Source: Candidatus Barnesiella excrementavium (GTDB lineage Bacteria; Bacteroidota; Bacteroidia; Bacteroidales; Barnesiellaceae). From it: a stretch of 64,000 bases of DNA. Location: positions 1 through 64,000 of the forward strand of contig DXDM01000002.1 in NCBI GenBank assembly GCA_019115485.1. The letters run 5' to 3'. The notes under the pieces were generated by a model, which made no database searches, was not told the DNA's origin, and saw nothing but the letters and a program-made list of their open reading frames with translations. A program made the translations under genes and the position numbers. Below, piece by piece: positions 1 through 64,000 of the stretch (the stretch's first letter is position 1; each line of letters begins with the position of its first letter).

Positions 1-2
1 TG

Positions 3-245
3 CTTAACGAGGTGCGTGCCGGTCGACTTACAATCCTGTCGCTCTATCCCGATGGAGAGACCGAGGAGTGGCTGGCCGGGGCGAAGGAATATCCCCAGGA
101 GTGGGTGGTGGCCTCGATGGAAAACGGCGACCGCTGTTTCGACTTGCGGATAATGCCTACGCTCTATTTGCTGGACAAAGACAAAAAGATAATATTGCGC
201 AATGCTTCGCTCGAAGAGGTAGAGCAAGCTTTGAAACAGAATTAA
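3..245 (+). CDS. Thioredoxin-like domain protein, C-terminal fragment (cut by window edge)
   Basis: The frame is open from the window edge to a TAA stop, so only about 80 C-terminal residues are seen and the start lies upstream. The visible part has the end of a thioredoxin fold: a beta strand (LTILSLYPDG), a 'W' rich helix-loop, then 'IMPTLYLLDKDKKIIL', which is the cis-proline strand followed by the beta-hairpin found in TlpA/DUF5106-type Bacteroidota proteins. The CxxC motif, if present, would be outside the window. The GTG at position 12 is internal and should not be taken as the start. A role in periplasmic redox or protein folding is inferred from the family only. Confidence 0.65.
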   Translation, partial: LNEVRAGRLTILSLYPDGETEEWLAGAKEYPQEWVVASMENGDRCFDLRIMPTLYLLDKDKKIILRNASLEEVEQALKQN

Positions 246-252
246 AAGAAAA

Positions 253-382
253 GAGACTTTGTGGTGTTGATTCCGCAACGATGGGAATCGTTATATTTTG
301 AGATCCCCTCTGTGCGTGAGCATAGTTTTTTTGACCCAATAACACCTGAAAAGGAGGAATCGGCCACAAAGTCTCCTTTTTT
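253..382 (+). ncRNA. Candidate structured small RNA (6S-like?) with terminator-like end
   Basis: A perfect 12-bp inverted repeat (GAGACTTTGTGG at 253-264, CCACAAAGTCTC at 364-375) closes a roughly 100-nt domain and is followed by a run of seven T. Inside it, 269-274 pairs with 356-361 (GATTCC/GGAATC), 277-282 pairs with 287-292 around a GGGA loop, and a small hairpin with a GTGA loop lies near 310-325. GGTGTT (263-268) can also pair with AACACC (341-346), giving an alternative or pseudoknotted fold. The length, closed rod with open middle and TATATTTTG-like sequence in the bubble recall the Bacteroidota 6S RNA (6S-Flavo), but this identity is a guess. It could instead be a long-stem terminator of the preceding gene. 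Confidence 0.45.
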
Positions 383-394
383 TGTTTCGGACAA

Positions 395-417
395 TCGGGG
401 AGGGCTCTTCTCCCCGA
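395..417. other. GC-rich hairpin without U-tract
   Basis: TCGGGGAG pairs with CTCCCCGA around a 7-nt loop. No T-run follows on either strand, so it is not a standard intrinsic terminator. It lies between the candidate small RNA and the repeat promoters. Confidence 0.4.
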
Positions 418-430
418 GAACTTCAAACCA

Positions 431-617
431 GTATGTATTCGGTTATAAGGTTGGCTATCCGGTTTGGTTAAGGCGAAGCGTGAAAACTTGGTTCCCTGTT
501 TGTCTTTACCCTTGTCTTTCACTATATTTGGATAGTTATAGGATTCGGCTCGGTTAAGACAAACTTGAAAACTTGGTTCCTCGTTTGTCTTTACTCTCGC
601 CTTTCACTATCTTTGTT
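431..617 (+). promoter_or_regulatory. Tandem pair of repeat promoters upstream of ispD
   Basis: Two copies of a roughly 50-bp unit (about 481-530 and 566-615) each end in a full Bacteroidota promoter. The first has TTTG at 499-502 and TATATTTG at 523-530; the second has TTTG at 584-587 and TATCTTTG at 608-615. Both have exactly 20 nt between the boxes. The units share TGAAAACTTGGTTCC and CTTTCACTAT. The 5' flank (431-480) is nearly identical to the one before the bifunctional nuclease gene at 11.2 kb, and a third pair precedes priA. The second promoter ends 25 nt before the ispD start codon, so ispD-recG is the likely target. Confidence 0.8.
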
Positions 618-639
618 CAATATAATAACTGTGTTGTTG

Positions 640-1308
640 ATGAAACGATATGCCATCATAGTTGCCGGAGGGAAAGGAACCCGCATGGGAAGCGAACTGC
701 CCAAACAATTCCTGCCCCTGGGCGGTAAACCCATATTAGCCCACACGCTCGAAAACTTCTACCGGTTCGACCCGTCGATGGAGCTGGTGGTCGTACTACC
801 CGATTCGCAACAGGAGTACTGGAAACAGCTTTGCCACGACTACCACATCGACATCGTCCATCACCTCGCCTCGGGCGGAGAGACCCGCTTCCACTCGGTG
901 CGCAACGGTCTGGCTCTTCTACCCGACGAGGGAGTCGTGGCTATTCATGACGGAGTGCGTCCTCTGGTGGCTCACCCGGTTATCGAGCGCTGTTTCGAGG
1001 TGGCTCGGGAACAGGGCGGCGCCATACCTACGCTCCCTCTCACCGACTCGCTCCGCCAGATTCTCCCCGACGGGAACAGCCGGGCCGAAGAGCGCAGCCG
1101 GTTTGTCACGGTACAGACCCCGCAGACCTTCCGCTGCTGCGAGATAAAACGGGCGTATGAGTTGCCCTACCGGGACTCCTTTACCGACGATGCCTCGGTC
1201 TACGAGGCGGCCGGATATACCCCCCGACTGGTCGAGGGGAATCGCGAGAATCTGAAAATAACCCACCCCATCGACCTGGCCCTGGCCGAAATCCTGCTCA
1301 ACCGATGA
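640..1308 (+). CDS. ispD: 2-C-methyl-D-erythritol 4-phosphate cytidylyltransferase
   Basis: IspD transfers CMP from CTP to methylerythritol phosphate, the third step of the non-mevalonate isoprenoid pathway, in the cytoplasm. The protein (222 aa) opens with the nucleotide-binding signature AGGKGTRMGSELPKQF and later shows 'VAIHDGVRPLV' and 'VQTPQTFR', all typical of the family, and the length is normal. The ATG at 640 was chosen because the open frame upstream runs through the repeat promoter. The last four bases (ATGA) overlap the start of recG, so the two are translationally coupled. Transcription probably starts from the tandem repeat promoters just upstream. Confidence 0.95.
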   Translation: MKRYAIIVAGGKGTRMGSELPKQFLPLGGKPILAHTLENFYRFDPSMELVVVLPDSQQEYWKQLCHDYHIDIVHHLASGGETRFHSVRNGLALLPDEGVVAIHDGVRPLVAHPVIERCFEVAREQGGAIPTLPLTDSLRQILPDGNSRAEERSRFVTVQTPQTFRCCEIKRAYELPYRDSFTDDASVYEAAGYTPRLVEGNRENLKITHPIDLALAEILLNR

Positions 1309-3401
1309 ACGACCTCGCCAGCCTCAATATCAAATATCTGCCGGGGGTTGGTCCCAAACGGGCCGAACTGCTCAACAAGGAGTTGGAGATTTTCACCTAT
1401 CTCGACTTGCTCCACTACTATCCCTATAAGTACATCGACCGAAGCAAGACCTACAAGATAAGCGAAATCGACGGCTCCATGCCCTACATTCAACTGCGGG
1501 GCCGCATTGTCTCGTACAACACCCACGGCGAAGGGGCCCGCCGTCGACTCACCGCCCTCTTCTCCGACGGTACAGGGGTGATTGAGCTCGTGTGGTTCAA
1601 GGGTATTCGCTACATTACCGACCGCTACAAACCGGGCACGGAGTACACCCTTTTCGGTCGGCCCACCCTCTTCAACGGGAAATTCAACATCGCCCACCCC
1701 GAACTCGACCCTATCGACGACCGCATCGACAATACCACCGGACTGCAAGGCTACTACACCACTACCGAGAAGATGAAGAATGCCTTTCTCAACTCCAAGG
1801 CCCTGCAAAAGATGATCTATACCCTGCTCGCCGGTATTCAGTCGCCTCTGCCCGAAACTCTGCCCGCCCCGGTCATTGCCCACCGGCAGTTGATGGGACT
1901 CACCGACGCCCTGCGCAATATCCACTTCCCGGCCTCAATCAACCATCTGCGCCGGGCCGAACTGCGGCTCAAATTCGAGGAGCTCTTCTACCTGCAACTC
2001 CACATCTTGCGATACACCCGGCTGCGCAACCAAAAGCTGGGCGGATTCCGCTTCGACCACATCGGCGACAGCTTCAACAACTTCTACCACCACATATTGC
2101 CCTTCGAGCTCACACAGGCCCAGAAACGTGTCATCAAGGAGATACGGGCCGACATGGGCAGCGGCCGACAGATGAACCGTCTGTTGCAGGGCGATGTGGG
2201 CAGCGGTAAAACGCTGGTCGCCCTCATGAGTATGCTCATCGCCGTCGACAACGGATACCAGGCCTGTCTGATGGCTCCTACCGAGATACTGGCCACCCAA
2301 CACTACGAGGGACTGAAAGCGATGGTCGAGCCGCTGGGGCTGCGCATCGAACTGCTCACCGGGTCGGTCACCAAGAAACGACGGGCTCCCATTCTCGACG
2401 GCCTGCTCACCGGTGAGGTCAATCTGCTTGTCGGCACCCATGCCCTGCTCGAAGATACGGTCAACTTTGCCAACCTGGGATTCGTCGTCATCGACGAGCA
2501 ACACCGGTTCGGGGTAGAGCAGCGAGCCCGGCTCTGGAACAAGAACAAGATCCCCCCCCATATCCTGGTCATGACGGCCACCCCTATCCCCCGCACGCTG
2601 GCCATGACCGTCTATGGCGACCTCGACGTGTCGGTCATCGACCAGCTGCCTCCCGGACGCAAACCCATACAGACGCTGCTGCAATACGACAACCGACGGG
2701 CCCAACTCTACGCCGCCCTGCGCAAGCAACTGCAAATGGGCCGTCAAGCCTACATCGTCTACCCCCTCATTCAGGAGAGCGAGAAGAGCGACCTGAAAAA
2801 CCTCGAAGAGGGCTATGACCTCATTCGCGAAGCCTTCCCCGAATACCAGGTGTGCATGGTACACGGCAAGATGAAGGCCGCCGAAAAAGAGACCCAGATG
2901 CAACGATTCGTCTCGGGCGAGGCACAAATCATGGTCGCTACCACCGTCATCGAGGTGGGAGTAAATGTGCCCAACGCCTCGGTAATGATTATCGAAAACG
3001 CCGAACGTTTCGGATTGGCACAGCTGCACCAGCTGCGCGGACGTGTGGGCCGCGGTGCCGAGCAGTCGTACTGCATACTCATGACCTCCTACAAAATCAA
3101 CCAGGACACCCGCAAACGGCTCGAACTCATGACCGAGACCAACGACGGTTTCCGCATTGCCGAAGCCGACATGCAGATGCGCGGCCCCGGCGACATGGAG
3201 GGTACACAACAGAGCGGCATCGCCTTTAATCTGCAAATTGCCAACCTGGCCAAAGACGGCCAGATTCTGCAAGCGGCCCGCGACGAAGCCAATGCCCTGC
3301 TCGACAGCGACGAACGTCTGGAACGGCCCGAAAACTACATCGTCCGCAAAGAGTTAAACCGTATTTTCGAAAGACAAAAAAACTGGGGATTGATTAGCTA
3401 A
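1305..3401 (+). CDS. recG: ATP-dependent DNA helicase RecG
   Basis: RecG remodels branched DNA (Holliday junctions, stalled forks) in recombination and repair. The 698-aa protein has the usual order: an N-terminal wedge/OB domain ('LRGRIVSY' region), Walker A GDVGSGKT near residue 296, the DEQH box 'VVIDEQHRFGVEQR' near 399, 'MTATPIPRTLAM', and the C-terminal helicase motifs 'VATTVIEVGVNVPNA' and 'QLRGRVGRG'. The length matches the family. It overlaps ispD by four bases and is followed by an AT-rich hairpin. Pairing with ispD in one transcript is genomic economy rather than shared pathway. Confidence 0.97.
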   Translation: MNDLASLNIKYLPGVGPKRAELLNKELEIFTYLDLLHYYPYKYIDRSKTYKISEIDGSMPYIQLRGRIVSYNTHGEGARRRLTALFSDGTGVIELVWFKGIRYITDRYKPGTEYTLFGRPTLFNGKFNIAHPELDPIDDRIDNTTGLQGYYTTTEKMKNAFLNSKALQKMIYTLLAGIQSPLPETLPAPVIAHRQLMGLTDALRNIHFPASINHLRRAELRLKFEELFYLQLHILRYTRLRNQKLGGFRFDHIGDSFNNFYHHILPFELTQAQKRVIKEIRADMGSGRQMNRLLQGDVGSGKTLVALMSMLIAVDNGYQACLMAPTEILATQHYEGLKAMVEPLGLRIELLTGSVTKKRRAPILDGLLTGEVNLLVGTHALLEDTVNFANLGFVVIDEQHRFGVEQRARLWNKNKIPPHILVMTATPIPRTLAMTVYGDLDVSVIDQLPPGRKPIQTLLQYDNRRAQLYAALRKQLQMGRQAYIVYPLIQESEKSDLKNLEEGYDLIREAFPEYQVCMVHGKMKAAEKETQMQRFVSGEAQIMVATTVIEVGVNVPNASVMIIENAERFGLAQLHQLRGRVGRGAEQSYCILMTSYKINQDTRKRLELMTETNDGFRIAEADMQMRGPGDMEGTQQSGIAFNLQIANLAKDGQILQAARDEANALLDSDERLERPENYIVRKELNRIFERQKNWGLIS

Positions 3402-3443
3402 TGTGAAATAAAGAGTTTTATGTTGTAAAACATATTATTCACA
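3402..3443. other. AT-rich nested hairpin after recG
   Basis: TGTGAAATAA (3402-3411) pairs with TTATTCACA (3435-3443) with one bulge, and GTTTTA pairs with TAAAAC inside it. It directly follows the recG stop and may end or stabilise the transcript, but it lacks a T-tract. The rest of the 3444-3661 gap shows only a TATCTTTG box (3546-3553) without a well-spaced TTTG partner. That box is the best candidate promoter for the peptidase gene downstream. Confidence 0.35.
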
Positions 3444-3661
3444 GTACATTGAAAATCACTTATATAAATACAAAAACAAGCATTCCCCGCCTCTCCCCGG
3501 TCTAAATTTTGTTAACCGCCCTGAACACTTCTCCCTAAAAATCATTATCTTTGGAAAGTGTGTTTGAAAAAACGCATACACCATCATGGTATAGCTCACT
3601 GAAAGTCGCTTATTTGACTCTCTATTTTTTAGGACTTGGCTCGGGCCAAAAACAAATTAAA

Positions 3662-4597
3662 ATGTATTTCGGAAGACTCAAACATTGTATTTTACCCTTA
3701 TTGATTATATGCTCGTTAGGCAGCCTCAGTGCCCAACACAACAGGAATCTCTCTACCCAACAACACTCCAAACTTCATCAAGACCTCATTGCCGGGCAAC
3801 AGAATATACACAAGGCCATCAATCTGGTCGATTCGATTGCCCTGCTCGAAATGCTCGAAGAAGAGGAGCAGGAGTTTCCCGGAGCCGACATCTACGGCGA
3901 CAACTGGGACCAAACCTGGGTAAACCCCTATAAGGTTCCTATCGAGAAACTGCCCGAAACAGAAACCATCGACGTATCGGAATACTGCATGCCCATCATC
4001 AGCCACATCACCTCGAACTACGGCTGGCGTCGCCGCCGCATGCACCGGGGCGTTGACCTGGCTCTGCACATCGGCGACACCGTACGGGCCGCCTTCTCGG
4101 GTAAAGTACGGCTCACCCGCTACGAGCGCCGGGGCTACGGCTACTACGTGATTATCCGTCACAACAACGGACTCGAAACCATCTACGGACACCTCTCCAA
4201 ATTCCTGGTACAACCCGACCAGATTGTCAAAGTGGGTGATCCCATCGCATTGGGTGGAAACACCGGCCGCTCGACCGGTCCGCACCTCCACTTCGAGACG
4301 CGCTACCTGGGTATGGACATCAATCCCAACAAGATATTCGACTTTGTGAACCAGGTGCCTCATACCGATACCTATACCTTCAACCCCAAAGAGTTGGCCA
4401 GCGGACTGGGTTATGGCAAATACAAGAGCAAAGGGACCAACAATGGTGCAAAATATGTTTCCTACCGGGTACGCAAAGGTGACTCGCTGTCGAGAATCGC
4501 CAGCAAATACGGGGTAACCATCAACCAATTATGCCGATTGAACGGAATCAAACGAAACGCAATCCTGCGCGAAGGAAAGGTTCTGAGAATACGATAA
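3662..4597 (+). CDS. M23 family metallopeptidase with C-terminal LysM domain
   Basis: A secreted cell-wall hydrolase that probably cuts peptide cross-links in peptidoglycan. The 311-aa protein starts with a signal peptide ending 'SLGSLSAQ'. It has an M23 (lysostaphin-type) domain with the zinc ligands in HRGVD (about residues 128-132) and the catalytic 'PHLHFE' (about 207-212), then a LysM peptidoglycan-binding repeat at about 266-311 ('YRVRKGDSLSRIASKYGV'). The ATG at 3662 is preferred over an upstream in-frame TTG because it begins the signal peptide and the upstream TTG lies in a TATCTTTG promoter box. The catalytic residues look intact, so it is likely an active endopeptidase rather than a NlpD-like activator. 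Confidence 0.9.
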   Translation: MYFGRLKHCILPLLIICSLGSLSAQHNRNLSTQQHSKLHQDLIAGQQNIHKAINLVDSIALLEMLEEEEQEFPGADIYGDNWDQTWVNPYKVPIEKLPETETIDVSEYCMPIISHITSNYGWRRRRMHRGVDLALHIGDTVRAAFSGKVRLTRYERRGYGYYVIIRHNNGLETIYGHLSKFLVQPDQIVKVGDPIALGGNTGRSTGPHLHFETRYLGMDINPNKIFDFVNQVPHTDTYTFNPKELASGLGYGKYKSKGTNNGAKYVSYRVRKGDSLSRIASKYGVTINQLCRLNGIKRNAILREGKVLRIR

Positions 4598-4675
4598 CCA
4601 AACCAACTAAAAGAACATAAAAAAGAAAGATCAAATTATTTAATCATTTCCATTAAAACAAACTGCTTCATTCTA

Positions 4676-4710
4676 TAAAAAGCATCGACTTGATGTCGAT
4701 GCTTTTTTTA
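4676..4710. terminator. Bidirectional terminator between convergent genes
   Basis: AGCATCGAC (4681-4689) pairs with GTCGATGCT (4695-4703) and is followed by seven T on the plus strand and preceded by an A-rich run. It sits between the plus-strand peptidase and the minus-strand TPR gene. Confidence 0.85.
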
Positions 4711-4739
4711 TCTGTGACTCAACGAAACACCCAGAATCA

Positions 4740-6344
4740 CTATTCATTTGCGCAGTCCGGGAAATAGCGTTTCAATAACGCCTCATACCGGGCCGTGTGG
4801 CGAACAGGCTGCAACGAAACGGGAGAATGTTCATCGAACTGCAACCGGTAATAATCACCATAACCCTCTTGCAACGCCTTCTCCAAGTAATCGAGCGATC
4901 TGACCGTATCGGAGGGAGCATACATGCAAGCCAGATAGAAATAGTCGACAGGACGCACCCGCCCCGACATTAGCAACTCCTGTTCCCACTTGGCCGCCTC
5001 ATCGGACCGATGGAGCCGGGCCCAAGCTATTCCCTTGAAATTATCGCCCGGGAAGGAGGAGCGGTCGTCCAATGTCAGCACCTTGTGGTAATCGGCCTCG
5101 GCCGCCGCCCGATCGTTCAAGACATTCTCCTGAATATAGGCTCGCAACAAATAGGGACAGGGCGAAGCGGGAGACAAAGCAACCGCCTCGTTATAATGGC
5201 CCAGCGCTTCGGGATAAAACCCTCCATCGTAGGCCAGAAGTCCGCGCAGCAGACACACCTCGACATTCGTCGGGTCATACACCGCCGCCTGCCGGATAGC
5301 CTGGTCGGCCAAGACCCAATCTCCGGCTCCCCGTTCTGCCTCGGCCTGCAACCGATAATATTCCACATTTTGTCCATCTTTCGCAATAGCTTTTTCGATG
5401 TCGGTGCAAGCCTCGTCAAACCGTCCCAGATGCACCAGGCAATAAGTCCGATTGTAATAAACGGCATGGAAATCGAAGAGCCCTTCGTCCAAAATCGTAG
5501 TCCAGTCACGTAAAGAATCCCGATAATCGCCGTGCGCTTTATAGACCGCTCCCCGCACATAATAGAGCATGCCTTGCCGGGGAGAGCGTTCGATATTCCG
5601 GTTCAGACCGGCAATGACCTCGTCATACGATTCATGACTGAGAGCCAACAGCTCCTGCACGGCTCCCGACTGACCTTCGTCGAGTGAAATGGCATGGAGC
5701 AGGTCGTCAATAGCTTCGGGCAACAAGCCCATCTCCCGGTAAATCGTACTACGTTCCAGGTAGACCTCGGGATTTTGAGGTGATAGATTCACCGCCTGAG
5801 CCAACAGCTCCTTGACCTGCGCCGTCGACCCGGTGTGTAACTCGACCCGGGCCAGTCCCAAATAGGCACTCTGGCTGCGAGAATCAAGACGTAACAAATG
5901 GTTATAATCGATTTTGGCCAAATCGTAGAGTTCCAGCCGGCAGAGTAAATCGCCCCGGTCCTTCAAGGCACGACGCATGTTTGGATCCAACCGCAAGGCA
6001 CTGTTCAAGTCGGTCAAAGCCGACTTGTCGTCGCCTTTCAACGTCAAGATGCGTGCCCGCAACAGATAGACCCGCGACAAATCGTCCACCTCCTTGCGGG
6101 GAAAATATTTCACGGCTTGATTGATGTCCGACAGCGCACTGTCCAGATTGCCCTGACTGAAATAGGCGGCCGCCCGGCAGTAATAGGTCCGATAATCGCG
6201 AGGATTGGCGGCCAACTCCTCGGCATAGACCTCCATCATGGCATTCACCAAATCATCGTCATCGGCACTCCATGCCGGAGCAGAGACGAACGACAATCCC
6301 AATAAAACAACCCCCATCATGCAGTTACGTCGTGTACCCATCAT
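4740..6344 (-). CDS. Secreted tetratricopeptide repeat protein
   Basis: A 534-aa protein with a signal peptide (hydrophobic core 'MMGVVLLGLSFVSAPAWSA') followed almost entirely by TPR units; one can see repeated patterns such as 'A.YFSQGNLDSALSDINQAV', 'LNSALRLDPNMRRAL', 'AYLGLARVELHTGS'. TPR arrays bind other proteins, so this is probably a periplasmic scaffold, but the partner is unknown. The ATG at 6344 is chosen because a purine-rich AAAGGGGG lies just upstream and the signal peptide begins there. The stop codon is TAG, which matters for judging the amber codon at 14.18 kb. It has its own promoter at 6446-6476. Confidence 0.8.
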   Translation of the reverse strand: MMGTRRNCMMGVVLLGLSFVSAPAWSADDDDLVNAMMEVYAEELAANPRDYRTYYCRAAAYFSQGNLDSALSDINQAVKYFPRKEVDDLSRVYLLRARILTLKGDDKSALTDLNSALRLDPNMRRALKDRGDLLCRLELYDLAKIDYNHLLRLDSRSQSAYLGLARVELHTGSTAQVKELLAQAVNLSPQNPEVYLERSTIYREMGLLPEAIDDLLHAISLDEGQSGAVQELLALSHESYDEVIAGLNRNIERSPRQGMLYYVRGAVYKAHGDYRDSLRDWTTILDEGLFDFHAVYYNRTYCLVHLGRFDEACTDIEKAIAKDGQNVEYYRLQAEAERGAGDWVLADQAIRQAAVYDPTNVEVCLLRGLLAYDGGFYPEALGHYNEAVALSPASPCPYLLRAYIQENVLNDRAAAEADYHKVLTLDDRSSFPGDNFKGIAWARLHRSDEAAKWEQELLMSGRVRPVDYFYLACMYAPSDTVRSLDYLEKALQEGYGDYYRLQFDEHSPVSLQPVRHTARYEALLKRYFPDCANE

Positions 6345-6445
6345 GAACCCCCTTTCTATTTTGGTTATATAAGACACGGTCCTGCAAAGCCCTGAGACCA
6401 TTCTGCCCCGACGGACTCTTATCCGGCCGCATCTATATCACTACC

Positions 6446-6476
6446 CAAATATATAAATTTTTCTCAATAAAACAAC
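6446..6476 (-). promoter_or_regulatory. Promoter of the TPR gene
   Basis: On the minus strand TATATTTG (6453-6446) is a perfect -7 box, with GTTG (6476-6473) as a 3/4 match to the -33 TTTG, 19 nt apart. It lies about 100 nt before the chosen start. Confidence 0.6.
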
Positions 6477-6531
6477 GGGAGAGGCGTGATTTTTGGCGGG
6501 GACCCATACCCACTTCACTTGCTCTTGCCCA

Positions 6532-7344
6532 TCAATCCAAATCGATTGTCTCCAAATCGTCGGGGACAAACACCCGCCCGGTGAAATGCTGCAAAGCCTC
6601 GGCTCGGTAAGCCCCCTTGCGAATAGCCAGATTGCGGTCCTCGGTATGGTAGAGCAGCAGATTTTTCACCCCCAGTTCCTCGGCCAAAGTCCCGGCTTCG
6701 AGCGCCGTGCTGTGGTGCTTCTCGTAGGGCTTGAAAATCTCCCGGTCGCGATAGAGACAAAAGGCCTCGCACAACAACCAGTCGGCATGCTCGGCATAGG
6801 AGCGGTTAGCCTCGTTGTAAGGCTCGTCGCCCAAGCAGACGAGCGATTGGCCTCCCGGCAACTCGGCCCGGAAACCAAACTGTTTCTCCTTGGTCGACAA
6901 GATGTCGAAACATTGAAACCGCAGGTCGCCCACCTCGAAACGGTCTTGGTCTTTCACCTCGCAGAAGCGAACCGACTCACCCAGAAACGAACGGTCCTTG
7001 GCCGAGAAGGTTTCGCGACATATCCAGTCGAGCACCTTCAATACCTTGTCGTGGCCATACACGGTGAACCGGCCTTCGTAGCGATGGTTTTTCAGTCGGT
7101 TGATCACCATGCGCACCACCCACACGGCCCCCAGAATGTGGTCGGTGTGGGCATGGGTGACAAACATATCGTGAATCTCGCCCAGGTCGATATGAGCCTT
7201 TTCGAGTTGCAAGAGCACCCCGTTACCGCCCCCGGCATCGACCAGACAACGGGAGGTTGCCGTACCCAGGACAAAACAGGTATTATAGCAACGGATAGCC
7301 ATGGCATTGCCCGTACCCAGCAGCGTGATAAAATTGTGATTCAT
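6532..7344 (-). CDS. MBL-fold metallohydrolase (RNase Z-like)
   Basis: A 270-aa cytoplasmic metallo-beta-lactamase-fold hydrolase. It shows the zinc motif HAHTDH at residues 64-69, an N-terminal 'LLGTGNAMA' as in RNase Z and related phosphodiesterases, 'LCLGDE'-like Asp region ('LVCLGDEPYN'), and a late histidine in 'LLLYHTED'. It is shorter than classical RNase Z and the substrate cannot be told from sequence; a tRNA 3'-processing or cyclic-nucleotide role is possible. It is separated from kdsA by a terminator and has its own well-formed promoter, so it is a single-gene unit. Confidence 0.8.
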   Translation of the reverse strand: MNHNFITLLGTGNAMAIRCYNTCFVLGTATSRCLVDAGGGNGVLLQLEKAHIDLGEIHDMFVTHAHTDHILGAVWVVRMVINRLKNHRYEGRFTVYGHDKVLKVLDWICRETFSAKDRSFLGESVRFCEVKDQDRFEVGDLRFQCFDILSTKEKQFGFRAELPGGQSLVCLGDEPYNEANRSYAEHADWLLCEAFCLYRDREIFKPYEKHHSTALEAGTLAEELGVKNLLLYHTEDRNLAIRKGAYRAEALQHFTGRVFVPDDLETIDLD

Positions 7345-7372
7345 CTTTATCGTATTTTCATTTTAAGGTCTG

Positions 7373-7404
7373 CAAAGATATAAAACGAAACAGGCCTTGA
7401 CAAA
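7373..7404 (-). promoter_or_regulatory. Promoter of the MBL-fold hydrolase gene
   Basis: On the minus strand TTTG (7404-7401), 20 nt, TATCTTTG (7380-7373): a perfect match to both Bacteroidota promoter boxes. It lies 29 nt before the start codon. Confidence 0.8.
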
Positions 7405-7461
7405 TCGGGCCGCAGGTTTTCACGGGGCCCCGAGAGGATTCCCGCTTCATCAAGCGACAGA

Positions 7462-7510
7462 CAAAAAAAGGGAGAGCACGGAGGCCTGCCCGGCATACCG
7501 TTCTCTCCCG
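7462..7510 (-). terminator. Terminator after kdsA
   Basis: Read on the minus strand, CGGGAGAG at the kdsA side pairs with CTCTCCC around a GC-rich loop, followed by TTTTTTT (7463-7469 region). Confidence 0.75.
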
Positions 7511-7534
7511 CAACTGAGCTATATTCGAGGTCTG

Positions 7535-8356
7535 TTATTTCTGGTCAAAAGCGAGTACCGTGCGGCGCAGTTGTACCAACCGGGTGAGCAGCCCTTCGAG
7601 CAACGAGAGGGGCAGCATGTTGGCACCGTCCGACTTGGCTTCGCGGGGATTGGGGTGAGTCTCCATAAAGAGGCCGTCGACTCCCACGGCCACCCCGGCG
7701 CGGGCTATCGTCTCGATGAGTTCGGGCATTCCACCGGTTACTCCCGAGTCTTGATTGGGACGTTGCAGCGAGTGGGTGGCGTCGAGCACGACGGGGAATC
7801 CGAACTTCTGCATCACCGGGATACCGCGATAGTCGACAATCAGGTCCTGATAGCCGAAGGTGGTGCCCCGCTCGGTAATCATCACCCGGTCATTCCCGGC
7901 ATCGACCACCTTTTGCGCGGCAAACTTCATCGACTCGGGCGAGAGGAACTGCCCCTTCTTGATGTTGACCACACGTCCGGTCTGGGCGGCAGCAACCAGC
8001 AGGTCGGTCTGGCGGCACAGGAAGGCGGGAATCTGCAACACGTCGACATACTGGGCCGCCATGCGGGCCTCGTCGGCGGTATGAATATCGGTCACGACCG
8101 GTATCTGGTAGGTCTCGCCCACCCGGCGCAGAATCTTTAACGCCTTCTCGTCGCCGATACCGGTAAAGGAATCGAGCCGGGATCGGTTGGCTTTGCGGTA
8201 AGAGCCTTTGAAAATGTAGGGAATGTGCAAGGCATCGGTCGTCCGCACAATTTTCTCGGCAATCTCCATGGCCATCGACTCCCCCTCGATTACACAGGGA
8301 CCGGCCATCAGGAAGAAGTTGCCACTGTCGGTATATTTCAGTTTTTCGATTTTCAT
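7535..8356 (-). CDS. kdsA: 3-deoxy-8-phosphooctulonate synthase (KDO-8-P synthase)
   Basis: KdsA condenses phosphoenolpyruvate with arabinose 5-phosphate to make KDO-8-phosphate for the lipopolysaccharide core. The 273-aa protein carries the family landmarks 'MAGPCVIE', 'FKGSYRKANRS', 'PVVTDIH', 'GQFLSPESM' and 'ERGTTFGY', and the length is normal. Its ATG overlaps the rsmE stop by one base (TAATG), showing translational coupling. It is the last gene of the nupG-like/rsmE/kdsA minus-strand run and is closed by a terminator. Confidence 0.97.
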   Translation of the reverse strand: MKIEKLKYTDSGNFFLMAGPCVIEGESMAMEIAEKIVRTTDALHIPYIFKGSYRKANRSRLDSFTGIGDEKALKILRRVGETYQIPVVTDIHTADEARMAAQYVDVLQIPAFLCRQTDLLVAAAQTGRVVNIKKGQFLSPESMKFAAQKVVDAGNDRVMITERGTTFGYQDLIVDYRGIPVMQKFGFPVVLDATHSLQRPNQDSGVTGGMPELIETIARAGVAVGVDGLFMETHPNPREAKSDGANMLPLSLLEGLLTRLVQLRRTVLAFDQK

Positions 8357-9069
8357 TATTTCGCGTTTAATTGGTTCATGACGTGTATCGTGTGACAGGC
8401 CACCACCCCAGCCGTCTCGGTGCGCAGGCGGCTCGGCCCCAGCATCACGGGCTGGAATCCGCAGGCGAGAGCCTGCTCCACCTCTTCGGGGCTGAAATCG
8501 CCCTCGGGGCCAATCAATATCAAGGCATTCTCACTGGGTCGATAAAGTTCGGTCAGCTCCCGGCGCTCACCCTCCCGGTAGCAGTGGGCGATGAACTTCT
8601 GCCCGTCGAAGGGTCGGGCCACAAATTCGGCAAAGGGGGTCATCTCGGAGAGTTGCGGCAATACCGCTTTCAACGACTGCTTCATGGCCGAGACGAGAAT
8701 CTTGTTCAGCCGCTCGGTCTTCAACTCTTTCCGCTCCGAGAATCGGCAACGCAACAAGGTTATCGAATCGATACCTATCTCGGTCGTCTTCTCGGCAAAC
8801 CACTCGATGCGGTCGAGGTTTTTGGTGGGGGCGATAGCCACATGCACCCGTGCGGTCCACGGGTTGGGGGCTGCCTCCTTTTCGAGTAGCCTCACGCTGC
8901 AACGCTTCGGGTGGGCCAAGACAATCTCGGCCCGATAGCGTGTACCCCGCCCGTCGATAATACCAATCTCGTCACCCTCCTTCATGCGCAGCACCTTCAC
9001 ACAATGCTGGCTCTCGGTCTCGGGCAACTCGTGAAGCGTCTCTATCTCGGGAGCATAGAATATCTGCAT
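8356..9069 (-). CDS. rsmE: 16S rRNA (uracil1498-N3)-methyltransferase
   Basis: RsmE methylates U1498 of 16S rRNA in the 30S decoding region using S-adenosylmethionine. The 237-aa protein has an N-terminal PUA-like domain ('HCVKVLRMKEGDEI'), then the SPOUT methyltransferase with 'WFAEKTTEIGIDSI', 'ILIGPEGDFSPEEVEQA' and the knot 'LGPSRLRTETA'. It starts 16 nt after the permease gene stops and overlaps kdsA by one base. Confidence 0.95.
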   Translation of the reverse strand: MQIFYAPEIETLHELPETESQHCVKVLRMKEGDEIGIIDGRGTRYRAEIVLAHPKRCSVRLLEKEAAPNPWTARVHVAIAPTKNLDRIEWFAEKTTEIGIDSITLLRCRFSERKELKTERLNKILVSAMKQSLKAVLPQLSEMTPFAEFVARPFDGQKFIAHCYREGERRELTELYRPSENALILIGPEGDFSPEEVEQALACGFQPVMLGPSRLRTETAGVVACHTIHVMNQLNAK

Positions 9070-9085
9070 GGTCTCTTCGCGTCAA

Positions 9086-10342
9086 TCAAGCGTTGGCTGG
9101 TTTTACCCGTTGGTGTTTATAGTGGAAGGTGAGGGCAAACAGCACCCCGATAACGAGAGCATATCCGGCAAAGATGGTCCAGCAGGTAGTCCAGTCGGTT
9201 ACCCCGGCAACGGTGTGCGACTTGATTACCCAACCGGCCCCGTAACCACCCACGATAGAGCCCAAACCGTTGGTCATCATCATGAAGATACCCTGCGCGC
9301 TGGCCTTGATTTCGGCCGGAGCCTCATCGGCAATAAAGAGCGAGCCCGACACATTGAAGAAGTCGAAGGCCATACCGTAGACAATCATCGACAAGATGAG
9401 GAAGAGCACCGAGAAGCCTTCGGGTCCGCCGATGGCAAAGAAGCCAAACCGCAATACCCAGGCCGTGAAACTGATAATCATCACCCGCTTGATACCGTAA
9501 CGGCTCATGAAGAAGGGGATAGCCAGGATAAAGAGGGTTTCGGATACCTGCGAAAGCGACGACAGGATAACCGCATATTTCACTGCCCACGAATCGGGCG
9601 AAGTGGCCTTGAAGCTATCGAGGAAGGGCACGCCATACATGTTGGTCACCTGCAAGGCGGCACCCAGCAGGAACGAGAAGAGCAGAAAGACAGCCGTGCG
9701 GTAGTTCTTGAAGAGCGACAGGGCGTCGAGGCCCAACATCGAAAGAAGTCCGCTGTTCTTCATCGCCTTGGCCGGCGGGCAGGCCGGCAAGGTGAAACAG
9801 TAGAACCCCATCACTACCGAAGCTATCCCGGCCATAATCAACTGACCGTTGTTGGCGCTGAATCCCGTAAAGTTGTCAATCCACATGGCTACGATAAATC
9901 CTATCGTACCCCACACCCGCACCGGCGGATAGTCCTTGACCCGGTCGAGACCGGCCTTGTCGATGGCGTTGTAGGCCACCGTATAGGAGAGCGACAGGGT
10001 AGGCATATAGGCCAGCATGTTGACCAGCATGGCTATCTTGAACAGGTCGTAGTCCGAGATGAATGCCGCACTGAAAAGGGCTATGGCACCCACAAAGTGC
10101 AGACTGCCCATAAGCCGCTCGGCATTAATCCATTTGTCGGAAACGATTCCAATCAACGCAGGCATGATGAGCGAGGCGATTCCCGACAGGGCAAACACGC
10201 TGCCCACAAGTGCGCCATCGAATGCCAAACCTCCTTCTTCGGTGGGAGTTGTCATGTAAAGCCCCAGGGTACAGAGCCAGGCACCCCAAATGAAGAATTG
10301 GAGAAAATTCATTACGATAAGTCGTAGTTTTATACTTTTCAT
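9086..10342 (-). CDS. Nucleoside permease, MFS family (NupG/XapB-like)
   Basis: A 418-aa integral membrane protein with about twelve hydrophobic helices, normal for the nucleoside:H+ symporter branch of the major facilitator superfamily. The N-terminus 'LRLIVMNFLQFFIWGAWL' and 'NAERLMG', 'PPVRVWGTIGFI' match NupG-like transporters of Bacteroidota. It would import nucleosides across the inner membrane. It has a separate promoter at 10405-10436 that overlaps the 3' end of the upstream nuclease gene, and it is followed closely by rsmE. Confidence 0.88.
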   Translation of the reverse strand: MKSIKLRLIVMNFLQFFIWGAWLCTLGLYMTTPTEEGGLAFDGALVGSVFALSGIASLIMPALIGIVSDKWINAERLMGSLHFVGAIALFSAAFISDYDLFKIAMLVNMLAYMPTLSLSYTVAYNAIDKAGLDRVKDYPPVRVWGTIGFIVAMWIDNFTGFSANNGQLIMAGIASVVMGFYCFTLPACPPAKAMKNSGLLSMLGLDALSLFKNYRTAVFLLFSFLLGAALQVTNMYGVPFLDSFKATSPDSWAVKYAVILSSLSQVSETLFILAIPFFMSRYGIKRVMIISFTAWVLRFGFFAIGGPEGFSVLFLILSMIVYGMAFDFFNVSGSLFIADEAPAEIKASAQGIFMMMTNGLGSIVGGYGAGWVIKSHTVAGVTDWTTCWTIFAGYALVIGVLFALTFHYKHQRVKPANA

Positions 10343-10404
10343 ATAGCTGTGTTTTTTATTGCGATTTATTCTCTATACCCCTACATGGTTTAGATTAGTG
10401 AGGC

Positions 10405-10436
10405 AAAGCTACCAAAATATCACTGTTTTCACAAGC
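10405..10436 (-). promoter_or_regulatory. Promoter of the nucleoside permease-rsmE-kdsA unit
   Basis: Minus strand TAGCTTTG (10412-10405) with CTTG (10436-10433) 20 nt upstream. The -33 box overlaps the last codons of the bifunctional nuclease gene. Confidence 0.6.
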
Positions 10437-11019
10437 GATTATCTCTTTTATTCAGTTCCTCCTGTATGCGGGCGGCCTCTTCATAGGCCTCCTCGGCAAT
10501 AGCCTTTTCGAGCTTCTCCTTCAACTCCTTGCGCGAGCAGCTCGACAGGCTGCGGTCGCCCTTGGAGGGTTCTTGTTCTTCTCCCGGGCTTTTTTTCCCG
10601 TCACTCTCTTCGTAGATAAATCCGGCCTCTTCGATAATATCCTGCATGACATAGATATCGGAGCGGGTGCGCAGAGCGATAGCGATGGCATCGGAGGTGC
10701 GGGCATCGACCCGAATCTCGCGGGTACCGTCGTCAAAGACCATCTCGGAAGAGAAGACCCCATTCTCGAATTTATAAATACAAACCTCCTTCAAGCGTAT
10801 GCCAAACCCGTGGGCAAAGCTCACAAACAGGTCGTGGGTAATCGGTCGCGGCGGTATGATACCTTCGAGCGATATGGCTATCGACTGAGCTTCGGCCACG
10901 CCTATGACCACGGGGATACGACGAGGACCCTCCTCCTCGGCCAGTACCAAAGCGTATGCACCTTTTTTCACCTGACTGTATGTCAATCCCAGTACCTTTA
11001 ATTTAATACGTTTTTCCAC
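10429..11019 (-). CDS. Bifunctional nuclease (BFN/DUF151) family protein with UvrB/C motif
   Basis: A 196-aa cytoplasmic protein. Residues about 1-130 form the DUF151/BFN domain ('KLKVLGLTYSQVKKGAYALVL', 'RIPVVIGVAEAQSIAI', 'RTSDAIAIALR'); the C-terminus has a UVR-type helical hairpin ('AYEEAARIQEELN') as in UvrB and UvrC. BFN proteins have been described as RNase/DNase, but the function in bacteria is not settled. The start is taken as the GTG at 11019, after an AAAAAGG purine run, because the frame further upstream runs into the repeat promoters and encodes nothing family-like. It is preceded by the second tandem promoter pair. Confidence 0.85.
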   Translation of the reverse strand: MEKRIKLKVLGLTYSQVKKGAYALVLAEEEGPRRIPVVIGVAEAQSIAISLEGIIPPRPITHDLFVSFAHGFGIRLKEVCIYKFENGVFSSEMVFDDGTREIRVDARTSDAIAIALRTRSDIYVMQDIIEEAGFIYEESDGKKSPGEEQEPSKGDRSLSSCSRKELKEKLEKAIAEEAYEEAARIQEELNKRDNRL

Positions 11020-11042
11020 AACCTTTTTATTTTTATGAGGAA

Positions 11043-11232
11043 CAAATATAGTGAAAGGCGAGGGCAAAGACAAACGGAAAACCAAGTTTTCACGCTTCGC
11101 CTTAACCAAGCAAGCCGAATCCTACATTATCCAAATATAGTGAAAGGCGAGGGCAAAGACAAACAGGGAACCAAGTTTTCACGCTTCGCCTTGACCAAGC
11201 CGGATAGCCAACCTTATAACCGAATACATATC
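11043..11232 (-). promoter_or_regulatory. Tandem pair of repeat promoters upstream of the bifunctional nuclease gene
   Basis: Read on the minus strand, the distal unit has TTTG (11163-11160) and TATATTTG (11139-11132) and the proximal unit has TTTG (11074-11071) and TATATTTG (11050-11043); both spacings are exactly 20 nt. The proximal -7 box ends 24 nt before the GTG start. The block from about 11115 to 11232 matches 431-545 upstream of ispD with only a handful of differences, so the two are copies of one element in opposite orientation in the chromosome. Confidence 0.8.
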
Positions 11233-11242
11233 CATTGAATTA

Positions 11243-11281
11243 CAAAAAAATCGGGGCCGGGAACTGCTGCTCCCGACCCCG
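11243..11281 (-). terminator. Terminator of the beta-barrel protein gene
   Basis: On the minus strand CGGGGTCGGGA pairs with TCCCGGCCCCG (one mismatch), followed by a run of seven T. Confidence 0.85.
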
Positions 11282-11304
11282 TTATGATGACTCAAATATT
11301 CTCC

Positions 11305-11916
11305 TTAGAACAGATAGGCTGCCGTTACGGTCCAAGCCCGGCTCTTACCGTTCAAAGCCGAGTTGAGCACATCGCTCTCAACCTCCATCGTTTTGCCCAA
11401 TCCCCAGCCGTACTGACCGGCAATCTGCAAGTGGTTGAAGAGTTCAAGGCCAATACCTACGTTGATAGCGGTCTCAAAACTCTTTGCTTTATATTGTTCG
11501 GCAAAGTTGTCGCCTACCCGGAAGGCAAAACTGGGACCGGCATAGATAAACGGAGCCATAACCGACCCTACGACCGGCAACGAGAACTTATATTTCAGGT
11601 TGATAGGAATCTCTACATAATCGGTGTGTTGGTCTTGTGACGTACCGGTGGTCAAATTTTTCAACGTAGAACCTTTGCGGGTGTACATCACACTGGCATC
11701 GACACCCACCCCGATAACGGGAACCATAAACTCGGCCATCAAACCGCCAGTGAAGCTTGTGATGTTACTCGATTTGAAATTATCAGCAGGATCGCCTCCC
11801 AGTGAAAGCGAAGAGATGTTCACACCCACCTTCGGACCGAACTTGAATTGCGCATTGGCCGGAATCGCCAAAAACAGCGTAGCGACAAGGGCTACACAAA
11901 AAATCGTCTTTTTCAT
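11305..11916 (-). CDS. Outer membrane beta-barrel protein (PorT/OMP_b-brl family)
   Basis: A 203-aa protein with a signal peptide ('MKKTIFCVALVATLFLAIPANAQ') and then alternating short strands typical of a small 8-stranded barrel ('FKFGPKVGVNIS', 'GLMAEFMVPVIGVGVDASVMYTRKG', 'VEIPINLKYKF'), ending in an aromatic 'AAYLF' terminal strand as BAM substrates do. It is expected in the outer membrane; no transport role can be assigned. The ATG at 11916 starts the signal peptide and is preferred over an upstream ATG at 11943. It is monocistronic, with promoter and terminator both visible. Confidence 0.82.
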   Translation of the reverse strand: MKKTIFCVALVATLFLAIPANAQFKFGPKVGVNISSLSLGGDPADNFKSSNITSFTGGLMAEFMVPVIGVGVDASVMYTRKGSTLKNLTTGTSQDQHTDYVEIPINLKYKFSLPVVGSVMAPFIYAGPSFAFRVGDNFAEQYKAKSFETAINVGIGLELFNHLQIAGQYGWGLGKTMEVESDVLNSALNGKSRAWTVTAAYLF

Positions 11917-11991
11917 AAATCTCTTTTTATTTATAGTTTTCAATCAACCGGGAGCTATAAATTATAACCCATTTCCCGACTGCTGTTTGCA

Positions 11992-12024
11992 CAAAGATAA
12001 AATAAAATATATTAAAATCACAAA
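11992..12024 (-). promoter_or_regulatory. Promoter of the beta-barrel protein gene
   Basis: Minus strand TTTG (12024-12021), 21 nt, TATCTTTG (11999-11992). Both boxes are perfect; the leader to the start codon is about 70 nt. Confidence 0.7.
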
Positions 12025-12126
12025 ATCGGTCAAGAAATCACCAAGAAATACAAAAATTCACCGGCTCTTGTCGACTATCGGGAAAAATGATGTATCTTCG
12101 ACATCGAAACAAACAATAACCGACTT

Positions 12127-12438
12127 ATGGACCAGAAACCCACCATCGAAGAAGAAATCGTCAAGATGCTGAAAACCGTCTACGACCCCGAGATTCCGGT
12201 CAACATATACGACCTCGGGCTCGTTTATACCGTAGAGGTAAACGATGGCGCGGTGAAGATAGAGATGACCCTCACCGCCCCAAACTGCCCGGCAGCCGAT
12301 TTCATTATCGAAGACGTGCGCATGAAAATCGAAAGCATCGAAAACGTGAAAAGTGTCGATATACAACTTGTCTTTGAGCCCGAATGGGACAAGGATATGA
12401 TGAGCGAAGAGGCCAAACTCGAACTCGGACTCTTATAA
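12127..12438 (+). CDS. sufT: MIP18/SufT-like (DUF59) iron-sulfur assembly protein
   Basis: A 103-aa DUF59 protein, cytoplasmic, thought to help deliver or repair Fe-S clusters. It has the family signature 'VYDPEIPVNIYDLGLVY' and 'LTAPNCPAAD' with the conserved cysteine, followed by the hydrophobic 'VDIQLVFEPEWD'. The length is normal for the stand-alone form. A TATCTTCG box at 12093-12100 is a 7/8 match to the -7 consensus, with no convincing -33 box. It is followed after 12 nt by lpxH, likely in one transcript. Confidence 0.88.
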   Translation: MDQKPTIEEEIVKMLKTVYDPEIPVNIYDLGLVYTVEVNDGAVKIEMTLTAPNCPAADFIIEDVRMKIESIENVKSVDIQLVFEPEWDKDMMSEEAKLELGLL

Positions 12439-12450
12439 CCCCTATTGCCT

Positions 12451-13203
12451 ATGCCCGGGACAAAGACCTACTTTGCATCTGATTTCCACCTGGGAGCCCG
12501 ATACATCGAGAACCCGCTGGATTACGAACGCCGCATCGTTCGCTGGCTCGACAGCATCAAGTCCGACGCCGGTACCCTCTACCTGCTGGGCGACATACTT
12601 GACTACTGGTATGAATACCGCTATGTCGTGCCCCGGGGCTTTACCCGCTTCTTCGGGAAACTGGCCGAATTGAGTGATAGCGGTGTTGACATTCACTGGT
12701 TCATCGGCAACCACGACATTTGGATTTTCGACTATCTGCCCCACGAGCTGGGTATCACCCTGCACGACGGCACCCTCATCACCGAGATAGGCGGAAAGCG
12801 GTTCTTCCTCTCTCATGGCGACAACGTGGGGCACCGGGATTTCTCGTTCCGGCTGCTTCGCAACCTCTTCCGCAACCGGTTCTGCCAAAGGCTCTATGCG
12901 GCCATACACCCGCGGTGGACGGTGGCTTTTGCCCTGCGGTGGTCGGCCCACAGCCGCAAGACCGGTGATGACTATGCCCAGTATATGGGCGAGAAGAACG
13001 AGCATCTGGTCTGTTTTGCCAAGGAGTATCGCAAGGAGCACCCCATCGACTGCTTTATCTTCGGGCATCGGCACATCTTGCTCGACTTGGCTCTACCCCA
13101 GCAAAGCCGCATCGTTATTTTGGGCGATTGGATTAAGAACCCCTCCTACGCCGTTATGGACGAAACGGGGCTTAATGTATTTGATTATATCGACGAATCG
13201 TGA
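12451..13203 (+). CDS. lpxH: UDP-2,3-diacylglucosamine diphosphatase (LpxH-type)
   Basis: Catalyses the pyrophosphate cleavage that yields lipid X in lipid A synthesis, at the inner face of the cytoplasmic membrane. The 250-aa calcineurin-like phosphoesterase shows the metal ligands in 'ASDFHLGA', 'LGDILDYWYEY', 'IGNHD', 'SHGDN' and 'FGHRH', in the order expected. The ATG at 12451 is chosen over a TTG two codons upstream. Bacteroidota carry LpxH-like enzymes of this type; distinguishing it from a paralogous UDP-diacylglucosamine hydrolase needs a phylogeny. It follows sufT by 12 nt. Confidence 0.88.
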   Translation: MPGTKTYFASDFHLGARYIENPLDYERRIVRWLDSIKSDAGTLYLLGDILDYWYEYRYVVPRGFTRFFGKLAELSDSGVDIHWFIGNHDIWIFDYLPHELGITLHDGTLITEIGGKRFFLSHGDNVGHRDFSFRLLRNLFRNRFCQRLYAAIHPRWTVAFALRWSAHSRKTGDDYAQYMGEKNEHLVCFAKEYRKEHPIDCFIFGHRHILLDLALPQQSRIVILGDWIKNPSYAVMDETGLNVFDYIDES

Positions 13204-13444
13204 TAAAATAGGGATGAAAAGTCCGTTTTAATATTTTTTTACACTTTCGGCGCATAGGTGAGAATCTTATTCAACCGGCTATTCTGCAATAGATTACAGA
13301 GGGTGAGGATAAAAAGTAATTATAAAAGCATATTATAAAACATATTTTTTTGTTTGCTTATCTGCAAAAAAAAGTTGTCCTTTGTGTCAATAACCTAAAA
13401 CAATCTTTTTTACCTTAAAAAATTAATACCTATTGAAAACCTAT

Positions 13445-13479
13445 AAAAAAAGAGCTTTTGAGAAAAAGCTCTTTTTTTA
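13445..13479. terminator. Hairpin terminator, symmetric
   Basis: AAAAAAGAGCTTTT pairs with AAAAGCTCTTTTTT around GAGA. A/T tracts flank both sides, so it can work in either direction. It lies 240 nt after lpxH. Confidence 0.75.
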
Positions 13480-13531
13480 TTCCCTTCCAATACTCCTTTT
13501 TTATATAAAGAACAAATCTTATATCTGTCGA

Positions 13532-13639
13532 TTAGGCCGCGAATTGTTGTTTGGGAAAGCCGTTGACCGGGTCGTGTTTGAATGGCTTGGGCCGATAGAC
13601 CGGCAGGACTGAGTCCCTTTCCTCCTCTCTTTTATGAAG
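13532..13639 (-). pseudogene. Short coding-like remnant, C-terminal tail only
   Basis: A 35-codon open frame on the minus strand bounded upstream by a stop codon and ending in TAA at 13532-13534. It has no ATG, GTG or TTG start. The last 26 codons are rich in G/C at third positions and read like a real protein end (PVYRPKPFKHDPVNGFPKQQ, then FAA). An AGGAGG purine run lies inside its 5' part. I do not recognise the family. It may be the relic of a decayed gene or a tiny gene starting at a rare CTG. Confidence 0.3.
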
Positions 13640-13786
13640 TTACCTGCTTGTGCCAACCCGTGACAATGTTCAAAATCCTACAAAGTGGTAGTTGCCCGAT
13701 ATAGAGATTTTTTACCATATGAGAATAAAATACTACATTTTGATAAAGAAATATGAGTTTTAGTATCATTTTTTCAATTATATTTT

Positions 13787-13794
13787 TATATTTG
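13787..13794 (+). promoter_or_regulatory. -7 promoter box of the large surface protein gene
   Basis: TATATTTG is a perfect -7 match 59 nt before the start codon. No TTTG is found at the right spacing; the region upstream is very AT-rich. Confidence 0.45.
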
Positions 13795-13853
13795 TAAAAT
13801 ATTAAGCCAAAGTATTATTATTTCACATAATTCTTTATTAATAATTTTTAATT

Positions 13854-16800
13854 ATGAAAAAATCTTATCTACTCACTTGCATCGGTATAGCGATGAGTCT
13901 GCTGGGATTTTCTCCAACCACTCACGCTCAAACCTATCCGTATTTCTGTGGATTTGAAGATGATGCTGAAAATGCACAGTGGACACTTGTCAATGGCAGT
14001 TGTGCCAACCAGTGGTACATCGGTACCGCGGCCAAGCACGAAGGCGAAAAGGGATTGTATGTCTCCAACGACGGTGGAGCAACCAGTGGTTATGACACTT
14101 ATTCAACCTCCACGGTATATGCCTGTCGCACGTTCGAAATCACCGAAGCGGGAGCTTACTCGTTCTCTTTCGACTGCTATGTGTAGGGTGAAGGAATTCC
14201 TGAATCCTATGTCAGTGATTATGCACATGCCTATTTGATCCCGGGTGATGTAACTCCTCAGGCCGATAACCAAAGTTATTGGGTGACGATTCCAGAATCT
14301 TATGTCTCGCTCACAGAGGATTTGGTCGGACAATCCGGCTGGGAGACCAAAGCGGGTTTCCAAAATCTGGATCCCGGCACCTATAAGTTGGCATTTTTGT
14401 GGCATAATGACGACTGGTCCGGCAGTGGGGCTGCAATGATTGATAATGTGAAGATAGAAAAACTAACCGATGAACCCAACGTTTCGGTTGCTACGTCACT
14501 GGAATTTCCGCTCACAGAGGTAGGGGGAAGCACAACGGCTACGCTGACCGTCACGAACACGGGCGGCGGGGATATGAATATTTCGGGTATCACCTTTTCG
14601 AATCCAGCCTTCGAGTTGGCCGAAGCCGTTGAATTCCCTGATGTTATTGCGTCAATTGGCGGAGAAAAGAGCTATAAAATCAAGTTCACCCCCACCTCAG
14701 AAGGAGAGATTACCGGAACCATGACCATACAGAGCAATGCTCCTGAAACGGTCGTATCCCTGTCGGGTTCCAGCTATACCCATATTGAGATTACCGACGA
14801 GGCTCCTCTCTTTGAAGATTTCAACAACCTTGACGAGAGTCAACCCAACTTGGGATTGAGTCCTTGGACATTGAAGTCAGGTTATTACACCAGTTGGGAT
14901 CCCTCCCAATGGCTGGTCGGTACCGGTACTAACTTCGTATGCGATGGCACATCGCTGCAAGCCATGGATGCGCCCTCTATCGCTACTTTGCTTTTGATAA
15001 GCCCCAAACTGTATATACCGGCCGACCGCTATGCCAAGATCTCCTTCTACATGCTCCGCTCGGGCATTAATCCTAAAGACCTTGAAGGATTCAAGGTGTA
15101 TGTCAATGATGTGGGCGACATTTACAGTTACGACTCTAATGGAGAAGTGGTTGTTGATGGAGATGTCGCATCTACACTTGTCGAGCCTATTCTCCATGCC
15201 ACCCGATATGTCGATGGATTGCTCTATGAGCAGATGTATCAGGTCGAGGTCAATATTCCCGCCGAATATTCGGGGAAAGAGTTTTATGTTATTTTCGAGG
15301 CCATTCAGGAATATAGTTCGCCCAATTACATCGACAATCTCAAAATCGAGTTGTTGCCCAATACTCCTTTGCTGGAAAGCAGTACCCAATCGATTGATTT
15401 CGGGTTTGTAAGAGCCGGTGACACCGCTTCGCAAGAACTTACGCTCTCCAACGTAGGTCCTGAGCCTTTGACGGTTTCCTTCTCGCAGAAACAAGCCAAC
15501 TCGCCCTTCTCCATCACCCCCGAGAGTGCATCGCTTGATTTCAATGAGCAAAAGACCTTTACGGTTAACTTCTCAAGCAGTGAGGTGGGCCAGTTCAGCG
15601 ATGACCTCTTCATTCTGACCAACAGCAACAACGACACCATTGCACTGAAAGCCGAGACCTACCCGACGACCTCGTACTACGAGACCTTCGATGCTGCGAC
15701 CTCTCTTCCGTCGGAATGGGTAGTCGCCAGGAGCAGCGGCCAGACCAACTATTCGGTCGCCGGCGAAGTCGGTATCGATGGTTCGAATGCTGTCTCTGCT
15801 ACGCATAATTCGTATTATTCACCACTCGATACCCTCTATTCACCGGTAGTCTCGGGAAAAGTAACCTTCGATTTCAAAAAGTTGTATCTGTCGTCGAAAA
15901 TGGAAGCTTACATTGTTGCGGCCGATGGCAGCAAGACGACAATAGATGTCGCAACTGATGCTACCGACTGGATACCCGTCGTAGTGGACAACGTGCCCGA
16001 AGGTTCGCGCATTGCATTCCTGATGCAGAATACGTATCTCGACAACTTCATGGCATTTGCATTCCAGCAGATTAACAAGGGCGTGCAAATCGTGAACAGT
16101 TCGCTTAAACCGGCCAGCGAGACGTTGCTGTATGCCGGTGACGACAGAGCCGAGGACAACGAGTTGCAATTTACAATCAAGAATATCGGTATCCAGCCTG
16201 TTGAAGCAGGTACCTATAACTTTACCACCCGGTTGGTCGATGAAAACGGATCTCTTCCCGAAGGGGTGTCGTATAAAATCTATCTCGACAGCGACGCGGG
16301 AGCTACACTTTGCGAAGACAACGTGATTCCTGGTCTGGCACTTGATGTGAACGAAGAGAAGACGATTAGTGGATATCTGCATATCGATGGCGAGGAGCGT
16401 TTGGAGAAACTGGCTTTCCTCGTAACAGCAAACGAGGTGGAGAATACGCATTTCGCCCAAATGCAGACCGGGAACAACATTACCCTGCTTCCCAACAAAG
16501 GCGAGGCCTCGTTGAGCAGTGTAGAGTTTGGCTTGGTCAACAAGTCTACCACTCTCGACTATACCATCGAGAATAACAGTAACAATGGAGCCCTGACCGT
16601 TTCGGGTATCACGGTTCCCGAGGGTTCGGTATTCTCGGTTAATGCCGAGTTCCCCCTGGTTATCCCCAACGGCGAATCGAGTACGATTCAAATTACCTTT
16701 GCCGCCGAGCCGGGACATTATACGACAACCTTGACCGTAGAGCACGACGGTATAGGCGATACCGAGATTCCTGTCTCGGGTACCATGTTGTCGCCTGCCA

Positions 16801-18611
16801 CTCTGCTTGAATCGTTTGAAGGGCAGACTATCCCGCCGTTCTTGTGGAATGTCATGCAAGGCATGTGGAGCCGAAGCACCATTTCTCCCTATGACGGCCA
16901 GGCTTGCATAGCCGTTACAAGCGCTACTCCCGACACAATCGTCACACCGTTGCTTCACCTGGCAGCCGGCGACTCCATCGCCTTCTCGGTGAAAGCATCA
17001 AGTTCTTCGAGTTATCAGACCGAAGTGCTCTACTCGGCCGACGGGCAGAACTGGACTCCGCTGGAAACGATCTCTACCTATAACAGTAGTTCGTGGAGCA
17101 GTTGGGCACAGAAGGCTGTCTATATGCCTGACGGTTTCGTAGAAGGTGATTACTATCTGGCATTTGCCTGTCAGAGAACCTACCTCGATATGGTGTACGG
17201 CCCGCAAATCGTTTACCAAGACCATAACATCTACATCAATGGCTTCGAAGGTGAAACCACAGGTATGGTCAACTATACGCAAGACTTTACAATCGACCTC
17301 ATCTGTCTGAGCTCCGAAGGTGAAACCTCCGACAGCTACACCATCGACTTGATGAACGGCGATGAAAAGATAGGCTCCTACAACGTAGAGGCTATGACCT
17401 TGAATGAATCCAAGAGCTATACCTGCTCATGGACTCCGCGCGCTGCCGGCGAAGCTCACGTCTACGCGTTGATTACCTCCAATGAGACGGTTAGCTCGAC
17501 CGATACGATTACGGTCAACGTAGCCGAAGAGACCTTTATCACGAAAGTGATGATAGGCGACTTGTCAACCCCGACCTCTACGACGTATAACCGACACACC
17601 GTATTCGAGACCCTCTATACGCCCGAGCTTCTCGAAGGACTGAACGCCGGTGATGTGATTGGAAGCATAAGGCTCCCTTATATTACAGATCCCGCTTATT
17701 ATACCTGGACAGTAGGATTCCGCATCAATGTGTGGATAGGGAATACTGAAAAGACAGAACTGACGACCGACAAATTCTCTGCTGCCGATATTGAAGGCCT
17801 TGAACACATCGGTGTCGATTTGAAATTCGAAGTTGGCGGCAGTCAAGACGCTCCCTTGTATTTCGAGATGACTCCCGAGACGCCTATTACCTACGAGGGC
17901 GGGAACCTCAATCTCATTGTTTCGGTTGATTCTATTTCCTATTCGTTCAGAAACGCTGCCCAATTCTTCTTGTCGGAAGGTGCTGCCAATTCGATGAAGT
18001 ATTGTGCCTTCGATGCTCAGGTATTCGATTATGAAGCCGCATGGGCCGAGAGTTACACGCCTGAACTGAGAGCAAACATCATGGCAGTCGAACTGGATCT
18101 GGTAGCCGATGCTCCCGTGGTTCACGGTATCGTAACGCAAGCCGACAGTCAGGAGCCTATCGAAGGTGCTACGGTAACGATGCAATCGGGCGAAGTCATC
18201 TACACGGCTACGACCGATGCCGAGGGAGCTTACAGCATCGAGGTACTGCAACCAGGTAAAGAGTATGCGGTGAGCGTAGTCAAAGATCAATATACCGCAG
18301 TCGAAGGGGTAACCCTCCTGGTAGAAAGCGGCGATAATATTGAACAGAACTTTGCCCTGAGCATCGCTTCCGGTATCGACCATACCATTGAGGCTGCCAC
18401 GAAGATATTTACCGACCGTTCGGGCAATATCCGTATCGAAGCCGGCAGCCCCATCAATCTGGTGAAAGTCTACTCGATGAGCGGTAGTCTCTGCATCACC
18501 GAAAGCCCGGCTACCGAATCGGCTGTTATCAATGCCGGTGGACTGAAAGGCGTTTACATTGTCGAGGTACAAACCGCAGGCAGTGTGAAACGAGCCAAGG
18601 TAAGACTCTAA
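13854..18611 (+). pseudogene. Giant secreted surface protein, interrupted by one in-frame TAG
   Basis: Codons 1-110 and 112-1585 lie in one frame (13854 to 18611), broken only by TAG at 14184-14186, inside the first domain. The 5' part has a signal peptide ('MKKSYLLTCIGIAMSLLGFS', cleaved near 'THAQ') and the first half of a choice-of-anchor J domain ('FCGFEDDAENAQWTL'); the second half continues after the stop up to 'AAMIDNVKI'. Then come three choice-of-anchor D/ASPM-like Ig domains (starting 'SVATSLEFPLTEVG', 'TQSIDFGFVRAGD', 'ASLSSVEFGLVNK'), further jelly-roll-like parts, a carboxypeptidase regulatory-like domain ('VVHGIVTQADSQEPIEGATV') and a C-terminal Por-secretion-type sorting domain ('GLKGVYIVEVQ', ending 'KRAKVRL'). 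Such proteins are exported by type IX secretion and bind or coat the surface. TAG is an ordinary stop elsewhere here (TPR gene, priA), so recoding is unlikely; a recent nonsense mutation or a sequencing error fits best. Confidence 0.75.
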
Positions 18612-18640
18612 GAGTGAGTTCCTATCATATCAACTATCTG

Positions 18641-18671
18641 CGGGGGGAGCTTCGGCTCCTCCCGCTTTTTT
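18641..18671 (+). terminator. Terminator of the surface protein gene
   Basis: CGGGGGGAGC and GCTCCTCCCG form a 10-bp stem capped by a UUCG tetraloop, followed by a T-run. A strong intrinsic terminator 30 nt after the stop. Confidence 0.9.
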
Positions 18672-18735
18672 TATGTATCCTCACCGGGGTAATGCTTTTG
18701 GGGGGAAGAAGGGAGGAAGAGGATAAGACAGGAGG

Positions 18736-18888
18736 CGGCTCGGCTCTGTCAAACTTGAAAACTGTGTTTTCGTTTGCCACTGCTCTCGCCTTTCACTATC
18801 TTTGTAGAAGACAGGAGGCGGATCGGCTCTGTCAAACCTGAAAACTCCGTTTCCGTTTGCCACTGCTCTCGCCTTTCGCTATCTTTGT
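18736..18888 (+). promoter_or_regulatory. Tandem pair of repeat promoters upstream of priA
   Basis: Third locus of the repeat family. The first unit has TTTG (18773-18776) and TATCTTTG (18797-18804); the second TTTG (18856-18859) and TATCTTTG (18880-18887); both with 20 nt between boxes. The two units are nearly identical to each other, including a flank reading GACAGGAGGCGG(C/A)TCGGCTCTGTC. They share TGAAAACT and CTCGCCTTTC(A/G)CTAT with the other loci but differ in the middle (GCCACTG for TCTTTGC). The last box ends 43 nt before the priA start. Confidence 0.8.
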
Positions 18889-18930
18889 AAATAGTTGAGC
18901 CGGGTATGTGCCCGCAGATGCATTTTAAGT

Positions 18931-21396
18931 ATGAATAGATTTGCCGACGTTGTATTGCCGCTGCCGCTTTATAAATACTTTACCTATCGGATTCCCGCTG
19001 ACTGGCAACAGCCGTTGTCGCCGGGCAGTCGTGTGGTGGTGCCTTTCGGACGTAAGAAATACTACACGGCCATTGTGGTGCGCCTGCACGATGTCACCCC
19101 CCAGGGCTACGAGGTGAAAGAGATTCTCTCTCTCCTCGACGACCGGCCCGTGCTGCGGCGCCCGCAGTTGCAGTTCTGGGAGTGGATTGCCGATTACTAT
19201 CTTTGCTCGGTAGGCGATGTCTATAAGGCGGCTTTGCCTTCGGGATTGAAACTCGAAAGCGAAACGACCGTTACGCTCAATACCGAGTTTGAAGAGCCCG
19301 ACGATAACCGGCTGAAAGAGCGTGAGTGGATGCTGCTGGCTACCCTGAGCAAGAAGCCGCGCATGACCGTGCAGGAACTCGAAAAGGAGAGCGGCATGCA
19401 CAACCTGTTGCCCACGTTGCGGATTCTGTTGGAGCGCGAGGCGATATTCGTGTCGGAACAGATTAAGGCGCACTACCGCCCCAAGGCCGAGACCTACATA
19501 CGCCTCACCTTCGCTCCCGGCGACGAGGCTGCCTTACGACACGCTTTCGAGCGGGTGAAGCAGGCCAAGAAACAGGAGGTGATGCTCTTGTCGTTCCTCG
19601 ATTTGTCGCACTTTATGCAGCAGGGCAAGTTGTGCGAGGTCTCCCGCAAGAGTCTGCTCGACCGGTCGGGGGTGTCGTCGGCCGTACTGGGCGCCATGGT
19701 CGAGAAGGGGTTGTTTGCGACCTATAAGAAAGAGATAAGCCGTTTCGATACGGCTATTCTGCCTGTGGGCGAAATTGCCCCCCTGAGCGAGTTACAGCAA
19801 ACGGCCTACCGGCAGATACTCGACTCGTTCAAGGAGCATGCCGTCACATTGCTGCACGGTGTCACGTCGAGCGGTAAGACCGAGATTTATGCCCACCTCA
19901 TTCAACGGGTACTCGACGGGGGGAGGCAAGTGCTCTATCTGGTGCCCGAGATTGCCTTGACTACACAGCTGACCAACCGCCTGCGCAAGATGTTCGGTGA
20001 CAAGCTGGTTATCTACCACTCCAAGTTCTCCGACAACGAGCGGGTAGAAATTTGGAATACTCTGCTCGACGACCGTTCGCCCCGGCTTGTGCTTGGGGTG
20101 CGCTCGTCTATTTTCCTCCCTTTTGCCGACCTGGGACTGGTGATTGTCGATGAGGAGCACGAGACCTCGTACAAGCAGTACGACCCGGCGCCCCGCTATC
20201 ATGCCCGCAATGCCGCCATCGTGCTGGCCTCGATGCACGGGGCCAAGACCCTGCTGGGCACTGCCACACCGGCTATCGAGACCTATTTCAATGCCCGGCA
20301 GGGCAAGTACGGGCTGGTGGAGTTGAAGCACCGTTTCAACGATGTGGAGCTACCCCAGATTATCCCGGTCGATGTGAAGGAGATGCGCCGGAAGAACCGC
20401 ATGCAGGGGAATTTTACCCCCGAGTTGCTCAACCGCATGCAGACGGCTTTGCAGGAGGGCGAGCAGGTTATCCTGTTTCAGAACCGACGGGGATTCGCCC
20501 CCATGGTCGAATGCAAGCAGTGTGCCTGGGTGCCCCGGTGCGAGCATTGCGACGTGAGCCTTACTTATCATAAACGTTACAATCAGCTCACGTGTCACTA
20601 TTGCGGTTATACCTACGAGATTCCCAAGGTGTGCCCGGCCTGTGGACAGGCTACTATCGGGGTGATGGGGTTCGGTACCGAACGCATCGAGGAGGATATT
20701 GCCCGGCTTTTTCCCGGGGTTCCTGTGTCGCGTATGGACCTCGATACTACCCGCTCGCGCAATGCTTATGAGCAGATTATCGACGATTTTTCCAAGGGAA
20801 AGAACAAGATACTTATCGGCACGCAGATGATTACCAAGGGGCTGGACTTCGACCACGTGAGCGTGGTGGGTATATTGAGTGCCGACCAGATGATGAACTT
20901 TCCCGACTTCCGTGCCCACGAACGGGCCTTCCAGATGATGGAGCAGGTGTCGGGTCGTGCCGGGCGCAAGAACCGGAAAGGGGTGGTCGTTTTGCAGACC
21001 TCCGACCCTGCGGCTCCATTGATTCAGCAGGTGATAGCCCACGATTACGAAGGTATGTACAACCGTCAGCTGGCCGAGCGGAAAGCCTTCTCCTATCCCC
21101 CCTATACCCGGTTGATCTATATCTATCTGAAACATCGCGACGAAACCCTGTTGCAGGAGTTGGCCGTGCGTTATACCACGGCTTTGCGCGAGGTCTTCGG
21201 GGCTCGGGTGCTGGGTCCCGACAATCCGCCGGTGGCCCGCATACAGTCGCTCTATATCCGCAAGGTGATGTTGAAGATGGAGCTTGCCGCCTCGATGTCG
21301 CGGGTGAAGGAGATTTTACGGCAGGTTTATGAGAATATGCTGGTCGACGACCGCTTCAAGTCGTTGGTGCTCTACTACGACGTCGATCCGTTGTAG
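18931..21396 (+). CDS. priA: Primosomal protein N' (replication restart helicase PriA)
   Basis: PriA recognises abandoned replication forks and reloads the replisome. The 821-aa protein has an N-terminal DNA-binding domain ('PLYKYFTYRIP', 'GSRVVVPFGRKKYYTAIV'), Walker A 'GVTSSGKTE' near residue 311, the DEEH box near 405, a zinc-binding insert with four CxxC pairs at about 528-572 ('CKQCAW', 'CEHCDVS', 'CHYCGY', 'CPACGQ') and helicase motifs 'IGTQMITKGLDFDHVSVVG' and 'QVSGRAGRK'. The ATG at 18931 starts the conserved part; an upstream in-frame start at 18895 would add 12 unrelated residues. It ends with TAG. It is single-gene and driven by the repeat promoters. Confidence 0.96.
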   Translation: MNRFADVVLPLPLYKYFTYRIPADWQQPLSPGSRVVVPFGRKKYYTAIVVRLHDVTPQGYEVKEILSLLDDRPVLRRPQLQFWEWIADYYLCSVGDVYKAALPSGLKLESETTVTLNTEFEEPDDNRLKEREWMLLATLSKKPRMTVQELEKESGMHNLLPTLRILLEREAIFVSEQIKAHYRPKAETYIRLTFAPGDEAALRHAFERVKQAKKQEVMLLSFLDLSHFMQQGKLCEVSRKSLLDRSGVSSAVLGAMVEKGLFATYKKEISRFDTAILPVGEIAPLSELQQTAYRQILDSFKEHAVTLLHGVTSSGKTEIYAHLIQRVLDGGRQVLYLVPEIALTTQLTNRLRKMFGDKLVIYHSKFSDNERVEIWNTLLDDRSPRLVLGVRSSIFLPFADLGLVIVDEEHETSYKQYDPAPRYHARNAAIVLASMHGAKTLLGTATPAIETYFNARQGKYGLVELKHRFNDVELPQIIPVDVKEMRRKNRMQGNFTPELLNRMQTALQEGEQVILFQNRRGFAPMVECKQCAWVPRCEHCDVSLTYHKRYNQLTCHYCGYTYEIPKVCPACGQATIGVMGFGTERIEEDIARLFPGVPVSRMDLDTTRSRNAYEQIIDDFSKGKNKILIGTQMITKGLDFDHVSVVGILSADQMMNFPDFRAHERAFQMMEQVSGRAGRKNRKGVVVLQTSDPAAPLIQQVIAHDYEGMYNRQLAERKAFSYPPYTRLIYIYLKHRDETLLQELAVRYTTALREVFGARVLGPDNPPVARIQSLYIRKVMLKMELAASMSRVKEILRQVYENMLVDDRFKSLVLYYDVDPL

Positions 21397-21436
21397 GGAA
21401 ATTCGGGCCGGGATATAGCCAATCAAAGATTCTTAT

Positions 21437-21472
21437 AAAAAAAGTACACTCCCCGTCGACGGGGAGTGTACT
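21437..21472 (-). terminator. Terminator of the pyrB-glyA operon
   Basis: A 30-nt perfect palindrome (AGTACACTCCCCGTC and its complement) followed, on the minus strand, by seven T. On the plus strand there is no T-run, so it mainly ends transcription from glyA, but the stem may also slow transcription coming from priA. Confidence 0.85.
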
Positions 21473-21515
21473 TATGTAGTGGAATTCCATTAGATGTCTA
21501 ATCGTGCGTGCCGAT

Positions 21516-22796
21516 TTAATAGGCGAAGATGGGATAGTCCTTCATCATGGCGTTGACCTTCTCGCGTACGGCTTTGATGACCGATTCGCTTTCGGGGTTG
21601 GAGAGTACGGTATCGATGAGTTCGACAATCTCGAGCATCATCTCCTCTTTGGCGCCGCGGGTTGTGATGGCTGGTGTACCTACGCGGATACCCGAGGTCT
21701 GGAAGGGCGAACGGCTGTCAAACGGTACCATGTTCTTGTTGACCGTGATGTCGGCCTGTACCAGTGCTTTCTCGGCCACCTTGCCGGTAAGTTCGGGGAA
21801 CTTCGTGCGCAGGTCGATGAGCATGCAGTGGTTGTCGGTACCGTTGGAGATAATCTTGTATCCCTTGTCCATAAAGGCTTGGGCCATGACGGCGGCATTC
21901 TTCTTTACCTGAGTCTGGTAGTCGATGTACTCGGGTTGCAGAGCCTCGCCGAACGATACGGCCTTGGCGGCAATCACGTGTTCGAGCGGGCCGCCCTGTA
22001 CGCCGGGGAATACGGCCGAGTCGAGCAGGGCCGACATCTTCTTGATTTCGCCTTTGGGGGTCTTTTTGCCCCAGGGGTTGTCAAAGTCTTTGCCCATCAA
22101 GATAATACCTCCGCGGGGTCCGCGCAGGGTCTTGTGTGTGGTCGAGGTGACGATGTGGGCATATTTGAGCGGGTTGTCGAGCAGACCGGCGGCGATGAGG
22201 CCGGCGGGGTGAGCCATGTCGATCATCAGGAGGGCACCGATTTCGTCGGCAATCTTACGCATGCGGGCATAGTCCCATTCGCGGGAGTAGGCCGAGGCAC
22301 CGCCGATGATGAGTTTGGGACGCTCGCGCAGAGCCACCTCTTCCATCATGTCGTAGTCGACGTAGCCGGTATCTTCGCGCACGCTGTATTCGAGCGGGTG
22401 GAACATCAGGCCCGAGAAGTTGACGGGGCTCCCGTGCGACAGGTGGCCGCCATGCGAGAGGTTCAGCCCCAGAAACTTGTCGCCCGGGTTGAGTACGGCC
22501 ATGAATACAGCCATGTTGGCTTGGGCGCCCGAGTGCGGTTGAACGTTGGCCCACTCGGCGTTGAACAGTTTCTTGATGCGGTCGATAGCCACCTGTTCGC
22601 TCTGGTCTACTACCTCGCAACCGCCGTAGTAGCGTTTGCCGGGGTAGCCTTCGGCATACTTGTTGGTGAGGCAGGAGCCCATGGCTTGCATCACTTGTTC
22701 GCTGACAAAGTTTTCAGAGGCAATCAATTCGATACCCTTGCGTTGTCGTTGATTCTCTTTTTCGATAATGTCGAAAATGATGTTGTCTCTTTTCAT
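21516..22796 (-). CDS. glyA: Serine hydroxymethyltransferase
   Basis: GlyA interconverts serine and glycine with transfer of the one-carbon unit to tetrahydrofolate, feeding purine, thymidylate and methionine synthesis. The 426-aa protein is of normal length, with 'ASENFVS', '[13 protein letters not shown]', '[14 protein letters not shown]' and the pyridoxal-phosphate lysine in [14 protein letters not shown] (Lys222). It is the last gene of a run pyrB-pyrI-flavin reductase-barrel protein-glyA with gaps of 5 to 23 nt, so it is probably co-transcribed with the pyrimidine genes. Confidence 0.97.
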
Positions 22797-22819
22797 GTTG
22801 ATTTTGTGTTAGTGTATTT

Positions 22820-23506
22820 TTACCATAAATATCCTATTGAAATGCTCAACTCGTTGATGGTCCGCGAGAGCTTTACCTGCCCCGTGGTGCTGTCGAGTCC
22901 GATGTTGAACGACTGGTCTTTCGAATTGCGTATGCAGTAGGCATACCGAAAGTCGATGTAGAGGTGCCCGATGGTTGTGCTCAATCCGCCCACGGCATAG
23001 AACGAGAAGCTGTTGGGCTTGTCGTTGTAGACCAGGTTGCGCGACACATTGCCCGAGGTGTTGATGCGGCTGGTCTCGTTGCAGATGTAGGAGACCCGGG
23101 GCCCGGCAAAGAGGTTCATCAGGAAGGGCCCGTGCTTGGTGATGTTGTAGCCGTAGAGCACGGGAACATCGACGGCGTAGGCCGAGGTGTTGATTTTGCT
23201 CAGTCCGTAGTCGGGGTTGTAGAGCCGGGTATGCGACTGGTGCATGCCCACTTCCAACTGTATGTAGTGGCGCTTGATGTTGTACCGGCCGATAAAGGAC
23301 CCCGTGAGTCCCAGACTCGACTCTGAGTCGGATTCGTCGACGGTGACGCCGTCGAGCGACATGTGACGTATGTCGACCAGCGGGGCATTCACGCCGAGCC
23401 TGATACCCCAGTTGAACCGCTTGCTTACGTTCAATTCCTTGACTTGGGCTTGTGTGGCGAGGGCAAACGACAGGGCGATGCAGATAGCCGGGACCAGTCT
23501 CTTCAT
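22820..23506 (-). CDS. Outer membrane beta-barrel protein (PorT-like family)
   Basis: A 228-aa exported protein: signal peptide 'MKRLVPAICIALSFALATQAQ', then strand-rich sequence ('FNWGIRLGVNAPLVDI', 'YIQLEVGMHQSHTRL', 'LMNLFAGPRVSYI') and a C-terminal 'INELSISIGYLW' ending in an aromatic residue, as expected for a barrel inserted by BAM. The family is the OMP_b-brl/PorT-like group of Bacteroidota; the function is unknown. It is placed between the flavin reductase (5-nt gap) and glyA (23-nt gap), an odd envelope gene inside a metabolic operon. Confidence 0.8.
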   Translation of the reverse strand: MKRLVPAICIALSFALATQAQVKELNVSKRFNWGIRLGVNAPLVDIRHMSLDGVTVDESDSESSLGLTGSFIGRYNIKRHYIQLEVGMHQSHTRLYNPDYGLSKINTSAYAVDVPVLYGYNITKHGPFLMNLFAGPRVSYICNETSRINTSGNVSRNLVYNDKPNSFSFYAVGGLSTTIGHLYIDFRYAYCIRNSKDQSFNIGLDSTTGQVKLSRTINELSISIGYLW

Positions 23507-23511
23507 GCGCG

Positions 23512-24081
23512 TTACTTGTTTTTCTTTTGAACCGACCAGCCGAACTTGCCTATCTCTTGTCCCATTTCGTAGTAGTGACCGTGCGAGTAGACCAGCAGGT
23601 TGGCCTTTTGCATGTCGAAGGCGCCGGTCGTGGGGTCGATGTATTTATCGTCGGCCAGCAGGTTCACCACGTCGGCGATAAACATGTCGTGCGAACCCAG
23701 ACGGACAATTTCGCGAGCCTTGCACTCGATGCAGAGAGGCGACTCTTCGACGTAGGGAGCCTGTACGATTTGGGCTTTGCAGGGGGTGAGTCCCGTCTGC
23801 TCGAACTTGTTGTAGTTCTTTCCCGAGTTGACGCCGCACCAGTCGGTGGCACGAGCCATGTCGACCGTGGTGAGGTTGATGACAAACTCCATGTTCTTGC
23901 GCAGAATCTCGTAGGAGTATCGTTCGGGGCGTATCGAGACGTAACACATGGGCGGGTTGGTACATATCGTGCCCACCCAGCTGACGGTAAGCAGGTTGTA
24001 CTCTTCGGGGGTACTGCCGCAGCTCACCAGTACGGCGGGCAGCGGGTAGATGGTGGTCCCGGGCTTCCAGTTTTGTTTCAT
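23512..24081 (-). CDS. Flavin reductase family protein (flavoredoxin-like)
   Basis: A 189-aa FMN-binding split-barrel protein. It shows 'YPLPAVLVSCGS', 'NLLTVSWVGTICTNPPMCYVSIRPERYSYEI' (flavin-binding region, cited in parts: NLLTVSWVGT and PPMCYVSIRP) and 'IECKAREIVRLGSHDMFIADV'. Such proteins reduce free flavin or act as electron carriers in the cytoplasm; the partner is not known. It starts 13 nt after pyrI stops and is likely part of the same transcript. Confidence 0.85.
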   Translation of the reverse strand: MKQNWKPGTTIYPLPAVLVSCGSTPEEYNLLTVSWVGTICTNPPMCYVSIRPERYSYEILRKNMEFVINLTTVDMARATDWCGVNSGKNYNKFEQTGLTPCKAQIVQAPYVEESPLCIECKAREIVRLGSHDMFIADVVNLLADDKYIDPTTGAFDMQKANLLVYSHGHYYEMGQEIGKFGWSVQKKNK

Positions 24082-24094
24082 ATCGGGGCTGGGG

Positions 24095-24556
24095 TTAGCA
24101 GATTTCTATTTCGTCTTTCGGTACCGAACGTTCGCAGTAATGGCATTTGACCTGAATGTTCATCTTGTCGGTCACGTGGAAGATGGTCTCCATCGGCTCG
24201 TTGTTGGTGATGCATTTGGGGTTGTTGCAGCGAATGATGCCGTGCACCACGTCGGGGAGCGACACCTTGTATTTCTCGGTCACCTGGTAGTCGTGAATGA
24301 TGTTGATTTGGGCTTCGGGAGCTACCAGGGCAATCTTGTTCAGTTCCTCTTCCTTGAAGAAGCAGTCGGCTACCTTGATGATACCCTTTCGGCCAATCTT
24401 CTTGCTGGCCAGGTTGTTGCCGATGGTTATGCTGTTGGGACAGTTTTCGAGACCCAAGATAGAGACCACCTTGAAAAGCTGGTTCGAGGGAATGTGGTCG
24501 ATCACCGTTCCGTTTTCGAGGGCTGCTACTTTTAATTCTTTCTTTTCGACGTTCAT
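24095..24556 (-). CDS. pyrI: Aspartate carbamoyltransferase regulatory chain
   Basis: PyrI binds CTP/ATP and zinc and controls the catalytic trimers of aspartate transcarbamylase. The 153-aa protein has the nucleotide-binding N-terminal domain ('VAALENGTVIDHIPSNQLFKV') and the C-terminal zinc domain with four cysteines (CNNPKC ... CHYC). The ATG at 24556 is preferred over an in-frame TTG three codons upstream. It lies 22 nt after pyrB. Confidence 0.96.
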   Translation of the reverse strand: MNVEKKELKVAALENGTVIDHIPSNQLFKVVSILGLENCPNSITIGNNLASKKIGRKGIIKVADCFFKEEELNKIALVAPEAQINIIHDYQVTEKYKVSLPDVVHGIIRCNNPKCITNNEPMETIFHVTDKMNIQVKCHYCERSVPKDEIEIC

Positions 24557-24578
24557 GATTTTCAAAATGGTGATGGGG

Positions 24579-25493
24579 TTAAACTTCGATTCCTAATACT
24601 TTGCAGATGATGGCCTGCCGGGCATACAGTCCGTTTTTGGCTTGCTGGAAATAGTAGGCCTTGGGGTTGCTGTCGACGTCGTAGGAGATTTCGTTCACAC
24701 GGGGCAGGGGGTGCAGCACCCGCAGGTTCTCCTTGCTGTGTTCGAGCATGCTGTTGCGCAGGGTGTAGACGTTTTTCACCTTTTCATACTCCATGAGGTC
24801 GGTGAACCGCTCGCGTTGTACGCGGGTCATGTAAAGGATATCGGCCTGGTTGATGACCTCCTCGGAGAATTCGCTGTGCTCGTAGTAGGGTATGTGGTGT
24901 TGCTCGCAGAAGATTTTGTACTCGATGGGCATCTTCAACTCGTCGGGGGCGACGAAGTGGAAGGTGGGGTTGAAGTGCGACATGGCCATGAGCAGCGAGT
25001 GAACCGTGCGGCCATATTTCAGGTCGCCCACCATCGTGATGTTCAGGTTCGAGAGCGTGCCTTGTGTCTTGTAAATCGAGTAGAGGTCGAGCATCGTCTG
25101 CGAAGGGTGCTGGTTGGCACCGTCGCCGGCGTTGATGACGGGGACCGACGAGATTTCGGAGGCGTAGCGGGCCGCCCCTTCGAGGTGGTGGCGCATGATG
25201 ATCAGGTCGACATAGTTGCTCACCATCATGATGGTGTCTTTCAAGGTCTCGCCCTTCGACGAGCTGGTGGTGCTGGCGTCGGAAAATCCGATTACTCGCC
25301 CGCCCAGCCGGTTGACAGCCGTCTCAAAACTGAGCCGCGTGCGGGTGGAGGGCTCGAAAAAGAGCGTGGCCACCACTTTGCCTTCCAGTAGTCTCTGATT
25401 GGGGTTGGCTTCGAATCGGCTCGCCTTTTGGAGCAGGTCCAGAATTTCTTCTTTTGAAAAATCGGTAATAGATACTAAACTCTCACGTTTCAT
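24579..25493 (-). CDS. pyrB: Aspartate carbamoyltransferase catalytic chain
   Basis: PyrB makes carbamoyl-aspartate from carbamoyl phosphate and aspartate, the committed step of pyrimidine synthesis. The 304-aa protein carries the carbamoyl-phosphate motif STRTR (residues 49-53), '[19 protein letters not shown]' and '[10 protein letters not shown]'. The ATG at 25493 matches the normal family N-terminus (MKRESLVSI); the frame stays open 24 codons further upstream, but that stretch runs across the terminator hairpin of the leader. Expression is likely controlled by the attenuator at 25537-25572. Confidence 0.96.
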
Positions 25494-25536
25494 CGTCGGT
25501 ATGATTTGTTTATAGGTTACAAATACGGTTGTCAAC

Positions 25537-25572
25537 GAAAAAGCCAACACGACAATGACGGTCACGCTGGCT
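25537..25572 (-). terminator. Putative attenuator (leader terminator) of pyrBI
   Basis: On the minus strand AGCCAGCGTGAC (25572-25561) pairs with GTCGTGTTGGCT (25553-25542), a 12-bp stem with three G-U pairs, followed by TTTTT. The stem starts two bases after the TAG of a 30-codon leader reading frame and ends about 45 nt before the pyrB start. A ribosome finishing the leader frame would cover the 5' arm of the stem. Confidence 0.7.
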
Positions 25573-25574
25573 TG

Positions 25575-25667
25575 CTATTCGGTTTGAGTAGACGGGAACA
25601 TGTGCTCGGGCATCTCGTGGAAATGCCTTTGTCGCAATGGATTATATGTCTGTTCCAGCCAATTCAT
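25575..25667 (-). CDS. pyrBI leader peptide (putative)
   Basis: ATG to TAG, 30 codons, encoding MNWLEQTYNPLRQRHFHEMP followed by EHMFPSTQTE. The ATG lies only about 9 nt after the -7 box, so the message would be nearly leaderless, with no room for a ribosome-binding site. The frame stops immediately before the attenuator hairpin, the arrangement of the E. coli pyrL leader before pyrBI. No run of one amino acid is seen, which argues for RNA polymerase-ribosome coupling sensitive to UTP rather than starvation for one aminoacyl-tRNA. That mechanism is inferred, not shown. Confidence 0.55.
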   Translation of the reverse strand: MNWLEQTYNPLRQRHFHEMPEHMFPSTQTE

Positions 25668-25676
25668 ATTGTTAAG

Positions 25677-25707
25677 CAAAGATAGTAAAAAAAGGGCGAA
25701 AGCCAAA
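25677..25707 (-). promoter_or_regulatory. Promoter of the pyrB operon
   Basis: Minus strand TTTG (25707-25704), 19 nt, TATCTTTG (25684-25677). Both boxes are perfect, and the spacer (GCTTTCGCCC then T-rich) resembles a degenerate copy of the repeat promoter unit. Predicted start of transcription near 25671. Confidence 0.8.
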
Positions 25708-25771
25708 CTGTTTAGTCATAAAAAATATTCTTTATAAATCTGCAATATGCAGGCGAATGAAATATATTTAC

Positions 25772-25779
25772 TACCTTTG
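25772..25779 (+). promoter_or_regulatory. -7 box upstream of the class A PBP gene
   Basis: TACCTTTG fits TAnnTTTG; no good -33 box is seen. It lies about 75 nt before the start codon and faces away from the pyrB promoter. Confidence 0.4.
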
Positions 25780-25852
25780 CTTTGCGAATTGGCTTTAAAG
25801 GATTTACCGGGCTTGCCCCGGAGCCTGAAACGCCGCAGAGAACAGGAAAGTA

Positions 25853-28219
25853 ATGAAAGTGGATAGGATTAAAAAAGCGTTCGGAGATACCTCTCGCGTG
25901 ATTAAATATATGTGGATTACCTTCGGTGCCCTGGTGGTGCTGGCGGTCATTGCCTTTGCCATGATTGCCTGGGGCTGGATTGGCTACATGCCGCCCATCG
26001 AGGACATGGAGAATCCCAAGGACAAGTTCGCCTCGGAAATCTACTCGTCCGACATGGAGGTGATAGGCCGTTTCTACCAGAGCAAGAGCAACCGGGTGTA
26101 TGTGCACTACGATGAAATATCGCCCTACCTGGTCAATGCCCTTATCGCCACCGAGGATATCCGCTTCAAGGACCACTCGGGTATCGATGTGAAGGCGCTG
26201 TTCCGAGTTTTTATCAAGCGCGGTCTCTTTTTCCAGAAGAGTGCCGGCGGTGGCAGTACCATCACCCAGCAGTTGGCCAAGCTGCTCTATTCGCCCAGTG
26301 CTGACAATATCGTGGAGCGCCTTTTCCAGAAGCCGCAGGAGTGGGCCATTGCCGTGCAGCTCGAACGGTTCTACACCAAGGAGGAGATTGTGAACATGTA
26401 TCTCAACCATTTCGATTTCCTCAACAATGCGGTGGGTATCCAGTCGGCTGCCTATATCTATTTCCACACCATCCCCGACAAATTGAAAATCGAGGAGGCC
26501 GCTACGCTGGTGGGTATGTGCAAGAATCCCTCGTACTACAATCCGCGCCGGTTCAACGAGCGCACCCGCGGTCGTCGCAACACGGTGCTGGACCAGATGT
26601 ATAAGGCCAAATACATTACCAAGGCCGAGCGCGACTCGTTGCAGGCTCTGCCGCTGGAATTGAAATACACGCGGGTCGACCACAAGGAGGGGCTGGCTCC
26701 CTATTTCAGGGAGCAGCTGCGGTTGATGATGACCGCTAAGAAACCCGTGCGGTCGGACTATCGCGGCTGGGAAGCACAACAGTTCGTCGACGACTCCATT
26801 GCCTGGGCCACCAATCCGCTGTATGGCTGGTGCGAGAAGAATCGCAAGGCCGACGGCTCGAAATACAACATCTATACCGACGGGCTCAAAATCTATACCA
26901 CCATCGACTCGCGCATGCAGCGCTATGCCGAGGAGGCTGTCGAGGAGCACCTGGGTCACTACCTGCAACCCCGCTTCTTTGCCGAGAAGAAGGGCCGCAG
27001 CTATGCACCCTTCTCCCGCAGCATTACCAAGGAGGAGCGGGAGGCTATTCTCGACAGGGCCATGAAACAGTCCGACCGCTACCGCTCGATGAAGCAGTCG
27101 GGTGAGAGCGAGGAGAAAATCAAGCAGGCGTTCCTGACACCGGTCGAGATGCAGGTGTTCTCCTACGACGGCATGATCGATACGATTATGTCGCCCATGG
27201 ACTCGATTCGCTATCAGAAGTCGTTCCTTCGCACGGGCTTCATGTCGATGGACCCCCATACCGGTCACGTGAAGGCTTATGTGGGAGGCCCCGATTTCGA
27301 ACATTTCCAATACAACATGGTGTCGGTGGGACGTCGGCAAATCGGTTCGACCGTAAAGCCCTTCCTCTACACCCTGGCCATGGAAGAGGGATTCACCCCG
27401 TGCGACATGTTCCTGAACGAACAGCCTACGCTCATCACCGAGACCGGGCAGGCCTGGTCGCCCCGCAACTCGTCGAAGGCGAGAGTGGGCGAGATGGTGA
27501 CCTTGCGCTGGGGATTGGCCAACTCGAACAACTGGATTTCGGCCCGGCTGATGGATAAGCTCTCGCCCTCGTCACTGGCCCGACTTATGCACTCGTTTGG
27601 AATCAAGAATAAAATCGACGAGGTGGTTTCGCTCTGTCTGGGGCCGGTCGACGTATCGGTCGAGGAGATGGTGACGGCCTACACCGCTTTTGCCAACAAA
27701 GGGGTACGGGTCGACCCCCTCTACGTCACCCGTATAGAAGACAACTTGGGAAATGTCATCGCCGAGTTCTCCCCCTCGATGACCGAGGTATTCAGCGAGC
27801 AGGCCTACTATCGTATCTTGCCCATGTTGCGCGACGTGATTGATCACGGAACCGGTGGTCGCGTACGTTACCGCTATGGTATTACGGCGCCTATGGGAGG
27901 CAAGACGGGTACGACCAACAACAACTCCGACGGTTGGTTCATGGGCTTTACCCCCGATTTGGTTTCGGGGGCGTGGGTCGGTGGTGAGGACCGTTCGATA
28001 CACTTCGACGGCATGGCCGATGGACAGGGAGCCAGCATGGCCTTGCCCATCTACGGCCTCTATATGCAGAAGGTCTATGCCGATCCCGAGTTGGGGTATT
28101 CGCAGACGAGCAATTTTGAAATTCCGGCCGAGTATGCCGACCCGTGTAGCGGAGGCTCCTATGTCGAAGAACCGACGCAGGCACCTCCGATGGAAAGTAT
28201 TGAAGGAATATTCGATTGA
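25853..28219 (+). CDS. Class A penicillin-binding protein (PBP1A-like)
   Basis: A bifunctional peptidoglycan synthase of 788 aa, anchored by one N-terminal membrane helix (about residues 20-43, 'WITFGALVVLAVIAFAMIAW'). The glycosyltransferase 51 domain shows 'ATEDIRFKDHSGID', 'GGGSTITQQLAKLLY' and 'KEEIVNMYLNH'. The transpeptidase domain has the active-site S-x-x-K in 'GSTVKPFLYTLAM' (Ser near 500), 'SNN' in 'LANSNNWISARLM' and 'KTGTTNNNSDGWF' (Lys near 684). It polymerises and cross-links glycan strands in the periplasm. It stands alone, between the divergent pyrB operon and a bidirectional terminator. Confidence 0.94.
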   Translation: MKVDRIKKAFGDTSRVIKYMWITFGALVVLAVIAFAMIAWGWIGYMPPIEDMENPKDKFASEIYSSDMEVIGRFYQSKSNRVYVHYDEISPYLVNALIATEDIRFKDHSGIDVKALFRVFIKRGLFFQKSAGGGSTITQQLAKLLYSPSADNIVERLFQKPQEWAIAVQLERFYTKEEIVNMYLNHFDFLNNAVGIQSAAYIYFHTIPDKLKIEEAATLVGMCKNPSYYNPRRFNERTRGRRNTVLDQMYKAKYITKAERDSLQALPLELKYTRVDHKEGLAPYFREQLRLMMTAKKPVRSDYRGWEAQQFVDDSIAWATNPLYGWCEKNRKADGSKYNIYTDGLKIYTTIDSRMQRYAEEAVEEHLGHYLQPRFFAEKKGRSYAPFSRSITKEEREAILDRAMKQSDRYRSMKQSGESEEKIKQAFLTPVEMQVFSYDGMIDTIMSPMDSIRYQKSFLRTGFMSMDPHTGHVKAYVGGPDFEHFQYNMVSVGRRQIGSTVKPFLYTLAMEEGFTPCDMFLNEQPTLITETGQAWSPRNSSKARVGEMVTLRWGLANSNNWISARLMDKLSPSSLARLMHSFGIKNKIDEVVSLCLGPVDVSVEEMVTAYTAFANKGVRVDPLYVTRIEDNLGNVIAEFSPSMTEVFSEQAYYRILPMLRDVIDHGTGGRVRYRYGITAPMGGKTGTTNNNSDGWFMGFTPDLVSGAWVGGEDRSIHFDGMADGQGASMALPIYGLYMQKVYADPELGYSQTSNFEIPAEYADPCSGGSYVEEPTQAPPMESIEGIFD

Positions 28220-28241
28220 TAAACCGGTTGATAAGAACATA

Positions 28242-28277
28242 AAAAGAGGGGCGAGAAAGTTCTCGCCCCTCTTTTTG
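28242..28277. terminator. Bidirectional terminator
   Basis: AAAAGAGGGGCGAGA pairs perfectly with TCTCGCCCCTCTTTT around AAGT. It separates the PBP gene from the convergent phosphatase gene. Confidence 0.9.
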
Positions 28278-28299
28278 CTATGTCTATGGCGACGCTTCG

Positions 28300-29031
28300 C
28301 TACAAGGCGTTGTTTTTGATGCGAATATTTTTCATGTGTTTCACATAATCTTTGCTCGACAGATATTTCCCCAAATGCAGGGCATGGTCGGTGTTGTGCA
28401 GGTCACTGCCCAGATAATCGACCATCTGTTTGGATACGAGCCATTCGGCCACCTCTTTCGACGATTTGTTGTAATAGCCGGCCAGAGAGAGCAGGTTGAC
28501 CTGAAACTCACACCCTTGATCGTGTAACTCCTGATAGATTTTTTTGTCCTTGTGGTAATAGGAGTATCGTTCGGGGTGAGCCAGAATGGGAGCGAACCCT
28601 TTGAGCTGCAAGTCGAAAATCAGTTCCTTGATATTCCAGAACGGTTGCAGGAACGAGTTCTCGATAAGAATGTGCTTGTCTGGCATGGGCATGATTTCGT
28701 TCCGCTGCAAAATATTCAGGAAATTGTCGTCCATGCGGTATTCGGCCGAGTAGCAAAGTTGTATGCCAATCTCGCCGAACTCGGGTTCCCGAGTCAGCCG
28801 TTCGTAGGCGTCGCCTACGGTTTGTGGCGTATTTTCAAATGTGGCTTCGGTCACATGCGGGGTGGCAATCACCTTTTCGATACCCCATTCCCGTATTTGG
28901 CGCAAGAGCGGCAGAGAGTGCTCAACGTCGGGCGAGCCGTCGTCGATACCCGGTAACAGATGACAGTGAACCTCTGTCGTATAAGGGAATAGAGGTTTGA
29001 TAGCAGCTCCTTTATGAAAGAAATTAAACAT
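28300..29031 (-). CDS. CpsB/YwqE-type PHP-domain tyrosine phosphatase
   Basis: A 243-aa PHP-fold metal-dependent phosphatase of the CpsB/CapC group, which dephosphorylates tyrosine kinases that control capsule or exopolysaccharide length. Motifs: 'EVHCHLLPGIDDGSP' (metal-binding HxH), 'VIATPHVTE', 'ILAHPERY' and 'LGSDLHN'. No polysaccharide locus is in the window, so its partner kinase must lie elsewhere. Upstream on the minus strand a TACTTTTG box (29070-29063) is a perfect -7 match without a clear -33 box. Confidence 0.85.
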   Translation of the reverse strand: MFNFFHKGAAIKPLFPYTTEVHCHLLPGIDDGSPDVEHSLPLLRQIREWGIEKVIATPHVTEATFENTPQTVGDAYERLTREPEFGEIGIQLCYSAEYRMDDNFLNILQRNEIMPMPDKHILIENSFLQPFWNIKELIFDLQLKGFAPILAHPERYSYYHKDKKIYQELHDQGCEFQVNLLSLAGYYNKSSKEVAEWLVSKQMVDYLGSDLHNTDHALHLGKYLSSKDYVKHMKNIRIKNNAL

Positions 29032-29080
29032 ATGGAAAATTCATGAAGATTGATTTGTAGGACAAAAGTACACTTTTTCC

Positions 29081-29111
29081 TTTGATAATAAGTTAAATAA
29101 TATTATATTTG
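29081..29111 (+). promoter_or_regulatory. Promoter of the carboxyltransferase gene
   Basis: TTTG (29081-29084), 19 nt, TATATTTG (29104-29111), both perfect. The leader to the ATG is about 48 nt. Confidence 0.75.
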
Positions 29112-29165
29112 TATGATTAAATCATGTAATGTGAAAAGAAGTAACACCTATTAAATCAGATTGCT

Positions 29166-31022
29166 ATGCCAAGAAAATTGAAAATTCGAGATCTTACCCT
29201 TCGTGATGGGCAACAATCTTTGTTCGCCACTCGTCTTACACAGGAGCAGATAAATCGCGTATTACCCTACTATAAAGATGCCGGTTTCTTTGCTATGGAA
29301 GTGTGGGGCGGTGCAGTACCCGACTCGGTGATGCGTTATTTGAACGAGAGCCCGTGGACTCGCCTCAAAACCATTAGCGATGCTATCGGCGGAGCTTCGT
29401 ATTTGACCGCTCTTTCGCGTGGCCGCAATTTGTTTGGATATGCACCTTATCCCGATTCGGTTCTCGATGGATTCTATCGCGAGGCTGTTGCCAACGGGTT
29501 GGGAATCATGCGTATATTCGATGCCCTCAACGACTTGAACAACGTGAAATCGTCGGTCGAGAAGATAAATGCCGTGGGTGCCATCTCCGATGGTGCCGTG
29601 TGCTATACGGTCGACCCGCACTATACCATCACCTTCATGGATCGGGTGAAAGCCCTCTTCGGCAAGAAGTTGCCCAAGCCCATCTTTACCGATGAATATT
29701 TCGTAGAGAAGGCTCTCGGTTTTGAAAAACTGGGCGCCAAGATGGTGACCCTGAAAGATATGGCCGGTCTGGTAAATCCGTCGCGGGTAGCCTCGCTGAT
29801 GCCGAAGTTGAAAAAAGCCTTGAAGGTGCCTGTCGATTTCCACACCCACTGTACTCCCGGTTACGGTCTGGCCTCGTCGCTGATGGCTGTCATTCACGGG
29901 GTCGACATTCTCGATACCAACATCTGGTACTTTGGTGGCGGCTCGGCTGCTCCGGCTATCGAGTTGCTCTATATCTTCTGCCAGAAACTGGGCGTAGAGA
30001 TGGAGGTAAACATGGCTGCCGTGAGCAAGATACGTGCCGAGTTGCTGGGTATCCGCCGCGAGTTGGCTGCCTACGACTTGAAGAAAGATGCATTCCCCAT
30101 TGCCTTCGACCCGCTCATCGACAAGTTGCCCGACAACATTGACAAACTTTTCGACACGGCTATCGATGCTGCCAAACGCAACGACGAGCCTGCCTTGCTC
30201 GATGCCTGCCACGCTATCGAGGACTATTTCGGGTTCCCCAAACCCAACGAACTGGTGAAAGAGGCCGAGGTTCCCGGCGGTATGTACTCCAACATGGTGG
30301 CCCAGTTGAAACAGCTCAAAGCCGAGCACGTACTCGACGACGCCATGAAACTGATTCCGAAGGTTCGTTCCGATGCCGGTTTGGTGCCTCTGGTTACGCC
30401 TACCAGTCAAATCGTAGGTAGCCAGGCCGTAAGTTGTGCCCTCGACCGTCTGAAAGGTAACCCCGAATACACTACGGTTTCCAACCAGTTCAAAGCCTTG
30501 GTAAAAGGTGAGTACGGCAAGACTCCGGTTCCCGTCGATCCCAAATTCCGCGAGAAGATTACCGGCAGCCCCATCGAGACACCCTACGATACCAACTCCT
30601 ACAAAGCGCCCGAGAATCCCGTTCTGCCCGAGTTCGGTGGCGTGAAACTGGCCGAGAACGAGCAGGAGTATCTGTTGCTTGAACTCTTCCCCAACGTTGC
30701 TACTACCTATCTGAAAGGGGTACGTGCAGCCGAATACGAAGCCAAGAAACCGGCTGCCGAGGCTGTAAAGGAAGAGGTCGAAGAGGCTGCTCCCGTAGAG
30801 CCCATCACCGGTCCTACCATCGATGCTCCCATGGGTGGCAAGGTGGTCGAAATCAAGGTGAAGGCCGGCGACCAGGTGAAGAAAGACGACGTGGTGCTCG
30901 TGTATGAGGCCATGAAGATGGAGAACGATATCCTCTCGACCATGAACGGCACCGTGAAACGTGTTCTGGTGAAAGAGAACGACGTGGTAGGTACCAACGA
31001 GCCGTTGATCGAGTTTGAATAA
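29166..31022 (+). CDS. Biotin-dependent carboxyltransferase subunit (oxaloacetate decarboxylase alpha / pyruvate carboxylase B type)
   Basis: A 618-aa cytoplasmic protein with an HMGL-like TIM-barrel carboxyltransferase domain ('LTLRDGQQSLFATR', 'DFHTHCTPGYGLASS'), a conserved C-terminal carboxylase domain, an Ala/Glu/Pro-rich linker (about 525-550) and a biotinyl domain with the EAMKMEN motif (biotin lysine 584). It transfers CO2 between oxaloacetate or pyruvate and biotin. Whether it works in a Na+-pumping decarboxylase (with beta and gamma membrane subunits) or in a two-subunit pyruvate carboxylase (with biotin carboxylase) cannot be told, because neither partner is adjacent. It is monocistronic with a promoter and a strong terminator. 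Confidence 0.88.
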   Translation: MPRKLKIRDLTLRDGQQSLFATRLTQEQINRVLPYYKDAGFFAMEVWGGAVPDSVMRYLNESPWTRLKTISDAIGGASYLTALSRGRNLFGYAPYPDSVLDGFYREAVANGLGIMRIFDALNDLNNVKSSVEKINAVGAISDGAVCYTVDPHYTITFMDRVKALFGKKLPKPIFTDEYFVEKALGFEKLGAKMVTLKDMAGLVNPSRVASLMPKLKKALKVPVDFHTHCTPGYGLASSLMAVIHGVDILDTNIWYFGGGSAAPAIELLYIFCQKLGVEMEVNMAAVSKIRAELLGIRRELAAYDLKKDAFPIAFDPLIDKLPDNIDKLFDTAIDAAKRNDEPALLDACHAIEDYFGFPKPNELVKEAEVPGGMYSNMVAQLKQLKAEHVLDDAMKLIPKVRSDAGLVPLVTPTSQIVGSQAVSCALDRLKGNPEYTTVSNQFKALVKGEYGKTPVPVDPKFREKITGSPIETPYDTNSYKAPENPVLPEFGGVKLAENEQEYLLLELFPNVATTYLKGVRAAEYEAKKPAAEAVKEEVEEAAPVEPITGPTIDAPMGGKVVEIKVKAGDQVKKDDVVLVYEAMKMENDILSTMNGTVKRVLVKENDVVGTNEPLIEFE

Positions 31023-31049
31023 GCCGCACGTGAAATGTGAAAAATAGAG

Positions 31050-31089
31050 TTCCGGCCGGCGCCATGGGCGCTCGGCCGGACTTTTTTTA
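31050..31089 (+). terminator. Terminator after the carboxyltransferase gene
   Basis: GTTCCGGCCG.GCGCC pairs with GGCGC.CGGCCGGAC and is followed by seven T. Confidence 0.9.
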
Positions 31090-31108
31090 GAAAAAGTGGC
31101 GCAAATAT

Positions 31109-31140
31109 TTTTCTAAATGGAAAGTTATCCCTACATTTGC
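31109..31140 (+). promoter_or_regulatory. Promoter of rpmE2
   Basis: TACATTTG (31133-31140) with TTTT (31109-31112, 3/4 match) 20 nt upstream; about 67 nt before the start codon. Confidence 0.55.
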
Positions 31141-31207
31141 AAGCCATTACGAAAAAATCACGCTACCAACGTGAACATTTGATAATATAATAAAAGACGA
31201 TATAACA

Positions 31208-31459
31208 ATGAAAAAAGGAATCCATCCTGATAACTACCGTCCCGTAGTTTTCAAAGACATGTCGAACGAAGAAATCTTTATCACCCGTTCAACCGTAGCA
31301 GCCAAAGAGACGATCGAAATTGATGGCGTTACCTATCCTTTGGTAAAGCTGGAAATCACCAGTTCTTCACACCCCTTCTTCACCGGTAAACAGAAACTCG
31401 TGGATACCGCAGGTCGTGTGGACAAGTTCATGAGCCGCTATGGCAATCGCAAGAAATAA
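31208..31459 (+). CDS. rpmE2: 50S ribosomal protein L31 type B
   Basis: An 83-aa ribosomal protein at the central protuberance of the 50S subunit. It begins '[19 protein letters not shown]' and ends '[13 protein letters not shown]', as the type B family does, and lacks the CxxC zinc cysteines of type A. In organisms with both forms, type B replaces type A under zinc limitation; here only this one is visible. It is a single-gene unit closed by a strong terminator. Confidence 0.95.
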
Positions 31460-31485
31460 TTGACGTTTCAATTATATGGTTGAGT

Positions 31486-31523
31486 CTGTGCCCCGATTCT
31501 ACAATCGGGGCACAGTTTTTTTT
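31486..31523 (+). terminator. Terminator of rpmE2
   Basis: CTGTGCCCCGATT pairs perfectly with AATCGGGGCACAG and is followed by eight T. Confidence 0.92.
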
Positions 31524-31670
31524 GCCCCTCCCTTTGGGGGTCAGCTGGACGGAGGGGAAGTGGACAGACAGGCCTGTCGAGAGAGGTGCGAGAGGAAGGG
31601 TATGGCCTGCTTCCCGGAGGATATGGTCACTCTTGTAGCCGTTGGGGTAGATGTCGCCGATATTTGTACT

Positions 31671-31702
31671 ATTGCGATTCGTTGCCAAATGATGTATCTT
31701 TG
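31671..31702 (+). promoter_or_regulatory. Promoter of dgkA
   Basis: ATTG (31671-31674, 3/4), 20 nt, TATCTTTG (31695-31702). The start codon follows 23 nt later. Confidence 0.65.
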
Positions 31703-31725
31703 TCGAGTCAAGAAAGAACAAGCCC

Positions 31726-32106
31726 ATGGAGAAGAAGCGTTTCAGCCTCACCGATCGAGCCCGCAGTTTCAAGTATGCGGGGCGGGGAATAGCCCGATTG
31801 ATAAGCCGTGAACACAATGCGTGGATACACTGTTTTGTAGCCGTGTGTGTGGTGCTGGCCGGACTTTGGTTGGACCTCTCGACGCTCGAATGGGCTGCCG
31901 TTGTTCTGTGCATCGGGGCCGTGCTGGCCGCCGAGGGCATCAACTCGGCCATCGAGGCTCTGTGCGACCGGGTGTCGCCCGGCTATGACGAGGCCATCAA
32001 GCATGCCAAGGATCTGGCCGCCGGAGCCGTGCTCATACTGGCTGTCATGTCGGTCGTTGTGGGTCTGTTGATTTTTATCCCCAAGTTTATCACTTTATGG
32101 TCGTGA
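31726..32106 (+). CDS. dgkA: Diacylglycerol/undecaprenol kinase family protein
   Basis: A 126-aa inner-membrane lipid kinase with three hydrophobic helices and the family signature 'EGINSAIEALCDRV'. In gram-negatives DgkA recycles diacylglycerol; the related enzyme phosphorylates undecaprenol, and sequence alone does not decide. The next gene encodes a PAP2-type lipid phosphatase that starts at its stop codon, so the pair may act on the same lipid carrier. The ATG at 31726 follows a well-formed promoter. Confidence 0.88.
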   Translation: MEKKRFSLTDRARSFKYAGRGIARLISREHNAWIHCFVAVCVVLAGLWLDLSTLEWAAVVLCIGAVLAAEGINSAIEALCDRVSPGYDEAIKHAKDLAAGAVLILAVMSVVVGLLIFIPKFITLWS

Positions 32107-32663
32107 TGCGCAAGCGAATTACCCTTGTTCTGCTGTCACTGCTGATTGCTCTGTTGCCCCTGCGGGCCGATGGGCTGAGCCGGAGTCGCGAGGCGGTGAA
32201 GCTGTCGAGCGACGTGCTGCTGGTGGCGATGCCGGTAGCCACGGCCACCACCATGCTGGTGATGAAAGACTGGACCGGCTTCAAGCAGGCTGCGCTGACG
32301 GGTGTCACGACACTGGGGGCCACCTATCTGCTCAAATTTGCCGTACATAAAAAACGTCCCGACGGCAGCAATAACCTCTCGTTCCCCTCGGGACATACCT
32401 CGATAACCTTTGCCAATGCCGCATTCGTGCAACGCCGCTATGGGTGGGCATGGGGTGCTCCGGCCTATGCCGTGGCCGCCTATGTGGGTTGGGCCCGTAC
32501 CTACGCCCGCAGGCACGACTGGTGGGACGTGGCTGCCGGGGCCCTGATTGGTGCCGGTAGCGCCTATATCTATACCCGTCCTTTTGCCCGCGACAACAAG
32601 CTGGTCATTTCGCCCGTCTCCGACGGCACCTCCTTCGGGGTGTACGCTTCGCTCACGTTCTAA
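32106..32663 (+). CDS. PAP2-family phosphatase
   Basis: A membrane-associated phosphatase of about 185 aa with an N-terminal signal/anchor ('LVLLSLLIALLPLRADG') and the three PAP2 motifs: 'KKRPDG', 'SFPSGHTS' and 'ARTYARRHDWWDV'. Members remove phosphate from undecaprenyl pyrophosphate, phosphatidate or lipid A. The ATG at 32106 overlaps the dgkA stop (TGATG); an in-frame ATG at 32097 would add three residues. The coupling to dgkA points to undecaprenol or phosphatidate metabolism, which is inference. Confidence 0.85.
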   Translation: MRKRITLVLLSLLIALLPLRADGLSRSREAVKLSSDVLLVAMPVATATTMLVMKDWTGFKQAALTGVTTLGATYLLKFAVHKKRPDGSNNLSFPSGHTSITFANAAFVQRRYGWAWGAPAYAVAAYVGWARTYARRHDWWDVAAGALIGAGSAYIYTRPFARDNKLVISPVSDGTSFGVYASLTF

Positions 32664-32744
32664 TCTCTTTTGCCCGTTCGTCTCATATCTTTTCCGGCAG
32701 GTACCGATATCTGTACGGCCTTCCGATAGTTGCCGTACGGGGCG

Positions 32745-32787
32745 AAAAAAAGCCCGCCGCAAACGCTCGGGTGAGCTTTGCGGCGGG
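32745..32787 (-). terminator. Terminator of the nqr operon
   Basis: On the minus strand CCCGCCGCAAA pairs with TTTGCGGCGGG and is followed by seven T. A second hairpin (GTACGGC/GCCGTAC, 32713-32738) lies beside it. Confidence 0.88.
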
Positions 32788-32813
32788 TGATATGGGGTAG
32801 GTGGCCAGAAGGA

Positions 32814-34103
32814 TTAGCCACCGAAGTTGTCGTACATGAGGTTCTCTTCGGGCACGCCCAAATCCCACAACATCTTTTCGACAGCCTTCGACATGGGGCC
32901 GGGACCGCACATGTAGTACTCGATATCCTCGGGAGCCTCGTGGTCTTTCAGGTAGGTGTTGTAGATAACCTGGTGAACAAAGCCCGGGGTGTATTTCACA
33001 CCGGCGGCATCGGCAGCCGGGTCGGGTCGGTCGAGAGCCAGGTGGAACGAGAAGTTGGGGAACTCCTTTTCCAGTTCGAGGAAGTCGTTCAGGTAGAACA
33101 CCTCGTTGAGGGCACGCGCGCCGTAGAAGTAGGACATCTTGCGGTCGGTCGTGTGGAGCGTCTTGGTCATGTGCATGATTTGCGAGCGTAGCGGAGCCAT
33201 ACCGGCGCCACCGCCAATCCACAGCATTTCGCGCTTCGAGTTGAAGATGGGGTGGAAGTCGCCGTAAGGGCCGCTCATGATAACCTTGTCGCCCGGTTTC
33301 AGCGTGTAGATATAGGACGAGGCGATACCCGGCATCACATCTTGGAAACCCACCTGGGGTTTCGGTTTGAAGGGCGGCGTAGCGATACGCACGGTGAGCA
33401 TGATGCGGTCGCCCTCGGCCGGGTAGTTGGCCATGGAGTAGGCGCGAATCGTCGGTTCGGTATTCTTGCATTTGAGGCTGAACAGTCCGAACTTCTCCCA
33501 CGAAGGCAGGTATTCGTCACCGATAAGGCTCTTGTCGATATCCTTGTCGTAGTCCATCTCGAAGGTCGGAATCTTGATTTGGGCATAGGAGCCGGGGATA
33601 AAGTTCATGTGTTCGCCGGGAGGCAGAGCCACGATGAATTCTTTGATGAAGGTAGCCACGTTTTTGTTCGAGATTACCTCGCACTCCCACTCTTTCACAC
33701 CCAGAACCGACTCGGGAACCACGATTTTCATGTCGTTTTTCACCTTCACCTGGCAACCCAGCCGCCAGTGGTTCATCTGTTGCTTGCGCGAGAAGTGTAC
33801 CTGCTCGGTGGGCAGAATTTCACCGCCCCCTTCCAGTACCTGGCAGCGGCACTGTCCGCATGAACCGCCTCCGCCGCAGGCCGAGGGTAGGAATATCTTC
33901 TCGTTGGCCAGGGTGCTGAGCAGGCTGCCGCCCGTGTCGACCTCGACCTTCTTGTCGTCGTTGATGGTGATGACCGCCTTGCCCGACGGTACCAGGTATT
34001 TCTTGGCGATGAGCAGAATCACTACCAGCAGGAGCGACACGCCCAGGAATAAAACAATACTCGATATGATTGTTGTTGACATGGAACTGATTGCTAATAA
34101 CAT
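32814..34103 (-). CDS. nqrF: Na+-translocating NADH:quinone reductase subunit F
   Basis: NqrF is the NADH-oxidising subunit of the Na+-NQR: one N-terminal membrane helix, a 2Fe-2S ferredoxin domain (cysteines in 'CGGGGSCGQCRC' and 'RLGCQ') and an FAD/NADH reductase domain ('RAYSMANYP', 'GGGAGMAPLRSQI', 'YMCGPGPMS'). 429 aa. The ATG at 34103 is supported by a strong GGAGG (34114-34110) seven bases upstream, which decides against a second ATG seven codons later. It is the last gene of nqrABCDEF and is followed by the operon terminator. Confidence 0.97.
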   Translation of the reverse strand: MLLAISSMSTTIISSIVLFLGVSLLLVVILLIAKKYLVPSGKAVITINDDKKVEVDTGGSLLSTLANEKIFLPSACGGGGSCGQCRCQVLEGGGEILPTEQVHFSRKQQMNHWRLGCQVKVKNDMKIVVPESVLGVKEWECEVISNKNVATFIKEFIVALPPGEHMNFIPGSYAQIKIPTFEMDYDKDIDKSLIGDEYLPSWEKFGLFSLKCKNTEPTIRAYSMANYPAEGDRIMLTVRIATPPFKPKPQVGFQDVMPGIASSYIYTLKPGDKVIMSGPYGDFHPIFNSKREMLWIGGGAGMAPLRSQIMHMTKTLHTTDRKMSYFYGARALNEVFYLNDFLELEKEFPNFSFHLALDRPDPAADAAGVKYTPGFVHQVIYNTYLKDHEAPEDIEYYMCGPGPMSKAVEKMLWDLGVPEENLMYDNFGG

Positions 34104-34116
34104 CGTGACCCTCCTA

Positions 34117-34731
34117 TTAAAGTTTGATTCCTAAAAAGCTCATGAAGGCGATACCCATCAGGCCGGTGATGATAAACGTGATGCCGATGCCCCGCAACGG
34201 TGCCGGTATGTTGGAGTAGCTGAGCTTCTCGCGAATGGCCGCCAGGCAGACGATGGCGAGCAACCAGCCCAGTCCCGAGCCGATGCCGTAGACGGTGGCG
34301 CTCGTTACCGAGGGGAAGTTGCGCTGCTGCATGAAGAGCGAGCCTCCCAAGATGGCGCAGTTTACGGCGATGAGCGGTAGGAAGATACCCAGCGAAGCGT
34401 AGAGCGAAGGCGAGTATTTCTCGACAAACATCTCGACCAGCTGCACCATCGAGGCGATGATGGCGATAAACATGATGAGGCTCAGGAAGCTCAGGTCGAG
34501 CTGGGCAAATTCGGGGCCCAGCCATTTCAGGGAGCCGGCTTTGAGCACATAGGTTTCGAGCAGATAGTTGACCGGCAGGGTGATGGCCAGCACGAAGGTG
34601 ACGGCGATACCCAGACCGAATGCCGTTTTCACGTTCTTCGATACGGCCAGGTAGGAACACATACCGAGGAAGTAGGCAAATATCATGTTGTCTATGAAGA
34701 TAGACCTGACGAACAGATTTAGATTTTCCAT
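34117..34731 (-). CDS. nqrE: Na+-NQR subunit E
   Basis: A 204-aa integral membrane subunit with six hydrophobic helices, homologous to NqrD and RnfA. Motifs such as '[17 protein letters not shown]' and '[15 protein letters not shown]' are typical, including the cysteines that bind the intramembrane Fe centre with NqrD. It forms part of the ion channel of the Na+ pump. Gap to nqrF is 13 nt and to nqrD 25 nt. Confidence 0.97.
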
Positions 34732-34756
34732 ATATCCAATAGCTTATCGCGGTTTC

Positions 34757-35377
34757 TTATTGTTGCAAATCTTTGTTGCGGGAGCGGTGTACCCAGATGA
34801 TACAGGCCACGGTGATGAGCGCCATGGGGGGAAGTATCATCAACCCGTTGTTCTGGTAGCCCCAGTCATACAGCTGTTGGGGTATGACCTGGTAGCCGAA
34901 CAGCGTGCCCGAGCCCAGCAGCTCTCTGAAAAAGGCGACGATGACCAGTATGATGCCGTAGCCTACACCGTTGCCCACACCATCGAGAAACGACTCCCAG
35001 GGCTTGTGGCTCAGCGCGAAGGCTTCGAGGCGTCCCATGAGGATACAGTTGGTGATGATGAGCCCCACGAATACCGAGAGCTGCTTGCTCACCTGGTACA
35101 TGTAGGCTTTGAGCACCTGGTCTACGATAATTACCAGAGCCGCTACCACAACCAGTTGCACGATGATGCGTATGCTGTTGGGAATGGTGTTGCGCAGCAG
35201 CGAGATAATGACGTTGGCGAAAGCGACGACGGCTGTCACCGACACGGCCATGACGAGAGCCGGTTCGAGTTTTGCCGTTACGGCCAGGGCCGAGCAGATA
35301 CCCAGTATCTGTACGATTACCGGGTTGTTCTTGGAGAGCGGCCCCAAAAGTATCTCTTTATTCTTTTTTGACAACAT
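34757..35377 (-). CDS. nqrD: Na+-NQR subunit D
   Basis: A 206-aa six-helix membrane subunit paired with NqrE. Seen: '[18 protein letters not shown]' and '[15 protein letters not shown]', each with the conserved cysteine of the Fe-binding pair. It begins 3 nt after nqrC ends, so translation is likely coupled. Confidence 0.97.
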
Positions 35378-35380
35378 GGC

Positions 35381-36091
35381 TTATATATTCTTTGAATTAA
35401 GCGATTCTAAAAATTGGGCGTAGGGTTTTACGCAGTTTTGCAACATGCTCTGTACCCCTTTGCTCGTGATGGTTCCACCCGACACGGCATCGACATAGTC
35501 GGCACCGTTTTGCGGTTTCTGTCCCGCCTTTTCTACGGCAATGGAGGTGAAGGCTCCGTCGATGAAGAAGTGTTTGCCCTGGAACTGTTTCTGGAACTGA
35601 GGCTTTTCGATTTCGGCACCCAAACCCGGGGTTTCGCCTTGGTGGGCGAAGTAGGCACCGTAGACCGTGTTACCGTCGTCCTCGACCGAGATGTATCCCC
35701 AGATGGGGCCCCACAGGCCGGCTCCCGACAGGGGAATGATGTATTTGGTCGAACCCGATTCGTCGGTGCAGATGAAGATGGGTAGCGTGCGCTGTGCTTC
35801 GGGCAGTTTCAACTGGTCGGCGATGTTCATTGAAAACGATTCGCCTTTGACCAGTTGGCCGTTGGCATCGACCACGAACGAGTCGTCGATGTATTTGCCA
35901 TACAACTCCTGCGCGTTTTCGGGAGTGGAGACGATGTTGACCGAGTTGAGTATCTGACTCATCTTGTCGATGGCGATGTTCTTCTGCTGAGCCGGTTTGA
36001 GTCCGATGGCGGCAAAGGCCAGGATAAAGGCCACGACAATCACCATGACCGCGGTATAGATGAGTGTATAGGTATTACCTTGTTTGTTCAT
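35381..36091 (-). CDS. nqrC: Na+-NQR subunit C
   Basis: A 236-aa subunit with one membrane helix and a periplasmic FMN-binding domain. The flavinylation motif SGGTITS (Thr is the covalent FMN site) lies near the C-terminus in 'VDAVSGGTITSKGV'; it has Gly where the classic motif is SGAT. No ApbE flavin transferase is in the window, so it must be encoded elsewhere. It lies 10 nt after nqrB. Confidence 0.96.
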   Translation of the reverse strand: MNKQGNTYTLIYTAVMVIVVAFILAFAAIGLKPAQQKNIAIDKMSQILNSVNIVSTPENAQELYGKYIDDSFVVDANGQLVKGESFSMNIADQLKLPEAQRTLPIFICTDESGSTKYIIPLSGAGLWGPIWGYISVEDDGNTVYGAYFAHQGETPGLGAEIEKPQFQKQFQGKHFFIDGAFTSIAVEKAGQKPQNGADYVDAVSGGTITSKGVQSMLQNCVKPYAQFLESLNSKNI

Positions 36092-36101
36092 AGCTGTAAT
36101 T

Positions 36102-37322
36102 CTATTTTGTCAAGTTTTTGGCTCGTTTGAGACGGTGACGGATATTGGCCTCGACCACGAAGTAGTCGATGAGCGGGGCAAATGCGTTCATGAGCAGAAT
36201 GGCCAGCATGGCACCTTCGGGGTATCCGCTGTTGAATACCCGAATCAGGATAGCCAGCACACCCACCAGGAATCCGAAGATGTATTTACCTGTATTGGTT
36301 CGCGCACCGGTTACCGGGTCGGTTGCCATGAAGACGGCGGCAAAGGCAAATCCGCCCAGACAGATTTGAGTGAGGGGTGAGAGTTGTGCGGCCGGATAGA
36401 TGTCGGGGTTGGCGAACCAGTTGCAGATAAGGCTCATGACGATGCCGCCGGCGAATACCGAGAGCATCACCCGCCAACTGGCAATGCCCGTAGCCAGCAG
36501 AATGACGGCTCCGATGAGAATGGCCAGCGTCGAAGTCTCGCCGATGGAGCCCGGTATGAATCCGAGGAACATGTCGTGCAACGAAAGGGTATTGCCCAGG
36601 ATATCGGTCAGTTGCAGGGCCCCGCCGCCGGTGTGGGTGGCAGCTTGTCCCAGCGGGGTGGCTCCCGAGAAGCCCTCGACCAGTTGTCCGGCACCCAGTC
36701 CGAAGGTGTCGCCCGTGCGGACGAATACCTCGTCGCCCGACATCTTGGAGGGGTAGGCAAAGAAGAGGAAGGCCCGCGTAACCAGGGCGATGTTGAAGAT
36801 ATTCATGCCCGTACCGCCGAATACCTCCTTGGCGAAGATGACGGCAAAGGCGGTGGCCACGGCAATCATCCACAACGGCGTGTCGACCGGCACAATCATG
36901 GGAATGAGCATACCCGATACCAGGAAGCCCTCCTGAATTTCGTGGTGCCGTAACTGTGCGGCGGTAAACTCAATGCCCAGACCTACCACGTAGGAGACCA
37001 CGATTTTGGGCAGTACGGCCAGAAATCCGAAGAGGAAAATCGACCAGAACGATGTCTGGGCCAACTCGCCGATGGCCAGGTAGTGCTGGTAGCCCACGTT
37101 GTACATGCCGAAGAGCAGCGCCGGCAGCAGGGCGACGATAACCACCGTCATTGTCCGCTTCGAGTCGATGCTGTCGTGAATGTGTACACCCGAGTGCGAG
37201 GTGGTGTTGGGGACAAAAAGGAATGATTCAAACCCTTCGAATACCGATTGGAACATGGACAACTTCCCCCCCGGTTCAAAATGGGGCTTGATTTTGTCCA
37301 TGTAATTCTTTAAAGCTTTCAA
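36102..37322 (-). CDS. nqrB: Na+-NQR subunit B
   Basis: A 406-aa membrane subunit with about ten helices carrying the second covalent FMN, at Thr in 'FSGATPLGQAA', and riboflavin/quinone sites. 'SKRTMTVVIVALLPALLFGMYN' near the start and 'ATDPVTGARTNTGK' near the end are characteristic. Na+ uptake is thought to run through this subunit. Gap to nqrA 31 nt. Confidence 0.97.
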   Translation of the reverse strand: MKALKNYMDKIKPHFEPGGKLSMFQSVFEGFESFLFVPNTTSHSGVHIHDSIDSKRTMTVVIVALLPALLFGMYNVGYQHYLAIGELAQTSFWSIFLFGFLAVLPKIVVSYVVGLGIEFTAAQLRHHEIQEGFLVSGMLIPMIVPVDTPLWMIAVATAFAVIFAKEVFGGTGMNIFNIALVTRAFLFFAYPSKMSGDEVFVRTGDTFGLGAGQLVEGFSGATPLGQAATHTGGGALQLTDILGNTLSLHDMFLGFIPGSIGETSTLAILIGAVILLATGIASWRVMLSVFAGGIVMSLICNWFANPDIYPAAQLSPLTQICLGGFAFAAVFMATDPVTGARTNTGKYIFGFLVGVLAILIRVFNSGYPEGAMLAILLMNAFAPLIDYFVVEANIRHRLKRAKNLTK

Positions 37323-37353
37323 AGTCGTTTCGTATTAAAATGGTTATTGTATC

Positions 37354-38703
37354 TTAGTTCATCTCTTTCATCAGCCGGTCGAGACCGTTGCGCACGATTT
37401 TTTGCAGTTCGAGTTTCGAGGTGTCGACAAACTCGCAGAGGGCGAAATCCTCGGGAGCTACTTCGTAGATACCCAGACTCTCCATCTTGTCGATGTCGAA
37501 AGCCAGAATCGCTTTGATGAGGTACTCGGGATAGATGTCCATGGGGAATACCCGGTCATACTCGTCGGACATGATGATGGCGCGCTCTCCGCCTCTCACC
37601 CGGGCATCGATGGCATAGCGCCGTTTCTTGCCCAGCAACCACGAGAAGTAGGAGTGGCTCATGCTGTATTTGTGGGGGTTGAGCGAAGCCCACCCCATAA
37701 ACTCGTTGCAGTTGTTCCCTTCGGGAATCACGGTCACTTGTGCCTGTCGGGCACCCAGATAGCCGTCGGCGCCGGCGTTGAATCCGGTGAGCACGTTTCC
37801 GCTGATATAGCGTTGCTCGTAGTCGGCTCTCTTGACCATACCCTGGGTAATCGAGGCAATCGAGGCTCCGGCACAGGTGCGTACGTAGTGCGGATTGGTC
37901 ACCTCCGACCCCGTGACAGCTACCAGGCGGGAGAAGTCGACATGACCCGTCTCGAGCAACCGTCCGATGAAGAGTAGGTCGAGGGCATTGAGCGTCCACA
38001 CCGTTTCGCCCTTGTTGACAGGTGCTATGTGGTTGATTTGTACCCCCACGTTGCCTGCGGGGTGCGGTCCGTCGAAGAGTACGATTTCGCCGTTTTTCAG
38101 CGCGAGGGGCAAACGTTTGGATACCCCCACATAAACCTTGCCCGGGGTAAGTTTGGCCAGCGCCTTCAACCCTGTTTCGAGATAATGTAACTCCTCTTTC
38201 AGAATAAAGGCATAGTCGGGGGCCAGCGGGGCCGAGTCGAAGGCTGTGACAAAGATGTCGCGCGGCGTCGTGTCGGGGTTGGCAATGATGTCGTAGGGAC
38301 GTTGCTTGATGAAAGCAAAGGTGCCTGATTTCAGCAACAGTGCTTTGAGGTCGTCGGCTGACGCCGTATCGGGTGAAACCTTCCCGAAATCGACAGCCTC
38401 CTGCTTCGTGTCGGGTTTGATGGTAATCTTCATCACCTTGCGTCGTTCGCCACGCTCCACGGCCACTACCTCGCCGCTCACGGGCGAAGTGACCACGACG
38501 TCGGTATGCGTCTTGTCGTGCATGACCGGCGAACCGGCCAATACCCGGTCGCCCGGTTTTACGTCCACTTTGGGAGTCAGTCCTGTAAAGTCGTCGGGGA
38601 TAATGGCGTATAGCAGACTCTCTGCCGATTGCGATATTTCCAGGGTCGGAGCGCCTTGCAGCTGAATGTCGAGCCCTTTCTTGATTTTGACTACATGGTC
38701 CAT
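37354..38703 (-). CDS. nqrA: Na+-NQR subunit A
   Basis: A 449-aa soluble cytoplasmic subunit that binds quinone next to NqrB. It opens with 'IKKGLDIQLQGAP' and shows the lipoyl-like 'VKPGDRVLAGSPVMHDK' and 'VTSPVSGEVVAVERGERRKV', then 'TGSEVTNPHYVRT'. It is the first gene of the operon. A minus-strand TAATTTTG (38737-38730) is a possible -7 box about 27 nt upstream, but no -33 box is seen. Confidence 0.97.
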   Translation of the reverse strand: MDHVVKIKKGLDIQLQGAPTLEISQSAESLLYAIIPDDFTGLTPKVDVKPGDRVLAGSPVMHDKTHTDVVVTSPVSGEVVAVERGERRKVMKITIKPDTKQEAVDFGKVSPDTASADDLKALLLKSGTFAFIKQRPYDIIANPDTTPRDIFVTAFDSAPLAPDYAFILKEELHYLETGLKALAKLTPGKVYVGVSKRLPLALKNGEIVLFDGPHPAGNVGVQINHIAPVNKGETVWTLNALDLLFIGRLLETGHVDFSRLVAVTGSEVTNPHYVRTCAGASIASITQGMVKRADYEQRYISGNVLTGFNAGADGYLGARQAQVTVIPEGNNCNEFMGWASLNPHKYSMSHSYFSWLLGKKRRYAIDARVRGGERAIIMSDEYDRVFPMDIYPEYLIKAILAFDIDKMESLGIYEVAPEDFALCEFVDTSKLELQKIVRNGLDRLMKEMN

Positions 38704-39286
38704 ATTGATGTAGAAAATAAATTTTGTGACAAAATTACAATACTTTTCGATTTCCGGTAGAATCTTGTTCCTCTTTTTTTGAGAAAGACGGTAAATGTGA
38801 GGAGGAAACCGAACCTGGGAATAACATCGATTGTCATACCATTTTTAATAAAATTAGCAGAGACCCGCAGGGACCGTCGAGCAGGAAACTCGGGCGTCGG
38901 GCCGGACCCGGCAAGTGGAGAAACTACAAGATGAATACGGGAAGAAACTCATTGTAAAGTGCTTGAAATACGGCTGTAACAAAGGCAGGGCCAAGTTGTG
39001 ATTCGCTGAAAAAAAAAGTGAATTATTTTTTTGTATGGAAATAATATACTACATTTGACGCACGAATGCGAAGAAGTAAGCGAGAGAAGCGTGAGCTTGA
39101 TACCTCGGGCTTTTGGAGAAGATTCTTCACATATAATAATTAAGGAGTAGAAAACGTTTCATAGAAAAACATACACAGCACAGCCACACAAGGAGGTATT
39201 CCCGCAAGAATGCAGCTCGCAGGGGTGAAGCAAAGGATTGAACTGAATTAAAATAACTAATACAAACACTTAGATTTAATTTAATT
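38704..39286. other. 583-nt intergenic region between divergent nqrA and exbB
   Basis: It contains the nqrA promoter area, a GC-rich island (about 38866-38935) in otherwise AT-rich DNA, and a long leader of the exb cluster. A TACATTTG box (39050-39057) with TTTG only 16 nt upstream (39030-39033) is the best exbB promoter, leaving a leader of about 220 nt. From 38858 to 39001 a 47-codon frame without ATG is open on the plus strand. No known RNA family was recognised. Confidence 0.55.
39210..39251 (+). CDS. Possible 13-codon leader peptide of the exbB cluster
   Basis: ATG to TAA encoding MQLAGVKQRIELN, preceded by a full Shine-Dalgarno AAGGAGGT (39190-39197), 12 nt upstream. Strong Shine-Dalgarno sequences are unusual in Bacteroidota. 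It ends 35 nt before exbB. It may be a regulatory leader or chance; the long spacing lowers confidence. Confidence 0.25.
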   Translation: MQLAGVKQRIELN

Positions 39287-40096
39287 ATGGAAGCTAAAAA
39301 AGCTAAAAAGAACAAGGTGCGCGGTATAAAAAACGCATTTATTGTAATCATCATCTGTTTTATCATCGCTTTGGTGGTATTCACCCAAGTACTTGGTGCT
39401 CCTACAAACTTTGAAGGCGGCGATCCCGAAGGCGGACACCCTCTGAACCTGTTGGGTACAATCTATAAAGGTGGTTTCATCGTTCCTATTCTGCAAACTT
39501 TGCTGTTGACGGTAATCGTTCTTTCGGTAGAGCGTTTCATCGCCATGTTGAGCGTTAAAGGTAAAGGCAGTGTCGACAAATTCGTTGCTGCTGTAAAAGC
39601 CTCTTTGGAAAAAGGCGACATCGCCGGTGCTCAAGCTCTCTGCGAAAAACAACGTGGTACGGTTGCCAGCGTAGTTTCGTCGGCTCTTATCCGTTACGGC
39701 GAAGTTGAGAATGACAACAACCTGACCAAAGAACAAAAAATCGAGGCTATCCAAAAACAACTCGAAGAGGCTGCTGCTCTCGAAATGCCTGCCATGCAAC
39801 AGAACTTGCCTATCGTGGCCACGATGACGACGCTGGGTACGCTGGTCGGACTTCTCGGTACAGTGTTGGGTATGATCAAATCGTTCCAGGCTCTGGCCAC
39901 TGCCGGTGCTCCTGACTCGGTTGCCCTGTCGACCGGTATTTCCGAGGCCCTTGTGAACACGGCCTTCGGTATCGCAACCGGTGCTCTCGCTGTAATTTCG
40001 TATAACTATTTCTCCAACAGAATCGATAACATAACCTACGCTATCGACGAGGTAGGTTTCTGCATTGTTAACACATTCGCTGCTACTCACAAGTAA
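39287..40096 (+). CDS. exbB: MotA/TolQ/ExbB proton channel family protein
   Basis: A 269-aa inner-membrane protein with an N-terminal helix, then the MotA/TolQ/ExbB core with two more helices in the last third ('LPIVATMTTLGTLVGLLGTVLGMI', cited as two parts: LPIVATMTTLGTL and VGLLGTVLGMI, and 'ISEALVNTAFGIATGALAVI'). With ExbD it uses the proton gradient to drive TonB-dependent import across the outer membrane, or possibly gliding/secretion in this phylum. First gene of exbB-exbD-exbD-tonB. Confidence 0.93.
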   Translation: MEAKKAKKNKVRGIKNAFIVIIICFIIALVVFTQVLGAPTNFEGGDPEGGHPLNLLGTIYKGGFIVPILQTLLLTVIVLSVERFIAMLSVKGKGSVDKFVAAVKASLEKGDIAGAQALCEKQRGTVASVVSSALIRYGEVENDNNLTKEQKIEAIQKQLEEAAALEMPAMQQNLPIVATMTTLGTLVGLLGTVLGMIKSFQALATAGAPDSVALSTGISEALVNTAFGIATGALAVISYNYFSNRIDNITYAIDEVGFCIVNTFAATHK

Positions 40097-40123
40097 TCGG
40101 CATAAAATCGAAAGGACCATTAT

Positions 40124-40741
40124 ATGGCTAAAGTAAAAGTAAAAAAGAAGAGTACGCTCATCGATATGACCGCGATGAGTGACGTTACCGTGCTTCTGCT
40201 TACTTTCTTCATGCTGACATCGACCTTCGTTCAGAAAGAGCCTGTACAAGTGAGTACCCCCTCTTCGGTATCCGAAATCAAAATCCCCGAAATCAACGTT
40301 TTGCAGGTTTTGATTGAACCGTCCGGGAAAATCTTTATCAGTCTCGACAAACAAGAGGATAGGGTGAATGTATTGAATGCAATGAGTAGTATGTACGGAG
40401 TCCCGTTTACTCCCGAGCAAATAAATAAGTTCAGATTGGCCAACTCGTTTGGTGTACCTATCAAGCAGATGCCGGGCTTCCTGGATTTGAAATCCGATAT
40501 TCAGGACAAAACCCTTAAAAACTACGGTATCCCTTGCGACAGTACCAACAACGAGTTCAAGGAATGGGTTCGTGCTGCCCGCAAAAACAATCCCGATTTG
40601 AAGATTGCCATCAAGGCCGACCAGTCGACCCCCTATGACAAGATTAAAAACGTGATGAGTTCGTTGCAGGACATCAAGGAAAACCGTTACAATCTGCTTA
40701 CTTCATTGAAGAGTTTACCCGCAGAAGAAGAAAATAACTAA
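40124..40741 (+). CDS. exbD: ExbD/TolR family protein, copy 1
   Basis: A 205-aa protein with a single N-terminal membrane helix containing the proton-accepting Asp in 'MTAMSDVTVLLLTFFMLTS', followed by a periplasmic domain. It is longer than a classical ExbD (about 140 aa) because of an inserted region around 85-150. It follows exbB by 27 nt and precedes a second, unlike exbD by 20 nt. Confidence 0.9.
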   Translation: MAKVKVKKKSTLIDMTAMSDVTVLLLTFFMLTSTFVQKEPVQVSTPSSVSEIKIPEINVLQVLIEPSGKIFISLDKQEDRVNVLNAMSSMYGVPFTPEQINKFRLANSFGVPIKQMPGFLDLKSDIQDKTLKNYGIPCDSTNNEFKEWVRAARKNNPDLKIAIKADQSTPYDKIKNVMSSLQDIKENRYNLLTSLKSLPAEEENN

Positions 40742-40761
40742 GTCATGAAAGGAATTGAATT

Positions 40762-41448
40762 ATGGCAGAAGTAGAAGTAAAAGACTCGGGTAAAGGCGGG
40801 AAGAAAGGACAACAGAAGAAAATGAAAATCCATGTGGACTTTACTCCCATGGTTGATATGAACATGCTTTTGATCACCTTCTTCATGTTCTGTACGACGT
40901 TGAGCAAACCCCAGACAATGGAGATCAGTATGCCTACCAACGACAAGGTAACAGAAGAAGAGCAAAATAAGGTGAAGGAATCGGAGGCCATAACCATCTT
41001 GCTGGGCGACCACGACCGGGTATTCTACTACCTGGGACAACCCAAGTACGAAGATTATACCTCGCTGGTCGAATCGTCTTATGGAGCTGACGGTCTGAGA
41101 GCCCTCCTCCTTGAACGCAACAAGACGGTTGTCAACAAGGTGAAAGATTTGAAGGAACGTAAAAAGAGAAAAGAAATCGATGAGGTAGTCTTCGACTCGC
41201 TGGTAACCGAAGCCAAGAAGACCAAAGGCTCCCCGGTTGTGATGATCAAGGCTAAGTTGGCCGACGAAAACGGCGAAAACGGAGCCTCTTACCGCAACCT
41301 GATTGATGCGCTCGACGAGATGATTATCTGCGACATAGGCCGTTATGCCATTGTCGACATCACCGAGGGCGACCTGTTCCTGATGGAGAATTACGAGAAG
41401 AAAGGTGCTCTTTCGGATCAGATAGACACCAGTATCAAGAAGAACTAA
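40762..41448 (+). CDS. exbD: ExbD/TolR family protein, copy 2
   Basis: A 228-aa ExbD paralogue with 'VDFTPMVDMNMLLITFFMFCTT' as the helix carrying the conserved Asp. The middle (about 105-150) is a highly charged Lys/Glu-rich insert ('VKDLKERKKRKEIDEVV') not found in standard ExbD. The two paralogues probably form a heteromeric unit with ExbB. It lies between exbD copy 1 (20-nt gap) and tonB (25-nt gap). Confidence 0.9.
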   Translation: MAEVEVKDSGKGGKKGQQKKMKIHVDFTPMVDMNMLLITFFMFCTTLSKPQTMEISMPTNDKVTEEEQNKVKESEAITILLGDHDRVFYYLGQPKYEDYTSLVESSYGADGLRALLLERNKTVVNKVKDLKERKKRKEIDEVVFDSLVTEAKKTKGSPVVMIKAKLADENGENGASYRNLIDALDEMIICDIGRYAIVDITEGDLFLMENYEKKGALSDQIDTSIKKN

Positions 41449-41473
41449 TAGTACACATTAAAGGAGAAGAAAA

Positions 41474-42292
41474 ATGTCAAAGAATGTAGATTTAACTTCG
41501 AAAGAATGGTGCGACTTAGTTTTTGTCGGGAAGAACAAGGCATTTGGCGCCTACCGTTTGCGGGTAAACTCGCCTAAGCGGTACACATGGGCCACCGTTG
41601 GTGTGATTTGTGTGGTAGCCTTTGCCTTTGCACTCCCTTATATTGTGGACTCGTTTAAGTTTGGTGAAGCCGAGGAAGAGATTTCTACCGTCGTAGAGAT
41701 GTCGCAACTTCCCGAGGCCGAGGTAGAGAAACAAGAGGTTCAACCTTTGGTAGAGACGCCTCCTCCCCCTCCCTTGAAGAGCTCAATCAAATTTACCGCA
41801 CCTGTAATTAAGAAAGACGAAGAGGTTTCTGACGAAGAGGAGTTGAAGTCGCAAGACGAGTTGACCCAATCGAAAGTAAACATCTCTATCGCCGACGTAA
41901 AAGGTAATGACGAAGAACATGGCCAGGACATCGCCGATTTCCGTGAAGTAATCGCCGAGCCTGTCGTAGAGGAAGAAAAACCCTACGAGGCCGTAGAGCA
42001 GATGCCTACCTTCCCCGGTGGCGAAGCCGAGTTGATGAAATTCATTCGTGATAATCTCAAATACCCGGTTATTGCTCAGGAAAACGGTATCCAAGGTCGT
42101 GTAATCCTGCGATTCGTTGTATCGAAGACAGGTACCATCGACAACGTGACCGTGTTGCGTAGCTTGGACCCCACTTGCGACAAAGAGGCTATTCGAGTTG
42201 TGAAAAGCATGCCCAAGTGGATTCCCGGTAAACAAAACGGTAACAACGTGCCGGTATATTTCACATTGCCTGTTGTGTTCAAACTTTTGTAA
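41474..42292 (+). CDS. tonB: TonB family energy transducer
   Basis: A 272-aa protein with one membrane helix (about 35-55), an acidic and proline-containing periplasmic linker ('VETPPPPPLKSS', then Glu/Asp-rich) and a C-terminal TonB domain ('FPGGEAELMKFIRDNLKYP', 'GRVILRFVVSKTGTIDNVTV', 'WIPGKQNGNNVPVYFTLPV'). It carries energy from ExbBD to outer-membrane receptors. It is followed by a hairpin terminator before the next gene. Confidence 0.93.
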   Translation: MSKNVDLTSKEWCDLVFVGKNKAFGAYRLRVNSPKRYTWATVGVICVVAFAFALPYIVDSFKFGEAEEEISTVVEMSQLPEAEVEKQEVQPLVETPPPPPLKSSIKFTAPVIKKDEEVSDEEELKSQDELTQSKVNISIADVKGNDEEHGQDIADFREVIAEPVVEEEKPYEAVEQMPTFPGGEAELMKFIRDNLKYPVIAQENGIQGRVILRFVVSKTGTIDNVTVLRSLDPTCDKEAIRVVKSMPKWIPGKQNGNNVPVYFTLPVVFKLL

Positions 42293-42329
42293 TCTCTCGA
42301 TTGTTTAACCAAGAGATTCGTGCATATAG

Positions 42330-42373
42330 TACTCGCGACCTATTATCACAAGATTTTAGGTTGCGGGTATTTT
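42330..42373 (+). terminator. Terminator between tonB and the downstream genes
   Basis: TACTCGCGACCT pairs with AGGTTGCGGGTA (12 bp with G-U pairs) and is followed by TTTT. A smaller AATCTCT/AGAGATT hairpin lies at the tonB stop. Confidence 0.6.
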
Positions 42374-42386
42374 AAAAATAAAGTTT

Positions 42387-42623
42387 ATGGAAGAGAAGTA
42401 CGGCCGTTATGATGAAGAGGGCACCGGCAAGCAAAAGCGCCCGTTGGGAATGAACATTGTGTTGGGCATGATTATGATTGCCATCTATTTAGGTATGGCT
42501 TACTTGCTGCTGTTCACCACTTTCTTCTCCAACTTGTACGACATCGTGCGCTACATCATGGGGGTCGTGTTTGCCTTGTATGGCATTTTCAGGGGGTACA
42601 GATTGTTTGTCGGAATGAAATAA
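42387..42623 (+). CDS. Small two-helix membrane protein, function unknown
   Basis: A 78-aa protein with a charged N-terminus and two hydrophobic helices ('MNIVLGMIMIAIYLGMAYLL' and 'YIMGVVFALYGIFRGYRLFV'). I do not recognise a named family. It sits between tonB and a PstS-like lipoprotein gene, 13 nt before the latter, which suggests a joint transcript and an inner-membrane accessory role for the exb/ton system. Confidence 0.7.
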   Translation: MEEKYGRYDEEGTGKQKRPLGMNIVLGMIMIAIYLGMAYLLLFTTFFSNLYDIVRYIMGVVFALYGIFRGYRLFVGMK

Positions 42624-42636
42624 AATTCGTGGGATT

Positions 42637-43605
42637 ATGAATAAGTTGCTGTCAGTTTCGTTTGCCGTTCTCATTGCAGCCCTCGTTTCATCGTGTTCGT
42701 CCTGTCAGAACGATTCGGAGAAGAGCGGTGAGCGCAAGGTGAAAGAGACAATAACCTCGGGGGTTATCGATATCAGTTGCGATGAAAGTTTCGAACCCAT
42801 CATGGAGCAGGAAATCATGGTATTTGAAGCCGCTTATCCCAAGGCTTCGATTATTCCCTATTATGTGAGCGAAGCCGAGGCTTTGAATATGCTGCTGCAA
42901 GACAGCGTGCGCCTGGCCGTAGCCACCCGCAAACTCACCCCGCAGGAAGAGGCCTCGTTCAAGTCGCGTCAATTGCGGGTGCGCACCGTGCAAATCGCTC
43001 TCGACGGCATCGCTTTTATCGTGAACAAGTCGAACAAGCACGACGTCATCTCGGTCGACGAGTTGCGCAAGATTGTCACGGGCGAGGTAACCACCTGGAA
43101 TCAAATCTATCCCAACTCGTCGTTGGGTAAAATCAATTTTGTCTTTGACAATCAGGGATCCAGTTCCATGCGTTATGCCATCGACTCCCTGTGTCAAGGA
43201 AAACCTCTTTATCAAGGGCTTTTTGCCCAGAAATCCAATCAGGCCGTTATCGACTATGTGGCGCAGACTCCCAATGCGATAGGAGTGATAGGCGCCAGCT
43301 GGATAGGAAATGAAGCCGACACGACCAATACCTCGTTTACCGATGTCGTGAAGGTGATGGCCGTGCGCAAGGCTCCGGGCTATGACCCTTACAAGCCTTA
43401 TCAGTACTATATCGCTACGGGCGACTACCCGTTGACCCGCCCCATCTACATGATTACAACCGATCCCCGCAACGGACTGCCCACCGGGTTTACCAAGTTT
43501 GTCTCCTCTCAAAGAGGACAATTAATAATTTTTAAGACAGGTATTGTACCATGGCAGGCCAATATTGCGTTAAAAAGAGATGTAAGCATAACCGATGCTT
43601 TTTAA
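42637..43605 (+). CDS. PstS-like substrate-binding lipoprotein
   Basis: A 322-aa lipoprotein: signal peptide with lipobox 'LVSSCSSC', then a periplasmic-binding-protein fold like PstS ('ISCDESFEPIMEQEI', 'VFDNQGSSSMRYAIDSL', 'AIGVIGASWIGNEA', 'LTRPIYMITTDPRNGLPTGFTKFV'). PstS binds phosphate for an ABC importer, but no pstCAB genes are near. Its fixed place between tonB and a TPR protein hints at a different task. Substrate unknown. Confidence 0.85.
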   Translation: MNKLLSVSFAVLIAALVSSCSSCQNDSEKSGERKVKETITSGVIDISCDESFEPIMEQEIMVFEAAYPKASIIPYYVSEAEALNMLLQDSVRLAVATRKLTPQEEASFKSRQLRVRTVQIALDGIAFIVNKSNKHDVISVDELRKIVTGEVTTWNQIYPNSSLGKINFVFDNQGSSSMRYAIDSLCQGKPLYQGLFAQKSNQAVIDYVAQTPNAIGVIGASWIGNEADTTNTSFTDVVKVMAVRKAPGYDPYKPYQYYIATGDYPLTRPIYMITTDPRNGLPTGFTKFVSSQRGQLIIFKTGIVPWQANIALKRDVSITDAF

Positions 43606-43638
43606 GTGAGAAAATAATCAAATATTAAAAATATATCA

Positions 43639-45309
43639 ATGAAATCAAGTCTTAAATTCGTATTTTCACTGTTCCTTGCTGCCGGTTCCTTGACCGCTTT
43701 TGCCGCCAGCTATACCGACGGAATAGAGTATTTCAAAGCCGGTCAACCCGATCGGGCCAAAATCTTGTTGGAGCGTACGCTTGACGATGCAGGAACCAAT
43801 AAGGCCGAGTCGTATTACTACCTGGGCGAAATCGCCTTCGGCAATAAAGACTATGCTGCTGCCGCCGAATATTATAAGAAAGGTCTTGCCGAGGATCCCT
43901 TGTATGCCTACAACATCGTGGGACAAGGTAAACTCGCATTGACAGGTGCCGATAAGGAAGCCGCTGAAAAAGAGGCCGAGAAATATTTCAAGGAGGCATT
44001 GAAAGGGAAAAACAAAAAAGATGCCGGCCTTAATCTGGCGATTGCCAAAGCCTACTACGAAACGGGAGTTCCCGGGTACGAGGATTACATGAAGAAATCG
44101 TACAAGGCCGATAAGAAATACCCCGACTATTTCATGTTCGAAGGCGATGTGCTGGTCGACCAGCAAAAATATGGCGACGCTTGTGGACGCTATGAAAACG
44201 CCATCTACTTCGATCCCAATTGTATCGAGGCCTACGTAAAATATTCACATATCTATTTCGACATCAACCCCACGTTGGCTATCCAGAAACTCGAAGAGTT
44301 GCAGACGATTGCCCCCAATTCGGCAATTGCTCAACGCGAAATGGCCGAGGCTTACTACAAAAATTCGCAATATACCAAGGCTGCCGAGGCTTATGAGAAA
44401 TATATGCAGAACCCCAACCACTTCCAGACCGACCGTCCTCGCCTGGCTACCCTGTTGTTCTACGGCAAACGTTACGACGAGTCGTTGGAACTGGCCAAAG
44501 ACATCTTGTCGCGCGACCCGCAAAACTTTGTGATTCGCCGTATCGTGATGTACGATAACTACGAGTTGGGCAATATGGAAGCCGCCGAGCAAGCTGCTGT
44601 TGAGTTCCTGGGTATGGATCCGGGCGACAATGTATTCACCGCCCGTGACCACCTTACCTATGGCGACATTCTGTTGAAGGAGAAAAAATATGCCGAGGCC
44701 ATTGTTCAATACGAGAAAGCTTATGAGTTGGACAATACCCGCACCGATATTCTCAAAGTACTGAGCGATGCTTACGAGCGTAACAAAGATTATCCGAAAG
44801 CCATCGACGTATATGAGAAATACATGAACGCCGATACGGTAAACAATCAACGTGTCATGGATTACTACATGTTGGGTCAGATTTGTTACAGTGCCGGACA
44901 GGCTGCCATGGATAGCGTAGAACTGCGCGACATGTATCTGATTAAAGCCGACTCGATGTTCAAGGTTGTTGTAGAGCGTGCCCCGACGGACTATCGAGGC
45001 TACTTGTGGCGTGCCCGTGCCGCAGCCGTGCGCGACCCCGAGTTGAAAGAAGGTTTGGCCGAGCCGCTGTACAAAGAGACCCTGACGGTTCTCGACCAAG
45101 ACCCCACGAACCGTGAGAAATCGGCAACCAAACGTACCTATATCGAGGCTTACAAATATTTGGGCTATTACAATTATCTGCAAACAACCACACCTTCCAA
45201 GAAGAACGAGGCTATTGCCGCCACCAAGGACTATTGGAACAAGATGCTTGAACTGGATCCGCAGAATACCGAGATTATCGAGGCTCTGAAAACACTCGAT
45301 ACCCTCTAA
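43639..45309 (+). CDS. Exported tetratricopeptide repeat protein
   Basis: A 556-aa protein with signal peptide ('FVFSLFLAAGSLTAFAA') and at least eight TPR units ('ESYYYLGEIAFGNKDYAAAAEYY', cited in short: YYYLGEIAFGNKDYAAA; 'AQREMAEAYYKNSQYTKAAE'; 'LTYGDILLKEKKYAEAIVQY'). It is likely a periplasmic or outer-membrane-associated scaffold. It closes the exb/ton cluster, 33 nt after the PstS-like gene, and is followed by a terminator. Confidence 0.85.
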   Translation: MKSSLKFVFSLFLAAGSLTAFAASYTDGIEYFKAGQPDRAKILLERTLDDAGTNKAESYYYLGEIAFGNKDYAAAAEYYKKGLAEDPLYAYNIVGQGKLALTGADKEAAEKEAEKYFKEALKGKNKKDAGLNLAIAKAYYETGVPGYEDYMKKSYKADKKYPDYFMFEGDVLVDQQKYGDACGRYENAIYFDPNCIEAYVKYSHIYFDINPTLAIQKLEELQTIAPNSAIAQREMAEAYYKNSQYTKAAEAYEKYMQNPNHFQTDRPRLATLLFYGKRYDESLELAKDILSRDPQNFVIRRIVMYDNYELGNMEAAEQAAVEFLGMDPGDNVFTARDHLTYGDILLKEKKYAEAIVQYEKAYELDNTRTDILKVLSDAYERNKDYPKAIDVYEKYMNADTVNNQRVMDYYMLGQICYSAGQAAMDSVELRDMYLIKADSMFKVVVERAPTDYRGYLWRARAAAVRDPELKEGLAEPLYKETLTVLDQDPTNREKSATKRTYIEAYKYLGYYNYLQTTTPSKKNEAIAATKDYWNKMLELDPQNTEIIEALKTLDTL

Positions 45310-45332
45310 TCGATACCCTCGTAAGAGTTAAA

Positions 45333-45370
45333 ACGAAGCGACAGCCGCAGGCTGCCGCTTCGTTTTTTTA
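45333..45370 (+). terminator. Terminator after the exb/ton cluster
   Basis: ACGAAGCG.CAGCC pairs with GGCTG.CGCTTCGT around GCA, followed by seven T. Confidence 0.9.
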
Positions 45371-45785
45371 TGTGAAAGTCTGTCCCAAAAAGGATATAAT
45401 TTGGTGCGAAATGCAGATAAAAATAAAAAAGAATATTCCCGTGGGCTTTTGTTGGAAATAAAATTTGTATATTTGTGCGACAAAAATTTTCGAGGAATAA
45501 TGGGCGGAAAAACGAAGGACTTTTGACAACAAGCAGCCGCTTGTGAACTTTGTTTGAAATAGCTTAAATCCTTGGGTATAAATAAAGTGAGACTGTATGT
45601 TTGGCTCTGAGTGGAATAAGGCGATATTGGATTGCGCGGCCGTGTTTATGGCAGAGCGGTGCCGTATCTCCATCTCGGGCGTGTATGTATAGTTATGAAC
45701 AGAGGGGCCTTGTATTGCGAATGCGTCAATACGGGGCTTTGTTATGAAAAAGAAAATAGAAAATAAATACAAACTAATTTAACGT
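45371..45785 (+). promoter_or_regulatory. Long upstream region of nuoA
   Basis: A TATATTTG box (45468-45475) is a perfect -7 match, with TTTG (45448-45451) only 16 nt upstream. The predicted leader is about 300 nt, unusually long. It holds a short 31-codon frame (45597-45692) of doubtful value and a hairpin (GCCTTGTATTG/CAATACGGGGC, 45707-45737) followed by TTTG rather than a full T-run, just before nuoA. No known riboswitch was recognised. Confidence 0.45.
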
Positions 45786-46136
45786 ATGAATTCTGCACTA
45801 TTTGTAGTTGTATTGATTACCGGATTGGCGTTGGTAGGAGCGGCACTGTTGATTGCCGGCCTTATCTCTCCGCGCTCGTTCAATCCGCAGAAGGGTGAGC
45901 CCTATGAGTGTGGTATCCCCTCGCGAGGCGAATCGTGGATGCAGTTCAAGGTAGGCTACTATCTGTTTGCCATACTGTATCTGATGTTCGACGTCGAAAC
46001 GGTATTCTTGTTCCCCTGGGCGGTTATATTGAAAGATTTGGGTATAGCCGGATTATTTAATATTTTATTTTTCATGGTAATACTTATCCTGGGATTGGTA
46101 TATGCCTGGAAGAAAGGAGCACTCGAATGGAAGTGA
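45786..46136 (+). CDS. nuoA: NADH-quinone oxidoreductase subunit A
   Basis: A 116-aa three-helix membrane subunit of complex I at the junction between arm and membrane. Conserved: '[28 protein letters not shown]' (given in parts: KGEPYECGI and [10 protein letters not shown]) and '[12 protein letters not shown]'. It overlaps nuoB by 10 nt and opens the split nuo cluster. Confidence 0.97.
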
Positions 46137-46711
46137 AAATCAAATCGATGAAGTATGAAGACTTCAAAGACAATGAATATATCGAACAACTTATCAGCGA
46201 GCTCAAAGCATCGCACACCAATGTGGTGGTGGGGTGCCTTGACGAAGTCATCAATTGGGGCCGGTCCAACTCTTTGTGGCCGCTTACCTTTGCGACAAGT
46301 TGCTGCGGTATCGAGTTTATGTCACTCGGCGCAGCGCGGTACGACATGGCCCGTTTCGGGTTTGAAGTAGCCCGTGCCAGTCCGCGTCAGGCCGACTTTG
46401 TGATGGTGGCCGGTACGATTGTACATCGTATGGCTCCGGTGCTCAAACGGTTGTATGACCAGTTGGCCGAGCCCAAGTATGTAGTGGCCGTAGGCGGTTG
46501 TGCCGTATCGGGAGGCCCGTTCAAGAATTCGTACCACGTGCTGAAAGGCGTCGACGAGATTTTGCCGGTCGATGTCTATATCCCGGGGTGTCCCCCGCGG
46601 CCCGAAGCCATGTTCTATGGTTTGATGCAGTTGCAACGCAAGGTGAAAGTAGAAAAATTCTTCGGTGGCGTAAACCGTCAGGAAAAACGAGAGAAAGTAT
46701 TTGGAAAATAA
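46127..46711 (+). CDS. nuoB: NADH-quinone oxidoreductase subunit B
   Basis: A 194-aa peripheral subunit holding the terminal 4Fe-4S cluster N2, with ligands in 'TSCCGIEFM', '[11 protein letters not shown]' and '[10 protein letters not shown]'. It passes electrons to quinone. The first ATG overlaps nuoA; an alternative ATG at 46148 would shorten it by seven residues. Confidence 0.97.
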
Positions 46712-46725
46712 TATAAGTTACCTAT

Positions 46726-48348
46726 ATGGCAAACATACAGCAAGAAATAAGCAGTTTTCTGCCGGAAGCCACCTTCGTGGAGGGGCCTATCCTGGAAGTG
46801 TCGGTGCCCGATGCCAAGTGGCACGACCTGGCGCTTTATCTGCGTGACAAACTGCACTTCGACTATTTGGTTTCTATCGTAGGCATGGACTGGGGCGAGA
46901 CTCTGGGCTGTGTCTATTATCTCACGCGCACGGCCGACAACGAGCAAGTATCGGTAAAAGTTGAAACTGCCGACCGCGAAAATCCGTTGCTCCACTCGGT
47001 CGTAGACCTTTGGAAATCGGCCTATTTGTATGAGCGCGAGGTTTACGACTTCTTCGGAATCCGTTTCATCAATCACCCCGACATGCGGCGTCTCTTCCTG
47101 CGCAACGACTGGGTGGGTTATCCCTTGCGCAAGGACTACAACGCCGATCCCGAGGTAAATCCCATTCGCCTCGAACACGAAGCTGTCGACGATGTGACAC
47201 ATGCCATTGTCGAGACTCCCGACGGAAAACTCGAAGAGCGCACGAACGTGCTGTTCGCCCCCGAGGAGTTTGTTGTCAACATAGGCCCGCAGCACCCTGC
47301 CACGCACGGTGTATTGCGCTTGCGCACCTCGCTCGACGGCGAGATTGTCAAGAAAATCGATGTCTATTGCGGTTATGTACACCGGGGTATCGAGAAGTTG
47401 TGCGAGTCGCTCACCTATCCGCAGACGCTCCACTTTGCCGACCGTCTCGACTATCTGTCGGCTCAGCAGAACCGTCATGCCGTGTGCCTCTGTATTGAGG
47501 ACGCCCTGCAAGTCGAGGTCCCGGCCCGTGCCCAGTATGTGCGCACCATCATGGACGAGCTGATGCGTATCTCGTCGCACCTGTTGTTCTATGCGACCTT
47601 CTGCATGGACCTGGGTGCCACGACCGCCTTCTTCTACGGATTCCGCGATCGTGAGAAAATTCTCGACATCTTTGAGGAGACTTGCGGTGCCCGCATGACC
47701 TTCAACTACTATACAATCGGCGGTCTGATGGCCGACATTCACCCCGACTTCCAGCGCAAGGTGAAAGAGTTCTGCGCCTACATGCCGGGCATGTTGAAAG
47801 ATTATCACCAGTTGTTTACCGGCAACGTGATAGCCCAGCAACGTATGAAAGGCGTGGGATTGCTCTCGCGCGAAGATGCCATCTCGTACGGTATTGCCGG
47901 TCCGTCGGGCCGTGCTTCGGGTTGGGCTTGCGACGTACGTAAGAATCACCCGTATGCGTTGTACGATAAGGTCGAGTTCAACGAGGTTCTCCGCACCGAG
48001 GGCGACGTCTTTGCCCGCTACATGGTGCGTATGGACGAAATCTTGGAGTCGATTCACATTATCGAGCAACTCATCGACAATATTCCCGAAGGCGACTATG
48101 CCGTGAAGATGAAACCCATCATCAAGCTGCCCGAAGGCCGTTACTTCCGTCAGGTCGAGGCCAGTCGTGGTCCGATAGGTATCTTTATCGAGAGCCATGG
48201 GGACAAGAATCCTTACCGGTTGAAAATCAATTCGGCTTGTTTGCCGCTGGTTGGCGGGCTCGACGCGATGTGTCGCAACGGAAAAATTGCCGACCTCATT
48301 GCCATCGGCGGTTCGCTCGACTATGTAATCCCCGATATGGACAGATAA
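46726..48348 (+). CDS. nuoCD: NADH-quinone oxidoreductase fused subunit C/D
   Basis: A 540-aa fusion. Residues about 1-150 are the NuoC part ('YLVSIVGMDWGE', 'YLYEREVYDFFGI', 'RRLFLRNDWVGYPLRKDY'); from about 180 it is NuoD ('NIGPQHPATHGVLRL', 'GYVHRGIEKLCE', 'SLDYVIPDMDR' at the end). NuoD forms the quinone pocket with NuoB. The fusion is common in Bacteroidota and some proteobacteria. Confidence 0.96.
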   Translation: MANIQQEISSFLPEATFVEGPILEVSVPDAKWHDLALYLRDKLHFDYLVSIVGMDWGETLGCVYYLTRTADNEQVSVKVETADRENPLLHSVVDLWKSAYLYEREVYDFFGIRFINHPDMRRLFLRNDWVGYPLRKDYNADPEVNPIRLEHEAVDDVTHAIVETPDGKLEERTNVLFAPEEFVVNIGPQHPATHGVLRLRTSLDGEIVKKIDVYCGYVHRGIEKLCESLTYPQTLHFADRLDYLSAQQNRHAVCLCIEDALQVEVPARAQYVRTIMDELMRISSHLLFYATFCMDLGATTAFFYGFRDREKILDIFEETCGARMTFNYYTIGGLMADIHPDFQRKVKEFCAYMPGMLKDYHQLFTGNVIAQQRMKGVGLLSREDAISYGIAGPSGRASGWACDVRKNHPYALYDKVEFNEVLRTEGDVFARYMVRMDEILESIHIIEQLIDNIPEGDYAVKMKPIIKLPEGRYFRQVEASRGPIGIFIESHGDKNPYRLKINSACLPLVGGLDAMCRNGKIADLIAIGGSLDYVIPDMDR

Positions 48349-48380
48349 TTAGTAATCAAAAATAAATTAAAGAATAAGTT

Positions 48381-49457
48381 ATGTTCGACTTTTCGATAGT
48401 TACCCACTGGATCGATAATTTGTTGAGGAGCGTGATGCCCGGCTGGGGAGCTTTGCTGATTGAATTTGTATTGGTAGGCGTGGCGCTGTTGCTGCTGTAT
48501 GCCGTGCTGGCCCTGTTCTACATATATTTTGAACGTAAGGTGTGCGCCTTTTTCCAGTGCCGTCTGGGCCCCAATCGGGTAGGCCCCTACGGTATCTTCC
48601 AGAGTGTGGCCGATATGTTCAAAATCCTGATTAAGGAGTTGATATCGTTGAATCACATCGATAAGTTCCTGTTCAATCTGGCACCATATCTGGTCATCGT
48701 CGCTTCGATGCTGGCCTTCGGCTGTCTGCCGTTCGGCAAAGGATTGCAGGTAATCGATTTCAATATCGGTATATTCTTCCTGATAGCCGTTTCGTCGATA
48801 GGTGTGCTGGGTATTCTGCTGGCCGGTTGGTCGAGCCACAACAAATACACGCTCATCGGTGCTATCCGAAGCGGTGCACAGATGGTCAGCTACGAGCTCT
48901 CCATCGGGTTGTCGGTATTGACAATGGTCGTATTTGCCGGCACGATGTCGATTACCGGTATCGTCGAGGCACAGAACAACGGTTGGTTCATCTTCACGGG
49001 ACACATTCCCGCCATCGTGGCCTTCCTCGTCTACCTGGTAGCCGGTACGGCCGAGACCAATCGTGGCCCGTTCGACTTGCCCGAGGCCGAAAGTGAGTTG
49101 ACCGCCGGTTATCACACCGAGTATTCGGGTATTCACTTCGGTTTCTTCTACCTGGCCGAGTATCTGAACCTCTTCATCGTCTCGGGAGTAGCCTCGTTGC
49201 TCTTCCTGGGTGGCTGGATGCCGTTCCACATTCCCGGTTGGGAGAGCTTCAACCACATCATGGACTATATTCCCTCGGTGGTTTGGTTCTTTGGGAAAGC
49301 CATCGTTATCTCGTTTATCATCATTTGGTTCAAGTGGACTTTCCCCCGGTTGAGAATCGACCAACTGTTGCGTCTCGAATGGAAATACTTGTTGCCGATA
49401 AACTTGGTAAACCTCTTTGTTATGGTGCTCATCGTTATTTACGGGTTGCACTTTTAA
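48381..49457 (+). CDS. nuoH: NADH-quinone oxidoreductase subunit H
   Basis: A 358-aa membrane subunit with eight or nine helices that lines the quinone channel. Conserved loops '[21 protein letters not shown]' (in parts: [11 protein letters not shown] and RLGPNRVGP), '[20 protein letters not shown]' and '[18 protein letters not shown]' are present. The next gene, only 36 nt on and without a terminator between, is atpD rather than nuoI. Confidence 0.97.
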
Positions 49458-51005
<1,548 letters not shown>

Positions 51006-51021
51006 AAAAGAGATGTGAAGT

Positions 51022-51255
51022 ATGGTACTTGAAATTATATCGTCGGAACAAATCCTTTTCCAAGGAGAGGTCGAATCGGTCACCTTGCCGGGTGCCCAGG
51101 GTTCGTTTACCGTTCTTGAAAATCATGCATCGCTGGTCTCGACGCTCGATGCCGGTACCATTGAATATGTGACGGCAGGCGAACGCCATTCGGTACCTGT
51201 CGGTGGAGGGTTTGTCGATGTGGATAACAACCGTGTAGCCGTGTGCGTGCGGTAA
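51022..51255 (+). CDS. atpC: ATP synthase subunit epsilon (short form)
   Basis: Only 77 aa: the N-terminal beta-sandwich is complete ('EIISSEQILFQGEVESVTLPG', in parts: EIISSEQILF, VESVTLPG; 'GSFTVLENHASLVSTL'), but the C-terminal helical hairpin of classical epsilon (about 130 aa) is absent. That hairpin carries ATP-hydrolysis inhibition in E. coli, so this enzyme must lack that brake. Short epsilon is usual in Bacteroidota. It links the central stalk gamma to the c-ring. Confidence 0.92.
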   Translation: MVLEIISSEQILFQGEVESVTLPGAQGSFTVLENHASLVSTLDAGTIEYVTAGERHSVPVGGGFVDVDNNRVAVCVR

Positions 51256-51273
51256 TTGGTGGAGTAAAAAGAG

Positions 51274-52356
51274 ATGAGAAAACAAATCGCATACATAGTT
51301 GCCTTTCTGATGATGGCCTTTTCGTTCAATCTGTCGGCTCAGCAGACGAGCGAGACGGAAGAGACGAAAGCCTTCAACCCGAAAGAGACGATTTTTAAGC
51401 ACCTGCTCGATGAATATAGCTGGGAGTTGCCTTTCTCGCACGAGCATAAGATTACGCTCCCGGTTATTGTGAGAGACTACAAGGGCGACTGGAAGGTATT
51501 CTGGTCGAGCCGTCTCGAACATGGACAGCAGTACGAAGGATTCTACATCGCTCAGGACGGCCCCAACAAGGGCAAGGTCGAGAGTGTCGACGACCAGGGC
51601 AACCGCTACCGGCCGCTCGACCTGTCGATTACGAAAAACGTGCTGGCCTTGATTATCGCTGCCTTGTTGTGCATGTGGTGTGTGCTCTCGGTAGCCCGCT
51701 GGTACAAGAAGAAACACTACAAGGCACCCCGCAAGGGGGTAGGGGCTATCGAGTTCCTCATTGAGTTTATCTATACGGGAGTCATCAAGAGCACCTTGGG
51801 CGACAAGGCCCCTCGGTTTGCCCCCTATCTGCTCACGATATTCTTCTTCATCTTGCTGATGAACCTGCTGGGACTGATTGTCATCTTCCCCGGTGGAGCC
51901 AACCTGACGGGTAATATTGCCGTCACCATGGTGCTGGCCCTGTGTACTTTTATCGTGGTCAACGTGAAGGGAACCAAGGAGTATTGGAAAGAGACCTTCT
52001 GGCCCGATGTGCCTCTGTGGTTGAAGTTTCCGCTGCCCATCATGCCGCTCATCGAGGTGTTTGGAATCTTCACCAAACCGGCGGCCCTCATGGTCCGTCT
52101 CTTTGCCAACATGATGGGAGGCCACATGATTATCCTGTCGCTCATCTCGCTCATCTTCATCTTTGGAGCCTTTGGAGCCGTGGTAGTAGGCGGTATAACC
52201 GTCGTATCGGTATTCTTCTCGCTCTTCATGTTGATGATCGATACCCTGGTATCGTTTATCCAGGCCTATGTATTTACGATGCTTTCGACCCTGTTCATCT
52301 CGTTGGCACAGGTCGAGGGGCATCATGAAGGAAAAGTAGAAAAAGTAGAAAAATAA
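51274..52356 (+). CDS. atpB: ATP synthase subunit a with long exported N-terminus
   Basis: The a-subunit provides the proton half-channels. This one is 360 aa, about 100 longer than the E. coli form, because an N-terminal signal-like segment ('YIVAFLMMAFSFNLSAQ') and a hydrophilic periplasmic stretch (about 25-115) precede the usual helices. The essential arginine lies in 'LMVRLFANMMGGHMI'. An extended AtpB is typical of Bacteroidota; the role of the extra domain is unknown. In many relatives a small gene lies between atpC and atpB; here the gap is only 18 nt. Confidence 0.94.
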   Translation: MRKQIAYIVAFLMMAFSFNLSAQQTSETEETKAFNPKETIFKHLLDEYSWELPFSHEHKITLPVIVRDYKGDWKVFWSSRLEHGQQYEGFYIAQDGPNKGKVESVDDQGNRYRPLDLSITKNVLALIIAALLCMWCVLSVARWYKKKHYKAPRKGVGAIEFLIEFIYTGVIKSTLGDKAPRFAPYLLTIFFFILLMNLLGLIVIFPGGANLTGNIAVTMVLALCTFIVVNVKGTKEYWKETFWPDVPLWLKFPLPIMPLIEVFGIFTKPAALMVRLFANMMGGHMIILSLISLIFIFGAFGAVVVGGITVVSVFFSLFMLMIDTLVSFIQAYVFTMLSTLFISLAQVEGHHEGKVEKVEK

Positions 52357-52376
52357 AATAAATGTATAATCTCTAA

Positions 52377-52643
<267 letters not shown>

Positions 52644-52652
52644 TCGTAAGAT

Positions 52653-53150
52653 ATGGAACTGTTCACGCCCGAAATAGGCTTGGTATTTTGGATGTTCGTT
52701 GTCTTCGTCATCCTGTTTGTCATACTCGCCAAGTTTGGCTGGCCCTACATTTTGCGCAGCCTCGACGAACGAGCCGAGTTCATTGACAAGGGGGTGGAGT
52801 ATGCCCAGGAGGCCAAATCGCACCTGGATAACGCACAGGCCGAAGCCAAAGCTCTTTTGGTCGAAGCGCAGAAACAACAAATGGAGATTCTGCACGAAGC
52901 TGCCCAGATGAAGACTCAGATTATTGAGGAAGCACGTCAGGCAGCCTCGGTAGAAGCTAAAAAAGTGATGGACGCTGCGGCCGTGTCGATCGAGCAGGCC
53001 CGCAAAGAGTCGGAACTCCAATTCCGCCGCGAAGTGAGCCAGTTTGCCCTGCAAATTGCCGAGAAGATGATGCGCAAGCAACTCTCCGACGACAAGACAC
53101 AGGTCGAAATGGTCGACAAACTGTTGAATGAAATCGAGAATCAAAACTAA
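52653..53150 (+). CDS. atpF: ATP synthase subunit b
   Basis: The 165-aa peripheral stalk: one N-terminal membrane helix ('LVFWMFVVFVILFVILAKF') followed by a long Ala/Glu/Lys/Gln-rich coiled coil. Only one b gene is present, so it is a homodimer. It begins 9 nt after atpE and ends 6 nt before atpH. Confidence 0.96.
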   Translation: MELFTPEIGLVFWMFVVFVILFVILAKFGWPYILRSLDERAEFIDKGVEYAQEAKSHLDNAQAEAKALLVEAQKQQMEILHEAAQMKTQIIEEARQAASVEAKKVMDAAAVSIEQARKESELQFRREVSQFALQIAEKMMRKQLSDDKTQVEMVDKLLNEIENQN

Positions 53151-53156
53151 TAGAAC

Positions 53157-53699
53157 ATGAACGAGGGGTTAATACCGAATAGATATGCGAAAGCTCTCTA
53201 CAAATACGCCCGGGAACATGGTGTGGCCGAGGCGATTTATGAAGAGATGAAACGCCTTGATGACGCCTTTAAGGCGCATCCCGAGTTTTCAAAAGTATTG
53301 GGTAACCCGGCTCTTTCTCCTTCGGACAAGGTACGGGTGCTGTCATCGGTTTTCGGTGAAAAGCCCGACGACTATCTGCTCCGTTTTGTTCAGTTAGTTA
53401 TCAAGAACCGTCGCGAAACGTTTGTAAGGTCTATCGGACTGGCCTATCAGGATATCTATCGCCGGGCCAACCACATTGCCCGCGTGACGATAATCACCGC
53501 CACCGCCTTGAACAAAGAGGTGCTGGGGCGCATCGGCGACCTTATGAAAAAGCAAACGGACAAGACGCTGGAATTTGTATATGAAATAGATCCCACCCTT
53601 ATCGGCGGATTTATTTTGCGCGTAGATTTGATGCAATTAGATGCTTCGGTCAATAGTGAATTAAAAAAATTGCGTTTGAAATTGCTAAACAGCAAGTGA
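53157..53699 (+). CDS. atpH: ATP synthase subunit delta
   Basis: A 180-aa protein that caps F1 and holds the b stalk. N-terminal '[16 protein letters not shown]' and C-terminal '[22 protein letters not shown]' region (in parts: [13 protein letters not shown]) are diagnostic. One base separates it from atpA. Confidence 0.96.
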
Positions 53700-53700
53700 T

Positions 53701-55278
53701 ATGATAAAACCCAGTGAAATATCGGATATATTAAAGAAACAACTCGACGAGGTCGACACCAAAATCAATTTCGAAGAAGTAGGTACTGTTCTCGAAGTGG
53801 GTGATGGCGTGGCTCACGTGTACGGGCTCGACAATGTGCGTTCCAGCGAATTGATTGAGTTTGAAAACGGTGTACACGGTGTGGCCATGAACCTGGAAGA
53901 GAGCAATGTGGGTGTCATCTTGCTCGATAACGTCGACAAGGTTACCGAGAACATGACTGCCCGTCGCACCGGCGAAATAGCCTCTCTGCCTGTGGGTGAA
54001 GGATTGCTTGGTCGAGTTATCAATACGTTGGGTGAACCTATCGATGGCGCAGGTCCCATTCAAGGCGACCTTATCAGATTGCCCCTCGAGCGCAAGGCTC
54101 CGGGTGTAATCTTCCGCCAACCGGTAAAGCAACCCTTGCAGACCGGTATCAAGGCCATCGACTCGATGGTGCCCATCGGCCGCGGACAACGTGAGCTGAT
54201 TATCGGCGACCGCCAGATCGGTAAGACGGCGATTGCCATCGACACGATTATCAACCAACGGGACAATTACAAAAACGGGACTCCCCTTTATTGTATCTAT
54301 GTGGCTATCGGACAGAAAGCCTCGTCGGTAGCCGCTCTGGTCAATACCCTGCGGGAACACGGAGCCCTCGACTATACGGTCGTGCTGGCCGCCAATGCCT
54401 CCGACTCGGCTGCGATGCGCTACTATGCACCGTTTGCCGGTGCCGCCATCGGCGAGTATTTCAGAGACCGCGGCTGTCACGCACTGGTCATCTACGACGA
54501 CCTCTCGAAACAGGCCGTGGCCTATCGTGAAATTTCGTTGATTCTGCGTCGTCCTTCGGGTCGTGAAGCCTACCCGGGCGATATCTTCTACCTGCACTCC
54601 CGTCTGCTCGAGCGTGCCGCCAAGATTATCGAGAACGACGAGGTAGCCGCTTCGATGAACGACCTGCCCGAGGTATTGAAGCCGATGGTAAAAGGTGGCG
54701 GTTCGTTGACAGCCCTGCCTATCATCGAGACCCAGGCCGGTGACGTGTCGGCCTATATCCCTACCAACGTGATTTCGATTACCGACGGTCAGATATTCTT
54801 GGAGACCGCCCTCTTCAACCAGGGTGTGCGTCCCGCCATCAACGTAGGTATCTCGGTTTCGCGTGTGGGTGGTAGCGCTCAGGTGAAGGCCATGAAGAAG
54901 ATTGCCGGTACGTTGAAGATCGACCAGGCTCAGTTCCGTGAGCTCGAATCGTTCACCAAGTTCGGTGGCGATGTCGACCCGGTAACCGCCATGACCATCG
55001 ACAAGGGTCGCAAGAACGAGCGTATCCTCATACAGCCCCAGTATTCGCCTGTCCCCGTCGAGGAGGAGATTGCCATCATCTATTGCGGTACGCAAGGATT
55101 GTTGCACAACGTACCTCTCGACAAGGTAGCCGAATTTGAGAAATTGTATTTGCAGATATTGAAATCAAAATATAGCCACGAGGTTCTGGACGAACTGCGG
55201 GCCGGACATCTCGACGACAAGATTTCCGCCCTCATGACCGAGGTCGCTACCGAGGTGGCTAATCGATTTAAGGCATAA
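53701..55278 (+). CDS. atpA: ATP synthase subunit alpha
   Basis: The 525-aa non-catalytic nucleotide-binding subunit of F1, with '[15 protein letters not shown]' (P-loop), '[10 protein letters not shown]'-type '[16 protein letters not shown]' and '[20 protein letters not shown]' (in parts: [13 protein letters not shown]). Full length. It lies between atpH and atpG with 1 and 6 nt gaps. Confidence 0.98.
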
Positions 55279-55284
55279 TAGACT

Positions 55285-56166
55285 ATGGCATCAATGCGCG
55301 ACTTGAAAGGAAGAATCGGTTCGGTCGCTTCTTCCGAAAAAATAACCGGTGCGATGAAGATGATTTCGTCGGCCAAGATGCACAAGGCCGATTTGGCTCT
55401 GCGTCGTGTGCGGCCGTTCCGGGATCAGATTCAGCGTACCATCAATCATCTTATTTCTGCCGATGCAGAGTATAGTTCACCGCTCACCGAGGTACGTCCC
55501 GTGAAGCGGCGGGCCGTAGTCGTGCTCAGCTCGGACGAGGGATTGTGTGGCGCATTCAACATGAATCTGTTCAAACGCACGCTCGAAATCATCAACCAGG
55601 GGCTCGGAGAGACTATTAATCCCGTGATGTTTGTTGTTTATCCGATAGGGAAGAAAGCCTCTCAATTTGCTCACAAACTGGTAGGCGAGGGCGTGGAGAT
55701 TGCCATGACCGATTACATGACGGCCAAGAGCCCGGGTGAGGATATAGCCCGTTTTACCAACGAGCTTACCCGCGACTTCGTGGCCGGCAAAATCGACGAA
55801 ATAGAGGTTGTATATACTCATTATAAAAGTGCCAGTAAACAGACGTTGGCCACGCGCCGGCTGTTGCCGATTGCGGCCGACGATTTGGCTACCGGCGAGA
55901 AGGCCGAGCGCAACAAGCCCTACTTGTTCGAGCCCGACGTGAATACCATTTATAATGAGATACTGCCGCTTTATGTCTTGTCGAACATGCAGGAAGCCAT
56001 CTGCTCCAACCGAGTATCCGAACAGGCGGCTCGGGTGATGGCCATGCAGTCGGCAAACGATAATGCCAGGGAACTGTTGGACGACCTGCAACTCGAATAC
56101 AACAAACTGCGTCAGCAGAGCATTACAGCCGAGTTGCTGGATATCGCAGGAGGACGAGTAGATTGA
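55285..56166 (+). CDS. atpG: ATP synthase subunit gamma
   Basis: The 293-aa central rotor shaft. The N-terminus 'DLKGRIGSVASSEKITGAMKM' (in parts: RIGSVASSEKITGAMKM) and the C-terminal 'NARELLDDLQLEYNKLRQQSIT' (NARELLDDLQLEYNKLRQ) form the coiled coil. It is the last atp gene; a weak terminator-like hairpin and nuoI follow. Confidence 0.97.
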   Translation: MASMRDLKGRIGSVASSEKITGAMKMISSAKMHKADLALRRVRPFRDQIQRTINHLISADAEYSSPLTEVRPVKRRAVVVLSSDEGLCGAFNMNLFKRTLEIINQGLGETINPVMFVVYPIGKKASQFAHKLVGEGVEIAMTDYMTAKSPGEDIARFTNELTRDFVAGKIDEIEVVYTHYKSASKQTLATRRLLPIAADDLATGEKAERNKPYLFEPDVNTIYNEILPLYVLSNMQEAICSNRVSEQAARVMAMQSANDNARELLDDLQLEYNKLRQQSITAELLDIAGGRVD

Positions 56167-56175
56167 ACCACCGAC

Positions 56176-56204
56176 AAAGAGTTTGGCACGCCAAACTCTT
56201 TTGA
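56176..56204 (+). terminator. Weak terminator/processing hairpin between atpG and nuoI
   Basis: AAAGAGTTTGG pairs with CCAAACTCTTT around CACG, followed by a short T-stretch broken by GACG. Possibly a partial terminator that lets some transcription run on into nuoI-N. No clear promoter was found between it and nuoI. Confidence 0.5.
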
Positions 56205-56260
56205 CGCTTGAAATAAACCATAGTGTTAACTAATAAAATAAGAGTTCTGTAAAGAGATTT

Positions 56261-56725
56261 ATGGGAAGTTTTAAAAATTACATGACATCTTTCTGGAAAG
56301 GATTGCTGAGCCTTCTGCAAGGAATGGAAGTGACCGGTAAATACTTCTTGAGCCGGAAAGTTACCGAACAGTATCCCGAAAACCGGGCGACCTTGAAAAT
56401 CCCCGAGCGTTTCAGAGGTACATTGACCTTGATTTACGATGAAAACGGGCAACACAAATGTGTGGCTTGCGGTATCTGTCAGATGAATTGCCCCAACGGG
56501 ACAATCAAAATCGAGGCCTCGAAGATTACCACCGAAGATGGTAAGACCAAAAGAGTGTTAGATAAATATGTGTATGACCTGGGTAGTTGCACCTTCTGCC
56601 AGATGTGTGTGAACACATGTCCTCACCACGCCATCAAGTTCACCAACGAATTTGAGCACGCCGTTTTCCAACGGGATAAACTGGTGAAGATTCTCAATCA
56701 TACCGATAACCCAACCGAAAAATAA
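56261..56725 (+). CDS. nuoI: NADH-quinone oxidoreductase subunit I
   Basis: A 154-aa ferredoxin-like subunit carrying two 4Fe-4S clusters (CVACGICQMNCP and CTFCQMCVNTCP), which pass electrons towards NuoB. In this complex, without NuoEFG, it would be the entry point for electrons. It begins the second half of the nuo genes, 94 nt after atpG. Confidence 0.96.
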   Translation: MGSFKNYMTSFWKGLLSLLQGMEVTGKYFLSRKVTEQYPENRATLKIPERFRGTLTLIYDENGQHKCVACGICQMNCPNGTIKIEASKITTEDGKTKRVLDKYVYDLGSCTFCQMCVNTCPHHAIKFTNEFEHAVFQRDKLVKILNHTDNPTEK

Positions 56726-56737
56726 TAGATTAACATT

Positions 56738-57256
56738 ATGGAACAAATAGCAAATCAAGTTATCTTCGGCTTGCTTGCACTGGTCATCGTGGTGTGTTCG
56801 ATTCTGACCGTCACCACCCGACGCATTCTGCGGGCTGCCACTTACCTCCTGTTCGTTCTGTTTGCGACAGCCGGTATTTATTTCCAGCTTGACTTCACCT
56901 TTTTGGGCGCCGTACAATTAGCCGTCTATGCCGGTGGTATTGTGGTGCTGTTTGTCTTCTCGATTCTGTTGACGAGTCACCCCGGAGACAAATCGGCGTT
57001 GCTCACGCCCAAGAAGAGAGTGGTCGGGCTCATTGCTTCGATATTCGGCGCCATCGTGTGCGGCTATACGCTGCTCACCTATCCGTTCTTCACCAAGCCG
57101 CTCACCAGTGTCATCACCGGCGAGGTCGACATGAAGGTGATCGGCCATGCGCTCATGGGGGTAGAGAAGTACCAGTATCTGCTGCCCTTTGAAGCAATCA
57201 GTGTGTTGTTACTGGCATGTATCATCGGTGGCATTATGATTGCCCGTAAAAGATAA
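56738..57256 (+). CDS. nuoJ: NADH-quinone oxidoreductase subunit J
   Basis: A 172-aa membrane subunit with five helices; 'LDFTFLGAVQLAVYAGGIVVLFVF' (in parts: LDFTFLGAVQLAVYAGGI) is the conserved pi-bulge helix. Six bases separate it from nuoK. Confidence 0.95.
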   Translation: MEQIANQVIFGLLALVIVVCSILTVTTRRILRAATYLLFVLFATAGIYFQLDFTFLGAVQLAVYAGGIVVLFVFSILLTSHPGDKSALLTPKKRVVGLIASIFGAIVCGYTLLTYPFFTKPLTSVITGEVDMKVIGHALMGVEKYQYLLPFEAISVLLLACIIGGIMIARKR

Positions 57257-57261
57257 GAACT

Positions 57262-57573
57262 ATGGAAATACCAATGATTGCCTATTTGGTGGTAAGTACC
57301 ATCATGTTTTTTGCCGGGGTTTACGGGTTTGTGACACGTAAGAATATGCTGGCGATGCTCATTTCGCTCGAATTGATGCTCAATGCGGCCGACATCAACT
57401 TTGTGGTGTTCAACCGTTACCTTTATCCCGAGGCCTTGGAGGGATTCTTCTTCACCCTCTTTGCAATAGGTATTGCCGCTGCCGAGACAGCGCTTGCCAT
57501 TGCAATCATTATCAACATCTTCCGCCACATTCGGAATGTTGACGTGCATAACCTTGATAAAATGAAATATTGA
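57262..57573 (+). CDS. nuoK: NADH-quinone oxidoreductase subunit K
   Basis: A 103-aa three-helix proton-channel subunit with conserved glutamates in 'LISLELMLNAADINFV' and 'GIAAAETALAIAI'. It ends six bases before nuoL. Confidence 0.96.
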   Translation: MEIPMIAYLVVSTIMFFAGVYGFVTRKNMLAMLISLELMLNAADINFVVFNRYLYPEALEGFFFTLFAIGIAAAETALAIAIIINIFRHIRNVDVHNLDKMKY

Positions 57574-57578
57574 TCGAT

Positions 57579-59486
57579 ATGGAATATTCAGTTATAATAC
57601 TTTTACTCCCGCTTTGCATGTTCCTCTTTCTGGGACTTGTGGGGCATAAGTTGAGCGAACGCGTTTCCGGCGTATTGGGAACCCTCGGGTTGACCGTTAC
57701 CGCCGTGCTGGCCTACATGGTAGCGTTCAACTATTTTACTATGCCGCGCAATGCCGAAGGCGTTTTTGAGACTTTGCAGCCGGTCAACTTCGAGTGGTTG
57801 CGCTTTACCGAGCAACTGCATATCGACCTGGGTATCTTGCTGGACCCCATCTCGGTCATGATGCTGGTGGTTATCACCACGGTTTCGCTCATGGTACACA
57901 TTTACAGTCTGGGCTACATGCACGGTGAGAAGGGCTTCCAACGCTATTACGCCTTCTTGTCGCTGTTCAGCTTCTCCATGTTGGGGCTGGTGGTTGCCAC
58001 AAACATTTTCCAGATGTATATCTTCTGGGAGCTGGTGGGTGTATCGTCCTACCTGCTTATCGGATTCTACTATACCAAACCGGCTGCGGTATCGGCCTCG
58101 AAGAAAGCCTTTATCGTTACCCGTTTTGCCGACCTGGGCTTCCTGATCGGTATCCTTATCCTCTCGTTCTTTACCGAGACGTTCGACTTCCAGACGCTGA
58201 TGTCGAATCCCACGTCGCTGGTAACCGAGACGGCCGGCATGACCTTCATGGGTTGCTCGGTAGCCGCCTGGGCCATGGCCCTCATCTTCATGGGCGGTGC
58301 CGGTAAGTCGGCCATGTTCCCGTTGCACATCTGGTTGCCCGATGCCATGGAAGGTCCTACTCCGGTATCGGCCTTGATTCACGCCGCTACGATGGTGGTT
58401 GCCGGTGTCTATCTGGTAGCTCGGCTCTTCCCCATGTACTGTGCCGTGCCCGAGGTGCTCGACCTCATTACCTGGGTGGGTGCCATCACGGCGCTCTATG
58501 CCGCAGTCGTTGCCTGTGTGCAAACCGATATCAAACGGGTGCTCGCCTTCTCGACCATTTCGCAGATTGCCTTTATGATGGTGGCTCTGGGTGTGGCCTT
58601 CGATACGGACCTGCACGCCGGTCTCGGCTATATGGCCTCCATGTTCCACCTCTTCACGCACGCCATGTTCAAGGCGCTGCTCTTCCTCGGTGCCGGTTGC
58701 ATTATCCATGCCGTTCACTCCAACGAGATGTCCGAAATGGGTAACCTGCACAAATACATGCCGGTGACCCATATCACCTTCCTGATTGCCTGCCTGGCTA
58801 TCGCCGGTATTCCTCCCTTCTCGGGCTTCTTCAGTAAGGACGAGATTCTTACGGCCGCTTTCGAGAAAAGCACGTTGTGGGGCGTATGGATGACGGCTGT
58901 GGCCGGTCTCACCGCCTTCTACATGTTCCGTCTCTACTACCGCATTTTCTGGTGGAGCAAACCTTCGTATGAGCACCACACGCCGCACGAGGCTCCCAAG
59001 ACCATGTACCTGCCGCTGGTATTCCTGGCACTGGTTACCTGTGTGGCCGGTTTCATTCCCTTCGGCGAGTTCGTATCGGTAAACGGTGAGGCCTATCACA
59101 TTCACCTCGACTGGTCGGTAGCTACGACGAGCATCATCGTGGCCGTTGCCGCCATTGCCCTGGCCACCTGGATGTATCGCTCGGAGAACTCCAAGCCCAA
59201 AGCCTTGGCCGACAAGTTCCGCGCACTGCACACGGCAGCTTACCACCGTTTTTACATGGACGAACTTTACATGTGGGTTACCCACAAGATTATATTCCAG
59301 CATATCTGCCGGCCCATCGCCTGGTTCGACCGTCATGTCGTTGATGGCACGATGAATATGTTGGCTACCGTTACCAACGGAGTTTCCTACGGCATACGCA
59401 AGTTGCAGTCGGGATATATCCAATGGTATGTGTGGGTATTCATTATGGGCGCATTGTTGATTGCCGTACTGGCCATGTGCTTTTAA
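57579..59486 (+). CDS. nuoL: NADH-quinone oxidoreductase subunit L
   Basis: The distal antiporter-like proton pump subunit, 635 aa with about 14-16 helices and the long lateral helix near the C-terminus. Key residues are in 'FWELVGVSSYLLIGFYY', 'GAGKSAMFPLHIWLPDAMEGPTPVSALIHAATMV' (in parts: GGAGKSAMFPLHIWLPDAM, GPTPVSALIHAATMV). The ATG at 57579 is preferred to an in-frame TTG inside the nuoK stop. Confidence 0.97.
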   Translation: MEYSVIILLLPLCMFLFLGLVGHKLSERVSGVLGTLGLTVTAVLAYMVAFNYFTMPRNAEGVFETLQPVNFEWLRFTEQLHIDLGILLDPISVMMLVVITTVSLMVHIYSLGYMHGEKGFQRYYAFLSLFSFSMLGLVVATNIFQMYIFWELVGVSSYLLIGFYYTKPAAVSASKKAFIVTRFADLGFLIGILILSFFTETFDFQTLMSNPTSLVTETAGMTFMGCSVAAWAMALIFMGGAGKSAMFPLHIWLPDAMEGPTPVSALIHAATMVVAGVYLVARLFPMYCAVPEVLDLITWVGAITALYAAVVACVQTDIKRVLAFSTISQIAFMMVALGVAFDTDLHAGLGYMASMFHLFTHAMFKALLFLGAGCIIHAVHSNEMSEMGNLHKYMPVTHITFLIACLAIAGIPPFSGFFSKDEILTAAFEKSTLWGVWMTAVAGLTAFYMFRLYYRIFWWSKPSYEHHTPHEAPKTMYLPLVFLALVTCVAGFIPFGEFVSVNGEAYHIHLDWSVATTSIIVAVAAIALATWMYRSENSKPKALADKFRALHTAAYHRFYMDELYMWVTHKIIFQHICRPIAWFDRHVVDGTMNMLATVTNGVSYGIRKLQSGYIQWYVWVFIMGALLIAVLAMCF

Positions 59487-59521
59487 CTGATGGTTGAACG
59501 ATAAAAAATTAAAGAAACACT

Positions 59522-61012
59522 ATGAATTTTCTATCCTTATTTGTGCTTATCCCTCTCTTGATGATGCTGGGTCTCTGGATCGCAAGAGATATGAAACAGA
59601 TACGAACGGTAGCGGTTATTGGTTCAACCTTATTGTTGGCATTGTCCGTTTACACTCTCGTTGAGTTTCTGGCCGAACGCGCTGCTGGAAATACAGCGAC
59701 GATGTTGTTTACCGATAGCCGCATGTGGTATGCTCCGCTGAACATTCACTACGCTGTCGGCGTGGACGGTGTATCGGTGGCCATGTTGCTGCTCTCGTCC
59801 ATTATAGTTTTTGCCGGAGTCTTCGCTTCGTGGAAAATCAACCCCCTGCCCAAGGAGTTCTTCCTGTGGTTCATGTTGCTTTCGACGGGTGTGTTTGGCT
59901 TCTTCATCTCGGTCGACCTCTTCACGATGTTCATGTTCTACGAAGTGGCTCTTATCCCCATGTACCTGCTGATTGGCGTTTGGGGCAGCGGCCGCAAGAA
60001 CTACTCGGCCATGAAGCTGACGCTGATGCTGATGGGTGGTTCGGCCCTGCTGATGATTGGCATTTTGGGCATCTACTACCAATCGGGTCTCCACTCGATG
60101 AACGTGGTCGAAATTGCCGAACACGGTAATATCCCCATGAACTGGCAATACTTCCTCTTCCCGATGACCTTTGTCGGTTTCGGTGTGCTGGGAGCCATGT
60201 TCCCGTTCCACACTTGGTCGCCCGATGGTCACGCTTCGGCGCCCACGGCCGTGTCGATGTTGCACGCCGGTGTGCTGATGAAGCTGGGTGGTTACGGCTG
60301 CTTCCGGGTAGCCATCTACCTCATGCCTCAGGCAGCCAATGAACTGGCCTGGATATTCCTGATTTTGACTGGTATCAGTGTTGTTTACGGTGCATTCAGC
60401 GCTTGTGTACAGACCGACTTGAAATACATCAATGCCTACTCTTCGGTAAGCCACTGCGGTTTGGTACTCTTCGCAATTCTCATGCTCAACACCACGGCCA
60501 TGACCGGTGCGGTGATGCAGATGCTCTCGCACGGTTTGATGACGGCCCTCTTCTTTGCCCTCATCGGTATGATTTACGGTCGTACCCACACTCGTGACAT
60601 TCGCGAGATGGGCGGTCTGATGCAAATCATGCCGTTCCTTTCGGTAGGTTACGTGATTGCCGGTTTGGCTTCGCTGGGTCTGCCGGGATTGAGTGGATTC
60701 GTGGCCGAGATGACCATCTTCGTTGGTTCGTTCGAGCACACCGATACCTTCCACCGGGTATTTACGATTGTTGCTTGTACCTCGATTGTGATTACGGCAG
60801 TCTATATTCTGCGCGTGGTCGGGAAACTGCTGTACGGTGCCGTTCAAAACGAACACCATCGCGAGTTGACCGATGCCGAATGGTGGGAACGCCTCTCGGT
60901 AATTACCCTTATCGTGTGTGTGGTTGCCATCGGTAGCTTCCCCCACTGGATTTCCGATTTGATTCGTGGCGGTGTGGAACCTATTACTAATTTGTTGTCT
61001 CAAGCTCTTTAA
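59522..61012 (+). CDS. nuoM: NADH-quinone oxidoreductase subunit M
   Basis: The second antiporter-like pump subunit, 496 aa with about 14 helices. Conserved: '[19 protein letters not shown]', '[20 protein letters not shown]' and '[12 protein letters not shown]'. It lies 35 nt after nuoL and 11 nt before nuoN. Confidence 0.97.
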
Positions 61013-61023
61013 TCATACAGTAT

Positions 61024-62457
61024 ATGGATTATTCACAGTTTTTAGTTATGCGCTCGGAAATATCGCTGCTGGTTGTATTCCTGCTGATATTTCTCGTAGA
61101 CACCTTTGGTGGAAACAAGAGCCTCAAAGGATTATCGATTACAGCGTGTGTCCTGTTTGCCCTGCACACGATCTGGAACATCATACCGGTCGAGTCGGCA
61201 TCGGCTTTTGGCGGCATGTATCAGACGTCGCCCATCGCGTCGATGGTAAAGACCGTGCTTAACATAGGTACCTTCATCGTGTTGCTGCAATCGATTTCGT
61301 GGAGCGACACTCCCGATGTAAAAGTACGTCGGGGTGAGTTTTACGAGTTGTTGCTGGTGACCCTCTTCGGTATGTACCTGATGGTTTCGTCGGGACACTT
61401 CCTGCTCTTCTTCATCGGGCTCGAGACCGCTTCGCTGCCTATGGCCGCGCTCATCGCCATTACCAAGAAAGACTCGGAGTCGTATGAGGCCGGTGCCAAA
61501 TACCTCTTCACGGCTGTCTTCTCGTCGGCACTCTTCTTGTTGGGACTCTCGTTCCTCTATGGCGTTTCGGGTTCGCTCTATTTCGACGACATCGCCCTCA
61601 ACATTGCCGGCAATCACACGCCGCTGTTCATCGCCACGCTCGTCTTTGTGCTGGCCGGTATGGGATTCAAGCTCTCGCTCGTTCCCTTCCACTTGTGGAC
61701 AGCCGACGTCTACGAAGGAGCTCCCACGCAGGTCACCTCTTACCTGTCGGTTATCTCGAAGGGTTCGGCAGCCTTTGCCCTCATGCTGATTCTCTACAAG
61801 GTCTTCGCCTTTGAACCGGCCGTTTGGCAAGGCATCATGTGGGCCTTGATTGTACTGACGATTACCGTGGGCAACCTGTTTGCCATTCGTCAGAAGAACC
61901 TGAAACGGTTCCTGGCCTTCTCGTCTATCTCGCAGGCCGGTTACATCATGCTGGGTATCATTGCCGGTTCGATTCAAGGTACGACCGCGCTGGTTTACTA
62001 CGTACTGGTTTACATCTTCTCCAACCTGGCCGCCTTCGGCGTTATCTCGTCAATCGAGCACAACAGCGGCAAGGTGAATATGGACGACTACAACGGCCTC
62101 TACAAGACCAACCCCAAACTGAGTGTCATCATGATGTTGGCCATGTTCTCGCTGGCCGGTATCCCTCCGTTCGCCGGATTCTTCAGCAAGTTCTTCATCT
62201 TTGCTTCGGCCATTCACTCGGGATTCTATATTCTGGTGCTCATCGCCTTGCTGAATACCATCATTTCGCTCTACTACTATCTGCTGGTGGTAAAGGCCAT
62301 GTTTATCAATACCGAGAACGAGTGTGTCATCGCACCCTTCCGCAGCGACAACGGTTCGCGCGTGAGTCTCATCGTGTGTGTAGCCGGTATCCTGTTGCTG
62401 GGTATTGCCAGCTGCGTATATGGTTACTTTGCCGACCTCAGCGCACTGGGCCTCTAA
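61024..62457 (+). CDS. nuoN: NADH-quinone oxidoreductase subunit N
   Basis: The third antiporter-like pump subunit, 477 aa. '[15 protein letters not shown]', '[21 protein letters not shown]' (in parts: [19 protein letters not shown]) and '[14 protein letters not shown]' identify it. It ends the cluster, followed by a terminator. No nuoE, nuoF or nuoG follows or precedes within the window. Confidence 0.97.
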
Positions 62458-62488
62458 TCGAAAGCAATCAATATTCTGTATAGACAAA

Positions 62489-62526
62489 GGGCCGGAGAGC
62501 AAATGCTCCCCGGCCCTCTTTTTTGC
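62489..62526 (+). terminator. Terminator of the nuo-atp-nuo cluster
   Basis: GGGCCGG.GAGC pairs with GCTC.CCGGCCC around AAAT, followed by TCTTTTTTTG. It lies between convergent genes and may serve both. Confidence 0.85.
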
Positions 62527-62535
62527 CGTCGCCTC

Positions 62536-64000
62536 TCAGGCATAGCTGTGCATGCCGCCCAGCAGAAAGTTGACGCCGAAGTAGGTAATGAGCACGCAGA
62601 GGAATGCGACCACACAGAACCCGTGAAAGAAGGCAGGTTTCCTGAATAATGGCAACGACTCCGGGTGCAGGGCCATGGCGTAGATGAGCCAGGTGATGAG
62701 TGCCCATACTTCTTTGGGGTCCCAGCCCCAGTATCGTCCCCACGAGATATTGGCCCATACGGCTCCCACGAAGATGCCGGCCGCCAGGGCAAATACGGCG
62801 GGATAGAGCAGAATGCGTCCTACCGTCTGCAACTGTTCGGCTTGCCGGGGGTGACGACGGGAGAGCAGCAGTCCGGCGATGCCGTTGAACATGACGAAGG
62901 CCAGCAAGGTATAGGCGGTCATTACCAGCACCACATGTACCGAGAGCAGGGGTGAGGTGAGCACCGGCATGAGCGGGGTGATGGGGGGATTGGACTCGCT
63001 CATCATCGAGACCAGCATGGCCAGGCCGCTCACCAGATAGCCGAACGGCAGAATCAGAATGAAGCGGCGGTGGACGAGCAGGGTCATACCCAGGGCGCAC
63101 CAGGCCATGAACTGCATTGTCTCGAATCCGTTGGACAGCGGCCAGTGTCGGGCAATGTAGCCTCGCAGGAGCAGGGTAGCCGAGAGGTAGGCAAAACCGA
63201 TGATGACCCCGGCCAACAGCAACTGATGAATCAGCGGTGAGGCCGAGCCGCGCCCGATGATGCGACGGCAGGCATGGGTGAAGGCAAAGGCTCCGACGAC
63301 GAGGAAGAGTATGGCTGCAACGAGCGAGTGGCCCAGGTGATTATAGAGTAACTCGGCTTGCAGACGTCCGTTCGTGGGGAACGCCTCTCCGGCAGTCTGC
63401 CGTTGGTATCGGGCTATTTTGTCGAATACTTGTGACAGACCGGTGTAGTCGTGTTGGGCAACCAGTTCGTTCACATAATTCATCGATTGTCGTATAAAGG
63501 TACTTTGTTCCCGAGGCAGGTCGTGCGGCAGCGGGTCGACCTGTGAGGCCCAGTGCAGGGTATCGCCCTGTCGGTAGGGAAAGATTTGCAGCAACGAGCC
63601 GGTGCAGAGCATGGCCACGAGGTTGAATTTCTCGTTGGCCTCGGTGACTCCCCGGTCGTTCATACCCTCGGGTCGGTACTCCCTCACCGCGCGGTTGAAG
63701 TCGGTGAGCCGGGCATACTGCCCCTCGATACCCAGCAGACGTCGGGCCTCCCGACTTTTGATGCGAATCATTGGTTCCTGTTTCCATTCGTCGTAATAGA
63801 AGAGCCACCCGGCGAGCACCTGCTCGGGCGATAGTCCCCGGTAGTGGCTCTTCCCCGAGAGTTTCACCGTAAAGTCCCGGGCCAGTGTCGAGAGGGGGCA
63901 GATGCGCTGGTTGTAGTAGATGCAGAGCTGCCCCAACTGGTTGGCCTGTTCGTGCGGGAGGGTAGGGGGTACCCTTGTCTCGGCCGCCTGAGCCGGGAGC
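62536..64000 (-). CDS. ccsA: Cytochrome c biogenesis protein, CcsA (CcsB-CcsA fusion type), partial
   Basis: The frame is open on the minus strand from 62536 to the window edge with no stop, so the N-terminus is missing. The C-terminal half is CcsA/ResC: about eight helices and the Trp-rich haem motif 'WGRYWGWDPKEVWALITW', with histidines around it. The part nearer the edge is hydrophilic and looks like the end of a ResB/CcsB-like periplasmic region, as in the fused system II cytochrome c synthases of Bacteroidota. It exports haem and attaches it to periplasmic cytochromes c. Apparent start codons inside (for example at 63936) are internal. Confidence 0.88.
   Translation of the reverse strand, partial: LPAQAAETRVPPTLPHEQANQLGQLCIYYNQRICPLSTLARDFTVKLSGKSHYRGLSPEQVLAGWLFYYDEWKQEPMIRIKSREARRLLGIEGQYARLTDFNRAVREYRPEGMNDRGVTEANEKFNLVAMLCTGSLLQIFPYRQGDTLHWASQVDPLPHDLPREQSTFIRQSMNYVNELVAQHDYTGLSQVFDKIARYQRQTAGEAFPTNGRLQAELLYNHLGHSLVAAILFLVVGAFAFTHACRRIIGRGSASPLIHQLLLAGVIIGFAYLSATLLLRGYIARHWPLSNGFETMQFMAWCALGMTLLVHRRFILILPFGYLVSGLAMLVSMMSESNPPITPLMPVLTSPLLSVHVVLVMTAYTLLAFVMFNGIAGLLLSRRHPRQAEQLQTVGRILLYPAVFALAAGIFVGAVWANISWGRYWGWDPKEVWALITWLIYAMALHPESLPLFRKPAFFHGFCVVAFLCVLITYFGVNFLLGGMHSYA

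Follow-up and report, generated by a model that had tools for sequence, protein, structure and literature searches.

The window analysed here, a stretch of 64,000 nucleotides from Candidatus Barnesiella excrementavium (host genome 2.68 Mb, 60 contigs), carries the genes of an F1Fo ATP synthase in the middle of a complex I (nuo) gene cluster. Such an arrangement raises the questions of whether it is genuine, how it is distributed and inherited among the Bacteroidales, and whether the proton pump and the synthase are expressed from one message.

Gene content and junctions of the locus

Positions 45786–62457 of the window hold 18 genes, ten nuo and eight atp, all on the + strand and in the order nuoA-B-CD-H, atpD-C-B-E-F-H-A-G, nuoI-J-K-L-M-N, as established from open frames and NCBIfam matches:

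45786–46136, +: nuoA (open frame; NCBIfam match strong, below the curated cut-off)
46127–46711, +: nuoB (open frame and NCBIfam)
46726–48348, +: nuoCD, fused (open frame and NCBIfam)
48381–49457, +: nuoH (open frame and NCBIfam)
49458–49493, +: nuoH–atpD junction, 36 nt, no stable hairpin (fold z -0.6)
49494–51005, +: atpD, F1 beta (open frame and NCBIfam)
51022–51255, +: atpC, F1 epsilon, 77 aa (NCBIfam; beta-sandwich domain only)
51274–52356, +: atpB, Fo a (NCBIfam)
52389–52643, +: atpE, Fo c (NCBIfam)
52653–53150, +: atpF, Fo b (NCBIfam)
53157–53699, +: atpH, F1 delta (NCBIfam)
53701–55278, +: atpA, F1 alpha (NCBIfam)
55285–56166, +: atpG, F1 gamma (NCBIfam)
56261–56725, +: nuoI (NCBIfam match strong, below the curated cut-off)
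56738–57256, +: nuoJ (NCBIfam match strong, below the curated cut-off)
57262–57573, +: nuoK (NCBIfam)
57570–59486, +: nuoL, TTG start (NCBIfam)
59522–61012, +: nuoM (NCBIfam)
61024–62457, +: nuoN (NCBIfam)

At least one curated NCBIfam cut-off is passed by 15 of the 18 proteins; NuoA, NuoI and NuoJ fall below. The ATP synthase set is complete (alpha, beta, gamma, delta, epsilon, a, b and c), each subunit scoring over at least one cut-off. The ten nuo genes, nuoCD being fused, make up the 11-subunit complex I of Bacteroidales (NuoABCDHIJKLMN), and nuoE, nuoF and nuoG are absent from the cluster. The original prediction of a complete atp operon embedded in this order in the nuo cluster is confirmed to the base, as are the gaps it gave, 36 nt between nuoH and atpD and 94 nt between atpG and nuoI. 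The AtpC protein of the window is just 77 aa long, the beta-sandwich domain alone; its counterparts in the stand-alone operons L249, L251, L254 and L255 have 80–82 aa and that in L055 has 77 aa.

Both junction gaps are too short to hold a gene and the arrangement recurs across genomes, which bears out the prediction that no mobile element lies there. That the embedding is an assembly error or a recent mobile insertion is extremely improbable: identical junctions are present in nine Barnesiella species, one of them assembled as a single contig, and they recur in many assemblies of other families. The window's family, represented by nine genomes of one genus, has the arrangement in all nine (G006 being cut by contig ends). 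We reject both artefact and recent insertion on this recurrence in the genus and in other families. The arrangement, found in the genus and in six further families, is beyond chance.

Distribution and origin of the embedding

To compare gene order, 198 Bacteroidales genomes of at least 90% completeness were sampled; among the matches listed, 79 of them bore a NuoH of 52% identity or more. We examined 74 of them; the NuoH bearers G010, G072, G179, G188 and G201 were not fetched and stand outside the count, and NuoH-like matches at 41–45% (e.g. G046, G088, G148, G152, G158) were not scored as bearers. The ATP synthase genes are embedded in 15 of the 74 and not in 58, and one locus is truncated where its contig stops. 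The 15 comprise three genomes of the window's genus, the window counted, and 12 from the families f20, f24, f27, f57, f64 and f83, each embedded in both of its sampled genomes. Among the 59 other nuoH loci, nuoI comes next in 58, usually no more than 150 nt away (in G135, 480 nt); the remaining one is cut off. The same order in most Bacteroidales, which would have made the locus merely typical, is not what was found. The predicted unusualness stands for the order as a whole; within its clade of seven families the embedding is ordinary, and for one family it is already in print. No embedding was seen among the matches listed for 75 genomes drawn from the phylum; in one of them (G269) atpG and nuoH are merely neighbours, sharing a strand with atpG 8.4 kb upstream.

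The GTDB genome collection was also scanned with a NuoH alignment, and the best 80 of 513 loci were read; they overlap with the genomes above and are a biased sample. Among these best 80, atpD follows nuoH in 78 and the other two end within 140 nt of nuoH; the atpG–nuoI junction is visible in 57, the remaining 23 contigs stopping earlier. Thirty-four are titled Muribaculaceae, Paramuribaculum or Muribaculum. Family f24, which appears to be Muribaculaceae, carries both NuoH and AtpG in each of its 74 genomes with a completeness of 95% or more, on the same contig in 68. Five of the six genomes with separate contigs have contig ends inside the cluster; the sixth is G386 (L271, L272), in which atpF is divided over two contigs that both continue, with 18 residues present in both parts. 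This may be a rearrangement, with a real break inside the block, or an assembly error.

Two independent trees bear on the origin. In a tree built on six Nuo proteins, with 42 tips that include 22 of the 59 non-embedded loci, the 20 embedded tips are monophyletic with support 100, and in the RpoB tree (29 tips), which is independent of the locus, the 14 embedded genomes are likewise monophyletic with support 100. The trees do not include G006, and no RpoB match was obtained for G090. The 15 embedded operons group with support 94 in a tree of AtpB/E/F/G and at a weak 61 in a tree of AtpA/D (26 tips each). In these ATP synthase trees the stand-alone operon of G106, of family f99, is sister to the embedded ones with support 100. 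An AtpA-only tree, whose loci stop before atpD and which therefore lacked AtpD, put the non-embedded G106 inside the embedded group with weak support; it is superseded by the two 26-tip trees. The placement of the G106 genome differs: with f22, f56 and f9 in the nuo tree, further out in the RpoB tree.

Since the insertion site is the same and the nuo and RpoB trees agree, a single old embedding event in the common ancestor of the clade that includes Barnesiella and Muribaculaceae, followed by vertical descent, is supported. A common origin with the arrangement of Muribaculaceae is indicated by the shared nuoH|nuoI site and by monophyly, with f24 taken as that family. Such a single origin would provide a genomic marker for the clade joining Barnesiella and Muribaculaceae.

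The flanks are conserved within the genus, where a TPR gene lies upstream of the block in seven of seven loci and a CcsB gene downstream in six of seven. At 12 loci of other families CcsB was not found, a weak test with 1–756 nt of room, and TPR gave only weak matches, in both f83 loci (1080–1459 nt of room). Flanks kept in the genus and weakly or not at all elsewhere, beside an intact block, suggest that the nuo–atp block has outlasted its surroundings.

The persistence of the block over seven families despite differing flanks is also a point in favour of selection for co-regulation of pump and synthase as the force that maintains the embedding. The joint absence of both complexes from genome H5, given in the accessible text of Ormerod et al. 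(PMC4936053), and the matching codon adaptation of the two gene sets (see below) point the same way. However, ordinary operon constraint preserves nuo and atp where they are separate too, in the majority of the NuoH-bearing Bacteroidales examined the two are apart, and joint loss occurs in none of the 74 f24 genomes; we regard this explanation as possible but doubtful.

Stand-alone atp operons of Bacteroidales share the internal order of the window, atpD-C-B-E-F-H-A-G, in nine of 11 loci read (L055, L249, L251–L257, with L249 running on into L250), but do not lie inside nuo. In seven of these nine, which all have atpC beside atpB, 413–471 nt separate the two genes; this long interval is absent in the window, G106 and G016, and in the remaining embedded loci the spacing does not exceed 184 nt. 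In L249, L251, L254 and L255 the interval is occupied by a membrane-type open frame of 133–141 aa, for which no Pfam match over cut-off was found (one of the four scanned).

Family f99 has NuoH in 18 of 43 genomes; AtpG shares its contig in nine, at a distance of 18 kb to >1 Mb, and lies on another contig in the other nine. In three of its genomes with gene order read (G106, G219 and G221), nuoI is next after nuoH. The nuo and atp genes of these three (L263–L266, L055–L056) are separate, about 11–19 kb apart, and their order and strand vary; this nearness is perhaps a trace of earlier linkage. AtpG is 40–49% identical to that of the window in the 18 f99 genomes with NuoH and 31–35% in the 22 with AtpG and without NuoH: in this family the type of ATP synthase goes together with the presence of complex I.

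Candidate transcription signals and their readings

The features at the borders of the block, in its leader and in the atpG–nuoI spacer are as follows:

45330–45367, +: putative left border terminator, hairpin and T-run after the upstream TPR gene (from folding)
45449–45475, +: candidate main promoter TTG-N16-TATATTTG, with TATATTTG at 45468–45475
45597–45692, +: open frame of 31 aa with the motif CRIS, candidate leader peptide (from motif conservation)
45700–45741, +: GCCTTGTATTG...CAATACGGGGC, conserved in the leader some 50 nt ahead of nuoA (recognised by eye in an alignment)
56176–56201, +: hairpin AAAGAGTTTGG-CACG-CCAAACTCTTT in the atpG–nuoI gap (from folding)
56210–56230, +: non-coding block of 21 nt before nuoI, identical in nine of nine Barnesiella genomes
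62488–62524, +: putative right border terminator, GC-rich hairpin and T-run after nuoN (from folding)

The left border (45300–45370) folds at -27.5 kcal/mol (z -5.7), and none of 200 shuffles is equally stable; the right border (62440–62535) folds at -30.8 kcal/mol (z -2.3), with six of 200 shuffles equally stable. A terminator scan listed neither border hairpin nor the one at 56176 on the + strand, and the counts of the sigma-70 and terminator scans are at shuffle level (21 versus 17.8 and 15 versus 17.1, respectively). Because the scan missed both border hairpins, its silence at 56176 says little. No Rfam match at gathering score was obtained over 45200–62700.

The sequence TTG-N16-TATATTTG is what we take to be the Bacteroides-type promoter consensus. 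All but two positions of this promoter-like block are invariant in the eight Barnesiella loci, and the spacing is the same in L034 and L038. A motif of the type TTG-N(15–21)-TAnnTTTG precedes nuoA in seven of 17 loci scanned and atpD in one of 14 (L053); within 200 nt before nuoI it occurs in none of 17.

The CRIS motif lies upstream of nuoA in all eight Barnesiella loci and in none of 27 loci of other families. Among 72 title-bearing loci it occurs in two, the Barnesiella locus L193 and L140, where by eye it lies outside any such frame. Random 600-nt stretches of the window contain it in 11 of 2000 cases, and the host genome contains its DNA pattern a single time. Between the window and L034, eight of nine changes in the frame fall at third codon positions; over all pairs the pattern is mixed, with 66, 111 and 153 changes at positions 1, 2 and 3. 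The 31-aa frame is likely to be coding. The stretch GCCTTGTATTG...CAATACGGGGC downstream of it could pair as a hairpin.

For the spacer between atpG and nuoI, three of 200 shuffles of 56150–56260 fold as well as the sequence itself. A hairpin follows atpG in seven of eight Barnesiella loci, with stems of 7–11 bp whose letters differ and with a T-rich 3' arm, which runs into 5–6 T in L035, L037 and L039. In the window a single T follows the stem, which would make this hairpin at most a weak terminator; it may be a partial terminator or a stabiliser of the 3' end. Elsewhere it is present in the two f57 and the two f64 loci, strong in one f20 locus and, judged by eye, weak in the other f20 locus and in the f83 loci. 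It is missing in f24, in f27 and in all 14 title-bearing spacers inspected out of 57, so that no single scheme applies to the whole clade. The 21-nt block before nuoI has no exact match among the fetched loci of other families.

Codon adaptation, computed with reference genes identified by eye from their N-terminal residues, is 0.614 for nuo and 0.616 for atp, with a median of 0.571 for 34 further long open frames in the window. As a possible sign of differing expression of the two gene sets it was rejected, no difference being found.

Joint transcription is predicted from the conserved promoter-like block of Barnesiella, the short gaps, the border hairpins and the equal codon adaptation. The original prediction went further, proposing that it would fix the ratio of pump to synthase. 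The atpG hairpin (seven of eight Barnesiella loci, both f57, both f64) and the 21-nt block argue against a strictly fixed ratio. Hairpin and invariant block together would also allow a separate nuoI–N transcript. On this basis there could be two or three transcription units, with nuoA–H and atp ending at the hairpin and nuoI–N starting at the invariant block, and the embedding would be a frozen accident without regulatory meaning. The T-rich arm of the hairpin and the identity of the 21-nt block in all nine genomes speak for this, but the promoter motif is lacking in all 17 loci before nuoI, the gap measures merely 94 nt and the block was never seen split, G386 perhaps excepted; we regard separate units as possible but rather unlikely.

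The reading that we prefer, and hold to be probable, is that the F1Fo operon entered nuo once and was inherited vertically, and that the 18 genes of Barnesiella are most likely transcribed as one unit, part of the message being attenuated after atpG. It is weakened by the presence of the promoter motif before nuoA in only seven of 17 loci. Transcription in Barnesiella would start at the promoter-like block about 310–340 nt before nuoA and end at the hairpin after nuoN, and the hairpin after atpG would probably attenuate or stabilise part of the message. The genes nuoI–N would rely on read-through and would not be locked to atp. From what is established for the two families, a proton-pumping complex and a synthase that uses the gradient would then be made together. 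If there is one transcript, production of the proton pump and of the ATP synthase is coupled in these gut bacteria, a co-regulation that could be tested in an organism whose own gene order provides it. A more ambitious reading, which we consider unlikely, is that selection has kept the block as an 18-gene respiratory supra-operon throughout this Bacteroidales clade, served in Barnesiella by one promoter and tuned by the CRIS leader peptide and by read-through of the atpG hairpin, its parts co-regulated, not one to one.

Comparison with known systems

The nuo operon of Bacteroides fragilis (BF638R_0841–0850) lacks nuoE, nuoF and nuoG, like that of the window (PMC7002350). According to the accessible text of that paper it spans ten consecutive tags, a range that would leave no room for atp, in agreement with the prediction that nuo and atp are apart in Bacteroides. 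The atp order of the window, atpD-C-B-E-F-H-A-G, corresponds to the unit beta-epsilon-a-c-b-delta-alpha-gamma, described in the accessible part of PMC5709465 as a minor unit of Bacteroidetes and reported there for Bacteroides and Prevotella; 'nuo' does not appear in that text.

The closest system is that of Ormerod et al. 2016 (PMC4936053), whose accessible text describes S24-7 / 'Ca. Homeothermaceae' (Muribaculaceae) as having the F-type ATP synthase integrated with complex I, which has 11 of the 14 subunits and lacks NuoEFG. The window, with its atp genes inside the nuo cluster, has the same integrated arrangement, which is itself already in print for Muribaculaceae. That text names neither the insertion site nor further families; in our analysis, f24 and the Muribaculaceae-titled loci have the same nuoH|nuoI site as the window. 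Our literature search did not find the extension to Barnesiella or other families, the exact site or the single origin in print. New here are the spread over seven families, the precise insertion site and, supported by the trees, the single origin. The window differs from the published system in belonging to Barnesiella, with a leader block of its own and a hairpin after atpG.
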